NCBI RefSeq assembly: GCF_900156805.1
Contig: NZ_FTOQ01000020.1
Location: 1-51,775 of the forward strand
Length of the DNA: 51,775 bases
From: Roseivivax lentus
GTDB taxonomy: Bacteria; Pseudomonadota; Alphaproteobacteria; Rhodobacterales; Rhodobacteraceae
Reading direction: 5' to 3'
The notes under the pieces: generated by a model
Databases searched by the model: none
Seen by the model: the letters and a program-made list of their open reading frames with translations, nothing else
What the model was told of the DNA's origin: nothing
Shown: positions 1 through 51,775 of the stretch, piece by piece
Numbering within the stretch: position 1 is the stretch's first letter
Layout: the number at the start of each line of letters is the position of its first letter
Made by a program: the position numbers and the translations under genes

Positions 1-1
1 T

Positions 2-253
2 CCTAAACCCGCGGTCCGTCTCCCAGACAGCCGCTCTCAAACCGAGGCAGATGGGAAAACGTCCTTCAAGTCAGACTTCTTCAGCAACCTGTTAATGGGC
101 GTCGGCGCAGCCCAAGACCTATTGAGGCGGGGCTTTGATACCGCGGCAATCATGCGCGCAGGCGGATGGAAATCGGTGAACGTTCTGGTGCGATATCTCG
201 AAGTAGCTGAACAGAACGTCTGGGAGCTACCGGGATCGCCAAACCTAAGTTGA
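2..253 (+). pseudogene. Tyrosine recombinase (phage-type integrase), C-terminal remnant
   Basis: The frame is open from the window edge to a TGA at 251-253 and gives the C-terminal end of a site-specific integrase. The stretch GAAQDLLRRGFDTAAIMRAG, followed by GGWKSVNVLVRYLE, matches the end of the catalytic domain, including the W position and the nucleophilic Tyr. Just before it, where the family has the H-x-x-R catalytic box (usually HSLR then VGAAQ), this copy reads LLMG, so both the His and the second catalytic Arg are missing. Residues further upstream are not recognisable. It is therefore probably an inactive relic rather than a gene cut only by the window edge. It converges on the aminotransferase gene with only 4 bp between the stop codons. 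Confidence 0.7.
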
Positions 254-257
254 GTAA

Positions 258-1496
258 CTACTTTCGCGCAGCTGAGGCTAACACTTCCGATATCACGGCG
301 GTTGTCTTTTGGATCTCGCTTTCGATTAACGTTGGATGCACCAAGAACATAAGACTTGTTTCACCAAGTTCTTTAGCCTCCGGCAAACTGGCTTCCGGTC
401 GCCATCCCGTACCATCAAACGCCTTTTCGAGATAAACCTCTGAACAGGTTCCCTGAAAACAAGGGACCCCGCGCGCGACGATCTCTTCCACAATGCGATC
501 CCGTGACCAATCTTGCGCGAGATTATCCGGGCGCACATAGGCATAGTACTTATAATACGCATGCTTGCACCCGTTCGCAGGCTCGCAGCCAGGGCAGCTT
601 GCGCATCGCTCGGCCGCGAGACGAATGGGGCCAGCCTCATCAGAGAAGGGGCGCAGGGCGCTTGCGATCATGTCTGCATTAGCAGAGCGCGCTTCAGTCC
701 ATGCGGTCATGCGACCAAGCTGGATCCGGCCGATTGCGGCCTGCATTTCTGTCATGCGCCAGTTCGTCCCAAAGCTCTCGTGAAGCCAACGAAATCCCGG
801 CGGATGATCTCGCTCGTATACCGCCTCCCAGCTCTTACCGTGATCCTTGTATGACCACATACGTAACCAGAGCTCTGGATCATTCGTTGTGACCATGCCT
901 CCTTCTCCGCCGGTGGTCATGATCTTGTCTTGGCAGAAGGACCAAGCCGCTACGTGACCGATGGAGCCGACAGACCGACCTTTGTAGCGCGCGCCATGTG
1001 CCTGCGCACAATCTTCAATCACTTTGATTTCTTGGCCAGCAGCGAGACCCATAATTGGATCCATGTCGCAGGGCCAGCCGGCTAGATGCACGACGATTAT
1101 CGCGCGCGTGTTTTCCGAGAGGACAGTGGTAATAGTATCGGCAGAGAGATTGCCGGTCGCGTGGTCCACATCAGCGAATACGGGAATTGCACCCGCGCTG
1201 ACCACCGTTGAGATCGACGCTAAAAAAGTGCGGGGGGTGACAACCACCTCGTCATCAGACGATCCACCGTATGCAGCTCCAATGCCAAGGCCGGCGAGTG
1301 CGAGATCCAGCGCAACCGTTCCATTTGCGACCGCGATGGCATGTTTCGTCTCGCTCCATGCAGCGAATTCTTTCTCGAAGCTGCGAGTTTCTTGACCTGT
1401 CCAGTAGTTAACGCGATTGGAAAGCAGGACGTCGCAGATAGCCTTGGCCTCTTCAGCAGTAAAGGAGGGCCAAGGAGAAAAGGGTCCATTAAGCAT
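258..1496 (-). CDS. DegT/DnrJ/EryC1/StrS-family PLP-dependent sugar aminotransferase (PglE-like)
   Basis: The 412-aa fold-type I aminotransferase would transfer an amino group, usually from glutamate, to a keto sugar nucleotide in the cytosol. The PLP pocket is visible: Asn-Gly-Thr near residues 58-60, the Glu-Asp-Cys-Ala-Gln motif at 161-165, and the Schiff-base lysine K191 in a CQDKIMTTGGEGG stretch typical of the family. The size fits (usually 370-420 aa). It starts with an ATG at 1496 and is the last gene of a minus-strand run, 5 bp after the acetyltransferase gene. With that gene and the PglC-like transferase it resembles the bacillosamine route (PglE), but other 4-amino-4-deoxy sugars such as perosamine cannot be excluded. 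Confidence 0.9.
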   Translation of the reverse strand: MLNGPFSPWPSFTAEEAKAICDVLLSNRVNYWTGQETRSFEKEFAAWSETKHAIAVANGTVALDLALAGLGIGAAYGGSSDDEVVVTPRTFLASISTVVSAGAIPVFADVDHATGNLSADTITTVLSENTRAIIVVHLAGWPCDMDPIMGLAAGQEIKVIEDCAQAHGARYKGRSVGSIGHVAAWSFCQDKIMTTGGEGGMVTTNDPELWLRMWSYKDHGKSWEAVYERDHPPGFRWLHESFGTNWRMTEMQAAIGRIQLGRMTAWTEARSANADMIASALRPFSDEAGPIRLAAERCASCPGCEPANGCKHAYYKYYAYVRPDNLAQDWSRDRIVEEIVARGVPCFQGTCSEVYLEKAFDGTGWRPEASLPEAKELGETSLMFLVHPTLIESEIQKTTAVISEVLASAARK

Positions 1497-1501
1497 TTGT
1501 T

Positions 1502-2095
1502 CTAAAGTCCTTTCGCGGGCACGCCGCCAATACGAGCAGCATCCGGAACATCTTGCACCACGGCCGCACCCGCGGCGACCATCACGTTGCGGCCAATCCT
1601 GACACCTTCACGAACTACCGCTCCGATACCGATCCACGAGCCAGCCCCCACCTCGACACCTCCTGCCAGCCTGGCGCCCGGCGAAATGTGTACAAAGTCT
1701 TCCAAAAGGCAATCGTGATCAACGCTGCATCCGGTATTGAGAATTGAACCGCAACCCACTCTTGCATCCGCATTTATTACACTTCCGGCCACGACAAGCG
1801 AGCCTGCTCCAATCTTAGCAGACGGCGATATGATCGCGCTGGGGTGAACGAGAGTTGGACTGTCCCAAAGGTCAAATTCCTCGAAGAGTTCCGCTCGGAC
1901 ATCGTTTCGGCCGACGGCACAAAACATTGGCTGATGATCGTGTGTCGGTTTCCCTACGACGGGCCAGCGTCCATTTTCAGTGCGCTCTGGCCAGACCGCA
2001 TCAACAAACACAATCTGTTTATAGCCTAAGAGGCTAGCTATTTCGGCCACAACCTTGCCATGACCACTTCCGCCTAGAATGTGGAGCGAGTTCAT
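1502..2095 (-). CDS. PglD/NeuD-family sugar O/N-acetyltransferase (left-handed beta-helix)
   Basis: This 197-aa protein has an N-terminal Rossmann-like segment (ILGGSGHGKVVAEIA at residues 6-20) and a C-terminal left-handed beta-helix of hexapeptide repeats from about residue 85. PglD-type enzymes acetylate the 4-amino group of a UDP-amino sugar using acetyl-CoA. The proposed catalytic base is H127 in the SVDHDC motif. The ATG at 2095 was chosen because the family starts at MNSLHILGG and because it forms an ATGA overlap with the stop of the upstream sugar transferase. Longer upstream starts would add a low-complexity tail inside the neighbouring gene. Likely substrate is the product of the adjacent aminotransferase. 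Confidence 0.88.
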   Translation of the reverse strand: MNSLHILGGSGHGKVVAEIASLLGYKQIVFVDAVWPERTENGRWPVVGKPTHDHQPMFCAVGRNDVRAELFEEFDLWDSPTLVHPSAIISPSAKIGAGSLVVAGSVINADARVGCGSILNTGCSVDHDCLLEDFVHISPGARLAGGVEVGAGSWIGIGAVVREGVRIGRNVMVAAGAAVVQDVPDAARIGGVPAKGL

Positions 2096-2682
2096 TTTGA
2101 GCCTTTGAACTTTGGCATCGTCGCTTCGCCTTTGGCCGATATCCCGTCGCGAGCGATAACCTTGCGGATCGTCATCCCAATGATCTTGAGATCGAGACGC
2201 AATGTTCGGTTGTCGACATACCAAGTATCCAACCTGAACTTCTCTTCCCAGGAAATAGCATTTCGCCCGTTGACCTGAGCCCAGCCGGTTATCCCAGGCC
2301 GAACCTCGTGCCGACGTGCTTGTTCGGCCGTGTAAAGTGGCAGATACTCCATCAGGAGAGGACGCGGGCCGACTAGGCTCATGTCACCCTTGAGAACATT
2401 CCAGAGCTCGGGAAGCTCATCGAGGGATGACGATCGCAGCTTCCGGCCGAGCGGCGTGAGCCTATCAGCATCAGGTAGGGCCCAGCCATCCCCATCGATT
2501 GCGTCTTTCATTGTGCGGAACTTAACCATTTCGAAGGGCTTGCCCGAGAGACCCGGCCGCATCTGACGGAAGAGAACCGGGGCACCCATGTCCTGCCTGA
2601 TCCGGAAGTACAGATACAGCAAAAGCGGCGAAAGCAGCAAAAGAGACGCAGAAGCCAAGGCTATGTCGAATGCGCGTTTCAT
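2092..2682 (-). CDS. Priming phosphoglycosyl transferase (PglC/WcaJ C-terminal domain type)
   Basis: This short 196-aa bacterial sugar transferase moves a sugar-1-phosphate from a UDP-sugar to undecaprenyl phosphate, the first membrane step of polysaccharide assembly. A single N-terminal hydrophobic re-entrant segment lies at residues 6-27. It is followed by KFRTM (54-58), the catalytic Asp-Glu dyad in DELPELWN (88-95), a GPRP motif near 105, and PGITGWAQVNGRN. Length and layout match monotopic PglC (about 200 aa) rather than the larger polytopic WcaJ/WbaP enzymes. The start at 2682 (MKRAFDIALA) fits the family. The 71 bp to the glycosyltransferase stop is the only real gap within this part of the operon. 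Confidence 0.92.
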   Translation of the reverse strand: MKRAFDIALASASLLLLSPLLLYLYFRIRQDMGAPVLFRQMRPGLSGKPFEMVKFRTMKDAIDGDGWALPDADRLTPLGRKLRSSSLDELPELWNVLKGDMSLVGPRPLLMEYLPLYTAEQARRHEVRPGITGWAQVNGRNAISWEEKFRLDTWYVDNRTLRLDLKIIGMTIRKVIARDGISAKGEATMPKFKGSK

Positions 2683-2753
2683 GTATTGTATAGGTTTTTC
2701 AACGTCATAAAGGTCTTCACAGAGTTTTTTTAAGGCTCGATATCCCGTGTGAT

Positions 2754-3980
2754 TCAAGCGGAGGATTTCGCACCCACGATCCAGTCCGCCCACGACCTCG
2801 ATAACTTGGAACGGTCAAAGTCGCTACGGGCCAGAGCGGCCGCATTTCGAGCTTTCATGGTCAGCGCCTCACGATTATCTGCCGCTTCAATCAGAGCGTC
2901 AGCGAAGGCGCTGCTATTCTCGGGATCGACAGCATAGCCGCATTCGTTTTCCATCACGAGGTTTGCGACCCAACCGGGATAGTTGTTCAGTACCGGCAGG
3001 CCCGCGGCGATGTAGTCGAAGAATTTATTGGGGGAGGTTCCGTAATAGAATGCTGGCACATTCGCAAGTATTTGCATGCCGAGGTCTGCACTTGCCATGA
3101 GCCCGGCAAGACGGGATTTGTCGACGGGGTCATGGAAGATTACATTCTCCAGTCCGTCATCCTGCGCACGCTTCTGGAGGACGGGCTTAAGCTTTCCATC
3201 ACCGACGAGAACAAGGCGAACGTCACCGCGGCCTCGCCTCTGAAGCTCTGCCGCAGCGTCCAGCACAGCATCTAGCCCGTTTGCCTGACCGTGCGTTCCC
3301 GTGAAGATCGCCATGAAGTCAGATGGGTCCACACCATCGGGCCGCCACGGTTCGCGATTTCCACTTGCGAAAATGCCGATGTCGCACCCGTTTGGGATCA
3401 TCTTGATCCGATCGTCCGGGATGCCGCGCTCGGCAATGCCGCGGCAGATACCCGGAGAAAGGCCCACAAGTCGCGTGGCAGACTTGTAGGACGCCCATTC
3501 CACTAGCGACATAGCTCCGAGTACGATTGGGTTCGTGATCACACCCATCGCGCGTGGCAGCTCTGGCCAGAGGTCACGCACTTCGAAGACGAATGGTTTT
3601 CTGCGCAACCACCTTGCGGCAATACCTGGCAACCCGGCGGTAAGCGGCGTTGTCGTTGCAAAGACAACATCGTATTTGCGGCTCATCGCAATACCCACGC
3701 CGCCGAAAGCAAATTTCAGAAAGAGCTTTGTTCGCGTCAGAAGGTCGGCATTGTTGGAGTAGCTGAGATCGAACTCAATGACTCGAATGCCATCGACAAT
3801 GCCCTCACGCCGCCCCTTGTGAAACTCGGTGTCGAGCCCGGTCTGCCCCAGCTGGTACGACCCACACACCATGGTCACGGTGTGTCCCTCGGCTAGAAGG
3901 GCTTTGGCCATCTCGTAAGAGCGAATTCCTGCAGCCCCTTTCGGCGTGGAAAAATGCTGATGAAAGTAAAGAACATGCAT
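2754..3980 (-). CDS. GT4-family glycosyltransferase (WbuB-like)
   Basis: The 408-aa protein is a GT-B fold retaining glycosyltransferase, likely to add the second sugar of the repeat unit at the inner membrane face. The N-terminal domain opens with MHVLYFHQHFSTPKGAAG and carries RSYEMAKAL, typical of WbuB-type enzymes. The C-terminal nucleotide-sugar domain has FTGTHGQANGLD (around 225) and a GTSPNKFFDYIAAGLPV segment with the conserved acidic/Lys region. The ATG at 3980 lies 1 bp after the TGA of the upstream heparinase-like gene. A longer reading would run a basic, non-homologous tail into that gene. It is the only clear glycosyltransferase here besides the primer, so further transferases are probably encoded outside the window. 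Confidence 0.9.
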   Translation of the reverse strand: MHVLYFHQHFSTPKGAAGIRSYEMAKALLAEGHTVTMVCGSYQLGQTGLDTEFHKGRREGIVDGIRVIEFDLSYSNNADLLTRTKLFLKFAFGGVGIAMSRKYDVVFATTTPLTAGLPGIAARWLRRKPFVFEVRDLWPELPRAMGVITNPIVLGAMSLVEWASYKSATRLVGLSPGICRGIAERGIPDDRIKMIPNGCDIGIFASGNREPWRPDGVDPSDFMAIFTGTHGQANGLDAVLDAAAELQRRGRGDVRLVLVGDGKLKPVLQKRAQDDGLENVIFHDPVDKSRLAGLMASADLGMQILANVPAFYYGTSPNKFFDYIAAGLPVLNNYPGWVANLVMENECGYAVDPENSSAFADALIEAADNREALTMKARNAAALARSDFDRSKLSRSWADWIVGAKSSA

Positions 3981-3981
3981 T

Positions 3982-5787
3982 TCAAAAAAATACCCTGGTC
4001 GTGATCTTCGAGGGCGCGTCGAGATAGAGTTCGAGAACCGGGATCTTGGTCTGCTCGAGGTAATGCCGTGACTCCGGCGCAATATCCAGCTTCGCACGCG
4101 GCGTGCAGCCGTCCACTTCCATGACCAGCGAAAGATGATCACCTTTCACGGAGAGCCCGTTTAACTCATATTCGCCGGGCAAGAGGCGCCAGCGTAAACA
4201 GGCCCCACTGAAATTCCCCGAGATCTCATCTTTGCAGACGAGCTCGTTTGAACTTAGCGAAACACTCCTCAAATGTTTCGCTCCTTGGCCATCCGTGTAG
4301 CCGGCAGTCGCTTTAGGATGTGTGCCGTTATCCAAAGTCAGATTTACGTTACTGGCCCTCAGCCAGTCTCCGAACAAGAAACGGCTTAGACGAGGCATCT
4401 GATCTCGGCCGTCGAACTGGACCGTGTTATGTGCCGCCGCACTCGCGAACCATTCGGACTGGGATGAATTGTAGCTGAAGGTCCCGGCGTCCCGAAGCAG
4501 GGCTCGACCGCAGACAATTAGGTCGAGATGCAGGGCGTCGGCTTGACTCGGCCTGAAATTGAAGCGCGGATATCGCAACACGGCGCGCGCGCCGTCCTGT
4601 TTCAGAACATGATATCCGCCGTAGTCAAAGCTTTCGATTTTCGTCTGGAGCGGATCACTACTTTCGGGAATGCTCAGCCATTTCAAGGCGTTGTTCCAAG
4701 GGCCTGCTCCGAATGCGTCGCGCTGGAGGAACAACGCCGATGCCAATTGTCCCGATTGTCTGAAATCGCGGTATTCGGCTTCCGCCAGCGGCAGCAAATT
4801 CGCGCCGTCATTTGCGCCAATGTTCGGTGCCTCGCCGCTTTCTTCATCAGTCATCGAGACCAGCCAAACAGTCGCCGCTTCCAAGCGGTGGTAAAGCTCG
4901 CTCGAAAACGGCGCAAGTTTCGCGTGCCGCCGCCATGCTTCGACCAGCGAGTAGGTGTCGAGCATGAGGCGATGGTAGTTGACAGAATACTGGCTGAAGC
5001 TGCCGTCAGGTTCGATCAGCACTTGCGCCCGATCTTCCAGCCATGTGCGTCCCTTCCGCATCCAGTCATCCGCGCGCGGATCGTGTCCCATCAGAAAGCT
5101 GCCACCGACAAACAATGCAGCGGCTTCGGATGTGCCGTGGTTGTTCTGTTGGCCGATAGCGTAGGACATTGTCGGCGCGATCCGCCGGAGGTGGGCACTC
5201 ACAAACTCGATCAGGGCTTTCTCGGGGTTCTGGTCCTGATCGAGCAACCACGAGACCAGAACGAGATGCAAGACACGGATAGAGGCTTCCTGTCCACATT
5301 TCCAATTCGGGCCTTTGTAGGCCGGGTTCTCCCGCACCCAATCTGCCAGCCAAGTATTTAGTCTGGTAAAGACTTCAGCCTCTCCATGTGCCGCTTGCGT
5401 AGCCCAGGCAACGGCCCAATCCATACGCGAGAGTTCCCAAAGTCCTTTGATGTCGCCGGCGCCGAAGTCCGAAATCCGCCACCAATCCTGCGAAGCATCA
5501 GGCTGCGCCGCATCGGAGAACGGATTTGCGAACCAGTCCGGAGGTGTGGTCGGGAGCGGGCGACAATACCACCCGAACCACCAAAGCGCATCATCCCAAG
5601 ACGTGTTCGGTGCCGGTAAGCCGACCCGGGTGGGCGTTTCGCGGAAATACGGGCCGGGCGGGATATGCGCCGTTTGTGCGAGCACGGGATGGAGGCCGCT
5701 TTTCAAGCCCAATCTATATGCGGCGACCCTGGCTACGTTGGGAAGTCCGAGCCGCGCATAGGTCGGCAACTTGGCAGCGAGTGTCAT
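3982..5787 (-). CDS. Heparinase II/III-family protein of the polysaccharide locus
   Basis: The 601-aa protein has an alpha/alpha-toroid N-terminal domain followed by a beta-sandwich. The toroid includes WKCGQEASIR near 162-171 and QQNNHGTSEAAAL at 213-225, where N216/H217 fit the usual catalytic region. The C-terminal half carries DALHLDLIVCGRALLRDAGT and an AAHNTVQFDGRDQ stretch typical of Heparinase_II_C. Such proteins cleave or modify uronic-acid polysaccharides by beta-elimination, and members inside EPS operons are thought to trim or edit the product. No signal peptide is evident, which leaves the site of action open. The start at 5787 gives an ATGA overlap with the upstream dehydrogenase, so the two are probably translationally coupled. 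Confidence 0.88.
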   Translation of the reverse strand: MTLAAKLPTYARLGLPNVARVAAYRLGLKSGLHPVLAQTAHIPPGPYFRETPTRVGLPAPNTSWDDALWWFGWYCRPLPTTPPDWFANPFSDAAQPDASQDWWRISDFGAGDIKGLWELSRMDWAVAWATQAAHGEAEVFTRLNTWLADWVRENPAYKGPNWKCGQEASIRVLHLVLVSWLLDQDQNPEKALIEFVSAHLRRIAPTMSYAIGQQNNHGTSEAAALFVGGSFLMGHDPRADDWMRKGRTWLEDRAQVLIEPDGSFSQYSVNYHRLMLDTYSLVEAWRRHAKLAPFSSELYHRLEAATVWLVSMTDEESGEAPNIGANDGANLLPLAEAEYRDFRQSGQLASALFLQRDAFGAGPWNNALKWLSIPESSDPLQTKIESFDYGGYHVLKQDGARAVLRYPRFNFRPSQADALHLDLIVCGRALLRDAGTFSYNSSQSEWFASAAAHNTVQFDGRDQMPRLSRFLFGDWLRASNVNLTLDNGTHPKATAGYTDGQGAKHLRSVSLSSNELVCKDEISGNFSGACLRWRLLPGEYELNGLSVKGDHLSLVMEVDGCTPRAKLDIAPESRHYLEQTKIPVLELYLDAPSKITTRVFF

Positions 5788-7904
5788 GTCTGGTCGCGCA
5801 AGAGGTCGGCAGCTTCGATTGAGACGCGCGCGACCTCGAAGAGCTCCTCCGCTGGAATGGGAGCCGGTCCGCCGGTTTCGATTGCTTTTACGAAGGCGGC
5901 CGCACAGGCCGATTGGCCTTTGTCCTGTTGCCAGAGGTTTTCTCTCTTGAAACCAGGCCAATTGAAACCACGCAGTTTCAAAAAATTATTGAGCTGAAGG
6001 GTGCGACCCGCTGCAAAGACCTCGACGCGTTCCTTCGGAAAAGATGCGCCCCCGTTTGCCAGATAGTGGATCGTGCCGAAGGACCCGTCTTCGAAGCCGA
6101 GCGTGATGGCGGCCTTGTCTTCGGTTACCGCTTCGGCATCCGTATCGCCCATACGCCTTGCCTGCACTGAAGATATTGGAGCACCTGCCAGAAAGCGCAT
6201 CAGGTCGATATAGTGGCAGGCCTCGCCGATGATGCGTCCGCCGCCGACATCTTGGGTTTGCGTCCAATGGTCGGCCGGAATCGCTCCAGCATTCATTACC
6301 ATCACGAAGCTTTTCGGTGCTGTGACTCCGTCGAGCAGACGTTTCATCGTCTGGATCTGCGGGGCAAAGCGACGATTGAACCCGACCATAAGGCAACGAT
6401 TGCTTTCTGAATGCGCGGCTTTGACCTCGTCGAGCTGGTCGAGCGTCAAAGCGAGGGGCTTCTCAACGAAAACGTGCTTTCCGGCTTGAAGTGCTTGCGA
6501 TGCAAACTTTGCGTGGCTGTTGTGCCGCGTGACAATTGCTATCGCATTGATTTTGGGGTCCGAGATTAGTCCGTCGGTATCGGATGTCGCTTCGTAGAAG
6601 CCCGATTTGCGTCCGTGGATAACGGCATTCGTGCCGCCCGCCGAAGAAATGCTCTGCAGCGTCGCGCCCGCAGCTTTAAAGGCAGGGATCAGCATCCGAG
6701 ATGCATAGTTCCCCGCGCCTACAAAGCCTACTGCGGCTCGACCGGATGCCTCATGTGTCCCCGGCACGAGCTGTAATGATTGTACATGCCTTTCGGGTAT
6801 TGCGTGATCATATGTCAGAACGATCCCTAGAGCAGTTTTGTCGGTGCTAAGCACTTCATAGGCTCGCGGTGCTTCCTCGAATGGAATGCGATGACTTATC
6901 AAAGGCTCGACATCAAGCGCACCAGCTGCAAGCAGATCGAGAACAGCTTCGAAATTTCGCTGTTCAGTCCAGCGCACGAAACCGATTGGGTAATCGTGCC
7001 CATCATCCTCGTAGTTACTGTCGTATCGTCCCGGCCCATACGAGCACGAGACTTGGAAGGTGAGCTCTTTCTCGTAGAAGTCAGCCCGGTTTAATTCGAG
7101 ACCGGTTACACCGACAAGCACGATACGCCCGCGCTTGCGGCTCATTCTCGCAGCTTCGGTTATCGGGTCGCTGGACTTTGTGGATGCGGTAACGATCACC
7201 CCATCCACGCCGTGTCCTCGGCTGAAACTGACGCCGGCCGCGACGGGGTCCTCACCCCTGGCCGGGTTGCATGTTTCGGCACCAAATGTGCGGGCAAGTC
7301 GCAGTTTCTTCTCGTCGAAATCGATTGCAAGCACACGGCAACCCTGCGCACGCAGCATTTGCACGGTCAGCAGGCCGATCAAACCCGCGCCGGTGACAAC
7401 GAAAGCCTCCCCGAGGGTCGGTTGCGCAAGTCGGATGCCTTGCAGACCGATACTGGCCACGACGGTAAAGCTGGCGGCCTCGTTGCTGACAGCGTCAGGA
7501 ATGCGAGCGCATAGGTTCTTGGGGACGCTGACGACGTCGGCGTGGGGACCATTCGAGACCACGCGATCACCGGGGCGATAGCCGTTCGCGTCGCTTGCGC
7601 TTACCACGCCTACGTTGCAATAACCTAGCGGGATCGGCGCACCGAGCTTCGAACGTACTGCGTCGATTGTCGTGATCAAACCGTCAGTAGCCACCTTCTC
7701 CAGAACCTGCGTCACCTTTTCAGGCTGGCTGCGGGCCTTGGCAATCAAGCCAGATTTGCCGAAATCGACGAGCATCCGTTCGGTTCCGGTCGAAATCAGC
7801 GATATCGAAGTATTGATCAGGAGACTGCCGCGTCGGCTTTGTGGCACAGGAGCATCAACGAGTTCGGAAGCGCCGGTGGAGAGATTTTGGAGAACTTGCC
7901 TCAT
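5784..7904 (-). CDS. Bi-domain zinc-type alcohol dehydrogenase fused to Gfo/Idh/MocA oxidoreductase
   Basis: The 706-aa fusion has an N-terminal medium-chain dehydrogenase domain (about 1-350, nucleotide motif GAGLIGLLTVQML near 170) and a C-terminal Gfo/Idh/MocA domain (about 385-706). The latter has a dinucleotide motif GFVGAGNYASRM, VFVEKPLAL as the EKP active-site signature, and a GEACHYIDLMRF stretch matching the G-x-x-x-H-x-x-D signature. Proteins with this architecture occur in polysaccharide clusters next to heparinase-like genes. Their reaction is not settled, and a two-step sugar-nucleotide redox conversion is plausible. The start MRQVLQNLS at 7904 overlaps the stop of the polymerase gene by ATGA. 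Confidence 0.87.
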   Translation of the reverse strand: MRQVLQNLSTGASELVDAPVPQSRRGSLLINTSISLISTGTERMLVDFGKSGLIAKARSQPEKVTQVLEKVATDGLITTIDAVRSKLGAPIPLGYCNVGVVSASDANGYRPGDRVVSNGPHADVVSVPKNLCARIPDAVSNEAASFTVVASIGLQGIRLAQPTLGEAFVVTGAGLIGLLTVQMLRAQGCRVLAIDFDEKKLRLARTFGAETCNPARGEDPVAAGVSFSRGHGVDGVIVTASTKSSDPITEAARMSRKRGRIVLVGVTGLELNRADFYEKELTFQVSCSYGPGRYDSNYEDDGHDYPIGFVRWTEQRNFEAVLDLLAAGALDVEPLISHRIPFEEAPRAYEVLSTDKTALGIVLTYDHAIPERHVQSLQLVPGTHEASGRAAVGFVGAGNYASRMLIPAFKAAGATLQSISSAGGTNAVIHGRKSGFYEATSDTDGLISDPKINAIAIVTRHNSHAKFASQALQAGKHVFVEKPLALTLDQLDEVKAAHSESNRCLMVGFNRRFAPQIQTMKRLLDGVTAPKSFVMVMNAGAIPADHWTQTQDVGGGRIIGEACHYIDLMRFLAGAPISSVQARRMGDTDAEAVTEDKAAITLGFEDGSFGTIHYLANGGASFPKERVEVFAAGRTLQLNNFLKLRGFNWPGFKRENLWQQDKGQSACAAAFVKAIETGGPAPIPAEELFEVARVSIEAADLLRDQT

Positions 7905-9058
7905 ATTGCATGCCTACGTCTGCGTTTGCTTAGGGTTTCTAAAGAACGAGCTGCATAATATCCGATAAAGACCTCATCAACGAAAGAGAAGAAAAAGAAT
8001 GATGCTGCAAATAACGCTACTATAATCGCTCCATCAGACCTTGATCCAAAAAGAATGTCGAGAAATGAAATTTTCAGCAGGTAAAGCATTAAGAAAAGCC
8101 CCACTAAGCCGGAACGGTAAGCAACAGCCATAAGTGTATTGTGAAGGGAGTGCAATGACTCTGCGTAATCCTCACGGCCAGTGAAAACAAGGATTTCTGC
8201 GCCAAAACCATGGCCGAATAAAAATACAGAAACGCCACTGGTCCAAGCTCTAAAAGAAGTAGCAACCTCTGCAATCCTCATTGATTGATTTTCCAGAATG
8301 AAGTCAATATCGCCAATAGATAATAATCGCCCGATGAAAGGCACGGACCGCCAGTCAGCGAAATCAATTAAAGTCAGCGCGGCTATTCCAATAACCATAA
8401 CTAGGATAAGCGTCTTAACTCTATTGTGAGTTAAATAAACTAGAAACGCAATGAGTACAGTGCGCTTTTGTCCGATAAGTGATGCGAGAATCACAACGTA
8501 ATGAAATTTGGGCCACAGGCGGCTTTTCAAGCCTACGTCCTTACGGATTGCGTTTCGCTTCATAGCAACGCACACGAGTAAGGCATCAAGGCTTGTCCCA
8601 TAATAAAGTCTTGTGATTGATCCAAGCATGGAAATAAACAATGCGGTCCGCGCTAATATGAACATTGAACCAAACAGAAACAATTTCCGTTCTACATAAT
8701 CGCCCTCGTCCCGAAAAATGCAGTAAAGGCCAATCCCCGCAGGGATAAAAAGTGATTTCAGAAAGTCACCGGCAAGGTCCGAGAGGTTATTCCCATAGGC
8801 AAGGCCAAGAATTAAGCCAGAAGCTGTGTAAGCTACGCACAAAGTCAATAGGTGCGAAAATTGCTTTGTTATCTTAATCTTCAGCGTGTAGTATGCAATA
8901 AATGGACTTAGAAATGCCCCCCAGAGACTTAACATTAAGCCCAGCTCCGGAGCTGGTAGGCCTGTGCGAATTGTTAGAATTCTAAGGTCGAAGAAGAATA
9001 TGTATGATAAATAAATAACTAAAAAGGTGGTGAGTGCGGAGTTCTTAACTGAAGGCAT
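7901..9058 (-). CDS. Polytopic membrane protein, probable Wzy-type polysaccharide polymerase
   Basis: The 385-aa protein is hydrophobic throughout, with roughly ten predicted membrane segments. A larger non-membrane stretch follows residue 250 (…LLSIGDIDFILENQSMRIAEV…) and leads to an HGFG motif and an SLHSLHNTLMAVAYRSG loop. That arrangement is typical of O-antigen polymerase/ligase proteins. Wzy proteins polymerise undecaprenyl-linked repeat units on the periplasmic face. The ATG at 9058 is preferred; a GTG at 9067 in the same frame is an alternative. Both overlap the end of the sulfotransferase gene. The sequence is clearly AT-richer than its neighbours and uses many A/T-ending codons. Confidence 0.75.
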   Translation of the reverse strand: MPSVKNSALTTFLVIYLSYIFFFDLRILTIRTGLPAPELGLMLSLWGAFLSPFIAYYTLKIKITKQFSHLLTLCVAYTASGLILGLAYGNNLSDLAGDFLKSLFIPAGIGLYCIFRDEGDYVERKLFLFGSMFILARTALFISMLGSITRLYYGTSLDALLVCVAMKRNAIRKDVGLKSRLWPKFHYVVILASLIGQKRTVLIAFLVYLTHNRVKTLILVMVIGIAALTLIDFADWRSVPFIGRLLSIGDIDFILENQSMRIAEVATSFRAWTSGVSVFLFGHGFGAEILVFTGREDYAESLHSLHNTLMAVAYRSGLVGLFLMLYLLKISFLDILFGSRSDGAIIVALFAASFFFFSFVDEVFIGYYAARSLETLSKRRRRHAI

Positions 9059-9911
9059 CGATTTCACTCACTTTTCGTGGGTCGGATCTGTTTCGCGGAA
9101 GGGAATAATGCCTTGAAAAGATCTTCATCTTGGGTTTGAAATATGCATTTCTGTAGATGTGAGCTAATTTTCGAAGGGCCCAGTCTTTGGGTGAGTTAGA
9201 GTCCGAATAATCTATTCCATGATGCGGAGCCTCGCCGACTTCATCAATTCTTTTCAGATGCTCTTCCCAAATAGCTGAATCAATTTGGTTATACTTGCGC
9301 AGTAGCTCAAAGGAATCGTGGGAAATTGAATATTTTCCAATTTTAACTCCATGTCTGACGCAAACGTCATCGGGAAGTATTCCAGTTGCCTTGTTCGCAA
9401 TTGTGTATGGAGCGGTTATCGAATGCCCAATTTCAACTATTTCTCTCTCAATGAAGTTAGAAGAGTCTTTTACGTGGACTAAGCTTTGAATTTTCTTAAT
9501 GCCTATTTCTGCTTTATCGGTATCACCATGCCCTAGAAATTTTGATATATAATTTTGTTTCCACGGAATGCTTGCGTATTCGTCAAGTGAGCCTTCAAAC
9601 GTCTTTTTTCGTCGATCATGTAAGTAGTCAGAGATACATCGTTCCAGGGGATCTCGTAATACAGTAAAACTGCGAACGTCAAAACCCGCATCCGTAAACC
9701 ATTCGATAATGTTGGTGTTAAGGTTATGCCCGGAAATCACCTTTAGATTTGGGTAGGTCTTTAATGTTGTTTGCCATTCTTTGTACGACAAGACATTGGT
9801 TTTCGATAGTGCTTCGCACGATTGAAAGGGTAAATTGTTTCGAAAGTAATTTACCAAAGATGTACCTCCACATTTCTCAATGTGAAAGAATATTAGTATA
9901 TTTCGTTTCAT
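9045..9911 (-). CDS. PAPS-dependent sulfotransferase (Sulfotransfer_2-like)
   Basis: The 288-aa protein starts with the 5'-phosphosulfate-binding loop HIEKCGGTSL at residues 10-19, the usual form being HIPKTGGTS. A 3'-phosphate-binding region follows with R86 and S94 in RDPLERCISDYLHDRR. H62 in VISGHN is a candidate catalytic base, as in glycan 2-O-sulfotransferases. Enzymes of this family transfer sulfate from PAPS to a hydroxyl of a sugar. Being in the polysaccharide operon between polymerase and flippase candidates, it probably sulfates the repeat unit or the lipid-linked oligosaccharide. It is AT-rich and forms an ATGA overlap with the gene upstream. Confidence 0.87.
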   Translation of the reverse strand: MKRNILIFFHIEKCGGTSLVNYFRNNLPFQSCEALSKTNVLSYKEWQTTLKTYPNLKVISGHNLNTNIIEWFTDAGFDVRSFTVLRDPLERCISDYLHDRRKKTFEGSLDEYASIPWKQNYISKFLGHGDTDKAEIGIKKIQSLVHVKDSSNFIEREIVEIGHSITAPYTIANKATGILPDDVCVRHGVKIGKYSISHDSFELLRKYNQIDSAIWEEHLKRIDEVGEAPHHGIDYSDSNSPKDWALRKLAHIYRNAYFKPKMKIFSRHYSLPRNRSDPRKVSEIDAFS

Positions 9912-11056
9912 ATATTTCTCATTCGATAAAGCACAAGTAGGCCCGCGAAGAAAAGAATGCCTTCCGATAATATAATTCCTATTATATACCCGTGGCTGTT
10001 GGTGAGGGTGATTGCAAGCAGAAGGAAGAGTAAGGCCGATAAGGACTCAGAGGCAATCCCTAAGTTCTTTTCATTTGCTTGGCGTAAAACAAATAACCCG
10101 ACGAAGCCTAGGGTGGCGCAAAAAACAGCCAGGAAGCTCAAAATTGGTGGTGAGCTTATCCCTAAAAATTGACTACCAATAAGAATCCCAATAGCTACTA
10201 TGGTTCCAAGGGAAATTTGGATGAGTATTGTCGAGTGATATGACGTCTTTTTATGGAAGAATGCGTAGTTTGCTAATGGATTCTGGATGACGCGGCAAAG
10301 TGAAATTGCCTGCTGGATTAAGCGTCCAGAAATGGCTGAACTAGGGGATATAATTGTGATAATTGTGAAGATGCCGTTCGTTCTAAAGAAGCGCGACGTC
10401 GCCAATATAGCGGATCTGGAGTCAAAGGAGAAGTCCTCAGGCTGGGAGAGAAGTGTCAGCCAGCCGTGTCGTGTTGAGTGGTTTAATAGTAAAAGTGTAA
10501 AAATTAATTTGGCTAATAACGCGCTTACGAATAGGCTGAGACTTCCGCTGATGAGGCTAGATAGCTCAAGAAAAAGCAATGCCAGAAGAGAAGTAAAGCT
10601 TGCATAAAGTAAGAGTAAAAAATTTGCTTTCTTGATGTATATCCACCTAATCCCATTTGACCAGACGGCAATTATCCCGCTTGTTATAAAAATTGCGATT
10701 ATCGGTGGATTTATTTCTGTATTGTTAAGGGCTGCGTATGATGCAAGTGATACTGTTGTTATGAGCGATAGCGTGATGGAGAAAAATCTTGATCCAAGCC
10801 AAATATTCGTCTCGGTAGATTTTCTCCAACCCATTTGGATTGACTGAAATGGGACTGGTAGGTTTGATAAAGCGATCAATCCCAAATTTTGTGCTGATAC
10901 ATTCAGGTCGTATTTAGTGACAGCAATTATAAATACTATCAATGAGAAGCTGGTGTAGACAACTTGTTCTGCTATAGCCGCTAGTTGACCTGCAACGTTT
11001 CTTTTGATGATAAAAGATATTTTTTGCCTCACTTCATGTCCAAATGCCGCGCGCAT
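9908..11056 (-). CDS. Polytopic membrane protein, probable repeat-unit flippase (Wzx-like)
   Basis: The 382-aa protein is highly hydrophobic with about 10-12 candidate helices and short loops. Its N-terminal part (QLAAIAEQVVYTSFSLIVFI) resembles the first helix pair of polysaccharide exporters, including a conserved-looking acidic residue near the membrane edge. Wzx proteins flip undecaprenyl-PP-linked repeats across the inner membrane. The assignment rests on topology and position rather than a signature motif. The ATG at 11056 overlaps wecC by 23 bp; a GTG at 11032, 1 bp after the wecC stop, would shorten the protein by 8 residues and is also possible. The gene is AT-rich like the two downstream of it. 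Confidence 0.6.
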   Translation of the reverse strand: MRAAFGHEVRQKISFIIKRNVAGQLAAIAEQVVYTSFSLIVFIIAVTKYDLNVSAQNLGLIALSNLPVPFQSIQMGWRKSTETNIWLGSRFFSITLSLITTVSLASYAALNNTEINPPIIAIFITSGIIAVWSNGIRWIYIKKANFLLLLYASFTSLLALLFLELSSLISGSLSLFVSALLAKLIFTLLLLNHSTRHGWLTLLSQPEDFSFDSRSAILATSRFFRTNGIFTIITIISPSSAISGRLIQQAISLCRVIQNPLANYAFFHKKTSYHSTILIQISLGTIVAIGILIGSQFLGISSPPILSFLAVFCATLGFVGLFVLRQANEKNLGIASESLSALLFLLLAITLTNSHGYIIGIILSEGILFFAGLLVLYRMRNI

Positions 11057-12296
11057 CCACTAAAATACCTTTGGGTTTTGGTACTGATCTAAATTCTTTA
11101 TGATCTACTAGCATTACGTGAACATCCGCTGCCGTGTTGTCTAGAGCCGCGAGTGTCGTGTTTTCAAATTCAGGTGGTAGAGAATCTATATTGGGTTCAA
11201 CAATTACTATTGATCCGATGTGGCTTCTTGCTAGTGACTTTGCGACCGCAACTGCAGGGCTTTCACGAAGATCATCGATGTCCGCTTTGAAGGCTAACCC
11301 ATAAATTGCAATAGTAATGTCAGCTTTAGTTTTTTCAGGTTGGTTCGCCAGCGCATATTCGATCGCTCTTTGGGTGTTATTTATAATCCATTCAGGTTTG
11401 GCGTCATTGACTTGGCGTGCCATTTTAATCAATGGCGAATACTGGGGTGCCGACGAAACAATAAACCACGGATCAACTGCGATGCAGTGGCCGCCAACTC
11501 CAGGGCCTGGTTGCAAGATATTCACGCGAGGGTGGCGGTTTGCCAGTCGAATGAGCTCCCATACGTCCATACCTAGATGATCGCAGATCATAGATAGTTC
11601 GTTTGCAAAGGCGATGTTCACATCTCGGAAGCTGTTCTCTGTCAGCTTCGCCATCTCGGCGACCCGCGGGCCAGTCGCGATGACGCATTCGCCGGTGACG
11701 AAGGTCTCGTAAAGCTTCTTCGCAGCGTCCGAACTCGCCTGCGACATACCGCCGATCACGCGGTCATTTGTGATTAGTTCCTGCATCACTTTTCCGGGAA
11801 GAACCCGTTCAGGACAGTGGGCAATCAGAACGTCGGCTTCTTCTCCTGCCGTTTGAGGAAAGCTGAGATCTGGCCGCGCGTCGGCCAGCCAGTCTGCCAT
11901 GGATTCCGTGGCGCCAACGGGAGAGGTGGATTCAAGGATTACGAGGTTCCCGGGGGCCAACATAGGGGCGATTGCGCGGCTTGCCGTTTCGATATAGCTC
12001 AAGTCCGGATCATGGTTTTCGCCTTTGAATGGCGTTGGAACGGCAATCAAAAAAGCTTCCGCCGGTTCCGGTGTGGTTGTCGCGCGGAGATAGCCCTCGT
12101 GAACCGCGGCATGGACAACCATATCGAGATCTGGCTCGACGATATGGATACGCCCTTCGTTGATCGTTGCTACAGCATTTTCATTGACATCAACACCGAC
12201 TACCTCGATCCCGCGCGATGCGAACATTGCTGCGGTGGGCAGTCCGATATAGCCAAGCCCAACGACTGAGATTTTCTTGAACGGATGACGGCTCAT
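11034..12296 (-). CDS. wecC: UDP-N-acetyl-D-mannosamine dehydrogenase
   Basis: The 420-aa NAD-dependent enzyme oxidises UDP-ManNAc to UDP-ManNAc uronic acid in the cytosol. The Rossmann motif GLGYIGLP spans residues 13-20. K217 and N221 lie in the [19 protein letters not shown] helix, and the nucleophilic cysteine is C271 in [13 protein letters not shown]. Length matches WecC (about 420 aa). It follows wecB with an ATGA overlap, so UDP-GlcNAc is converted in two coupled steps. The 3' end (last 60 codons or so) becomes AT-richer, at the border of the low-GC cassette. A UDP-glucose-type dehydrogenase is the alternative, but pairing with wecB makes the ManNAc substrate much more likely. Confidence 0.95.
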
Positions 12297-13432
12297 TCTG
12301 CAGCGTTCCTTGTGACGTTCTGGTGTTCGATGATTTCTCTAATGCGGCTAGCGCCTTTGCCATCACCGTAGGGATTATGTGCGCGCGCCATGGCTTGGTA
12401 GGCGGCGTTTTCATCGAGGAGAGTGTTCACTTCGCGTACGATAACAGCGCTATCGGTACCGACGAGTTTTACGGTCCCGGCATCAACAGCCTCGGGACGC
12501 TCTGTGGTTTCCCGCATTACGAGAACAGGCTTACCAAGCGAGGGCGCTTCTTCCTGAACACCGCCAGAATCTGTCAATATGACCTCGGCCCGTCGCATGA
12601 GGTGTACAAAGGGCAGGTAATCCTGGGGCGCGATGAGATGCACATTGCCATATCCTGCCAGATGATTTTCGACGGGCCCTTTGACATTGGGGTTCAAGTG
12701 AACTGGATAGATGATCTGCAAATCCTGCCGTCCCGCCAACTTTGACAGCGCTTTGCAAATGCGTTCAAAACCGCCGCCAAAGCTTTCACGGCGATGGCCT
12801 GTCACCAGCAAAAGGCGACGCTCCGGATCGATGCCAAGCGCGCGATCGAGCTCTGCGCTTTTCTCCGGGTTGTTCTCCAACATCTCGACAACATCGATCA
12901 AAGCGTCGATGACCGTATTTCCGGTCACATGGATCATATCTGCCGATACATTCTCGCGTAAAAGGTTGTCGCGGGATCCTTCAGTTGGCGCGAAATGCAG
13001 CTGTGTAATTGCCCCCGCAATCTTGCGATTGATCTCTTCCGGCCAAGGCGAATAGATGTTGCCGGTTCGTAAACCAGCTTCCACATGCCCGACGCTAATT
13101 TGCTGATAATATGCCGCCAGAGAGGTGGCGAGTGTTGTTGTCGTATCGCCATGAACGAGCACAAGGTCAGGCTTTTCAGCCTCAAAGATGGGTTTTAAGC
13201 CCTGCAAAACGGCGCAGGTAATCTCGGTGAGACCTTGACCAGGCTTCATGAGATCGAGATCAAAATCGGGCACAATATCAAACAGCGCCAGAACTTGATC
13301 GAGCATCTCCCGATGTTGCGCTGTAACGCAGACCTTCAGATCAATGTCGGGACTTTGCGAGAGGCTGCGAATGACGGGGGCCATCTTGATCGCCTCAGGC
13401 CGTGTTCCAAAAATGCACATAACTTTTTGCAT
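12293..13432 (-). CDS. wecB: UDP-N-acetylglucosamine 2-epimerase (non-hydrolysing)
   Basis: The 379-aa enzyme interconverts UDP-GlcNAc and UDP-ManNAc. Family landmarks are all present: [13 protein letters not shown] at residues 9-21, [37 protein letters not shown], and the UDP-binding [20 protein letters not shown] block. Length is normal (about 375 aa). A GGGA element about 10 bases upstream of the ATG at 13432 can serve as ribosome binding site. It is followed by wecC with a 4-bp overlap and preceded by glmS across a 118-bp gap with no visible terminator. Confidence 0.96.
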
Positions 13433-13550
13433 TGACTCAATCGTTCCCTATTTGAAAATTCTCAAAAGGCGGCGTTGATGCTGGAGGCAGAGAACCTGCG
13501 TCATCCACGGTAGACCCGTCGTTATTTCAGGGGAGGAAAGCTGATAACGC

Positions 13551-15368
13551 TCATTCCACCGTGACAGATTTCGCCAAGTTCCGCGGCTGATCCACGTCCG
13601 TGCCCTTTGCCAGCGCCACGTGATAGGCCAGCATTTGGGCGACGACAGCATAGACAAACGGCAAGACACGATCGGGGCATTCCGGCGTTTGGATGCCGCC
13701 TTTGGCGTCGTGACCCACATGCCATACGCGTCCGCCCCGCGCGGCAACCTCGGCCGCGTTGGAGCGGGTCTTTCCCTGCAATGGCCCTGCGCTGTCGAAG
13801 ACAATCACCGGCATGTCACGATCAATCAGGGCAATCGGGCCGTGCTTCAGTTCACCCGCTGCATACCCATCTGCATGAATATAGCTGATCTCCTTGAGTT
13901 TCAGAGCCGCCTCCAGCGCCATCGGGTATTGCAGTCCCCGACCGATAAAGATCGCGTCCCGTGCCGGTGCAATCTCTTGCGCGACCTCCGAAACCCGCCC
14001 CTCAAGGGCGATCGTCTCTGACATGATCCGCGGGAGACTGGCGAGATCTTGCACCAGGGATGCGAGATGCGCCTTATCGATCTGGCCGCGTTCAACACCC
14101 GCTTTGAGGGCGACGGACAGAAGGGCCAGCATCTGCCCGGTGAAGGCTTTCGTGGAGGCCACGCCGATTTCCGGGCCGACCTCGATATCCACTACGTGAT
14201 CCGCCTCGCGCGCGATGGAACTGGTCGCAACATTCACGACACCAAGGCGCGCCGCGACGTGACCGCGGACGTCCTTCAGCGCGGCAAGCGTGTCTGCGGT
14301 CTCCCCCGATTGGCTGACCACGATCACCAGCTCGCGCGGCGCATGGATGCGCTTGCGGTAGCGATATTCACTGGCAATATCGATCTCTGCGGAGATGCCC
14401 GCGATTTCCTCGAACCAGGTCTTTGCCACGTGGCAGGCGTAATAGGCGGTTCCGCAAGCGACGAGCGTCACTTTGTCGATCTTGGAAAAGTCGAGATCCG
14501 GTAAAAACGGCTTCATGGTCATGGCATGCGTGTCCGCGACGCTTGCCAGAAGACGCGCGATGCTTTGCGGCTGGTCGTGTATCTCTTTCAGCATGAAGTG
14601 CCGATAGGGTCCCTTGTCCACCGACCAAGTGGCTTCGGGCACGGTCACGATTTCGCGCGTGACTTCTACACCGGTGCCATCGAAGATCTGAACGCGATCG
14701 GTGCGGATAACGGCCCAGTCGCCATCCTCGAGGTAGCAAACACGGTCCGTGAAGGGCGCAAGCGCCAGGGCATCCGAGCCCAGAAACATCTCCGCCGTGC
14801 CATCCTCGGCGAGGGGCCCGTAGCCGATGGCCAGCGGGCTTCCGTAGCGTGCCGCAAAGATGAGATCAGGATAGCCCTCGAATATGACCGCGAGAGCGTA
14901 ACTGCCGACGAGCCGCTGAAGAAGCGCAGCAAAGGCCGCCGGCGGTGTGTGCGTTTCGGCAAGCAGGCGTTCAAGGAGATGGGCTGCGACCTCGGTATCG
15001 GTCTCCGACTGAAACACCACTCCCGCGGCCTCGAGCTCGTCGCGCAATTTCGCGTAATTTTCGACGATGCCATTGTGCACGAGCGTCACGTTGCGCGTGC
15101 GATGCGGATGCGCATTGCGCTCGGTCGGCCCGCCATGAGTGGCCCACCGTGTGTGGCCGATGCCAATCTTGCCCGAAACGGGCGCCGCGTCGAGTTCCGC
15201 CTTGAGCGCTGCGAGTTTGCCGACGCTGCGACGCACTGCGATCTCGCCGCCGACATTCATCAGCGCGATGCCCGCGCTGTCATAGCCGCGATATTCCAAT
15301 CGACTCAGGCCATCGACCAGACGCGCCGAGACGTCCGTATGTCCCAATATTCCAACAATTCCGCACAT
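13551..15368 (-). CDS. glmS: Glutamine-fructose-6-phosphate aminotransferase (isomerizing)
   Basis: The 605-aa protein makes glucosamine-6-phosphate, the entry point to UDP-GlcNAc. The N-terminal glutaminase domain starts MCGIVGILG with the nucleophilic Cys at position 2 and has GHTRWATHG and HNGIVENY. Two SIS sugar-isomerase domains follow (about 285-420 and 455-595), with VSQSGETADTLAAL and ASTKAFTGQM. The C-terminus ends AKSVTVE as in canonical GlmS. The length is standard. Here it heads the sugar-nucleotide genes of the polysaccharide locus. No glmU is nearby. An AGGA element about 12 bases upstream precedes the ATG at 15368. No glmS-ribozyme fold was recognised in the short upstream region. 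Confidence 0.97.
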   Translation of the reverse strand: MCGIVGILGHTDVSARLVDGLSRLEYRGYDSAGIALMNVGGEIAVRRSVGKLAALKAELDAAPVSGKIGIGHTRWATHGGPTERNAHPHRTRNVTLVHNGIVENYAKLRDELEAAGVVFQSETDTEVAAHLLERLLAETHTPPAAFAALLQRLVGSYALAVIFEGYPDLIFAARYGSPLAIGYGPLAEDGTAEMFLGSDALALAPFTDRVCYLEDGDWAVIRTDRVQIFDGTGVEVTREIVTVPEATWSVDKGPYRHFMLKEIHDQPQSIARLLASVADTHAMTMKPFLPDLDFSKIDKVTLVACGTAYYACHVAKTWFEEIAGISAEIDIASEYRYRKRIHAPRELVIVVSQSGETADTLAALKDVRGHVAARLGVVNVATSSIAREADHVVDIEVGPEIGVASTKAFTGQMLALLSVALKAGVERGQIDKAHLASLVQDLASLPRIMSETIALEGRVSEVAQEIAPARDAIFIGRGLQYPMALEAALKLKEISYIHADGYAAGELKHGPIALIDRDMPVIVFDSAGPLQGKTRSNAAEVAARGGRVWHVGHDAKGGIQTPECPDRVLPFVYAVVAQMLAYHVALAKGTDVDQPRNLAKSVTVE

Positions 15369-15425
15369 CGCTAGAAGATCCTGTCTCTCTCATTCAAAAA
15401 GTCAGCCGACATCATGGCCGCTGTC

Positions 15426-15791
15426 TCAATCTTGGTTTTCCAAAACCGCCACTGGCACTGACAGAGGCGAAGCCCTTCGCGGAATGCTGTGCCGTGTTTT
15501 CATGATCAGAAGAAAAACCGCTGGAAGCGCGAGCGTCAGTACGGTGTCACTCACCGCCTCCCCGAAGGATATCTGCCCGCTTCTGGTGATCTGTTGCATG
15601 CCATCGGACATCTCATTAGCAAGCTGAAGAAAACCCGTTGCGCAAAAAGCAATGGCAAACGGTGTGCGCGCGTGCCGAAAAAGAAAGGCCACCGCGCCAA
15701 AAATCAGCACCCCCAGCAAGATATGCAGCCAGTTGTTGTCAATGCCCACGAGGAACGCGATCTCGCCCTTTAGAGCGGCCAGACTGTCCAT
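15426..15791 (-). CDS. Small membrane protein of unknown function
   Basis: The 121-aa protein has three likely membrane helices, around residues 19-36 (LHILLGVLIFGAVAFLF), 41-60 and 82-103 (VSDTVLTLALPAVFLLIM), then a basic C-terminal tail. The layout is loosely like a short VanZ-type membrane protein, but no diagnostic motif was found. The start at 15791 is chosen because a strong GGAGG lies 7 bases upstream; a reading from 15836 would ignore that site. It lies 57 bp upstream of glmS on the same strand and could be co-transcribed with it. Confidence 0.7.
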   Translation of the reverse strand: MDSLAALKGEIAFLVGIDNNWLHILLGVLIFGAVAFLFRHARTPFAIAFCATGFLQLANEMSDGMQQITRSGQISFGEAVSDTVLTLALPAVFLLIMKTRHSIPRRASPLSVPVAVLENQD

Positions 15792-16004
15792 GAGGGCGCC
15801 TCCAATGGTCTCATGCTTGCGAGATGGCAGAAGCATGTCGCTAACACCAGTAGAGACCCGTAACCCGCAACGTCCCTGGCCGTCGGCGGCTGATGCTCGA
15901 GTGGCATGACCGTGCTACATTCGTCGATAACGCAAGCTGTCATCCGCCAAAGGTATGACAACGCAGAATGTCGGTTTGAGACGGTAGGCGAGAATGGCTA
16001 GTCT

Positions 16005-16406
16005 TCACTTTGACCAGTTCCCGAGACGCAAACCGCTGACGCGGCTGAACTCGCCTTCATTGTTCGTGATCAGACACATTCCTCTTGAGCGCGCATGACC
16101 GGCAATCATGACGTCGAAGGGGCCGATCGGGGTTCCGCTGGCAGCGAGCTCCGCTCGGATCTGCCCCGCGTGTTCGGCAGCGTCGAGATCGAAGTCGAGG
16201 AGATCAATGCGACTGAGGAGCCCCTCGATGACCTCAAGATTTCGGCGGACGGATTGTGACTTATGAGCGCCATAGAGCAGTTCCATGGCGGTCACGCTCG
16301 AAGCGCACATCTCTCCGTCATGTGCCTCGAACTGCTTTCGGACTGCCTCAGGCTTGTTTTTGATCGTGTAGATCAGAATATTCGTGTCCAGCATGTACCG
16401 CAGCAT
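16005..16406 (-). CDS. vapC: VapC-type PIN-domain ribonuclease toxin
   Basis: The 133-aa PIN-domain protein has the expected metal-binding acidic residues: D7 in MLDTNILIY, E42 in TAMELLYG, D98 in GPFDVMIAGHA, and the NNEGEF turn at 115-120. VapC toxins cleave specific RNAs, and this subgroup (MLDTNILIY opening, 130-135 aa) resembles tRNA(fMet)-cleaving VapC. The ATG at 16406 overlaps the vapB stop as TGATG; a GTG one codon earlier is also possible. The antitoxin gene immediately upstream supports the call. All catalytic positions are intact, so the toxin is probably functional. Confidence 0.93.
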   Translation of the reverse strand: MLRYMLDTNILIYTIKNKPEAVRKQFEAHDGEMCASSVTAMELLYGAHKSQSVRRNLEVIEGLLSRIDLLDFDLDAAEHAGQIRAELAASGTPIGPFDVMIAGHARSRGMCLITNNEGEFSRVSGLRLGNWSK

Positions 16407-16636
16407 CACAGCGCGGTGCGCTCCTGATCTGCAGGTTGCTCACGCTCTGACATGAAGTCCTGACTAACCTCAGGGCCGCCGAACCATTCCGCCCAACCTT
16501 GCTCTGAAGGCGTGATGACCCAGCTGCGGCCGCGGCGCTCGATATCAACACTGGTGACACCTTCGGGCAGGCGCACTGACTTCGGGAAACGAACGGCCTG
16601 TGTCTTGTTGGTCATAAACACCGATCCACGTTCCAT
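16406..16636 (-). CDS. vapB: VapB-type antitoxin (AbrB-like DNA-binding N-terminus)
   Basis: This 76-aa antitoxin has an N-terminal swapped-hairpin AbrB segment (TNKTQAVRFPKSVRLPEGV at residues 9-27) and a C-terminal acidic, probably disordered part that would wrap VapC. VapB neutralises VapC and represses the operon together with it. The ATG at 16636 is preferred because GAGGAG lies about 8 bases upstream; starting at 16732 would put the operator inside the coding region. A 29-bp inverted repeat lies 26-54 bp upstream of the start. The overlap with vapC is a TGATG. Confidence 0.92.
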   Translation of the reverse strand: MERGSVFMTNKTQAVRFPKSVRLPEGVTSVDIERRGRSWVITPSEQGWAEWFGGPEVSQDFMSEREQPADQERTAL

Positions 16637-16661
16637 TTCAAACTCCTCACTTACCTGCTCC

Positions 16662-16690
16662 GAGGTGTATACGTACGGTATGTACACCTC
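16662..16690. promoter_or_regulatory. Inverted repeat, likely VapB(C) operator
   Basis: Perfect 8-bp arms GAGGTGTA (16662-16669) and TACACCTC (16683-16690) flank a 13-bp AT-containing centre that includes TATAC and GTATG. The site lies just upstream of the vapB ribosome binding site, where vapBC operators usually sit. The symmetry is seen directly; binding by VapBC is inferred. Confidence 0.65.
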
Positions 16691-16857
16691 ATGGTCAAGT
16701 GCGCAGAACCGCGTCTGACCGCCCACGAACACCCATATTCAGCTTGAATGCCCGATAAGGTGAGTTACCACATCCTTGGGTGAAGAGGCGCCGGCTCAAA
16801 TCCACGCGGTTATGTCGGCGGGAAGGACGCCCCATCCCCAAGGGCAACAAGGACCCT

Positions 16858-17208
16858 TCAAGACGAGCCCCAATCGCTCTCTCTGACTTCCTCATCGGTG
16901 AGCGCTGCGATCTCCTCGTGAAGCGCCTCGTATTCCTGCATGCGCCGCTTGAGGTACCGCCCGGTCAAGGAGATGCGAGCGGAAATGCCCTCGGGCGTCA
17001 GCACGTAGGCATAGCCCAGCTTGTTGGGCGATGCGCGGAAGTTGCGGACCTTCACGTGACCTTTTTCGACGAGGCCGCGAAGGCAGTAGTTGATCAGGCC
17101 GACGCTGATGCCGAGTTGCTCTGAAAGCGCGCGCTGGCTGACCTCGGGGGTCTGTTCGATGGCACGCATCACTCGGAAGCGCACATCTTCGTTGACCTTA
17201 CGGGTCAA
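16858..17208 (-). CDS. EPS-associated MarR-family transcriptional regulator
   Basis: The 116-aa protein is a compact winged helix-turn-helix regulator. Residues 10-60 form the reader (VMRAIEQTPEVSQRALSEQL, then GISVGLINYCLRGLVEKGHVKV), and NKLGYAYVLTPEGIS leads into a C-terminal coiled segment (about 80-110). This pattern is characteristic of the small MarR-type regulators found with exopolysaccharide operons. The best start is a TTG at 17208; no in-frame ATG lies nearby and the family begins at this point. It is at the upstream end of the minus-strand polysaccharide locus, separated from it by vapBC. Whether it activates or represses the locus cannot be told. Confidence 0.85.
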   Translation of the reverse strand: MTRKVNEDVRFRVMRAIEQTPEVSQRALSEQLGISVGLINYCLRGLVEKGHVKVRNFRASPNKLGYAYVLTPEGISARISLTGRYLKRRMQEYEALHEEIAALTDEEVRESDWGSS

Positions 17209-17743
17209 TCGTGGAAACCCACAGCTACCGCACCGGACCTCACGTGAGGCTCGGCTGGTGCGAAGCGTCTGACCACGGCACCGTTCATGCGTGAACGCGT
17301 ATCGGGGGCTGGTCCGGAAGACAAGGCCGTGACGCGCTTGTAATCTTCGCGATGATCAGAAAACCGCCGATAGCCGAAGAAGCGGGCGGATAGTTTCATA
17401 CAGAGGCTTCAAGCCGAGCGCCAATGTCGGTGCGGCTTCTGGCTGTCCTTATGGGTCAGGTTCGGTGCCGCACGCCGGATGAGTGTGGCCGGGCGCTCTT
17501 TTCGGCTGGGCGGATTGACTGCGTGGGCCGCGGGAACGTCTCGTGAGGCGCTCGTCTGTTGGCCGGTCTCACATGTCCCCGCCGGAGACCAGAAGCGTCA
17601 GGGCGGGGCGCTTGGCGCTCGCAGGAACGACGCGCCTCTGCGGACAGTGGAAAAATTCAATAATCCGTTTTTCCGGATTGGGAAGCGAACGCACCTGTTG
17701 CTTACGGCAACAGGCCATATCGCTGAACAAGAAAGGAAAACCC
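17209..17743. other. 535-bp stretch without a confident gene
   Basis: The stretch lies between the divergently oriented EPS regulator and the orphan gene at 17744. A minus-strand open frame at 17205-17399 (starting MKLSARFFGYRRF) is not recognised and could be leader sequence. The rest holds short hairpins near 17662-17714 and probably the promoters of both flanking genes. No tRNA or transposase remnant was recognised. Confidence 0.5.
17662..17714 (+). promoter_or_regulatory. Two consecutive inverted repeats ahead of the orphan gene
   Basis: AATCCG (17662-17667) and CGGATT (17674-17679) form one short hairpin around a T-rich loop. CCTGTTGC (17694-17701) and GCAACAGG (17707-17714) form a second, perfect 8-bp stem with a 5-base loop. 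Both precede the start at 17744 by 30-80 bp. They could be operators or a 5'-leader structure; there is no T-run after the second stem, so it is not a standard terminator. Confidence 0.4.
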
Positions 17744-18433
17744 ATGGATTGCAAACCTTTAGAACGCCTCTCGTTTCCGGAAAGCACGGTCAGGAATGTG
17801 CAACTGATCGAACCTGCCCTGTCCGAGGCGCTGACCGATCTGCTTTGTCTCGCGCAAGACCCATCGACGGCTCCGATAGCCCTGTCTTTCGTGTTTCAGG
17901 ACGCCCCGTTCTGCCTGAGCTACCCGGCGATCGACGGCACGGTCGAGGCTTCGGAGCAGGGCTTCCGGCTCTTGCATAATTGGAGCGGTCCGGAAGGGCT
18001 CCACCGCGACTGGGAGACTTTTGACACGTTGCCCGGACATTCCGATGAATTTCTCCCGGTCCTGGTGAACCTCGGCTTCCTGCTTTCCGCATTCAGGAAT
18101 TGGGGTTTGGAGGTTCTGACCGGGCAGGCCTACCTGACACCGGTCTCGCTTTCGGTTCTGCCCATTCACGGGCGCCTGATCGAGGGCTGGGAAGACCATG
18201 GCCGCATCTGCATGGGCGAAGCCTACCACAGCGTGCAAATCCCGCATGTCGCCAGCCACCGGGCCTTTCTGCAGGCGCGCGGCAAGGATCTATGCCGCTT
18301 CCTCAACAGCCTGTCGGCTCCGGCAAGCCAGTTGAAGAACGATCACGAGACCGCACTCCGCATCATGAACGAAGAGGAGGGACGGCGAGAGGCCACGCTG
18401 CGGGCGCGTGGGGGAGCCGCGCGGGTGGGATGA
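17744..18433 (+). CDS. Hypothetical protein, 229 aa, unrecognised family
   Basis: The ATG at 17744 has an AAGGAAA ribosome site 5-6 bases upstream. The open frame continues upstream to 17543, but that part is basic and low in information. The protein (MDCKPLERLSFP…) is soluble, with no signal peptide, no strong membrane segment and a charged C-terminal tail (NEEEGRREATLRARGG). A Trp/His-rich middle (HNWSGPEGLHRDWETF) and a hydrophobic stretch LVNLGFLLSAF are visible. No family is recognised. It stands alone between the polysaccharide locus and the MarR-iorAB operon, 241 bp before the latter. Confidence 0.7.
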   Translation: MDCKPLERLSFPESTVRNVQLIEPALSEALTDLLCLAQDPSTAPIALSFVFQDAPFCLSYPAIDGTVEASEQGFRLLHNWSGPEGLHRDWETFDTLPGHSDEFLPVLVNLGFLLSAFRNWGLEVLTGQAYLTPVSLSVLPIHGRLIEGWEDHGRICMGEAYHSVQIPHVASHRAFLQARGKDLCRFLNSLSAPASQLKNDHETALRIMNEEEGRREATLRARGGAARVG

Positions 18434-18614
18434 TCGCGGGCCTGTGACCACCGGCGTCGGGTCGGTAGTCAGCCGCATTTCGGAGTGACGTCCAAGGGCA
18501 CTGCTGGGCAGGGCGGAATGTCTGCTCTTCGTGCGCCGGGGCCGTGTTATGAGTTTGGATATGTCCTGAATTCAATGCGTTACGATGTCTCTTATAAATT
18601 TCTTGCTTAAAATA

Positions 18615-18626
18615 ATGCATATGCAT
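18615..18626. promoter_or_regulatory. Palindrome upstream of the MarR gene
   Basis: The perfect 12-bp palindrome ATGCATATGCAT sits in an AT-rich patch 49-60 bp before the MarR start at 18675. MarR-type regulators often bind such short palindromes near their own promoter, so autoregulation is plausible. The symmetry is observed; the function is inferred. Confidence 0.45.
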
Positions 18627-18674
18627 ACAGTTTGAGAAATGCGGCGAAACCTTCGCTCCCATCAGGAAGGCGAT

Positions 18675-19202
18675 ATGAACGACGGACCGCCAGATCGCAT
18701 GCAGACCGGTCAGCCAGCGGCGCCTGTAGCGCTGGTTGATGCGCCCGCAGCGGCACCCAGTCTCGCCGAACTCGGCCTGGAGAACTTCCCGCCATATCTG
18801 ATGAACCGCATCATGGGCCGCTACAATGTCAGCCTGCGCGAGGAGATGGCGGCGCTCGGGCTCACCACGCCGCAAATGCGCGCGCTGGCGGTGCTGTCGG
18901 TCCATGACGGCCTGCTGATCCGGGAACTCGTCGTCTATGCAGTCGTCGAACAATCGACGCTGTCGCGCGCTCTCGATGCGCTCGTGAAGGCGGGGCTCGT
19001 GACCCGCACGCCTGATCCCCATGACAATCGTGCCACGCGCATGTCCATCACCGCGCCGGGGCGCGCGGCCTATGAACGGCTCTGGCCGCACATGGCCGCA
19101 TCCTGCGCGCAGATGTTCCGCGGCATCCCGCAGGCCGAGCAACAGACCTTCACCGCGACGCTGCAGAAGATGCTGCGCAACATCCGCAAACACGATTTCT
19201 GA
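18675..19202 (+). CDS. MarR-family transcriptional regulator
   Basis: The 175-aa protein has the standard MarR winged helix layout. Recognition lies about residues 60-110 (TTPQMRALAVLSVHDGLLIREL then VVEQSTLSRALDALVKAGLV), followed by the wing RTPDPHDNRATRMSITAPGRA with the conserved D-x-R motif, and dimerising helices at both ends. The ATG at 18675 is preferred over 18639 because AGGAAGG lies about 6 bases upstream. The stop is 8 bp before iorA, so it is almost certainly co-transcribed with iorAB and the TRAP genes. Its ligand is probably the aromatic or 2-oxo acid substrate of that pathway. Confidence 0.92.
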   Translation: MNDGPPDRMQTGQPAAPVALVDAPAAAPSLAELGLENFPPYLMNRIMGRYNVSLREEMAALGLTTPQMRALAVLSVHDGLLIRELVVYAVVEQSTLSRALDALVKAGLVTRTPDPHDNRATRMSITAPGRAAYERLWPHMAASCAQMFRGIPQAEQQTFTATLQKMLRNIRKHDF

Positions 19203-19210
19203 CGGGCATC

Positions 19211-21361
19211 ATGGCAGAGCGATCCTTCAAGGCCGAAGTCGAACATCTGCGCCAGGGCGCTGGGGAAACCTTCACCGGGGAGGGTATTCTCGCCATCACC
19301 AAGGCACTGCTGGAAAACGGCGTGGGCTATGTGGGCGGCTATCAGGGTGCACCGATCAGCCATCTGATGGACGTGCTCGCGGATGCCGAGGATCTCATGA
19401 AGGAGCTGGGCGTGCGGTTCGAGGCCAACGCCTCCGAGGCGGCGGCGGCGGCGATGCTGGCCGCGTCGGTGCATTACCCGATCCGCGGCGCGGTGACCTT
19501 CAAGGGCTCGGTCGGAGTCAATGTCGCGTCGGATGCCCTGTCGAACCTCGCCTCTTCGGGCGTCGAAGGCGGCGCGCTCGTAATCGTGGGCGAGGATTAC
19601 GGCGAAGGCTCTTCGATCATGCAGGAGCGCAGCCATGCCATCGCGCTTAAATCGCAGATCTGGGTGCTTGATCCGCGGCCGAACCTGCCGGCCATCGTGA
19701 AATCCGTGGGTGACGGCTTTGCGCTCAGCGAGGCGAGCCAGACGCCGGTCATGTTGATGATGCGCATCCGGTCCTGCCACGTCACCGGCAGCTTCGAGAC
19801 GCGCGACAATCAGCGTCCGCCGCTGACGATCAGGGATGCGCTGGCCAATCCCCGGCGCGATTTCAGCCGCGTCGTACTGCCGCCGATGAGCTATCAGCAC
19901 GAACATGCCAAGATCGAGGCGCGCCGCCCGGCGGCCGAGGCGTTCATCGTCGAACAGGGGCTGAACGAGCATTTCGGGCCGAAGCAGAGCCAGGTCGGCA
20001 TCATCTGTCAGGGCGGGATGTATAACGGCGTCATCCGGGCCCTGCAGCGGCTGGGCCTTGCCGATATCGAAGGGCAGACGGACATCCCGCTTTACGTGCT
20101 GAACGTGACCTATCCGCTCGTGCCGACGGAATTCCTGGCCTTCGCGGAGGGCAAGGACGCGCTGCTTCTGGTCGAGGAAGGTCAGCCCGAATTCATCGAG
20201 CAGGAACTCTCGACCATGCTCTACCGCGCGGGCAGCCCGACGCGGCTTTACGGCAAGGGCACGCTGCCCATGGCGGGCGAATATACCGGGCAGGTCATGC
20301 TGGACGGAGTGACGGCGTTCCTGCGCGAGACGGCGCCGGGCCTCCTGCCGGGTCAGGTGCGCGCACCCAATGCGCCCGCGCCCGACATTCCGGACCTGTC
20401 CTCGACCGTGCCGACGCGCCCGCCGGGTTTCTGCACCGGGTGCCCGGAGCGCCCCATCTTCGCGGCCATGAAGATCGTCGAGCAGGAGCTTGGCCAGCAC
20501 CAGATCTCGGGCGATATCGGCTGCCATCTGTTCGGATCGCTGCCGCCCTTCGAGATCGGCGGCCAGACCATGGGCTACGGTCTCGGGCCGGCCTCGAACG
20601 CGGCCTTCGGCGGCGGCGGCGAGAAGCGCGCGATCTCGATCCTCGGCGATGGCGGGTTCTGGCATAACGGGCTCAGCTCCTCCATCGGCAACATGGTGTT
20701 CAACAAGTCCGACAGCGTCGCGCTCATCATCGACAATTTCTACTCCGCCGCGACGGGCGGGCAGGACATCCCGTCAAGCCGCGCGTCGAACCCGACCAAG
20801 GCCACGAAGAACCCCATTCAGAAGGCGCTCAAGGGCGTGGGTGTCGAATGGATCCGCCAGATCGACCGCACCTATGACGTGCCGCAGATGGTCGCCGTGC
20901 TGCGCGAGGCGCTGACCACCGACTATGACGGCCCGAAGGTCATCGTCGCGTCGTCGGAATGCATGCTGAACCGCCAGCGCCGCGAAAAGCCCCAGCGCGC
21001 CGAGGCCATGAAGGCGGGCCGCCGGGTGGCCGCGCCGCGCTTCGGCGTCGACGAGGATGTCTGCACCGGCGATCACGCCTGCATGCGGCTCTCGGGTTGT
21101 CCGTCGCTGTCGCTGAAGCATCTCGACGACCCGCTGCGCGACGATCCGGTGGCGGCCATCGACCACACCTGCGTCGGCTGCGGCAATTGCGGCGAGGTGG
21201 CGGATGCCGCCGTGCTGTGCCCGTCCTTCTACCGCGCGGACGTCGTGCATAATCCGACCGCGTTCGAACGCGGCCTCGCGAAGCTGCGCAAGCGCGCCAT
21301 CGGCTGGTTGCAGAAGCGCCGGGACGCCAGGCGCGTTGTCTTCGAGGAGGGCGCGGCATGA
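19211..21361 (+). CDS. iorA: Indolepyruvate ferredoxin oxidoreductase, alpha-type subunit
   Basis: The 716-aa subunit belongs to the TPP-dependent 2-oxoacid:ferredoxin oxidoreductases, which oxidatively decarboxylate aryl pyruvates to acyl-CoA. The N-terminal pyrimidine-binding domain runs about 15-190 (GGYQGAPISHLMDVL, EANASEAAAAAM). The TPP/Mg region is around 410-540 (GFCTGCPERPIFAA, ILGDGGFWHNGL, DNFYSAATGGQD). The C-terminal iron-sulfur region has C618, C624 and C630, then C654, C657, C660 and C670, matching the variant motif CTGDHACMRLSGCP of this family. It starts 8 bp after marR and overlaps iorB by 4 bp (ATGA). Confidence 0.92.
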   Translation: MAERSFKAEVEHLRQGAGETFTGEGILAITKALLENGVGYVGGYQGAPISHLMDVLADAEDLMKELGVRFEANASEAAAAAMLAASVHYPIRGAVTFKGSVGVNVASDALSNLASSGVEGGALVIVGEDYGEGSSIMQERSHAIALKSQIWVLDPRPNLPAIVKSVGDGFALSEASQTPVMLMMRIRSCHVTGSFETRDNQRPPLTIRDALANPRRDFSRVVLPPMSYQHEHAKIEARRPAAEAFIVEQGLNEHFGPKQSQVGIICQGGMYNGVIRALQRLGLADIEGQTDIPLYVLNVTYPLVPTEFLAFAEGKDALLLVEEGQPEFIEQELSTMLYRAGSPTRLYGKGTLPMAGEYTGQVMLDGVTAFLRETAPGLLPGQVRAPNAPAPDIPDLSSTVPTRPPGFCTGCPERPIFAAMKIVEQELGQHQISGDIGCHLFGSLPPFEIGGQTMGYGLGPASNAAFGGGGEKRAISILGDGGFWHNGLSSSIGNMVFNKSDSVALIIDNFYSAATGGQDIPSSRASNPTKATKNPIQKALKGVGVEWIRQIDRTYDVPQMVAVLREALTTDYDGPKVIVASSECMLNRQRREKPQRAEAMKAGRRVAAPRFGVDEDVCTGDHACMRLSGCPSLSLKHLDDPLRDDPVAAIDHTCVGCGNCGEVADAAVLCPSFYRADVVHNPTAFERGLAKLRKRAIGWLQKRRDARRVVFEEGAA

Positions 21362-22926
21362 ACGACGCAAGCCCGCACCTCGCGCCGCGCCCACGCGATG
21401 CCCGCGTCGACGGCATCATCAGCATCGCGATCATGGCCGTGGGCGGGCAGGGGGGCGGCGTTCTGACCGGGTGGATCGAACGGCTCGCGCGGTCGCAAGG
21501 CTACAACGTGCAGGCGACGTCGGTTGCCGGCGTGGCGCAGCGCACCGGTGCCACGATCTACTACATCGAGATGGCGCCCTCCGAGGGCGATCTGCGTCCG
21601 GTCTTTTCGCTCGCGCCGGCGCAGGGCGACGTGGATATCCTCATCGCCGCCGAGATGATGGAAGCGGGCCGCGCCATCGACCGGGGTTTCGTGACACCCG
21701 ATCGCACCACGCTCATCGCCTCGGCTCACCGGGCGCTGGCCGTCTCGGAAAAGGTCGTGCCGGGCGACGGCACCGCTGCGGCGGCGGAGGTGCAGGCCGC
21801 CGCCGAAATCGCGGCGCAGAGGCTGATCCTTGCCGATATGGAGCATCTTGCGCGCGCGCAGGGCTCGGTGATCTCCTCCTCCCTTTTCGGGGCGCTGGCC
21901 GGATCGGGCCGGTTGCCCTTCCCGCGCGCCGCCTTCGAACAGGCGATCCGCGACAGCGGCAAGGCGGTCGAGGCCTCGCTCAGCGCCTTCGCGGCCGGCT
22001 TCGACGCCGCGCAGGGAAAGACCGAGGAGACCGGCCACGACGGCGCGCAAACTCCAGATGCATCGGCGCGGGTTCCGCCCGCCTTGCGCCGCGACTGGGA
22101 GGCGCTGCAGGCGCGCCTGGCCGCCTTGCCTGCAGAGGTGACGGAGATGGCCCGGGCTGGCCTGCGCAAGGTCGTCGAGTTTCAGGATCTCGCCTACGGC
22201 GCGGCGTATCTGGCTCGGCTGGAAGACATCGCGGCCGAGGACAGCGCAGCGCACGATCACGCCTTCACCCGCGAGGCCGCGAAATACCTCGCCAATGCGA
22301 TGGCCTATGACGACGTGATCCGCGTGGCCGACCTCAAGACCCGCGCCGCGCGCTATTCGCGGATCGAAGACGAAATGGGGGCGGGCGAGGGCCGGGTGAT
22401 GCACCTGAGCGAGTACATGCACCCCCGCGCCGATGAAATCGTGGGTCTGATGCCGGAACGGCTGGGGCGGCGCCTGTCGGAAAACCCCAAGGCGATGGCG
22501 CGCATCGACTGGCTGTTCAACCGCGGGCGCAGGCTGCGCAGCGACGGAGTGCTGGCGTTCCTCGCGCTGTACACCTTGGGCGGGCTCAAGGGCTGGCGCC
22601 TGCGCACGCTGCGCCATGCGCAGGAATGGGCGCATATCGAGGATTGGCTGTCCCGCGCCAACGCCGCGCGCGCCCGGAACTACGCGCTTGGCGTCGAGGT
22701 CCTGCGGACGCGACGGCTCATAAAAGGCTATTCCGACACCCATGCGCGCGGGCTTTCCAAATACGACCGGGTGATGGACGGCATCGACCTTGTCGCCCAT
22801 CGCGAGGACGCGGCTGACTGGGCGGCCCGTCTGCGCAATGCGGCCCTCCAGGACGAAACGGGACAGGCGCTCGACGGCGCTCTGAAAACCGTGCGCAGTT
22901 TCACAGAACGCACGGACAACAACTGA
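21358..22926 (+). CDS. iorB: Indolepyruvate oxidoreductase beta-type subunit with long C-terminal extension
   Basis: The 522-aa protein carries the catalytic gamma-type domain at residues 20-215 (MAVGGQGGGVLTGWIERLA, SVAGVAQRTGATIYYIE). It is followed by a mostly helical C-terminal domain of about 300 residues of the kind annotated DUF6537 in this family. Archaeal IorB is only about 200 aa, so the extension is characteristic of the bacterial aerobic type. It forms the heteromer with IorA that reduces ferredoxin. The ATGA overlap indicates translational coupling. A 32-bp gap then leads to the TRAP binding protein. Confidence 0.9.
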   Translation: MNDASPHLAPRPRDARVDGIISIAIMAVGGQGGGVLTGWIERLARSQGYNVQATSVAGVAQRTGATIYYIEMAPSEGDLRPVFSLAPAQGDVDILIAAEMMEAGRAIDRGFVTPDRTTLIASAHRALAVSEKVVPGDGTAAAAEVQAAAEIAAQRLILADMEHLARAQGSVISSSLFGALAGSGRLPFPRAAFEQAIRDSGKAVEASLSAFAAGFDAAQGKTEETGHDGAQTPDASARVPPALRRDWEALQARLAALPAEVTEMARAGLRKVVEFQDLAYGAAYLARLEDIAAEDSAAHDHAFTREAAKYLANAMAYDDVIRVADLKTRAARYSRIEDEMGAGEGRVMHLSEYMHPRADEIVGLMPERLGRRLSENPKAMARIDWLFNRGRRLRSDGVLAFLALYTLGGLKGWRLRTLRHAQEWAHIEDWLSRANAARARNYALGVEVLRTRRLIKGYSDTHARGLSKYDRVMDGIDLVAHREDAADWAARLRNAALQDETGQALDGALKTVRSFTERTDNN

Positions 22927-22958
22927 ACCTTCGATCTCAACAGAACAGGGAGACGGAC

Positions 22959-23909
22959 ATGAAGAAGATTGCACTTGCCGCGGCGCTCGCGCTCGGCGCC
23001 ACTCCGCTCGCCGCAGAGGAAGTCCTGCGCGGCGTCACCGCCTTTGCCACCGGCACCACCTTCTCGCGGCCCTTCGAGGCCTTCATCGAGCGCGTGAATG
23101 AAACCGGCGCGGGCGTGGTGCAGATCGAATATGTGGGCGGCTCCGAGGCCATTCCGACCTTCGAGCTGGGCAACGCGGTCTCGGACGGCATCGTCGATAT
23201 CGCCAACAACACGACGGCCTTCTACACCAACCTGCTGCCCTGGGGCGACGCGCTGCACCTTGCCACCAACACAGTGCAGGACCAGCGCGCCAATGGCTGT
23301 TTCGACAAGATCGACATGCTGCATCAGCAGCAGATGAACGTGAAGTTCTTGGCGCGCACCGGCGACAACATCCAGTTCCACCTTTACCTGACAAAGCCCA
23401 TCGAGGGGCCGGACCTGTCGGGTCTGACGATCCGTACCACGCCAGTCTATCGCGGCATGTTCGAGGCGCTCGGCGCGACGCTCGTCCGCACCGCGCCTGG
23501 TGAGGTCTACACGTCGCTCGAGCGCGGCGCGATCGACGGCTATGGCTGGCCGACGCAGGGCATCCTCGATCTCGGCTGGGACGAGCAGACCAAGTATCGC
23601 GTCGATCCGGGCTTCTACCAGGTGGACGTGAACTTCCTCGTGAATCTCGACCGCTGGAACAGCCTGTCGGACGAAGCGCGCGCCGTTCTCGAAGATGCGG
23701 CAACATGGATCGAGGAGAAGAATGCCGAGAACCTCGACATCAACGCCGCCGAGCTTGCCGCGCAGGCCGAGGCCGGGATCGAGACCATCACCTTCGAGGG
23801 CGAGGCCGCCGAGACCTGGCTGGGCGCCGCGCAGCGCGAAGGCTGGGCCGGTGTCGAGGAAATCGACGCCGAAATCGCGGAAGAGCTTCGCGCCTGCCTC
23901 GTCGACTGA
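22959..23909 (+). CDS. dctP: TRAP transporter periplasmic solute-binding protein (system 1)
   Basis: The 316-aa DctP-family protein has a cleavable Sec signal (residues 1-19, MKKIALAAALALGATPLAAE). The ligand-coordinating arginine typical of carboxylate binders is R159 in LSGLTIRTTPVYRGMFEALG, followed by GEVYTSLERGAIDGYGWP. A GGGAGA site precedes the ATG. It would capture an organic acid in the periplasm. Co-location with iorAB suggests an aryl pyruvate, aryl acetate or related 2-oxo acid as ligand, but this is inference. Confidence 0.92.
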   Translation: MKKIALAAALALGATPLAAEEVLRGVTAFATGTTFSRPFEAFIERVNETGAGVVQIEYVGGSEAIPTFELGNAVSDGIVDIANNTTAFYTNLLPWGDALHLATNTVQDQRANGCFDKIDMLHQQQMNVKFLARTGDNIQFHLYLTKPIEGPDLSGLTIRTTPVYRGMFEALGATLVRTAPGEVYTSLERGAIDGYGWPTQGILDLGWDEQTKYRVDPGFYQVDVNFLVNLDRWNSLSDEARAVLEDAATWIEEKNAENLDINAAELAAQAEAGIETITFEGEAAETWLGAAQREGWAGVEEIDAEIAEELRACLVD

Positions 23910-23967
23910 CCTACCCGTCCGGGGGGCGGCCTTGCCTCCCGGACGCCTTGACGGAGCTTTCCGCCCG

Positions 23968-24450
23968 ATGTTCGACCGCATTCTCTTTGCCGCCGCGGCG
24001 CTTGCAGGCGCGATCCTTGCCGCGATCGTGCTGGCCATCTCGCTCAACGTGGTGCTGCGCAATCTCGCCGGCGCGCCGATCCACGGGCTCCTCGATCTTG
24101 TGGAATACGGCCTTCTGATCGTGACCTTCGCAGGCGCGCCCTGGGTGCTGTCCCGGAACGGGCACGTGGTGGTCGACCTGGTGACGGGGGCGCTGCCGGA
24201 ACAGACTGCAGTGACGCTCGCCCGCATCGTGGCGGTGATCGGCTGCCTGCTTTCGGCGCTCGTCGTCTATTACGCGCTTCAAGCGGTCCTCGTCTCCTAT
24301 GGGCGCGGCTCGATGATCCGCACGGCCTTCGTCGTACCGGAATGGTGGGTGCTGTCGGTCATGCCCACCTCGTTCCTGCTCATCACGGTGGAATTCGCCC
24401 GGCAGGCGCTGAACCCGCCTGTGCGCAGCACCGAAAAGACGGGGCTCTGA
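23968..24450 (+). CDS. dctQ: TRAP transporter small permease (system 1)
   Basis: The 160-aa protein has four membrane helices, with the DctQ signature NVVLRNLAGAPIHGLLDLVEYGLLIVTFAG near residues 27-57 and a second pair near 75-150. DctQ anchors and couples the binding protein to the large permease DctM. The ATG at 23968 matches the family start; a CGGAG element lies 12 bases upstream. It is separated by 58 bp from dctP and 3 bp from dctM. Confidence 0.9.
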   Translation: MFDRILFAAAALAGAILAAIVLAISLNVVLRNLAGAPIHGLLDLVEYGLLIVTFAGAPWVLSRNGHVVVDLVTGALPEQTAVTLARIVAVIGCLLSALVVYYALQAVLVSYGRGSMIRTAFVVPEWWVLSVMPTSFLLITVEFARQALNPPVRSTEKTGL

Positions 24451-24453
24451 GCG

Positions 24454-25767
24454 ATGGATTGGCCGCTTCTTCTGACGCTCATGCTGAGCGGCCTTGCCGT
24501 TCTGCTGCTCATGGGCATGCCGGTGGCCTTCGCCTTCCTGGCGGTCACGGTGTTCGGTGCGATCGAAGTTCTGGGTGGCGAACGCGGGCTCGTTCAGCTG
24601 GCGCGCAACGGCACGCAGGCGATGACGAATTTCCAGCTCGCGCCGATCCCGCTTTTCATCCTGATGGGCGAGATCCTGTTTCAGACCGGCGTCGCGCACC
24701 GCGCCATCGACGCGGTGGACCGGGTCGTCACGCGCATCCCCGGGCGGCTGTCGGTCGTGACGGTCTTCGGCGGTACGATCTTCGCCGCATTGTCAGGCTC
24801 GACCATCGCGAACACGGCGATGTTGGGCTCCACGCTGCTGCCGGGCATGCTCAAGAAAGGATACGCGCCGACGCTGGCCATCGGGCCGATCATGGCCTCG
24901 GGCGCCATCGCCATGCTGATCCCGCCTTCGGCCTTGGCCGTGCTCGTGGGCAGCCTCGCCGGCATTTCCATTTCCGGCCTGCTGCTGGCGGGCGTCCTGC
25001 CGGCGCTCATCCTTGCATTCCTGTTCGTCACCTGGATCGTCGTGCGGGTCACGCTTTCGCCTGAAATGGCACCCCCGGACGCGACCGAAGAGATGAGCCT
25101 CGCCGAGCGCTGGCGCCCCTTCATGGTCTATGTGCTGCCACTGGCCTCCATCTTCGTGGTGGTGATCGGATCGCTGATGTCCGGCCTCGCCACCCCGACC
25201 GAAAGCGCGGCCCTCGGCTGCATCGCCGCGGTTCTGGTCGGGGCCGGATATCGCGCCCTTTCCGCCGAAAGGCTGATGGTTGCCATCATGGAGACGGTGA
25301 AGCTGTCGGTCATGATCCTGTTCATCATCATGACTTCGCAGACCTTCGCGCAGGTCCTGAGCTTCTCCGGCGCGACCGGCGGGATCGTGCGCGCGATCGA
25401 GGGCTATCAGCTTGGTCCGCTGGGCGTTCTCATGGGCATGATCCTGCTGCTTCTGCTGCTGGGATGCTTCGTCGATCAGGTCAGCATGCTGATGATCACC
25501 GTGCCGATCTTCGTTCCGCTCGCCAATGCCGCCGGGATCGACCCGCTGATCCTGGGCGTGGTCTACCTGCTGACCATGGAAATCGGCTTGCTGACGCCAC
25601 CCTTCGGGCTCTTGCTGTTCGTGATGCGGGGCGTCGCGCCGCCCGAGATCGGGATCAAGACGATCTACGCGGCGGCCCTGCCTTACGTGACCATGAAGCT
25701 CTTCGTGCTGGCGGGCATCGTGACGCTGCCGTGGCTGGCGACGTGGCTGCCAGGTTTGCTGAAGTGA
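24454..25767 (+). CDS. dctM: TRAP transporter large permease (system 1)
   Basis: The 437-aa protein has about 12 membrane helices and the DctM signatures GMPVAFAFLAVTVFGAIE at the N-terminus, NFQLAPIPLFILMGEILFQTG, SGSTIANTAMLGSTLLPGM and GALAMLIPPSALAVLVG-type loops. It catalyses Na+-coupled uptake of the ligand delivered by DctP. It is the last gene of the plus-strand operon and converges on the second TRAP operon with 99 bp between the stop codons. Confidence 0.94.
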   Translation: MDWPLLLTLMLSGLAVLLLMGMPVAFAFLAVTVFGAIEVLGGERGLVQLARNGTQAMTNFQLAPIPLFILMGEILFQTGVAHRAIDAVDRVVTRIPGRLSVVTVFGGTIFAALSGSTIANTAMLGSTLLPGMLKKGYAPTLAIGPIMASGAIAMLIPPSALAVLVGSLAGISISGLLLAGVLPALILAFLFVTWIVVRVTLSPEMAPPDATEEMSLAERWRPFMVYVLPLASIFVVVIGSLMSGLATPTESAALGCIAAVLVGAGYRALSAERLMVAIMETVKLSVMILFIIMTSQTFAQVLSFSGATGGIVRAIEGYQLGPLGVLMGMILLLLLLGCFVDQVSMLMITVPIFVPLANAAGIDPLILGVVYLLTMEIGLLTPPFGLLLFVMRGVAPPEIGIKTIYAAALPYVTMKLFVLAGIVTLPWLATWLPGLLK

Positions 25768-25807
25768 CGGTGCCCCGACAGTGATGCGCAACACTTTGAG
25801 GAGCCGA

Positions 25808-25841
25808 AAGAAAACCCCGCACCGGACGGGCCGGAGCGGGG
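25808..25841 (-). terminator. Rho-independent terminator for the minus-strand TRAP operon
   Basis: An 11-bp stem with one mismatch (CCCCGCACCGG at 25815-25825, CCGGAGCGGGG at 25831-25841) is followed on the minus strand by TTTTCTTTC. It lies 26 bp beyond the stop of the second dctP. No comparable T-run exists on the plus strand, so it serves mainly the minus-strand operon. Confidence 0.8.
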
Positions 25842-25866
25842 CGTGGATCATGCTGCGCGGTGGGGC

Positions 25867-26928
25867 TTACTGGATGTCCGCCGCGATCTGCGCGTCGATC
25901 TCTTCCTCGGCGGCGGCCACGCTTTCACGCAACGCCTCGAGCACCTCCGGGCCACCTTCGACATTCGACGCGAACCAGTCGTAGACCGGCTGGACCGCCT
26001 CGGAGAAGGCCGCCATCTCTTCGGGGGTGGGCACGTAGATCTCGCCGCCCGCATCGCTGAAGGCCTGATAGGCTGCCAGCTGCTTGCGCTTGGGCGAGGC
26101 GAAGGTAGCCTGCTGCAGCTCGTTGAAGCCGTTGACCACGACGCGCTTCAGATCGTCCGGCATGGACTGGAAACGCTCGTTGTTCATCACCCAGATCGCC
26201 GCCATGTAGGCATGGCCGTCGAGCGTGAGGTACTTCAGCCCGGCATCGGTGAACTTCATGTTCATGATGTCGGTGACGCCGTTCTTGGTGCCTTCCACGA
26301 CGCCCGTCTGCAGCGAGGTGAAGAGCTCGGGCCACGGGATCGGCGTGGGCGAGCCGCCCAGCGTTTTCACCAGCTCCTGCGGCAGATCGGCGACCACGGT
26401 GCGCATCTTCATGCCTTCGAGGTCGGAGGGCTGCGCGATGCGCTTCTGGGTGTTCGCGAAGTTGCGCCAGCCGCCGGTGTTGCCGATGGTCATGATGCGG
26501 ATCGCGCCGCCCGAATTCTCGAGCGCCATGTCGCGCAGGGTGCGGGTGAAGGTGCCGTTGGTCAGTACCGCCTCGGCCACGCGGTCGTCGCGCATCAGGT
26601 AAGGCAGATCGAAGACCTGCACGTAGGGAAAGATGCCCGCGGCGCCGCCCGAGGTCGTCACGAAGATGTCGATGGAGCCGTCCGCCACGCCCTGCAGGCA
26701 CTCGGTGCCGTTGCCGCAAAGCTGCGTGCCGATGAAGAGCTCCACCGCGATGGCGCCGTTCGATGCTTTCTCGACGTAGTCCTTGAAGATCACGAGGCCG
26801 TCGTAATCCTCGTCCTGGTCGTTCGACGTGGCCGTCGCGCGCAAGGTGTAGTCCTGCGCCGTGGCCATGCCCGCCGATGCGGCAAGCACGGCTGCGGCCG
26901 CCAGCGTTGCAAAGGTCTTTTTCAGCAT
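25867..26928 (-). CDS. dctP: TRAP transporter periplasmic solute-binding protein (system 2)
   Basis: The 353-aa DctP-family protein has a Sec signal ending near residue 24 (AASAGMATAQ). The conserved arginine is R176 in DLEGMKMRTV, followed by IPWPELFTSLQTGVVEGTKNG. GGGAGGAAAAG immediately upstream fixes the ATG at 26928. This is the last gene of an operon that starts with a sulfonate-type flavin monooxygenase. Its ligand is therefore more likely a sulfonate, such as sulfoquinovose or its glyceryl glycoside, than a simple carboxylate. The DctM gene lies 29 bp upstream. Confidence 0.92.
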   Translation of the reverse strand: MLKKTFATLAAAAVLAASAGMATAQDYTLRATATSNDQDEDYDGLVIFKDYVEKASNGAIAVELFIGTQLCGNGTECLQGVADGSIDIFVTTSGGAAGIFPYVQVFDLPYLMRDDRVAEAVLTNGTFTRTLRDMALENSGGAIRIMTIGNTGGWRNFANTQKRIAQPSDLEGMKMRTVVADLPQELVKTLGGSPTPIPWPELFTSLQTGVVEGTKNGVTDIMNMKFTDAGLKYLTLDGHAYMAAIWVMNNERFQSMPDDLKRVVVNGFNELQQATFASPKRKQLAAYQAFSDAGGEIYVPTPEEMAAFSEAVQPVYDWFASNVEGGPEVLEALRESVAAAEEEIDAQIAADIQ

Positions 26929-26957
26929 CTTTTCCTCCCTGGATTTTCTTATGCTGG

Positions 26958-28433
26958 TTAATTCACGAACCCCGCGAGCCGCGGAATGGTGAGCGATATG
27001 GCGGGGACATAGGTGATCAGCATGATCACCAGCACCTCCACCGCAAGGAATGGCAGGATCGCCCTGGAGATCGTCTCGACCTTCTCGCCCGAGACCGACG
27101 ACGCCACGAAAAGAACGAGCCCCATCGGAGGCGTGGCAAGGCCAACGGTCAGGTTGACGCTCATGATGATGGCGAAATGCACCGGATCGACGCCGAGCGA
27201 GGTAAAGACCGGGCCGAGGATCGGCCCCAGAATGATGATCGCAGGGCCCGCATCGAGGAACATGCCCACGATGAACAACAGGATGTTGATCAGGAACAGC
27301 AAGGTCAGCGGGTTTTCCGACAGCGACAGGATGAACTCGGCCAGTATTTCGGGCGCGTGCGACAGGCTCACAACGGTCTTGAACGACACCGCGGCGCCCA
27401 CCAGCAGAAGCACGGTGGCCGACGCCATGGCCGAGCGTTTCAGCACATCGACAAGGTCCTTGCCGGACATCACGCCGAGCACGCCGAACGAGATGATAAG
27501 CGCGTAAAGCACTGCGATCGCCGCCGCTTCGGTCGGGGTGAAGACGCCCAGGAGGATGCCGCCCAGGATGATGATCGGGGTCTGCAATGGCGCCACAGCC
27601 TTCTTGCAGACAACGCGGAAATCGGGATCGACGCGGGTGCGATAGAACATCAGCAGGAAATGCGCGGGGATCAGCAGGCCGATGTAAAGCGGCAGACCGC
27701 TTGCTGCAGCACCCAGCGGCAGAAACCCCGCGAGCAGGTAGAACACACCCGCGAGGTTGAGCCGCAGCAGAAGGAAGCTCACCCAGTATTCCACCGGCTT
27801 CAGCTCCGCCCCGCGCTCCACGATCCGTTCGGCCTTGGGCAGGTCGTACCTGTCCGCCATCACCCGCACCATGATCATCAGGCCGACACCGACGAGGATG
27901 CCCGGCACGATGCCCGCGAGAAACAGCGCGGCGACGGATTGGCCCATCACATAGGCGTAGATGATCATGATGCCCGAGGGCGGAATGATAGGCCCGATCA
28001 CCGACGAGGCCGCGGTAATCGCCGCCGCGAAGCGCCGGGTATAGCCCTGCTTCTCCATCGCCGGGATGAGCGTCGAGCCGAGCGCCGAGGTATCCGCCAC
28101 GGCCGAGCCCGAGAGCCCGGCGAAGAGAATCGAGGACAGGATGTTCACATGCGCGAGCCCGCCGCGCAGATGGCCCATGAAGGCTTGGCTGAACTGCACC
28201 AGCCGTTCGGTGATGCCGCCACGGTTCATCACCTCGCCCGCGAGCAGGAAGAAGGGCAGGGCCATCAGCGGAAAGCTGTCCATGCCGTTGTAGAGGTTGC
28301 GATAGAGCAGGGCGAGGTCGCGCTCCTGCCCGTTCAGCCACAGTAGAATGCCGGGCGCGAACAGCAGTGCGAAGAACACCGGCAGGCCGATCATCAGGAA
28401 GACGAGGAAGACCGGCAGGAACCAGACCAGCAT
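26958..28433 (-). CDS. dctM: TRAP transporter large permease (system 2)
   Basis: The 491-aa protein shows the DctM pattern: an N-terminal MIGLPVFFALLFAPGILLWL, NGMDSFPLMALPFFLLAGEVMNRGG, SGSAVADTSALGSTLIPAMEKQGY and SSVIGPIIPPSGIMIIYAYV. It is about 50 residues longer than the first DctM; the extra length falls in the middle loop around residues 180-260 (RVMADRYDLPKAER…), a known variation of the family. It begins exactly at the end of dctQ, with its ATG next to the TAG of the upstream gene. Confidence 0.94.
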   Translation of the reverse strand: MLVWFLPVFLVFLMIGLPVFFALLFAPGILLWLNGQERDLALLYRNLYNGMDSFPLMALPFFLLAGEVMNRGGITERLVQFSQAFMGHLRGGLAHVNILSSILFAGLSGSAVADTSALGSTLIPAMEKQGYTRRFAAAITAASSVIGPIIPPSGIMIIYAYVMGQSVAALFLAGIVPGILVGVGLMIMVRVMADRYDLPKAERIVERGAELKPVEYWVSFLLLRLNLAGVFYLLAGFLPLGAAASGLPLYIGLLIPAHFLLMFYRTRVDPDFRVVCKKAVAPLQTPIIILGGILLGVFTPTEAAAIAVLYALIISFGVLGVMSGKDLVDVLKRSAMASATVLLLVGAAVSFKTVVSLSHAPEILAEFILSLSENPLTLLFLINILLFIVGMFLDAGPAIIILGPILGPVFTSLGVDPVHFAIIMSVNLTVGLATPPMGLVLFVASSVSGEKVETISRAILPFLAVEVLVIMLITYVPAISLTIPRLAGFVN

Positions 28434-29021
28434 CTATTCGGCCTCCGGCAGATCGGTATGCGACAGCGGCGGCAGCCCCTCGGCGCGGCCCGCGATCATC
28501 AGGATGCGGCGCAGGATCAGCTCCACGTTGACGATGGTCATCAGCACCATGCCGACGAGGATCGACATGTACATCCAGGCGAGCTTGATCTTGACGCTCG
28601 TCCCGCCGACGAGGTCGAGCGGCAGGCGCAGCGAGGAGGAGGCGAAGAGCCAGCCGGAATTGACGTGGTTCAAGCCCAGCTGGATGCCCATCAGCAGCAC
28701 GGTCATAGCCACGCCAAGCAGCACGAGGATGATGATGTCGGCCACGCGGCGGGGCAGGGCCTCGGTCAGCATGTCGATGGCCACGAAGCCGCCCGCGCGT
28801 AGGCCCGACGGCGCGGCAAGGCCCGTCATCCACAGCATCAGGAAGCGCGCGGCCTCATCGGGCCAGGGCAGGGCGTTGTTCAGCACGTAGCGAAACCAGA
28901 CCTGCGCGAGGATCACCGCCACCATGAACGCCAGCGCCACGATGGCCAGACCCCGGCCCAGCCACAGCACCCAGTCGTTCCAGAGCTGGATCGGGAGCAA
29001 TATTCCCCGAATGAGCTGCAA
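28434..29021 (-). CDS. dctQ: TRAP transporter small permease (system 2), probable TTG start
   Basis: The 195-aa protein has four membrane helices and the DctQ signature AQVWFRYVLNNALPWPDEAARFLMLWMTGLAAP. The TTG at 29021 is chosen because GGGAGGAG lies 7 bases upstream at ideal spacing. An ATG at 29045 in the same frame would place that ribosome site inside the coding sequence and add an arginine-rich leader atypical of the family. The gene is 60 bp downstream of the flavin reductase stop and abuts dctM. Confidence 0.87.
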   Translation of the reverse strand: MQLIRGILLPIQLWNDWVLWLGRGLAIVALAFMVAVILAQVWFRYVLNNALPWPDEAARFLMLWMTGLAAPSGLRAGGFVAIDMLTEALPRRVADIIILVLLGVAMTVLLMGIQLGLNHVNSGWLFASSSLRLPLDLVGGTSVKIKLAWMYMSILVGMVLMTIVNVELILRRILMIAGRAEGLPPLSHTDLPEAE

Positions 29022-29081
29022 TGATCGTCTCCTCCCTCGCCGCATCGTTGGCGGCTGCCCGTTGACCGGGCGTTCCCGTAC

Positions 29082-29597
29082 CTAACGTGCTGCGAAACCT
29101 CCCAGCTGTCCATTCAGGAATAACAGCGGGCTCCCCTCCCGCCGGGTCACCTGCGTGACCTCGCCGACGACGATGGCGTGATCGCCGCCGTCATGCACCG
29201 CGTGGCGCGTGCATTCGTAGCGCGCCAGCGCCTGTTCGATCACCGGGATGCCGGTGTCGCCGGTGCGCAGGACGTCCGGGCCGAGGGCGCGCCCGTCGCG
29301 CGCCACCGCGTGGCACAGATCGCCCTGATCCTCGGCGAGAACATGGATCGCGTAGCGGGTGCATTCGGTGAAAGGGGCAAACCGCTTGGACGCGCGGGCG
29401 GGCGACCAAAGCACCAGTGGCGGGTCGAGCGACAGGGACGCGAAGCTGTTCGCGGTGATCGCGAGCGGGCCGTCGGGCGTGTCGGTGGTGACGATGGTGA
29501 CCCCGGTCGCGAATTGCCCCAGCGCATCGCGAAAGGCGCGCTGGGTCTCGGGGCCCGGCACGAAGGTCTGCGTCTCGAAGGGCGTGGCATCGCCCAT
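29082..29597 (-). CDS. smoA: Flavin reductase of a two-component monooxygenase (SmoA-like)
   Basis: The 171-aa split-barrel flavin reductase would use NAD(P)H to supply reduced FMN to the monooxygenase two genes upstream. The domain reads FRDALGQFATGVTIVTT, then ITANSFASLSLDPPLVLWSPA (flavin-binding loop), and HAIVVGEVTQV with the conserved GEV motif. The start MGDATPFETQTF at 29597 overlaps the aldo/keto reductase stop as TGATG. Being encoded with an SsuD-like monooxygenase and an aldo/keto reductase makes a SmoA role likely. By fold alone it could serve any such monooxygenase. Confidence 0.85.
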   Translation of the reverse strand: MGDATPFETQTFVPGPETQRAFRDALGQFATGVTIVTTDTPDGPLAITANSFASLSLDPPLVLWSPARASKRFAPFTECTRYAIHVLAEDQGDLCHAVARDGRALGPDVLRTGDTGIPVIEQALARYECTRHAVHDGGDHAIVVGEVTQVTRREGSPLLFLNGQLGGFAAR

Positions 29598-30493
29598 CAA
29601 GGCACCTCGTGACCAAGCGCGAGCGTATAAAGCTCGAACCAGGTCTCGCGGTCGAGCTCGACCTTTTCCGCATCGCCCAGCGACGCGATCCGCTCGATGT
29701 TGTTCGTGCCCATGACCGGCAGGATCCCCGAGGGATGCCGCAGCAGCCACGCCACCGCGACGGCGGCCGCATCGACGCCCTGCGCTTTGGCGATCGCCTC
29801 GAGCGCCTTGCGCAACCGCGCCGAGCTCTCGGCGAAAAGCGAGCCGCCGCCCAGCGGCGACCACGCCATCGGCGCGATGCCGCGTTCCTGCAGGAAGGCC
29901 ACGTCACCGTTGGTGAAGCCGTGATGCGCCAGCAGCGACAGCTCGATCTGGTTCGTCACAAGCGGTGTCTTCATCGCCGATTGCAGAAGCGTCCAGTCAT
30001 GCGGCTTGAAATTCGACACGCCCAGATGCGCGACCTTGCCCGAGGCGACGACCTCGTCCAGCGCAGCGCCTGTTTCATGGTGATCCATCAGCGGATCGGG
30101 ACGGTGGATCAGCAGAAGGTCGATCTGCTCAATCCCCATCAGCGTCAGCGAGTGATCCACCGAGGCCAGTATATGATCGCGGGAGGTGTCGTAGTGCTTC
30201 ACGCGCTTGTCGGCATAGCGCCCTGCCGGTGCCACGATATCGCATTTGGTGACGATCTCGATCCGCTCGCGCAGGTCGGTGCCGCGCAGGGCATGGCCGA
30301 GAACCGCCTCGGCCTCGTAGCCGCCGTAGATATCGGCCTGATCCATCGTCGTGATGCCCTGATCGAGGCAGGCCTCGATCTTGGCGCGCACATGCCCCGG
30401 CGAGGTGTCGTTGTCGTCGGACAGCCGCCACATCCCGTAGACGATGCGGGACAGGGCCAGATTGTCCGTCAGCGCGACGCGGCTCACACTCAT
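29597..30493 (-). CDS. smoB: Aldo/keto reductase (SmoB-like)
   Basis: The 298-aa TIM-barrel NAD(P)H-dependent oxidoreductase has a complete catalytic tetrad: D51 and Y56 in DQADIYGGYE, K83 in VTKCD, and H130 in LLLIHRPD. The C-terminal cofactor region AWLLRHPSGILPVMGTNNIERI is typical of the YdhF/AKR-type proteins. In the sulfoquinovose monooxygenase route SmoB reduces 6-oxo-glucose to glucose. The ATG at 30493 overlaps the monooxygenase stop by ATGA and the flavin reductase start overlaps its own stop, so the three are tightly coupled. Confidence 0.82.
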   Translation of the reverse strand: MSVSRVALTDNLALSRIVYGMWRLSDDNDTSPGHVRAKIEACLDQGITTMDQADIYGGYEAEAVLGHALRGTDLRERIEIVTKCDIVAPAGRYADKRVKHYDTSRDHILASVDHSLTLMGIEQIDLLLIHRPDPLMDHHETGAALDEVVASGKVAHLGVSNFKPHDWTLLQSAMKTPLVTNQIELSLLAHHGFTNGDVAFLQERGIAPMAWSPLGGGSLFAESSARLRKALEAIAKAQGVDAAAVAVAWLLRHPSGILPVMGTNNIERIASLGDAEKVELDRETWFELYTLALGHEVP

Positions 30494-31647
30494 TTGCGCT
30501 CTCCTTCGCCCAGGGGCGTGTTCGGGGTCGATGTCGGCACCCGACCATAGATTTCGGGCAGCGAACAGGTGTTCAGCTGCGGAAGCACTTTCTGACCGAA
30601 TTGGCGGCATTCGTCGAGATGCGGATAACCCGAGAAGATGAACGCCCGCATGCCCATTTTCCTGTACGTCTCGATCTTCGACATGACCTGATCGACCGAT
30701 CCGACAAGGGCCGCGCCGCATCCCGACCGCGCCCGGCCGACGCCTGTCCAGAGCCCGGGCTCCACATAGCCGTATTGGTCAGCCAATTCGCGCGCCCGGG
30801 CCTGGTGGCTGACGCCGAGCGAGATCGAATCGTGCGCCCGGTCGCGGATCAGCTTGCCGTATTCGTCATCGAGCTTCGAGACGATGTAATCCGCGTATTC
30901 GCGCGCCTCGGCCTCGGTGTCGCGCACGATCATGTGCACCCGCAGCCCGTAATCGAGCGTTCGGCCATAGCGTTCGGCCACCGCGTTCACCGCGCGCATG
31001 CGCTCGGCCAGCTGCTCTTCGGGTTCGGGCCACATCAGGTAGAGGTCGCAATGCTGCCCGCAAAGCTCCAGCGCCTGCGGGGAATAGCCGCCGAAATACA
31101 GAAGCGGCCCGCCATTCTGCTGGTAGGGTTTCGCGGGATCGGTCCAGACATCCTTGAACTGGTAGACCTCGCCCCCGTAGTCGATCTTGTCGCGGGTCCA
31201 GGCCTGCTTGAGGATTTCCACCACTTCGCGCGAGCGCTGGTAGCGAAAGGCGCTGTCGGCGGTCTCTCCGGGGAAATCCGACGAGATGACGTTGAGCGTG
31301 AGCCGCCCCTTCATCATGTGGTCGATGGTGGCGATGGTGCGCGCCAGCATGATCGGCTGCATCTCGCCGCAGCGGATCGCCGCCAGCATGTTGATCTCGC
31401 TGGTCACCTGGCTGCCCGCCGCGACGAAGGACAAGACGTCCTGTCCGACCTGGTAGGAGGACGGACACAGGATGTTGCGGAAGCCCTGGCGCTCGGCCTC
31501 TTTCAGGATCGAGGAGCAGTGCTCCCAGCTCGACCGGAGGCGGCCTTCGGGCACGCCGAGGAACTGGTAATCATCCGAGCAGAGCGCGGCGAACCAGGAC
31601 ACCTCGGCGGCATCGAGATCGGCGGAGGTGACGGGAACGACGGTCAT
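30490..31647 (-). CDS. smoC: SsuD-like FMN-dependent sulfonate monooxygenase (SmoC-like)
   Basis: The 385-aa bacterial luciferase-like monooxygenase is closest in character to alkanesulfonate monooxygenase SsuD. Active-site equivalents are present: R236 and H238 in YGLRVHMIVRDT, and Y341 and H343 in FIFSGYPHLD, besides LYFGGYSPQALEL and the LWTGVGRARSGCGAALVG flexible loop. Such enzymes use reduced FMN and O2 to release sulfite from a C-S bond. First in an operon with an AKR, a flavin reductase and a transporter, it matches SmoC, which desulfonates sulfoquinovose. Another sulfonate substrate is possible. It is divergent from the GntR gene. Confidence 0.82.
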   Translation of the reverse strand: MTVVPVTSADLDAAEVSWFAALCSDDYQFLGVPEGRLRSSWEHCSSILKEAERQGFRNILCPSSYQVGQDVLSFVAAGSQVTSEINMLAAIRCGEMQPIMLARTIATIDHMMKGRLTLNVISSDFPGETADSAFRYQRSREVVEILKQAWTRDKIDYGGEVYQFKDVWTDPAKPYQQNGGPLLYFGGYSPQALELCGQHCDLYLMWPEPEEQLAERMRAVNAVAERYGRTLDYGLRVHMIVRDTEAEAREYADYIVSKLDDEYGKLIRDRAHDSISLGVSHQARARELADQYGYVEPGLWTGVGRARSGCGAALVGSVDQVMSKIETYRKMGMRAFIFSGYPHLDECRQFGQKVLPQLNTCSLPEIYGRVPTSTPNTPLGEGERK

Positions 31648-31706
31648 GGCGGGCCTCGGAATGGGGGCGGGACAGGGGGCGAATTTGCCCCTTGCGTAGC
31701 ATCGTC

Positions 31707-31722
31707 ATTGATGTGCATCAAT
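31707..31722. promoter_or_regulatory. Palindrome in the smoC-gntR divergent promoter region
   Basis: A perfect palindrome with arms ATTGAT and ATCAAT around GTGC lies in the 108-bp gap between the two divergent genes, 60 bp from the smoC-like start and 34 bp from the GntR start. A further half-site ATCAAT follows at about 31728-31733. The position and symmetry fit a GntR-family operator that controls both operons. Confidence 0.6.
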
Positions 31723-31755
31723 AGTATATCAATTTCCGTAGCATTGCCGAGGCGC

Positions 31756-32457
31756 ATGCCAGACGAAACCGCTCTTCCCCGCTATCTGCAGGTGGCCGAG
31801 ACGCTGATCCGCGACATCGCGGCGGGCCGGCTCGCTGATGGTGCGCGGCTGCCGCCGGAGCGCGACATGGCCGCCGCGATGGACATCTCCGTGGGCACCC
31901 TGCGCAAGGCGCTCGCGCGTCTGCAGGAGGCGGGGTTGCTCGACCGGGTGCAGGGATCGGGCAATTACGTGCGCCGCGCCCCGCAGGAGCTGGGCATCTA
32001 CGCCTTCTTTCGGATCGAACGGATCGACGGTGGCGGCCTGCCCACCGCCGAGCTCATCTCCGTCGACCGTCGTGCCAAGGATACCGGCATGCCGGATTTC
32101 GGAACGAGCGACGCGGCGCACCGCATCCGCCGTCTGCGCCGTGTGGGCGGCATCCCCGCAGTGCTCGAGGAGATCTGGCTCGACGGCGACGTGACCCCGG
32201 AACTCGACCGATCCGAGATGTCGGAATCGCTCTACCTCTATTACCGCGATGCGCTCGGCCTCGTCATCACCCGCGCCGAAGACCGGGTCGGGGTCGGCGC
32301 GGTGCCCGCCTGGGTGGTGCCCGAGGCCACGCTCGATCCCGGCAGCATCGCCGGTTTCATCGAGCGGGTCAGCCAGGACGCGGGCGGCGCTGCGGTGGAA
32401 TATTCACGCACCTGGTTCGACAGCCGGCATGTCCGCTATGTCGCGCGTCTCAGGTAG
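31756..32457 (+). CDS. GntR/HutC-family transcriptional regulator with UTRA domain
   Basis: The 233-aa regulator has an N-terminal GntR winged helix (residues 6-75: YLQVAETLIRDIAAGRLADG, RLPPERDMAAAMDISVGTLR, GSGNYVRR) and a C-terminal UTRA ligand-binding domain (about 90-230, ending VEYSRTWFDSRHVRYVARLR). UTRA domains often sense sugars or sugar phosphates, so a sulfo-sugar inducer is plausible. The ATG at 31756 has GAGG close upstream; an ATG 16 codons earlier is a weaker option. It is divergent from the smoC-like operon and 18 bp ahead of the Gfo/Idh/MocA gene. Confidence 0.92.
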   Translation: MPDETALPRYLQVAETLIRDIAAGRLADGARLPPERDMAAAMDISVGTLRKALARLQEAGLLDRVQGSGNYVRRAPQELGIYAFFRIERIDGGGLPTAELISVDRRAKDTGMPDFGTSDAAHRIRRLRRVGGIPAVLEEIWLDGDVTPELDRSEMSESLYLYYRDALGLVITRAEDRVGVGAVPAWVVPEATLDPGSIAGFIERVSQDAGGAAVEYSRTWFDSRHVRYVARLR

Positions 32458-32475
32458 GACAAGGACCTCGAAAGC

Positions 32476-33558
32476 ATGATCAATTACGGCATCATCGGCG
32501 CCGGCATGATGGGGCAGGAGCATATCCGCAACATCCAGCTTCTGGGCGATGCCCGCGTCGATGCCATCATGGAGCCGGATCTCGAGCAGCGCGGCCGCGC
32601 GGGGGCCATCGCGCCTGACGCTGTCATGGTCGACAGCGTGCGCGACCTGCTCGCGCGGCAAAGCGTGGACGTGCTGCTGATTGCCAGCCCCAACCACCTG
32701 CATGTCCGCCAGATGGAGGAGATCGCGGCGATCCGGCCGCTGCCGCTTCTGGTGGAAAAGCCGCTGTTCGTAATGCCCGAGGAAAGCGCGCGCATCGCCG
32801 ATCTGGCCGCGCGCTATCCCGCGCCGATCTGGGTCGCGATGGAATACCGATACATGCCGCCCATCGCCATGATGCTGGAGCGGCTGGAGGCCGCGACGGG
32901 CGGCCTGCGCATGCTGACGATCCGCGAACACCGCTTTCCGTTCCTCGACAAGGTGGGCGCGTGGAACCGCTTCAACGCCTCCTCGGGCGGCACGCTGGTG
33001 GAGAAATGCTGCCATTTCTTCGACCTCATGCGCCTTGCGACCGGCGCGGAGCCGGTGCGCGTCATGGCCTCGGGCGGGCAGGCCGTGAACCATCTGAACG
33101 AGGTCTATGACGGCCACGTCCCCGATATCTGGGACAATGCCTATGTCATCGTCGATTTCGACAGCGGCATGCGCGCGATGCTGGAATTGTGCATGTTCGC
33201 CGAAGGCTCGAGATACCAGGAGCATCTGAGCGCGGTGGGCCCCACCGGCAAGATCGAGGCGCTGGTCCCGGGCCCCACGCGTTTCTGGCCCGAGCGCCTC
33301 GGCGCGCCGCCGGTGCCGCAGGTCGTGCTCAGCCCGCGCGACGGGACCGGCGAACAGGTCCTCGACGTGCCGGTTGATCCGACGCTTCTCGATGCGGGCG
33401 ATCACAACGGATCGACCTTCTACCAGCACCGGAAATTCCTGGCCGCGGTGCAGTCCGGCGGACCGGTGGAGGTGTCGCTTGCCGACGGTGCGAAAGCCGT
33501 GGCGATGGGGCTCGCCGCGCAGAAATCTGCGGAAACGGGCGAGGCCGTGCGCCTTTAG
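32476..33558 (+). CDS. Gfo/Idh/MocA-family NAD-dependent enzyme, candidate sulfoquinovosidase or sugar dehydrogenase
   Basis: The 360-aa protein has an N-terminal Rossmann domain (YGIIGAGMMGQEHIRNI at residues 4-20) and the EKP signature at 94-96 (LLVEKPLF). The substrate domain has MEYRYMPPIAMML and the catalytic H180/D183 in VEKCCHFFDLMR. Members oxidise sugars or, in one group (GH188, SqgA), hydrolyse sulfoquinovosides through a transient NAD redox step. Placement with a GntR regulator opposite a SmoC-type operon makes the latter attractive, but the sequence alone cannot separate it from a simple sugar dehydrogenase. The ATG follows AAGGA about 10 bases upstream. Confidence 0.75.
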   Translation: MINYGIIGAGMMGQEHIRNIQLLGDARVDAIMEPDLEQRGRAGAIAPDAVMVDSVRDLLARQSVDVLLIASPNHLHVRQMEEIAAIRPLPLLVEKPLFVMPEESARIADLAARYPAPIWVAMEYRYMPPIAMMLERLEAATGGLRMLTIREHRFPFLDKVGAWNRFNASSGGTLVEKCCHFFDLMRLATGAEPVRVMASGGQAVNHLNEVYDGHVPDIWDNAYVIVDFDSGMRAMLELCMFAEGSRYQEHLSAVGPTGKIEALVPGPTRFWPERLGAPPVPQVVLSPRDGTGEQVLDVPVDPTLLDAGDHNGSTFYQHRKFLAAVQSGGPVEVSLADGAKAVAMGLAAQKSAETGEAVRL

Positions 33559-33690
33559 CGTCGTGTCACAACCCCTGGGCCACGGATAAAAGGGGGCGGC
33601 CCGACGGGAATGCCATCGACCGTGACAGCGGAACGCGCCGCGCGCACACAAGTGACGCGAGGAAAGAACCGGTGTGGGCAAGAATCGACC

Positions 33691-33767
33691 GGCGGGCCGG
33701 AACAGGCCCGCCGCGCGCTTCGTTGATCCTTTGAACATCACGGGGTCCGGCACAGATGCCGGGACCC
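33691..33767 (+). promoter_or_regulatory. Two hairpins between the Gfo/Idh/MocA gene and the DJ-1 gene
   Basis: GGCGGGCC (33691-33698) and GGCCCGCC (33705-33712) form a perfect 8-bp stem with a 6-base loop; it is not followed by a T-run and is at best a weak terminator. A second stem uses GGGTCCGGC (33743-33751) and GCCGGGACCC (33758-33767) with one bulge, 28 bp ahead of the DJ-1 start. It could act in the mRNA leader. Confidence 0.4.
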
Positions 33768-33795
33768 TGCACGCGAACGCAAAGGACACGCACAG

Positions 33796-34470
33796 ATGAA
33801 AATCCTCATGGTACTGACCTCGCATGACAAGCTCGGCGACACGGGCAACAAGACGGGCTTCTGGCTCGAGGAATTCGCCGCGCCCTATTACGTCTTCAAG
33901 GATGCCGGCGCCGAGATCACGCTGGCGTCGCCCAAGGGCGGACAGCCGCCGCTCGATCCCTCGAGCGATGGCGACGACGCCCAGACCGACGCCACCAAAC
34001 GCTTCAAGGCCGACGACGACGCGCAGGCGGAGCTTGCCAATACCGCGGTTCTGTCGACCGTCTCGGCCGACGGTTACGACGCGATCTTCTTCCCCGGTGG
34101 CCACGGCCCCCTTTGGGATCTGGCCGAGGACGGCGACAGCACCGCGCTGATCGAAGCCTTTGCCGCCAACGACCGCCCCATCGGTGCGGTCTGCCACGCA
34201 CCGGCCGTCTTCAAGCACCCCAAAGGCGCGGACGGCAAGCCGCTCGTGTCGGGCAAGACCGTGACCGGTTTCACCAATACCGAGGAAGAAGGCGTCGGCC
34301 TGACCGATGTCGTGCCGTTCCTCGTCGAGGACATGCTGAAGTCGAACGGCGGCGTGTACGAAAAGGGCGACGACTGGGCCTCCTTCGTGGTCACGGACGG
34401 CAAGCTGGTCACCGGCCAGAACCCGGCATCCTCGGAAGAGGCCGCGAAGAAACTGCTCGCCCTGCTTTGA
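33796..34470 (+). CDS. DJ-1/PfpI-family class I glutamine amidotransferase-like protein (Hsp31 type)
   Basis: The 224-aa protein has the DJ-1/PfpI fold. The nucleophile elbow is AVCHAP with C133 and H134, and the acidic partner is E25 in WLEEFAAPYYVF. The segment FFPGGHGPLWDL completes the oxyanion region. The length and the long insert around residues 50-80 match the Hsp31-like glyoxalase III/chaperone subgroup rather than the short PfpI proteases. It probably detoxifies methylglyoxal or repairs glycated molecules in the cytosol. It is a single gene followed 68 bp later by an NmrA-type reductase on the same strand. Confidence 0.9.
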   Translation: MKILMVLTSHDKLGDTGNKTGFWLEEFAAPYYVFKDAGAEITLASPKGGQPPLDPSSDGDDAQTDATKRFKADDDAQAELANTAVLSTVSADGYDAIFFPGGHGPLWDLAEDGDSTALIEAFAANDRPIGAVCHAPAVFKHPKGADGKPLVSGKTVTGFTNTEEEGVGLTDVVPFLVEDMLKSNGGVYEKGDDWASFVVTDGKLVTGQNPASSEEAAKKLLALL

Positions 34471-34538
34471 TCCGGTGTCGGGGGGCGGTCGATCTGGCCG
34501 CCCCGCACGTCTGACCACTTTATGAATTGGACCATGAA

Positions 34539-35135
34539 ATGAATATTCTTGTCGCCGGTGCCACCGGCAAGACGGGCATTCGCCTCGTCAAGGAACTGAC
34601 CTCGAACGGGCACACTCCGATCGCCCTCGTGCGCGAGTCTTCGGACACCAGCGCCCTCGGGGATGATGTGAAACTGCGCCACGGCGATCTGACGGATCTG
34701 CAGGACGATGTCTGCGACGGCTGCGAGGTCGTGATTTTCGCTGCCGGCTCTGGCGGGTCAACGGGCCCCGAAATGACCCAGAAGGTCGACCGCGACGGCG
34801 CGATGCGTCTCGTCGACATCGCCGCCAAGTCCGGTGTGTCGCGCCTCGTGATGCTGAGCAGCGTCGGGGCGGAAAATCCCGACCCGGATAGCGAGCTCGG
34901 CCATTACCTTCAGGCCAAGCACGATGCGGATGAACACCTGAAGGCCTCCGGTCTCAGCTTTGCCATCCTGCGCCCCGTCGCCCTGACCGACGATGACGGC
35001 ACCCGCGACATGAAGTTCGGGGACGATGTCGATGTCGGCACCAAGGCCGCCCGCGGCGATGTGGCGGCGGTGCTCGCGCAGGCCGTCGACGACCCGGACT
35101 GGACCGGCAAAACGCTGCTGATGCAGTCGGCCTGA
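34539..35135 (+). CDS. NAD(P)-binding NmrA/SDR-type protein
   Basis: The 198-aa Rossmann protein has an atypical short-chain dehydrogenase/NmrA layout: the glycine motif GATGKTGIRLVKEL at residues 7-20, an acidic HGDLTD turn, FAAGSGG near 70, and RLVMLSSVGAENP near 105. The YxxxK catalytic pair is replaced by a YLQAKHDAD stretch that keeps Y and K, so a reductase role is possible. Its substrate is unknown. The ATG at 34539 fits the family start MNILVAGATG. A strong terminator follows 21 bp after the stop. Confidence 0.88.
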   Translation: MNILVAGATGKTGIRLVKELTSNGHTPIALVRESSDTSALGDDVKLRHGDLTDLQDDVCDGCEVVIFAAGSGGSTGPEMTQKVDRDGAMRLVDIAAKSGVSRLVMLSSVGAENPDPDSELGHYLQAKHDADEHLKASGLSFAILRPVALTDDDGTRDMKFGDDVDVGTKAARGDVAAVLAQAVDDPDWTGKTLLMQSA

Positions 35136-35156
35136 GCCCGCCCTTCGGAAGATAGC

Positions 35157-35192
35157 GACCCCGATGCTTGTCCGGCATCGGGGTCTTTTTTT
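35157..35192 (+). terminator. Strong rho-independent terminator
   Basis: An 11-bp perfect stem, GACCCCGATGC (35157-35167) with GCATCGGGGTC (35175-35185), is followed directly by seven T on the plus strand. It ends the DJ-1/NmrA transcription unit. The same hairpin lies beyond the multicopper oxidase gene on the other strand but lacks a T-run there. Confidence 0.93.
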
Positions 35193-35215
35193 GTCGATAT
35201 GCGGCGCGCCCGCGT

Positions 35216-37189
35216 TTACGTAGGGTCGAGCTCCCCGGTTGCCGGATCGAGGATGGACACGGTCAGCATCATGCCGCTGTCCTCGTGAAAAAGGTTGTGG
35301 CAATGCAGCACGAACTCGCCGGTGAAATCGACCTGCTTGCTGGCCATCACGACCATGGTGCCGGGCAGGAACACCGTGTCCCCGCTGCCCTCAGGCGGGC
35401 CACCGTCGAAGTAGATCGTATCCCGCCAGATCGGCATCGCGTAATAGACAGGCGGCAGGTAGACGCGATTTTCGACATCGTAGGGCACACGGGCCAGCGC
35501 CTGGAACGAATTGATGTGGATGTGAAAGATGTGCCCGTCATTGGTGCTGTAGAGGTTCCACACATCCGTATCGCCTTTGTAGAGCTGGATTTGCGCGGGA
35601 TCGTCGAGATTCCCGTCGAAATGCTGGTCGTTGATCAGGAACGCGGGCTTCGTCGGAACGCCTGAGGAATTGAATGCCGCGCCGATCGTCTTGAACTCCA
35701 GCGATTGCGTGGCCTGCGGAAGCTGCCCGGAGGCCAGATCGAGCGCCGGCGGCTCGGGCCGCTGGATCGCCGCATCCGCGTAAAGCGACATCGGCGGGAC
35801 CTGCTGGGCCACGTCGTAGGCCGCATCGCCGATCTCGACCGTGATCAGCGTGTCGGTGTTGGGGGTATCCACCTCCACCACCATCGGGCTTTCGCCCTTG
35901 GCCGCACCGTAAAGCTCGAACTGACCGGGGCTATCGCCGACGATCAGCAGGTCGAGCCGCTGACCCGGGGCGAGCGTGATGAGCTCGGCCGTGGTCCAGT
36001 AAGCGGTGGGATCGGTCTCGGGCGACAGCGTCGCGTCGATCTCGTAATAGGGCGCGTCGGGATCGCCGCCGTCCTGCGGCAGCAGCGCGATCCCGTCGAC
36101 CGCGATGGCATAGAGCTTGGGCAGCGTGCCCGCATCCCCGACCGCGCGCAGCTTCGGCACGTAGGTCTGCCCGTTGGTCGCGTTGACGAGGCGCAGGCGT
36201 TTGATCTGCCCCTGCGCGAGCGACAGGGTGGGGACGCGCTGCCCGTTCACCGTCGTCGGCGGGTTTGTCGTGGCCGTGCCCTCGGTGACTGTGAAGCCAT
36301 AGCAATCGCTGGGATCGGCGATCCCGCCGAAATAATATCCCGCCGGGTAGAAGACGCCCTCCGTCTCCTCGGCATTGGTGAAGAAATAGGGGATGGTCTG
36401 CAGGACCATCACCTCTTCATCGGCCTCGGTGATGTTGTAGGGCGCCGCGGCGATCAGGTCGTCGAAATCGGGCGCATCCTCCTGCGCCCGGACAATCAGC
36501 GCCCCCGACATGCCGGGGCCAACCTGGCTCGCGACGGCGCCGTGCTTGTGCGGATGATACCAGAAGGTGCCGACCGGGTGATCGGCGGGCATCTCGTAGC
36601 GGTAGGTATAGAGCCGCGGCTCGTCGATCATCATCGGATCGGTATCGGCGCTCGACCGGATCATCAGAAGAACATCGTCCGAGGGCGCCTGCGGCGTCAC
36701 GTGCAGCCCGTGCGTGTGCAGGTTGGTCGTCGTGTAGCCATGGGGCCGCCAGCCCGAAAGCGGGGAGGTCATGACGATGTTGTGGTCGACACCGCAGATC
36801 GTCATGTCATTGGTCAGGTAGACGCCGTTCACCTCGCCGCGCGTGAATTCCAGCGTCGGACCGACGACCGGCGGCGCGTCACTCGTCGCCTTCGGGTCGA
36901 GATAGCCCGGCGCTGTCAGCGAGATGCCGTACAGGTTCGCATCCCGCCGCGTGGTCGAGGCGAGCGAGAAGAGCCGCGGCGGCATTTCGGCATCGGCAAA
37001 GCCGGGGATGCGTTTGAGGGCGTTCAGATAGGCCTCGGCCAGCGGATCGTCGCTGCCGATCAAGGTGCCCTCGGGCGGGCTCAAGAGCGCCTCGCTGCCG
37101 GATGCCTGCGCCGGGGCCATGTCGGGCCAGGTCAAGGCGGTCGAGCCCGCGAGTGCGGCCATCAGACCCATCACCTGCCGCCGGTTCAT
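35216..37189 (-). CDS. Tat-exported multicopper oxidase
   Basis: The 657-aa protein begins with a twin-arginine signal (MNRRQVMGLMAALAGSTALT), so it is exported folded to the periplasm. All four copper motifs are present: HTHG at 158-161, HPHKHG at 212-217, a HIFHIHINSF block in the C-terminal cupredoxin, and HCHNLFHEDSGMM with C630, H635 and the axial M640. A methionine axial ligand points to a lower-potential type 1 site, as in CueO-like cuprous or metal oxidases. A role in copper tolerance or laccase-like oxidation is likely. The start at 37189 is set by the Tat motif. The RND pump is 231 bp upstream. Confidence 0.93.
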   Translation of the reverse strand: MNRRQVMGLMAALAGSTALTWPDMAPAQASGSEALLSPPEGTLIGSDDPLAEAYLNALKRIPGFADAEMPPRLFSLASTTRRDANLYGISLTAPGYLDPKATSDAPPVVGPTLEFTRGEVNGVYLTNDMTICGVDHNIVMTSPLSGWRPHGYTTTNLHTHGLHVTPQAPSDDVLLMIRSSADTDPMMIDEPRLYTYRYEMPADHPVGTFWYHPHKHGAVASQVGPGMSGALIVRAQEDAPDFDDLIAAAPYNITEADEEVMVLQTIPYFFTNAEETEGVFYPAGYYFGGIADPSDCYGFTVTEGTATTNPPTTVNGQRVPTLSLAQGQIKRLRLVNATNGQTYVPKLRAVGDAGTLPKLYAIAVDGIALLPQDGGDPDAPYYEIDATLSPETDPTAYWTTAELITLAPGQRLDLLIVGDSPGQFELYGAAKGESPMVVEVDTPNTDTLITVEIGDAAYDVAQQVPPMSLYADAAIQRPEPPALDLASGQLPQATQSLEFKTIGAAFNSSGVPTKPAFLINDQHFDGNLDDPAQIQLYKGDTDVWNLYSTNDGHIFHIHINSFQALARVPYDVENRVYLPPVYYAMPIWRDTIYFDGGPPEGSGDTVFLPGTMVVMASKQVDFTGEFVLHCHNLFHEDSGMMLTVSILDPATGELDPT

Positions 37190-37420
37190 CAGGCCTGCCG
37201 GGCATTCATCGCCTCTTGCCGCCCTGTCTTCGCTTCTGTGGTCCTGTGTCACGCCCTGTCTCCCTCTGGCCCGAATTTCAACCAAAGCGTGCGTCGGCAG
37301 CAGATCATAAGCAAGAAACATGTGCGCCCGGATCGCACAGCGAGGCTCAAAGGACGCAAAAGCCGCCATGATGCCTCACCGGAGCTTGGGAAACCCGCGA
37401 CCGGTCCCGCCGGGCAATGG

Positions 37421-40400
37421 TCACTCGGCCGGCATGGCGGCCTCGTCTTCGCTGGCATCCCGCTTCCGTTCCCATTGCATGAGATCGTAGAGCACCGGCG
37501 TCAGGAACAGCGTCAGAAGCGACGCGAAGAGAAAGCCGCCGATGATGACGATGCCGATGGAAATCCGACTGGCAGCCCCCGCCCCGGTGGACAGGACCAG
37601 CGGCACCGCGCCGAGCACCGTCGACATCACTGTCATCAGGATCGGGCGCAGGCGCACGGTGGAGGCCTCGATCACCGCCTCGCGCACATCCATGCCCTTG
37701 GCGCGCAACTGATTGGCGAATTCCACGATCAGGATGCCGTTCTTGGCCATCAGGCCGATCAGCATGACCATGCCCACCTGCGTGTAGATGTTGACCGCCT
37801 GTCCCAGCGCGAAAAGCGCCAGAAGCGCGCCCGCGACCGCCAAGGGAACCGACAGCAGGATCACCACAGGCTGGATGAAGCTTTCGAACTGCGCGGCCAG
37901 AACGAGGAAGACCACCAGAAGCGCCAGCGCAAAGGTCGTCACGATCCCGCCCGATGTTTCCTGGAAGCTTTCCGCCTGACCCGAATAGGCGATCTGCATG
38001 TCCGACGGCAATTCTTCGGCCAATCGTTCGACCGTGGCGATGGCCGCACCCAGATCGACGCCGTCGGCCAGCGAGGCGGAAATCTCGACCGAGGGTTGCC
38101 GGTTGAAGCGGTTGAACGCGCTGACCGACGCCCGCCGTTCCAGCGTGACCAGCCCGTCGAGCGGCACGAGGCTGCCATCGGCGGCGCGCACGTTGATGCC
38201 GCGCAGATCGTCCGGATCCGCGCGCGCCTCATCCGGCGCCTGCAGGATCACCGGGTATTGCCGATCCCGCGATATGAACTCCGTCACCTCCGCCGAGGCG
38301 TAGAAGGTCCGCACCGCGTCCGAGATCGTGCGCGTGTCGATGCCGATCTCGCGGGCCAGCGCGCGGTTCACGTTGATGTCGAAGCCGGGCGTGTTGACCT
38401 CGTAGGCGCGGCGCACCCCGACAAGCTCCGGCGCGCTTCGCATCCGCTCTTCCAGCATGGCGGAATATTCCGCCGCGGCGTCGAAGCTGGGCGCCGTGAC
38501 GATCAGTTCGAGACCCGACCCGGACCCCGCGCTCAGGCCGGAGGGCGCGAAGCTGCGCACGCTGGCCAGCGTTATCTCGGCAAATTTCGGACGCAGCTCG
38601 GCCAGCACGTCGCGCGGCCCCATCTCACGCGCGCCCCAGGGCGCCATCACCGCGACGACGAAGGCGCGGCCCGTCTCTCCGTATTGGCCGACGATGGCGA
38701 TGGTATCGTCGACGATCCCGTCCTCCCGGTAGGGCGCGATGAGATCCTCGACCTGCGTCACCGCCGCATCGGTCAGTCCAAGCGCCGATCCTGCCGGGGC
38801 CTGGATCGAGACGAAGAAGATGCCGCGATCCTCGTCGGGTGTGAGTTGCGAAGGCAGGCTCTGATACAGCGTCCAAGACATGCCCGACAGCGCCGCCGCG
38901 ATGCCGAGCACAAGCACGGGCATGCGGATCGCCCGGGTCAGAAGACGGCGATAGCCGCGCGACATCTTCTCCGTCACCGTCTGAACACCGCGGGCGAAGC
39001 CGCTGTCATTCATGCCTTTTTTCAGAACGAGGCTCGCAATCACCGGGCAGAGCGTCAGCGCCACGAAGGTGGACAGGGCCACCGCGATGGCGAGCGTGAC
39101 GCCGAACTCGCGGAAGAGCTTGCCGATCTCCCCTTCGAGGAACGACAGCGGCACGAAGACCGCGATCAGCGTGGCCGAGGTCGACACGACGGCGAAAAAC
39201 ACCTCGTTGGCGCCGTTGCGCGCCGCCTGTTTCGGGTCCTCGCCATCCTCCACCTTGCGCTCGATATTCTCGAGCACGACGATGGCGTCGTCGACCACGA
39301 GGCCGATGGCCAGGATCAGCGCGAAGAGGGTCAGGATGTTGATGGAGAAGCCGGCGATGGCGATGCCCGCGCAGGCGCCCATCAGCGCGATGGGGATGGT
39401 CACCGCGGGCACGATGGTGGCCCGGATCGAGGTCAGGAAGACGTAGATCACGGCCACGACGATGGCGACCGAGATGGCCAGCGTGGTCAGGACCTGACGG
39501 ATCGAGTTCTCAATGAAATCAGCATCATCCGAGGTGATCTGAAGGCTGGTTCCGTTCGGAAGATCGTTCTTGATCGCGGCGACCTCGGCGCTCACGGCCT
39601 TTGAGATGGACAGGGTATTGGCCGAGGATTGACGCAGGACGCCAAGCCCGATGGCGGTTTCGCCGTTGGCCCGGAACACGCTGTCGTCGGTCTCGGTGCC
39701 GATCTCGACCCGTGCCACGTCAGACAGCAGAATGCGTCCGGAAGGGCCGGTGCGGACGATCAGGCCCTCGAACGCCTCGACGCTGGTCAGCCGGGTTTCG
39801 GTGCGCAAGAGGTAGGTGCGCGAGCTGCTCTCGATCTGGCCCGCGGGCAGTTCGAGGTTGTTGGCCCGAAGCGCGCCGGCGATCTCGTTCGCGGTCACGC
39901 CGCGCGCTGCCATGGCGTCGGGATCGAGCCAGACCCGCATCGCATAGGGCCGGTCGCCGTAAATCTGCACCGCGGCGATCCCGGCCAGCGTCTCCAGCCG
40001 GTCCACGACGAAGCGGTCGGCATAATCGGTCAGCTCGGACGCGGACATGCGCTCGGAGGTCATGGTCATCCAGAGGATCGGGTCGCCCTGGCTGTCGTTC
40101 TTCTCGACCTGCGGCTCGTCGGCCTCCTCGGGCAGGTCGCCCGAGACTGCCTGCACCGCTGCCCGCACATCGGCGGCGGCCTGGTCGATGTCGCGACCCT
40201 GACCGAAAGTGATGACGCTCCGCAGACCGCCAAGCTCGGATTCCGTCGAGATACGGTCGATCCCGGCCACCGTAGAAATGGCGCTTTCGATCACGGTGGC
40301 GATTTCGCTGTCCACGACGCCCGGGCTCGCGCCGGTATAACCCACGCTGACGGTCACTTCCGCGGTCGTGGTATCGGGCAGTTCGCGCACGGGCATCCGT

Positions 40401-40489
40401 TGAAGACCGGCAATCCCCAGCACGAGGATCAGGATGGAAATGACCGTGGCGAGGACCGGTCGCTTGATGCTGATGTCGGAGAGGGTCAT
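37421..40489 (-). CDS. RND-family efflux pump inner-membrane subunit (HAE-1 type)
   Basis: The 1022-aa protein has the AcrB/MexF-like duplicated architecture of 12 helices and two large periplasmic loops. The opening SDISIKRPVLATVISILILV, the proton-relay pair D400/D401 in LAIGLVVDDAIVVLENIE, and GVFVPLSFLEGEIG-type motifs are typical. It exports organic compounds, using the proton gradient, through a tripartite complex with the adaptor encoded upstream; no outer-membrane channel gene is in the window. The start at 40489 overlaps the adaptor stop by ATGA. Confidence 0.95.
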   Translation of the reverse strand: MTLSDISIKRPVLATVISILILVLGIAGLQRMPVRELPDTTTAEVTVSVGYTGASPGVVDSEIATVIESAISTVAGIDRISTESELGGLRSVITFGQGRDIDQAAADVRAAVQAVSGDLPEEADEPQVEKNDSQGDPILWMTMTSERMSASELTDYADRFVVDRLETLAGIAAVQIYGDRPYAMRVWLDPDAMAARGVTANEIAGALRANNLELPAGQIESSSRTYLLRTETRLTSVEAFEGLIVRTGPSGRILLSDVARVEIGTETDDSVFRANGETAIGLGVLRQSSANTLSISKAVSAEVAAIKNDLPNGTSLQITSDDADFIENSIRQVLTTLAISVAIVVAVIYVFLTSIRATIVPAVTIPIALMGACAGIAIAGFSINILTLFALILAIGLVVDDAIVVLENIERKVEDGEDPKQAARNGANEVFFAVVSTSATLIAVFVPLSFLEGEIGKLFREFGVTLAIAVALSTFVALTLCPVIASLVLKKGMNDSGFARGVQTVTEKMSRGYRRLLTRAIRMPVLVLGIAAALSGMSWTLYQSLPSQLTPDEDRGIFFVSIQAPAGSALGLTDAAVTQVEDLIAPYREDGIVDDTIAIVGQYGETGRAFVVAVMAPWGAREMGPRDVLAELRPKFAEITLASVRSFAPSGLSAGSGSGLELIVTAPSFDAAAEYSAMLEERMRSAPELVGVRRAYEVNTPGFDINVNRALAREIGIDTRTISDAVRTFYASAEVTEFISRDRQYPVILQAPDEARADPDDLRGINVRAADGSLVPLDGLVTLERRASVSAFNRFNRQPSVEISASLADGVDLGAAIATVERLAEELPSDMQIAYSGQAESFQETSGGIVTTFALALLVVFLVLAAQFESFIQPVVILLSVPLAVAGALLALFALGQAVNIYTQVGMVMLIGLMAKNGILIVEFANQLRAKGMDVREAVIEASTVRLRPILMTVMSTVLGAVPLVLSTGAGAASRISIGIVIIGGFLFASLLTLFLTPVLYDLMQWERKRDASEDEAAMPAE

Positions 40490-41571
40490 TCGAGGCCCTC
40501 CCGCGCGATGTCCTCGTCGATGGTGACCGGCGCGCCGTCCGACACGCGATCCCACCCGGCAATGACCACCTTATCACCCGCATTCAGTCCGGAGCGGGCT
40601 TCGATCAGCCCGCCCAGCGTGTTGCCGGGTTCGATCTCGGTCCGCGCGGCGGTGCCGTCCGAGACGACATAGACGTAGCTTGCAAAGCCCTCGCTGATGA
40701 CCGCGTCATCCGGGATGGCGAGGCCCTCATAGGTCGACAGCACGATCCGGCTGTTGGCGAACATGCCGCCCGCAAGACGCCCATCGGTATTGTCGATCTC
40801 GGCCCGGATATCGAAACTGCGCGAGTTGAGGTCGATCTCGGGCGCGCGCACGGTGACTTTACCCTCGAATTCCTCATCGGGATAAGCCGGCGTGGTGAGC
40901 GTGAGCGACAAGCCCGGCGTGACGGATTGGAAGTACCGCTCGGGCAGCGACAGAGACACCTGCATGACCGACAGATCCGAGAGCCGCGTCACCGGCACCG
41001 ATCCATCGAGGAAAGCGCCCGGTTCCACGTCGATGATCCCAAGGGTTCCGCCGAAGGGTGCCGTGATCCTGCGATCCTCGAGGGCGGCATTCGCCCGCTG
41101 CAAGGCGGCTTCGGCGCGCTTATAGGCGGCGCGGGTGCTTTCCAGACGCGCCTCGGCGGCGATGTTGCTGTCCGAAAGCTCGGTCACGCGCTGCAGTTCC
41201 AGGCGCGCCTCGCGCAGCGTGGCCTCGGCCTCGGCGAGGTCGGCGCGCGCCGCACGGTCATCCAGTTGTACCACGAGATCGCCCGCCGCGACCGATTGAC
41301 CCGAGGAAACCGGCACCTCGGCGACCCGGCCCGGCACTTCGGGCACCAGCGCCACCGCGCGTACCGGCATGAGCGTGCCCACGGCCGAGACGCTGTCTTC
41401 GATCGTCGCGCGCTGAGGCTCGGCAACACCAACGCGCGTTGGCGGGCGCTCTCGCCCGGACTGCGCCCCCGCCGCGCCCTGATTCACGAGGATTTCCGTC
41501 CCGAACAGACCGGCGGCGGCAAAGCCTGCAACCACCACGGCGCTTGCCGCAACCTTCAAAAAACTCTTCAT
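40486..41571 (-). CDS. RND efflux periplasmic adaptor (membrane fusion protein)
   Basis: The 361-aa HlyD/AcrA-type adaptor has an N-terminal signal-anchor (residues 4-30), a split biotinyl-lipoyl domain (PEVPGRVAEVPVSSGQSVAAGD, ITAPFGGTLGIIDVEPGAFL) around an alpha-hairpin of heptad-like repeats (about 105-165), and a beta-barrel C-terminal part. It links the RND pump to the outer-membrane channel. The ATG at 41571 follows an AGGAG element and is preferred over 41733, which would add a proline- and arginine-rich leader. Confidence 0.93.
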   Translation of the reverse strand: MKSFLKVAASAVVVAGFAAAGLFGTEILVNQGAAGAQSGRERPPTRVGVAEPQRATIEDSVSAVGTLMPVRAVALVPEVPGRVAEVPVSSGQSVAAGDLVVQLDDRAARADLAEAEATLREARLELQRVTELSDSNIAAEARLESTRAAYKRAEAALQRANAALEDRRITAPFGGTLGIIDVEPGAFLDGSVPVTRLSDLSVMQVSLSLPERYFQSVTPGLSLTLTTPAYPDEEFEGKVTVRAPEIDLNSRSFDIRAEIDNTDGRLAGGMFANSRIVLSTYEGLAIPDDAVISEGFASYVYVVSDGTAARTEIEPGNTLGGLIEARSGLNAGDKVVIAGWDRVSDGAPVTIDEDIAREGLE

Positions 41572-41834
41572 ACCGATCTGCTCCTGTTCGCGACGCCGGA
41601 TGCGTGATGCGTGACGTGCGGGCCAACGCGCCATGCCCCGGCTTTGTGCCGCGCATTCTGCGAAAGGTGTCAGTTGGTCGCAGGATGGGCTCGCGCGGCA
41701 GGGCGGGATCGGGGGAAGAGAGCCGGCCTGCACGACGACGCTGTCGGCGGCTTGAAGAGCCGCAGGCAGGTCGCGCTTACTGGAGATCCGGAGTTACGGG
41801 ATAAAGAACAGGGAGGTCGGCCACCCGGAAAAGA

Positions 41835-42815
41835 TCAGGGCCAGATCAGGTAGACATACCCCACATACCCGGTCAGCAGCACCGCACCTTCCCACCGCGC
41901 GATCTTCAGGCCGGTCCAGGCAAAGGCGAAGAGTGCAAGCGACACGCCGATCATCACGAGGTTGTCGAAGCTGACGATTTCCGCCGGGACGGCACCCGGG
42001 GCGATCAGCGCCGTGAAACCGCCGATCCCGAGAATATTGTAGATGTTCGAGCCGATGATGTTGCCGAAGGCCACATCGCCCTGCTTGCGCAGCCCGGCCA
42101 CGATCGAGGTCACAAGTTCCGGCATCGACGTGCCCAAGGCGACGATGGTCAGCCCGATCACGGTTTCCGAGATCCCGAAACCGCGCGCCAGAGAAACGGC
42201 GCCATCGACGAGGAAACGCCCGCCCAGAACCACGAGCGCGAGGCCACCGATGGCGATCAGACCCGAGACCAGCAGCGAAGCCTGCGGCTGCGCAGGCAGA
42301 GACAGCGCCGGGTCCGCGTCTTGCAGCGCGACACTTTTGTCGTAGACGGCCCCATGGTCGGTCGGTGTGGCGGAGCTTTCCTGCCGGAAGGCCAGGTAGA
42401 TATAGGCGACAAGGGCTCCGACGAAGAGCACGCCGACAACCCGTCCGAGCGGCATCGCAACCGCGATCAGCGAGAAAACGATGGCCACCGCGACCATCAC
42501 AGCGCCGTCCCGCTTCAATGCCTGCGAAGTGACGACGATGGGGCTCAGAAGTGCCGCGCACCCGGCGATCAGCAGGATATTGGCGATGTTCGAGCCGACG
42601 ATGTTGCCGTAGGCGATGCCCGGCGCGTCAGCGAGCGCCGCCTGCACGGAGGTCACCAGCTCGGGCGTCGAAGTGCCGAAGCCGACAAGGGTCAGGCCGA
42701 TGACCAGCGGTGACACGCCGAGGCCCGTGGCGACCTGGACAGACCCGCGGACGAGGAATTCTCCCCCGACGATCAGCAGGACGAGACCGCCCAGAAGTGG
42801 TAGCCAGATATCCAT
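41835..42815 (-). CDS. CaCA-family calcium/sodium antiporter (YrbG-like)
   Basis: The 326-aa membrane protein has about ten helices and the two inverted alpha-repeats of cation/Ca2+ exchangers. The first is GFGTSTPELVTS with GNIVGSNIANI (residues 45-80); the second is ALGTSMPELVTS with GNIIGSNIYNI (225-262). Glutamates 52 and 233 are the usual ion ligands. A hydrophilic loop of about 30 residues separates the halves. It probably exports Ca2+ in exchange for Na+ or H+. The gene stands alone on the minus strand. Confidence 0.95.
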   Translation of the reverse strand: MDIWLPLLGGLVLLIVGGEFLVRGSVQVATGLGVSPLVIGLTLVGFGTSTPELVTSVQAALADAPGIAYGNIVGSNIANILLIAGCAALLSPIVVTSQALKRDGAVMVAVAIVFSLIAVAMPLGRVVGVLFVGALVAYIYLAFRQESSATPTDHGAVYDKSVALQDADPALSLPAQPQASLLVSGLIAIGGLALVVLGGRFLVDGAVSLARGFGISETVIGLTIVALGTSMPELVTSIVAGLRKQGDVAFGNIIGSNIYNILGIGGFTALIAPGAVPAEIVSFDNLVMIGVSLALFAFAWTGLKIARWEGAVLLTGYVGYVYLIWP

Positions 42816-42828
42816 AAAACCCCATTCC

Positions 42829-42848
42829 CATCCGCCGATGGGCGGATG
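42829..42848 (-). promoter_or_regulatory. Hairpin in the antiporter leader
   Basis: A perfect 8-bp stem, CATCCGCC with GGCGGATG, and a 4-base loop lies 13 bp upstream of the antiporter start at 42815. Being that close to the ribosome binding region it could affect translation. No known riboswitch consensus was recognised. Confidence 0.4.
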
Positions 42849-42953
42849 TCACGTTCGGCGGCCCGGCGCGGGCCAGTACCGTTTAAATCTTCGATTCATT
42901 ATCGACGTAACAAAGATTTCGTCGTCTCGAAACCGTCGAGAGCCGCAAGACCT

Positions 42954-42980
42954 GTCCCCGACACGGATGATGCCGGGGAC
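42954..42980 (-). terminator. Possible terminator hairpin after the small membrane-protein gene
   Basis: GTCCCCG and CGGGGAC arms, extendable by wobble pairs, enclose a short loop 24 bp beyond the stop at 43005. The stem is followed by ACAGGTCTT rather than a clear T-run, so it is a weak candidate. Confidence 0.35.
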
Positions 42981-43004
42981 TGCCTTGTCATGATCCTGAC
43001 GGTG

Positions 43005-43178
43005 TCATTCCGTGGCAGGAACGGCCTGTTCGATTGCCGGGGCCACCGTGGAGGTGGCGTCGGTCCCGAACCAGTCGAAGGCGTATCCGAAAGCGGCGAT
43101 CAGAACGATCGCGCCCGCGGCCACGCCTGCCCAGACCAGCCAGCTGGTCCGTTTCGGCGCATGTACATTCATTGCCAT
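43005..43178 (-). CDS. Very small single-span membrane protein
   Basis: The 57-aa open frame starts ATG at 43178 with AGGA about 10 bases upstream. It encodes a basic N-terminus (MAMNVHAPKRTSW), one hydrophobic helix (residues 14-33, LVWAGVAAGAIVLIAAFGYA) and an acidic, Thr/Ala-rich tail. The charge pattern predicts an N-in membrane protein. Its ribosome site, codon use and position 46 bp downstream of the EF-hand gene on the same strand support a real gene. The function is unknown. Confidence 0.6.
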   Translation of the reverse strand: MAMNVHAPKRTSWLVWAGVAAGAIVLIAAFGYAFDWFGTDATSTVAPAIEQAVPATE

Positions 43179-43224
43179 GTCTGTGGTCCTGAAATGCTGA
43201 GGTCAATCATCCGGGCGGGACGAC

Positions 43225-43470
43225 TTAGTCAGCAGGCTCCTCGACCATGCCGGCCTCGAGGGCGGCGGCAAGCTCGGCTTCGTCCAGAACGATGTCGTCG
43301 CTGGTATCGATTTCAGCGAAATCCTCTTCGGACATCGAGGGGTATTTCACCGTCACTTCGGTGAAGGAAACCAGGCTGTCGCCATCGGTGTCGAGATCCG
43401 AAACCGAAAGCGCGAAAGCCGGGGCCGCGAACAGAGCGACCGCGATGGCACTCACTGCTGCACGACGCAT
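43225..43470 (-). CDS. Exported EF-hand protein, 81 aa
   Basis: The 81-aa protein has a Sec signal (residues 1-20, MRRAAVSAIAVALFAAPAFA) followed by two EF-hand loops: DLDTDGDSLVSFTE, which fits the D-x-D-x-D-x-x-x-x-x-x-E consensus, and EIDTSDDIVLDEAE, in which the first position is D and the pattern is slightly divergent. It probably binds Ca2+ in the periplasm. The ATG at 43470 follows AGGAGA at good spacing. The nearby Ca2+ antiporter may share a calcium-related role, though that is a guess. Confidence 0.82.
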   Translation of the reverse strand: MRRAAVSAIAVALFAAPAFALSVSDLDTDGDSLVSFTEVTVKYPSMSEEDFAEIDTSDDIVLDEAELAAALEAGMVEEPAD

Positions 43471-43944
43471 GTCAGTCTTCTCCTCTGGAGTTGTTCGAGG
43501 GGACAATCCCCCTGAGCCCCAGATAAATCGGCGTGGGCATCGGGCCTTTCAAGGGACGCGAAGAGGCGTCGAAAAATAAATCTATTAAGAGAATGTATGT
43601 TATATATCAGTTCATTAGAGTCCTCTTCGCAAGCCAAAGCGGTTGAAGAAAAAAGCGTTCTCTCAAAATTCCGGCGTCGCCCATACACGCGCATCGCTCG
43701 GCTCATCCCCGCGGGCGTAGCGGTCCCCGATCCGCGTCTCCCGTACCGTGCAGCGCCATATCTCAGGCGGTGCTCGCCCGGGAATTCCACCGCTCTTGCC
43801 GGCCCAGCGAAAGCAGCCTCCAGGCCCTGCACACCTCCGAAAATAATTCTTCTCGAGGCTCTCCAAACCGATGTCAGCCATGCACAGATCCGCAACTGGC
43901 TCGCTTGGGCCGGGGGCTCCCCCAACATCTCAAGGCATACGGAA
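43471..43944. other. 474-bp stretch without a confident gene
   Basis: The stretch holds an AT-rich patch at about 43570-43625 (AAAAATAAATCTATTAAG, then GTTATATATCAG) that may carry the promoter of the EF-hand gene on the minus strand and of the membrane genes on the plus strand. Open frames crossing it are arginine- or proline-rich and match nothing recognisable. No repeat or RNA gene was identified. Confidence 0.5.
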
Positions 43945-44172
43945 ATGACCGCTTCCCTGCTTGTGGTCCTCGGCGCTCTCGCCGTCGCACAAGCCTATCT
44001 CACCATCTCCATCGCTGCCGCCTTCGTCGAAGCGCGATACCTGAAAACGCTACTTCCGGGCCGTCAGGCGGATCCGGACAGGATCGTGACCTGCGCGGTC
44101 GAGGCGACCGCCCTGATTTCTACCATCGTCACCGCGGCGCTCGCCGCCATTCTCTGGATAGTCCTGACATGA
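43945..44172 (+). CDS. Small two-helix membrane protein
   Basis: The 75-aa protein starts at ATG 43945 and has two hydrophobic helices (about 4-26, LLVVLGALAVAQAYLTISIAAAF, split here into shorter runs, and 50-74). A short charged loop (EARYLKTLLPGRQADPDR) joins them. It overlaps the next gene by ATGA, which argues that both are real. The function is unknown. The upstream region lacks a strong ribosome site. Confidence 0.55.
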   Translation: MTASLLVVLGALAVAQAYLTISIAAAFVEARYLKTLLPGRQADPDRIVTCAVEATALISTIVTAALAAILWIVLT

Positions 44173-44381
44173 CGTTCCTGTCCTCGGGTCTCATTGTTGT
44201 CGCCGCTTATCTCATCATGCTCGCCGTCTTCGGCTACATGCTCCTCACGACGCCCCGGGACCGCGCGTTGAAGCCAGACCCGTCCCTGGATGCAGCCCCC
44301 GGCTTCGGGTTGAAAATGACCGGCCTGGTTGCCGCGGCTACGCTGATCGGAACCTCGCTCGTGATGTGGCTCGACATGTGA
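44169..44381 (+). CDS. Small two-helix membrane protein, partner of the preceding gene
   Basis: The 70-aa protein has helices at about 5-26 (SSGLIVVAAYLIMLAVFGYM) and 48-68 (GLVAAATLIGTSLVMWLD), with a charged loop TTPRDRALKPDPSLD between them. The ATG at 44169 overlaps the stop of the preceding gene by 4 bp. The paired two-helix proteins may act as a complex. No family was recognised. Confidence 0.55.
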   Translation: MTFLSSGLIVVAAYLIMLAVFGYMLLTTPRDRALKPDPSLDAAPGFGLKMTGLVAAATLIGTSLVMWLDM

Positions 44382-44486
44382 CCCTCAATCGGACCCTGCC
44401 TGTCACCCTTTGGGCAATCAGGGGCGATCCCGTCTCGTCCGTCGATATCTGTTCCCGCAGGATCAGCATCTTGCGGGTCTCCATTC

Positions 44487-45695
44487 TCATGCGCCTTGCG
44501 GCGCAGCGGCGAGGGGACGGGATTTCAGGACACGGAAGGCGAAGACCAGCAGGATCACGATCGCGAACGTACCGGCACCGAGGGCCATCGCGCTGTCGGG
44601 CGTCCCGGTACGGTCCACCAGCCCGCCCGCGATGGTCGGCGCGACCGCCATCACCGCGTGATACAGCGTGAAGAAGACGCCCATTCCGAAGGCGCGCCGC
44701 TCCGGCGCGACGGCCTGACCGCTCAGCGCCATAATGACGCCCGCCGGCGCCATGCCGATGATGCCGAACAGAAGACTGGCGCCCAAGCCCGCACCGGGCA
44801 CAGGCAGCAGCAGGAAGGATGCCATTCCCGCCAGCATGCCAAGCGTCAGCACGAGGTCGCGCCGCCCGAACCGGTCGACGATCTGCCCGCAGGCCGCACC
44901 CGAGACGATCATGACCCAGCTTGCCACGCTGATCACCGATGCCGCCGCGAGCATGGTCGCGCCCTGCGCCTCGAGCACCGCGGGACCGAAGCTGAGCCAG
45001 CTGATATAGCCTGCGTTGAACAGCCCCCAGGCGAGCCCCGCGCAGCAGATCAGCGCCCATTCGCGCGGCAGAAGCCGCATGCTGCGCCCGGTGAACCGGG
45101 GCAGGTCGTGCGGCGGGCGATAGATCGCCCAAACGCCAATCGCCGCCAGCGCGCACCAGGCCGAAGCCACAAGGAAGGGCAGCCGCCAGTCGAACAACGT
45201 GACCAGCCAAGTGTGACCGATCTGGCCAATGGCGATGCCGAAGGGCCAGCTCATCACCAGAAGCGACATCGCGGTGGCGATCTCGCGCCCGCCGAACCAA
45301 TCCGCGACCATCTTAGTGAAATAGAGCGTCACGACAAGGAACCCGGCGCCCGCAAGGATCCGGCCGAGGCCGAGCGTCTCGGGCCCCGCGGCGAAGGCCG
45401 ACAGTAGACCGCCACCCGCCAGTGCCGCCAGACCGGCCGCAGACAGAGCCCGGTCCGAGGCGAAGCGCGCGAAGGCGCCCGCAGGCAGAGCGAGGAACAG
45501 GCCCGGCGCCATGAACAGCCCGATCATCAGGCCAAGCTGCGCGTTGTCGAAGGCGAAGGCGTCGGCGATCTCGCGACCGGCCGATCCGACCGTCTGGAAC
45601 TGCACGCCCAGCCCGGCACGCGCGATGAACAGAAGCGCCAGGATGCGCCAGCGCAGGGCGATGCGAGCCGGGCGCGTTTCTGCTGCATGCGTCAT
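44487..45695 (-). CDS. MFS transporter
   Basis: The 402-aa protein has 12 predicted helices in two six-helix halves and the A-motif-like loop between helices 2 and 3 (GLMIGLFMAPGLFLALPAGAFARFASDRAL), plus GQIVDRFGRRDLVLTLG in the second half. Substrate is unknown; the sequence is closest in character to nitrate/organic anion-type MFS carriers but without a decisive motif. The ATG at 45695 follows GGAG about 10 bases upstream. It is divergent from the LuxR/GAF regulator, which may control it. Confidence 0.9.
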   Translation of the reverse strand: MTHAAETRPARIALRWRILALLFIARAGLGVQFQTVGSAGREIADAFAFDNAQLGLMIGLFMAPGLFLALPAGAFARFASDRALSAAGLAALAGGGLLSAFAAGPETLGLGRILAGAGFLVVTLYFTKMVADWFGGREIATAMSLLVMSWPFGIAIGQIGHTWLVTLFDWRLPFLVASAWCALAAIGVWAIYRPPHDLPRFTGRSMRLLPREWALICCAGLAWGLFNAGYISWLSFGPAVLEAQGATMLAAASVISVASWVMIVSGAACGQIVDRFGRRDLVLTLGMLAGMASFLLLPVPGAGLGASLLFGIIGMAPAGVIMALSGQAVAPERRAFGMGVFFTLYHAVMAVAPTIAGGLVDRTGTPDSAMALGAGTFAIVILLVFAFRVLKSRPLAAAPQGA

Positions 45696-45893
45696 GTCTC
45701 TTGCTCCAAGTCGTTGCCGCATGGGCGGACGTGGTGGGGGTCAGCGCCGTCGATCAGGCGCAGCCCGACCGACGCGCGTTTCAGTCTGATGCCGGTTTCG
45801 CCGCGGCGCGCTGTTCGTCCTCTGCCCATCTTTCCGTTCCCTTCGGTGGTTGGAAAAAGCATGACAGAACCCGTCCCGGCGCGGCATCGGCCC

Positions 45894-45941
45894 GATGCAG
45901 TATTCTGCGCGGAGTCCGTGCAGTATTTTTCATACTGCATC
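45894..45941. promoter_or_regulatory. Nested inverted repeats, likely operator of the LuxR/GAF regulator
   Basis: Perfect 10-bp arms GATGCAGTAT (45894-45903) and ATACTGCATC (45932-45941) enclose a third half-site GCAGTAT (45920-45926), which also pairs with the right arm across a 5-base spacer. The site lies in the MFS-regulator gap, 64 bp before the regulator start. Three copies of GCAGTAT in 48 bp suggest cooperative binding. Confidence 0.6.
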
Positions 45942-46004
45942 TGCGGGATTGCCTCATGCGCCCCCGGGCGACAGGATCGACCTGCCAGAAGGACCCGCCA
46001 CGCC

Positions 46005-46814
46005 ATGACGCAAGACGCTCTCAGCCCGCGCGAGATCGAGATCGCCAACGCCTATGCGCAGGGGGACACCTACGGGACGATAGCGAACCGCTTGGGCATC
46101 GCGCCGACCACCGTGCGCACGCATCTCGCCACGATCTATCGCAAGATGGGCGTCTCCTCGAAGCTCGACCTGCATGCCCGGCTGAACGGCACCGCAGCCC
46201 CCGCAGCGGACAGTACCGATTTCGCGGCGGTCATCTCCGAGCTGGCGCTGAGCCTCGAAGAAGCGCTGCGCCGCGAAAGCGCGATGGCGGAGGTGCTGCG
46301 CATCATCAGCCGGTCCGAGGGCGATATCGATGCAGTGGTCTCGGCGATCCTCGGCCATGCGCTGGAACTTTGCGAGGCGGAATTCGGCATCCTGTTCGAC
46401 TATCACGGCCAGAACCGCTTCGGCATGACGCATGTCCGTGGAATCCCGGACACGTTCCGCGACTGGATGGACGCGCAGGGCGCCTTTGACGTGGGACCGC
46501 AGACCGCCCTGGGCCGTCTGGTCTCCACCCATGCGCCGGTCAATATCCTCGACGTGCGCGCCGAAGAGATCTTTCGCAGCGAGAACCCGCTGCGATGGGC
46601 CACGGCGCATCTGGGGGGCGCCCGGTCCTTCGTGGCGATCCCGATGCTGTCGGGCGAGCGTCTGGCGGGCGCCTTCACCATCTACCGACAGACCGTCCGG
46701 CCGTTTTCCGAAGCGACCGTGGCGCTGGCGCAGATCTTCGCCGATCAGAGCCTGATCGCGCTGGAGAATGCACGCCTCTTCGCCGCGCTGAAAGACGCCG
46801 CCGGGCCGGACTGA
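46005..46814 (+). CDS. Regulator with N-terminal LuxR-type HTH and C-terminal GAF domain
   Basis: The 269-aa protein has a LuxR-type helix-turn-helix at the N-terminus (residues 6-58: LSPREIEIANAYAQGDTYGT, then LGIAPTTVRTHLATIYRKMG) and a GAF domain at about 95-262 (LGHALELCEAEFGILFDY … RSFVAIPMLSGERLAGAFTIY). This reverses the usual LuxR order, where the HTH is C-terminal. A short coiled region (70-95) joins the parts. GAF domains bind small ligands or chromophores. The ATG at 46005 is preferred by the HTH boundary. It is divergent from the MFS transporter. Confidence 0.87.
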   Translation: MTQDALSPREIEIANAYAQGDTYGTIANRLGIAPTTVRTHLATIYRKMGVSSKLDLHARLNGTAAPAADSTDFAAVISELALSLEEALRRESAMAEVLRIISRSEGDIDAVVSAILGHALELCEAEFGILFDYHGQNRFGMTHVRGIPDTFRDWMDAQGAFDVGPQTALGRLVSTHAPVNILDVRAEEIFRSENPLRWATAHLGGARSFVAIPMLSGERLAGAFTIYRQTVRPFSEATVALAQIFADQSLIALENARLFAALKDAAGPD

Positions 46815-46950
46815 CCGCGTGGCCCGGACCGGGGGCCGCGGCAATAGCGTAAAGACTGGCCGGGGTCGGCAGGAGATCACGGGCAATTCGGCGACCAGAT
46901 CGCGCAGGACAATCCCGGCACCCCGCAATATCGTGTCACCGAATGTCGCC

Positions 46951-48339
46951 ATGAGCTGGACAAAAATCATGCACCAAAGCGCAGAGGCCATGAAACGCGA
47001 ACTGGACGAGGGCGCGACGAACGCCGCCTCGCTTGCGCAGGACGCTCTCACGCGGGCCACCGCGCTCAACGATGAGCTTGCGGCTTTCATCGCGCTCTGC
47101 CCCGAGGATGCGCAGCACGCAGCCCGCGAAAGCGACGCCCGCCGGGTAGAGGGCAGGGCGCGCGGACCGCTCGACGGGATACCCTTCGCCGTGAAGAACA
47201 ACATGGATGTGGCGGGGCTCGTCACCACCTGCGGCACCGCCATGAAGCTGGCCCCGGCGGCGCGGGATGCGACAGTCGTCGCCCGGTTGCGCGCGGCGGG
47301 CGCCGTGCTGATCGGCGCGCTCAACATGCATGAAGGCGCGCTTGGTGCCACCAACGACAACCCGGTCTGGGGCAGGTGCCAGAACCCGCTGCGGGCCGGG
47401 TATACGCCCGGTGGCTCCAGCGGGGGCAGTGCGGCGGCCGTCGCGGCGGGGATCGTTCCCTTCGCCCTCGGGTCCGACACGATGGGCTCGGTCCGGATAC
47501 CCGCCGCCTATTGCGGATTGTGGGGGCTGAAACCGACGGCGGGGCGGCTCTCCTCCGCCGGTCTTGCGCATCTTGCCTGGACGCTCGATGCGATCGGGCC
47601 CATGGCCCGCGCTCCGGAGGATCTGGCGCGCGTGATGGCCGCGCTGGACGGCTTCGACTCCGGCGATCCGCTCAGCGCGTCCTTCCCGGACGGGCAGGGG
47701 CCGCAGAGCCTCGCGGGTCTGACATTCGGAATACCCGACGCGGCGCTGCTCGACGGATGCGAAGACGCCGTCCGCGCTGGGTTCGAGACCTTCGTCGACG
47801 GTCTGCGCGAGCGCGGGGCCGAGGTCGAAGTCGTCTCCATTCCCAACTGGACCGTCGCGACCTTGCGGCGCGCCTGCCTGCTCATTGCGGAAGTCGAAGG
47901 CGCCGCAATCATGGGTGACAGGATCGATGCCCCGGGCCTGTCCGATGCGTTCCGATCCATGCTGCGCTTCGGCCGGGATGCGGGCGCGATCAAGGTCACG
48001 CAGGCCTACCGCGTGATCCTCGAGACGCGGCGCGGCTTCGAACATGCGATCCATAGTCTCGACGGTTTCGTCACGCCAACCGTGCCCCATCGCGCCTTCC
48101 CCCATGGCGACCCGGTTCCGGCCAATCAGGCCGATTTCACCACCCTTTCCAATGCCGCCGGTGCCCCGGCACTCTGCCTGCCTCTGGCGGCCACGGACGG
48201 CGGCTTGCCGGTCAGCATGCAGATCATGGGCCCGGCGGGCACCGATATGCGGCTCATCCGGATGGCGACGTCGATGTCGGATATGACGCAGGTTGCGCGC
48301 TGGAACCTGCAGGAGGCCCTCGATCCGGCATTTCGGTAA
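46951..48339 (+). CDS. Amidase-signature family hydrolase
   Basis: The 462-aa protein has the Ser-cisSer-Lys triad of the amidase family: K82 in PFAVKNNMD, S156 in TPGGSSGGSAAAV and S180 in SDTMGSVRIPAAYCGLWGLKPT. It hydrolyses an unknown amide in the cytosol, possibly with the same fold as GatA but without the GatB/C genes nearby. The ATG at 46951 is preferred, with ATG 46969 possible; the open frame upstream to 46819 is basic and unlike the family. It follows the LuxR/GAF gene after 136 bp on the same strand and converges on rfbA. Confidence 0.92.
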   Translation: MSWTKIMHQSAEAMKRELDEGATNAASLAQDALTRATALNDELAAFIALCPEDAQHAARESDARRVEGRARGPLDGIPFAVKNNMDVAGLVTTCGTAMKLAPAARDATVVARLRAAGAVLIGALNMHEGALGATNDNPVWGRCQNPLRAGYTPGGSSGGSAAAVAAGIVPFALGSDTMGSVRIPAAYCGLWGLKPTAGRLSSAGLAHLAWTLDAIGPMARAPEDLARVMAALDGFDSGDPLSASFPDGQGPQSLAGLTFGIPDAALLDGCEDAVRAGFETFVDGLRERGAEVEVVSIPNWTVATLRRACLLIAEVEGAAIMGDRIDAPGLSDAFRSMLRFGRDAGAIKVTQAYRVILETRRGFEHAIHSLDGFVTPTVPHRAFPHGDPVPANQADFTTLSNAAGAPALCLPLAATDGGLPVSMQIMGPAGTDMRLIRMATSMSDMTQVARWNLQEALDPAFR

Positions 48340-48352
48340 CGGCCGGCGGCGC

Positions 48353-49225
48353 TCAGTCCAACAGGCGTTTCAGATAGGTGCCGTAATCGTTCTTGCCGAA
48401 CTCGGACGCGCGCCGCGTCACCTGCGCGGCATCGATCCACCCGGCCTCATAAGCGATCTCGTCTGGATTGCCGATCTGAAGGCCTTGGCGTTGCACCAGT
48501 GTGCGGACGAAGTTCCCGGCATCAAGGAGGCTTCCGTGGGTGCCGGTGTCGAGCCAGGCATAGCCGCGGCCCATGCGGCGCACGTCGAGTTGGCCGTCGG
48601 CGAGGTAGCTTTCCAGCAGCGTGGTGATCTCGAGCTCTCCGCGCGCGGAGGGCTTTACCTGCGCGGCGCGGGCAGGGGCGGTGCCGTCGAGGAAGTAGAG
48701 TCCGGTCACGGCATAGGGCGAGGGCGGGTTCGCGGGCTTTTCGATGATATGGGTCACCCGGCCGTCGGCGTCGTAATCGACCACGCCGTAGCGCTCCGGA
48801 TCGGCGACGCGGTAGCCGAACACGGTGCCACCGGTCTCCTTGGCATCCGCATCCGCCAGAAGCTCGGGCAGGCCGTGGCCGAAGAAGACGTTGTCGCCCA
48901 GGACCATCGCCGAGGGCGCGCCCGCGAGGAAGTCCTCGGCCAGAAGATAGGCCTGTGCGAGCCCGTCCGGGTAGGGCTGCTCGATATAGGTGAGCGACAG
49001 GCCCCATTGCGACCCGTCACCCAGCGTGCGGCGGAACTGGTCCTGATCCTCGGGCGTGGTGATCACGCAGATCTCGCGGATTCCCGCCAGCATCAGGACC
49101 GAGAGCGGGTAATAGACCATCGGCTTGTCGTAGACCGGCAAAAGCTGTTTCGAGACACCCATGGTGATCGGGTAAAGTCGGGTGCCCGAGCCGCCGGCGA
49201 GAATGATGCCCTTGCGGTTGGTCAT
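48353..49225 (-). CDS. rfbA: Glucose-1-phosphate thymidylyltransferase
   Basis: The 290-aa enzyme makes dTDP-glucose from glucose-1-phosphate and dTTP. The nucleotide-binding start KGIILAGGSGTRLYPIT, SKQLLPVYDKPMVYYPLS, the DNVFFGHGLPE metal site and the IEKPANPPSPYAVTGLYF region are all canonical. Length is normal. The ATG at 49225 overlaps the rfbD stop by ATGA. It is the last gene of the rfbBDA operon. Confidence 0.97.
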   Translation of the reverse strand: MTNRKGIILAGGSGTRLYPITMGVSKQLLPVYDKPMVYYPLSVLMLAGIREICVITTPEDQDQFRRTLGDGSQWGLSLTYIEQPYPDGLAQAYLLAEDFLAGAPSAMVLGDNVFFGHGLPELLADADAKETGGTVFGYRVADPERYGVVDYDADGRVTHIIEKPANPPSPYAVTGLYFLDGTAPARAAQVKPSARGELEITTLLESYLADGQLDVRRMGRGYAWLDTGTHGSLLDAGNFVRTLVQRQGLQIGNPDEIAYEAGWIDAAQVTRRASEFGKNDYGTYLKRLLD

Positions 49226-50064
49226 GAGGAAAGCTCCTTCAGGATGTCGTCGAGGCCCGCGCGCCAATCGGGGGCGGGGAGGCCGAAGATCGTCTCTGTT
49301 TCTGCACAATCGAGCCGGGAATTGAGCGGCCGCGCCGCCGGGGTCGGGTAGTCGCGGCTCGGGATATCGGTCACGGAGCAGCGCAGTCCGGCGCGGTCGA
49401 AGATCGCGCGGGCGAACTCCGCCCAGCTGACAGGCGGCTGACCCGCGAAGTGATAGGTGCCGGACTTCGCAGGATCGGCGATGAGCTGCTCCGCGATGGA
49501 CAGGCAGGCCGCGGCGATGTCCCGCGCGGGCGTCGGCCCGCCGATCTGGTCGGCAACGATGTTCAGCGCGTCGCGCTCGGCACCCAGCCGCAGCATGGTC
49601 TTCACGAAGTTCGCGCCATGGGCAGACACGACCCAAGAGGTGCGCAGGATTGCGTGTGTGCCGCCCGCCGCGCACACAGCCTCTTCACCTGCAAGCTTTG
49701 AACGCCCATAGGCATTGATCGGCGCAACCGCATCGCTGGGCTGCCACGGTGTCTTCCCCGAGCCGTCGAAGACGTAATCGGTGGAGATATGCACCAGCGG
49801 GATGCCCGATGCGGCGCAGGCATCCGCCATCGCGCCGGGACCGATCGCATTCAGGGCGAAGGCTGCATCCTCTTCGCTCTCCGCGCGATCGACGGCGGTA
49901 TAGGCCGCCGCATTGATCACCGCGCGCGGCTCATGCGACTCTATTGCTGCCCGGATGGCGCCCGGATCGCCCGCATCGCAAGCGTCGCGGCCAAGGCAGG
50001 TCACGCCGCCCGCCCGCGCCAACTCCCTCGCCACCTGCCCGGATTGGCCGAAAACGAGGATCAT
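49222..50064 (-). CDS. rfbD: dTDP-4-dehydrorhamnose reductase
   Basis: The 280-aa short-chain-type reductase forms dTDP-L-rhamnose using NAD(P)H. It has the glycine motif [12 protein letters not shown] near residues 5-16, the substrate motif STDYVFDG, the catalytic Y-x-x-x-K in [11 protein letters not shown], and a C-terminal [17 protein letters not shown]. Length fits. It overlaps rfbB and rfbA by ATGA. Confidence 0.96.
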
Positions 50065-51101
50065 GTGCCGGTCCCGAGACGTTGGCCCACGCCGTCACGC
50101 TCCAGGAGCGCGCGCCACCAATCCTCGTTCTCGAGATACCAGCGCACGGTCTTCTCGAGGCCTTCTTCCACGGTGACCGAGGGCAGCCAACCCAGCTCCT
50201 CGCGGATGCGCGTGGGGTCGATCGCGTAGCGCAGATCGTGGCCCGGGCGGTCTGTGACGAACGCGATCAGGCTGGAATAGGGTCGATCCGCGGGCTTCAG
50301 CCGGTCGAGGATCGCGCAGATGGTCTCGACCAGCGCGAGGTTCGTCCGCTCGTTCTCGCCGCCGATATTGTAGCTGCGCCCCAGCGCGCCCTTCTCCAGC
50401 ACGAGCAGCAGCGCATCGGCGTGATCCTCCACATAGAGCCAGTCGCGCACGTTCTCGCCCGCGCCATAGACCGGGATGGGCCGACCGTGCAGGGCGTTCA
50501 GAATCACCACCGGGATCAGCTTCTCCGGGAAGTGGTAGGGCCCGTAATTGTTGGAGCAGTTCGACAGCACCACCGGCAGCCCGTAGGTTTCGCCCCAGGC
50601 GCGCACGAGGTGATCGGAGGCGGCCTTCGAGGCAGAGTAGGGCGAGCGCGGATCGTAGGGCGTCTCCTCGGTGAACTGACCGTCGGGACCGAGCGAGCCG
50701 AAGACCTCGTCGGTGGAGACATGGTGAAAGCGGAACGTCTCCGGGCGTCCTTCAGCGTTCCAATAGGCGCGCGCGGCCTCCAGAAGATGGAACGTGCCCA
50801 TCACGTTGGTGTCCATGAAGGTGCCCGGGCCGTCGATGGAGCGGTCCACATGGCTTTCGGCGGCCAGATGCATGACCGCGTCGGGCTCGTGTTTGGCGAA
50901 GATCCGGTCGAGCGCCCCGCGATCGCGGATATCCGCATGTTCGAACGCATAAAGTGGGCTGTCCGCGACCGAGGCCACGTTGTCGAGGCAGGCCGCATAG
51001 GTCAGCGCGTCGAGATTGACCACGCTGTGCCCGCGCGACACCGCCAGACGCACCACCGCAGAGCCTATGAACCCCGCGCCGCCGGTGATGAGAACCTTCA
51101 T
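50061..51101 (-). CDS. rfbB: dTDP-glucose 4,6-dehydratase
   Basis: The 346-aa SDR-type enzyme converts dTDP-glucose to dTDP-4-keto-6-deoxyglucose. The NAD motif [12 protein letters not shown] starts at residue 7; STDEVFGS and the catalytic [12 protein letters not shown] follow, then [14 protein letters not shown] and the [13 protein letters not shown] region. The ATG at 51101 is preferred; GAGGGAAA lies about 8 bases upstream, and the longer frame to 51173 adds a non-homologous leader. It is the first gene of the operon. No rfbC is found on either side. Confidence 0.97.
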
Positions 51102-51235
51102 ACTGTTTCCCTCATTCACGTCGTGATCGCCAGATCCCGATCCGATACCAGCTCTTCCTTGCGTAGCCGCCAAGGATCACTTCTGCCAGCGGCTGACACA
51201 TCATTCCCGAACATTCAGGCTCTGTCAGAGGCTTT

Positions 51236-51550
51236 TCAGACAGTATTCGACCGCAGATCGGGGTTTTGAGGTGACCGGACTTGCCGCTGCAACAGAACCG
51301 GCGGAGCGACTGAACTCATGTCCGACCGCTTCGAGCTTACGTTCTCGTCCTGGACTTGCCCCCAACTCTGGGCTGCCGTCCTGAGCGCCGACGCGCCATC
51401 CTGGCGATAAAGCTTTGGAGATCGGAGAACCTGCCGACGCGTATGAGCCAAAAGATGTGCCGCATTATCCACCGCCAGCCAACTGTCATCAACCTGCGAC
51501 AAGACCTCCACGCGGTACAACTCGCGTTTGCCCATGATCACCCATCCCAT
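51236..51550 (-). pseudogene. ISNCY-type transposase, N-terminal fragment
   Basis: The first 65 residues (MGWVIMGKRELYRVEVLSQV, then AAHLLAHTRRQVLR and KLYRQDGASALR) match the N-terminal helix-turn-helix of ISNCY-family transposases. The remainder runs on into SWGQVQDENVSS and a short unrelated tail before the stop, and the catalytic region is absent. The element is therefore truncated. The Gln-rich position normally holding a recognisable HARGRPSN motif reads differently, which also suggests decay. Confidence 0.7.
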
Positions 51551-51657
51551 GCACAATCTCCCGCAGTCTATTGGGGGAGAGAGAGTTTCCTGAGTTGGTC
51601 ATGGGTGACTTTTAGCTTTGCTGCTTGATGGCTCAAGGGTCGTTGCGACGTTTTCCG

Positions 51658-51774
51658 CTATCTCAGTTTCATCATCTCTTCTCTGAAGGCTTCGGTTGGG
51701 GTGCGCCATCCGAGGCATTTTCTGGGTGTCCCGTTCAGGCGGTCACAAATCGCCTTCATATTGCGATTTGAGAG
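51658..51774 (-). mobile_element. IS30-family transposase, C-terminal end (partial at window edge)
   Basis: The minus-strand frame entering from the window edge reads NMKAICDRLNGTPRKCLGWR, then TPTEAFREEMMKLR and a stop at 51658. RLN-x-x-PRK-x-LGW-x-TP-x-EAF is the hallmark of the IS30 transposase C-terminus. The rest of the element lies beyond the window. The bases after the stop (51625-51657) contain a possible terminal repeat, but without the other end it cannot be confirmed. Confidence 0.85.
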
Positions 51775-51775
51775 C

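Follow-up and report, generated by a model that had tools for sequence, protein, structure and literature searches.

Sulfoquinovose (SQ) is a sulfur-containing sugar of plants and algae. About 10 billion tons of it are produced each year (PMC10755693), and roseobacters are among the reported marine users of SQ (PMC13372026). A locus of Roseivivax lentus, located in a window of 51,775 nucleotides (contig NZ_FTOQ01000020.1), raises the question of whether SQ or one of its glycosides is imported and desulfonated there by a single genetic unit, and by which transporter. The following features were identified in this locus:

25867–26928, minus strand: DctP, periplasmic solute-binding protein (PF03480, 195 bits; signal-peptide-like N terminus)
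26958–28433, minus strand: DctM, large TRAP membrane subunit (PF06808, 374 bits; TIGR00786, 402 bits, above the cut-off)
28434–29045, minus strand: DctQ, small TRAP membrane subunit (PF04290, 77 bits)
29082–29597, minus strand: SmoA, probable flavin reductase by family and position (PF01613, 122 bits)
29597–30493, minus strand: SmoB, predicted aldo/keto reductase for 6-oxo-glucose (PF00248, 180 bits; similarity to PDB 7bbz)
30490–31647, minus strand: SmoC, predicted FMNH2-dependent sulfoquinovose monooxygenase of 385 amino acids (PF00296, 178 bits; similarity to PDB 7oh2 and 7olf)
31687–31736, minus strand: conserved candidate promoter/operator block, roughly AAATTGATAYACYATTGAT.YACATCAA...GATGCTACGCAAG (seed repeat and matrix scan)
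31756–32457, plus strand: GntR-family regulator with a UTRA sensor domain (PF00392, 64 bits; PF07702, 74 bits)
32476–33558, plus strand: homologue of GH188 NAD+-dependent sulfoquinovosidases with a Gfo/Idh/MocA fold (GFO_IDH_MocA domain; PDB matches 8zn9, 8qc2 and 8qc3)

Gene order and the predicted desulfonation enzymes

Six tightly packed genes, in the order SmoC, SmoB, SmoA, DctQ, DctM and DctP, occupy positions 31647–25867 of the minus strand, and the genes for the GntR/UTRA regulator and the Gfo/Idh/MocA protein diverge from them on the plus strand. SmoC and SmoB overlap in the sequence ATGA and SmoB and SmoA in TGATG, SmoA and DctQ are separated by only 36 bases, DctM abuts DctQ, and the ATG of DctP is preceded by GGAGG. 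The layout of the original prediction, in which a monooxygenase, an aldo/keto reductase and a flavin reductase overlap in one operon with a complete TRAP system, opposite a UTRA regulator and a Gfo/Idh/MocA gene, was confirmed, with PF03480, PF04290 and PF06808 all present and both opposite genes identified by their Pfam domains. A survey of the best 80 of at least 576 SmoC loci, with counts uncorrected for relatedness, recovered the same gene order in all 46 loci that carry the TRAP system, and the arrangement is therefore not due to chance; DctP was not found in one of these loci (L074), where the contig stops. GH188 and UTRA genes are each present in 44 of the 46. That the arrangement is widespread was not recognised in the original prediction.

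SmoC is identical to PDB 7oh2 at 305 of 384 residues (79%, 715 bits) and to PDB 7olf at 301 of 384 (706 bits), both of which we take to be SmoC chains. SsuD (1nqk, 1m41) belongs to the same luciferase-like superfamily, but SmoC shares only 120 of 356 aligned residues with 1nqk (34%, 187 bits). At the columns of the SsuD active site, W, R, H, R and Y are kept, and the cysteine column is occupied by glycine. An operon for an alkanesulfonate (SsuD-type), NTA-type or dimethylsulfone monooxygenase, unrelated to SQ, might be suggested by the NCBIfam search, in which SsuD and then SfnG gave the best-scoring models. Both scores lie far below their cut-offs, however (TIGR03565, 232 bits against 518; SfnG, 150 against 383), and an NtaA-type chain reaches 30 bits against the 715 and 706 of the SmoC chains. 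In addition to the gap between 79% and 34% identity and the replaced cysteine, neither SmoB nor GH188 is known to take part in such chemistry, and we regard this alternative as extremely improbable. Grouping of the monooxygenase with SsuD or NtaA, named in the original prediction as an outcome that would speak against it, does not occur as judged by pairwise score, and assignment to the SmoC type, distinct from SsuD, is supported by these comparisons.

SmoB is identical to PDB 7bbz at 198 of 295 residues (67%, 433 bits), and the next group of PDB chains (YdhF-like and others) scores 231–240 bits. The best NCBIfam model for SmoA is FerA, at 194 bits, under the cut-off of 260; its family and position suggest that SmoA probably feeds FMNH2 to SmoC. 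The predicted SmoC/SmoB/SmoA trio of the sulfo-SMO pathway is thus supported, for SmoC and SmoB by similarity and for SmoA by family and position only. In PMC13372026, a genome is scored as sulfo-SMO-positive on SmoB plus SmoC; both are encoded here by overlapping genes, with the PF01613 flavin reductase in the same operon. Agrobacterium tumefaciens and Novosphingobium aromaticivorans have a sulfo-SMO (sulfo-ASMO) pathway that shares SmoC, SmoB and the flavin reductase with R. lentus, whose SmoC and SmoB are closely similar to the solved sequences; the chemistry of the pathway is reviewed in PMC9594981 and PMC12890257.

The GH188 homologue and the regulator

The Gfo/Idh/MocA protein matches PDB 8zn9 (520 bits, 65% identity), 8qc2 (366 bits) and 8qc3 (358 bits, 49%), with the next match at 57 bits. 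Assignment as an inositol dehydrogenase was rejected, since the IolG model scores 101 bits, well short of its cut-off of 355, compared with 358–520 bits for the three GH188-like chains. The original prediction named the Gfo/Idh/MocA family but missed the sulfoquinovosidase (GH188) identity. Eight checked residues known from the published complex with SQ are conserved (K95, Y124, R153, L157, K159, E176, H180 and H310). Among these, R153, L157 and K159 correspond to the sulfonate triad R166, L170 and K172 of ArSqgA (PMC10755693, PMC11465081), and K95, Y124, E176, H180 and H310 to its substrate or catalytic residues K107, Y136, E189, H193 and H321. A ninth GH188 residue is named as Glu163 in PMC10755693; when the numbering is shifted as for the remaining eight, ArSqgA has V at position 163 (R150 here) and E at position 164 (E151 here), and the published number is probably a slip. 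The SqgA proteins of Arthrobacter and Flavobacterium (PMC10755693) resemble the R. lentus protein in these eight residues and in the 49% identity to 8qc3, but the R. lentus gene lies outside an Arthrobacter-type sulfo-EMP cluster and its product is nearer to 8zn9.

The combination of sulfo-SMO with GH188 in roseobacters is already published, GH188 being near-universal in roseobacter sulfo-SMO clusters (PMC10755693). The gateway sulfoquinovosidase of the pathway is represented here by the GH188 homologue, and a search for GH31 across the genome found none. The sulfoquinovosidase of A. tumefaciens, from which R. lentus differs by its GH188 enzyme, is a GH31 enzyme. In the R. lentus homologue the Rossmann motif has no signal-peptide-like stretch before it; because GH188 requires NAD+ and this copy begins at the Rossmann fold, the enzyme is very probably cytoplasmic and would depend on an imported glycoside.

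The regulator, of the GntR/UTRA type, also differs from those of sulfo-SMO in A. tumefaciens and N. aromaticivorans. The block at 31687–31736, which contains ATTGATG-CA-CATCAAT in R. lentus, is its probable operator. The upstream regions of 73 loci and of the window were compared, and 67 of these 74 contain its seed repeat; the matrix score in the window is 75.6, with the next site at −12, a value that is partly high by construction because the matrix was built from these same regions.

Distribution and predicted cargo of the TRAP transporter

A. tumefaciens imports sulfoquinovosyl glycerol (SQGro) by an ABC transporter, in place of which the R. lentus locus has a TRAP system. The best 80 of at least 576 SmoC loci comprise 46 with TRAP, 20 with an ABC system, 14 with neither and none with both; the 14 with neither indicate that the pathway can do without TRAP, although three of them end within 1.3 kb downstream. 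A close DctP is encoded elsewhere in 3 of the 34 SmoC genomes that lack TRAP in the locus, and 2 of the 46 TRAP genomes encode a protein related to the binding protein of the L045 ABC system (E≤1e-60). The ABC system lies directly behind SmoB in L039, L040 and L045 only, and is farther off or on the other strand in the other 17 ABC loci. Among the ABC loci scanned for the operator block, seven have their ABC genes elsewhere than directly behind SmoB: six of these (L018, L024, L052, L006, L068 and L071) have a single block, before SmoC, L080 also carries a second, weak block (11 bits) immediately ahead of the UTRA gene, and none of the seven has one before the ABC genes. Because of this gene position and block placement, substitution of ABC for TRAP is firmest for the three loci and weaker elsewhere. 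Assignment of these ABC systems to the SmoF type of Agrobacterium was considered. The binding protein of L065 has one PDB match at E≤1e-10 (Lmo0181, 46 bits) and none to a SmoF-labelled chain at that threshold, and these ABC systems are therefore called only SBP_bac_1-type.

Among 198 genomes of the family (kinship uncorrected), a close DctP was found in 72 and GH188 in 104; 70 of the 72 also encode GH188 and 54 SmoC, and 62 of the 72 close DctP genes have GH188 no more than 9 kb away. The neighbouring unrelated DctP of the window (22959–23909) served as a control: its orthologues (at least 68%) occur in 7 genomes, and GH188 is present in 3 of these, counting the genome of the window itself. 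Of the 18 genomes with DctP but no SmoC, 13 carry beside the TRAP genes a GH188 gene together with genes for a kinase and an isomerase-like protein, and 12 of the 13 an aldolase gene as well; the remaining 5 have partial SQ genes or none beside TRAP. The gene families of this cluster were assigned by Pfam in L119 only, where the kinase finds its best PDB match in sulfofructose kinase, at 188 bits against 170 for the next chain, and the isomerase-like protein has no PDB match at E≤0.001. The aldolase scores 317 bits for DUF2090, 143 for the tagatose-bisphosphate type and 63 for YihT; being nearer to the first two than to YihT, it leaves "sulfo-EMP-like" as a label drawn from the gene set. The presence of the same TRAP beside sulfo-SMO and sulfo-EMP-like clusters points to a shared substrate, namely SQ or its glycerol glycoside. 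The suggestion that a TRAP system here serves a sulfosugar thus gained independent genomic support from co-occurrence and the two-pathway context, the substrate itself being predicted.

The AlphaFold model of DctP (pLDDT 82, pTM 0.81) has the fold of a TRAP binding protein. Its ligand pocket is not readable, because the solved DctP structures among 50 fold matches listed are at most 25% identical to it and residues 179–203 are of low confidence. R152, presumably the equivalent of the ligand-anchoring R147 of SiaP, is conserved without exception in an alignment of 31 DctP sequences and in all 11 members of a wider set. Among the fold matches listed, the closest solved structures include the sialic-acid-binding SiaP and the isethionate-binding IseP (PDB 8t9t, 8te9), which shares the fold (TM-score 0.82) and provides a precedent for a sulfonate ligand, but is 23% identical to DctP and binds a much smaller ligand.

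These folds, the organic acids that are the usual ligands of TRAP binding proteins, and the 34 of the best 80 SmoC loci (of at least 576) without TRAP would fit a transporter that merely shares the sulfo-SMO operon and imports another compound, such as a sugar acid, a C4-dicarboxylate or an isethionate-like short sulfonate. This is very unlikely in view of the two different SQ-type clusters beside the same TRAP, the GH188 genes of nearly all genomes with a close DctP, the mutual exclusion of TRAP and ABC in those loci and the short interval between SmoA and DctQ. The prediction retained is that DctP binds SQ and/or SQGro. A variant, overlapping with it in probability and in our estimate unlikely, holds that only free SQ is imported and that GH188 has a different substrate or serves glycosides arriving by another route; SQ is smaller and nearer to the usual TRAP ligands. 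Roseobacters have been argued to use free SQ only (PMC10755693), but the very probable cytoplasmic location of GH188 calls for an imported glycoside, and GH188 accompanies the close DctP more often than SmoC does (70 against 54 of 72 genomes).

Proposed route and its implications

Taken together, gene families, similarity, conserved residues, synteny, the replacement pattern and cross-pathway association make it highly likely that the locus is a complete uptake-and-desulfonation unit for SQ glycosides; we infer the enzyme activities from homologues, and the transport substrate, sodium coupling, regulation and sulfite fate are likewise predictions. SQGro and/or SQ would be captured in the periplasm by DctP and imported through DctQM, presumably coupled to sodium, and SQGro would be cleaved in the cytoplasm by the GH188 enzyme with catalytic NAD+. 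With FMN reduced by SmoA, SmoC would convert SQ, FMNH2 and O2 to sulfite and 6-oxo-glucose, which SmoB would reduce to glucose. The UTRA regulator probably acts on the conserved 50-bp block to control both divergent units, and its putative ligand is an SQ compound.

No paper assigning a TRAP importer to SQ was found in the literature searched, which did not extend to a 2023 roseobacter study. In the part of the listed matches that was examined, "trap" in sulfoquinovose papers refers to ion trap, trap column or trapping only, and the two listed sources in which sulfoquinovose and DctP terms co-occur (PMC10507020, PMC6386719) concern taurine. On balance, we favour the view that the TRAP clade (DctP orthologues of at least 66% identity) is a dedicated SQGro importer. 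Together with GH188 it would form a portable uptake-and-release cartridge that serves two or more unrelated SQ pathways (sulfo-SMO and the sulfo-EMP-like one), and in Rhodobacterales and Rhizobiales it would repeatedly have supplanted other importers or given way to them. This view predicts uptake of the glycoside, beyond free SQ, and a clade that marks SQ use in two pathways would provide a transport marker for metagenomes. TRAP looks like a widespread candidate route for bacterial SQ uptake; if the view above is true, one of the most abundant organosulfur compounds would enter cells by ion-driven transport, and the clade might be the first TRAP transporter known for a sugar glycoside.

Organisation of the predicted sulfo-SMO operon and the facing GH188 gene

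The genome around the window comprises 4.44 Mb in 46 contigs. In the window, six packed genes on the reverse strand are faced by two genes on the forward strand, with a conserved block between them:

31647 to 25867, reverse strand: monooxygenase, aldo/keto reductase, flavin reductase, DctQ, DctM and DctP (gene calls and families)
31687-31736: conserved block (75.6 bits; next site -12; the window is among the source sequences of the matrix)
31756-32457, forward strand: GntR/UTRA regulator (domain families)
32476-33558, forward strand: Gfo/Idh/MocA protein, a GH188 homologue (domain family)

The predicted operon of the three enzymes with a complete TRAP importer (DctQ, DctM and DctP), opposed by a UTRA-type regulator and a Gfo/Idh/MocA enzyme, was thus recovered in full. 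Start and stop codons overlap among the first three genes, DctM abuts DctQ, and the divergent unit lies 108 bases from the start of the monooxygenase gene. The block between the two units spans about 45 bases, and its seed repeat was found in 67 of the 74 upstream regions that face a divergent UTRA gene, those of 73 loci plus the window's own; its consensus is roughly AAATTGATAYACYATTGAT.YACATCAA, then GATGCTACGCAAG, and it probably comprises a promoter and the UTRA operator. Convergent with the operon, at 18639-25767 on the forward strand, are a MarR regulator, two genes that we take to be of the indolepyruvate-ferredoxin-oxidoreductase kind (one with a TPP domain, the other with POR and DUF6537) and a second, unrelated TRAP importer, a set that hints at an aromatic or keto acid as the imported compound.

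The monooxygenase shares 305 of 384 residues with PDB entry 7oh2 and 301 of 384 with 7olf, both presumably SmoC and labeled alkanesulfonate monooxygenase and methanesulfonate sulfonatase in the PDB, versus 120 of 356 with SsuD (1nqk), and the SsuD model scores 232 bits against a cut-off of 518, in agreement with the proposed SmoC-type enzyme distinct from SsuD. Of the residues in the SsuD site, whose roles we assume, the aligned protein keeps the tryptophan (W206), two arginines (R236 and R307), the histidine (H238) and the tyrosine (Y341), and the column of the SsuD cysteine holds a glycine. Among the best 80 of at least 576 SmoC relatives, the nearest are from Roseivivax (90% identity). The aldo/keto reductase, likewise assigned correctly, shares 198 of 295 residues with 7bbz, presumably SmoB (433 bits; next group 240 bits and below), and the flavin reductase is a putative SmoA by family and position. 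At one SmoC locus, L055, the SmoC-SmoB pair is directly followed, on the opposite strand, by a gene for glucokinase (12053-12991; PF02685, 235 bits), which fits glucose as the pathway product.

The original prediction placed the Gfo/Idh/MocA enzyme correctly in its family and position but overlooked its GH188 identity: three PDB entries match it at 520, 366 and 358 bits, and all others at 57 bits or less. PMC10755693 describes 8qc2 and 8qc3 as GH188 NAD+-dependent sulfoquinovosidases and names K107, Y136, R166, L170, K172, E189, H193 and H321 around sulfoquinovose (SQ) or its sulfonate; all eight are kept in the aligned window protein, as K95, Y124, R153, L157, K159, E176, H180 and H310. A ninth residue named there, Glu163, falls off the shared numbering, since ArSqgA has V at that position and E in the next column, which corresponds to E151 of the window protein. 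The same sulfonate triad is given as a mark of the family in PMC11465081. Neither a match to the GH31 family (PF01055) nor a second close GH188 (next matches 22–30% identity) was found in the window's genome; a glycosidase, a sulfonate-cleaving enzyme and an aldehyde reductase are therefore encoded together in the window. Because no signal-peptide-like stretch was seen in the GH188 protein and the family needs NAD+, the enzyme is very probably cytoplasmic, and the glycoside would therefore have to be imported, which favours sulfoquinovosyl glycerol over free SQ alone as the TRAP substrate. GH188 has been reported in roseobacter sulfo-SMO clusters, and such clusters are drawn, in the same source (PMC10755693).

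Importers at SmoC loci and in the family's genomes

A search of genome contigs returned at least 576 SmoC relatives, of which the best 80 (79–90% identity, close relatives only) were used; TRAP was called by DctM, and ABC by an SBP_bac_1-type system anywhere in the fetched stretch. These 80 loci comprise 46 with TRAP, 20 with ABC, none with both and 14 with neither, three of the last (L030, L041 and L061) having less than 1.3 kb of contig downstream. GH188 is present in 77 (TRAP 44/46, ABC 19/20, neither 14/14). A close DctP was found elsewhere in three of the 34 non-TRAP genomes (66–74% identity), a further one with a 40% DctP being left out of this count, and relatives of the ABC binding protein of locus L045 (39 and 45%; E ≤ 1e-60) occur in two of the 46 TRAP genomes. 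On the midpoint-rooted SmoC tree, with bootstrap values not yet settled, the TRAP label changes 12 times (at least seven forced by supported branches) and the ABC label 10 times (at least five forced); the importer has therefore been gained, lost or swapped repeatedly. The locus of Roseivivax sediminis (L004), a close relative, carries SmoCBA and GH188 without TRAP or a recognised UTRA gene, and no close DctP was found elsewhere in that genome.

Of 198 genomes sampled from the family to which the window belongs, 88 have SmoC (E ≤ 1e-120), 74 have DctP (E ≤ 1e-60) and 104 have GH188 (E ≤ 1e-70). DctP identity splits into at least 66% in 72 genomes and at most 50% in two (G149 and G010), which were left out of the close-DctP counts. 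GH188 accompanies close DctP in 70 of the 72 genomes and SmoC in 54 (Fisher p 1e-24 and 6e-11, respectively, uncorrected for kinship); GH188 lies within 9 kb of DctP on one contig in 62, on another contig in eight, and is absent from two (G048 and G094). The second DctP of the window (22959-23909), used as a control, matched in 15 of the 198 genomes at E ≤ 1e-60, seven of them at 68% identity or more, and three of these seven, including the window's own, have GH188, about the background of 104/198. The TRAP importer very probably belongs to the SQ system.

Sulfo-EMP-like clusters that share the TRAP importer

Surroundings were fetched for all 18 cases with DctP and without SmoC and for the two distant-DctP cases. 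The TRAP genes have GH188, an isomerase-like gene and a kinase gene of the PfkB type as neighbours in 13 of these 18 cases, with an aldolase in 12 of the 13, a mutarotase in seven and an aldehyde dehydrogenase in seven, as traced by tblastn with the proteins of one such locus, L119, from which alone Pfam families were taken. The L119 kinase best matches sulfofructose kinase in the PDB (188 bits; next 170), the aldolase is nearer the DUF2090 type (317 bits) and the tagatose-bisphosphate type (143) than YihT (63), and no PDB entry matches the isomerase-like protein; hence, the cluster is termed sulfo-EMP-like. No L119-type kinase, aldolase, isomerase, mutarotase or DeoR was found at E ≤ 1e-15 in the best 80 SmoC loci. 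The two kinds of cluster differ after SQ release and both carry GH188 and TRAP, which points to a common substrate, SQ or its glycoside.

Among the remaining five loci, L124 (G040) keeps SmoB, SmoA, UTRA and GH188 and lacks only SmoC, L129 (G126) keeps SmoB and SmoA with SmoC alone missing among the enzymes, L113 (G048) keeps only SmoA, SmoC and SmoB being missing, and L116 (G143) keeps GH188 and UTRA without SmoC, SmoB or SmoA; decay, or a substitute enzyme elsewhere in the genome, is possible in these four. None of the tested SQ genes lies beside the TRAP genes of L123. In L131 (G149), the DctP encoded at 9614-10663 (49–50% identity) retains the C47/C53 pair; a gene for a PfkB-type kinase lies some 8 kb away, and this DctP possibly serves a TRAP importer for another sulfosugar or sugar acid.

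Accompanying genes, the binding protein and significance

A di-haem cytochrome c peroxidase/MauG-family gene (e.g., L033:16437; family from L033 only) lies near the SQ-linked TRAP in 18 of 46 TRAP SmoC loci, 1 of 34 non-TRAP loci and 13 of the 18 loci with DctP but not SmoC; it occurs in both SMO and sulfo-EMP-like clusters and almost never without TRAP in these loci. A PhyH-family dioxygenase gene, 54–62% identical to two query copies, was found near TRAP in eight loci (L125:8912-9604, L123:4132-4878, L128:12724 and SmoC loci L021, L031, L046, L060 and L063; weak matches of 25–28% in L067 and L074 were left out), and the lipid or sugar might be a substrate of its product, either ahead of uptake or afterwards. 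Downstream in 11 of the 46 TRAP loci (e.g., L044:15724-16800), and also in L004:12578-13600 and L057, is a YeiH-like PF03601 gene, presumably a “putative sulfate exporter,” which fits export of sulfite or sulfate; the only copy in the window's genome is on another contig. A protein with a Mo-co dimerisation domain (PF03404), encoded on another contig of that genome (G000:C15:13193-13552), could complete the oxidation of sulfite as a candidate sulfite dehydrogenase.

The N terminus of DctP, read by eye, is signal-peptide-like, and its fairly confident predicted model (pLDDT 82, pTM 0.81) has the TRAP-binding-protein fold. It matches the isethionate-binding IseP (TM 0.82, 23% identity) and 4p47 (TM 0.86, 25%); identity does not exceed 25% in any of the 50 fold matches listed. 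R131, R152, N192 and the C47/C53 pair are invariant in 31 aligned DctPs (the window's and 30 of 42 gene-called from SmoC loci); no ligand pocket is claimed, because the model has low confidence over most of residues 179-203.

No literature joining sulfoquinovose, monooxygenase and TRAP transporter was found by our searches, the one paper that pairs sulfoquinovose with a TRAP transporter being on taurine, and a word search of two reviews (PMC9594981 and PMC12890257) and a 2026 aquatic survey (PMC13372026) gave no mention of TRAP. An assignment of TRAP to SQ uptake was not found in the literature searched, although Liu et al. (2023), on roseobacters, may name a transporter. The chemistry is already known; within that literature, what is new is the type of importer. 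The central proposal of a sulfo-SMO operon with a TRAP importer holds, and GH188 and the cross-pathway TRAP clade extend it: the window is predicted to encode a full route that takes SQ glycosides from import to glucose, and the TRAP clade appears to mark SQ use across pathways.
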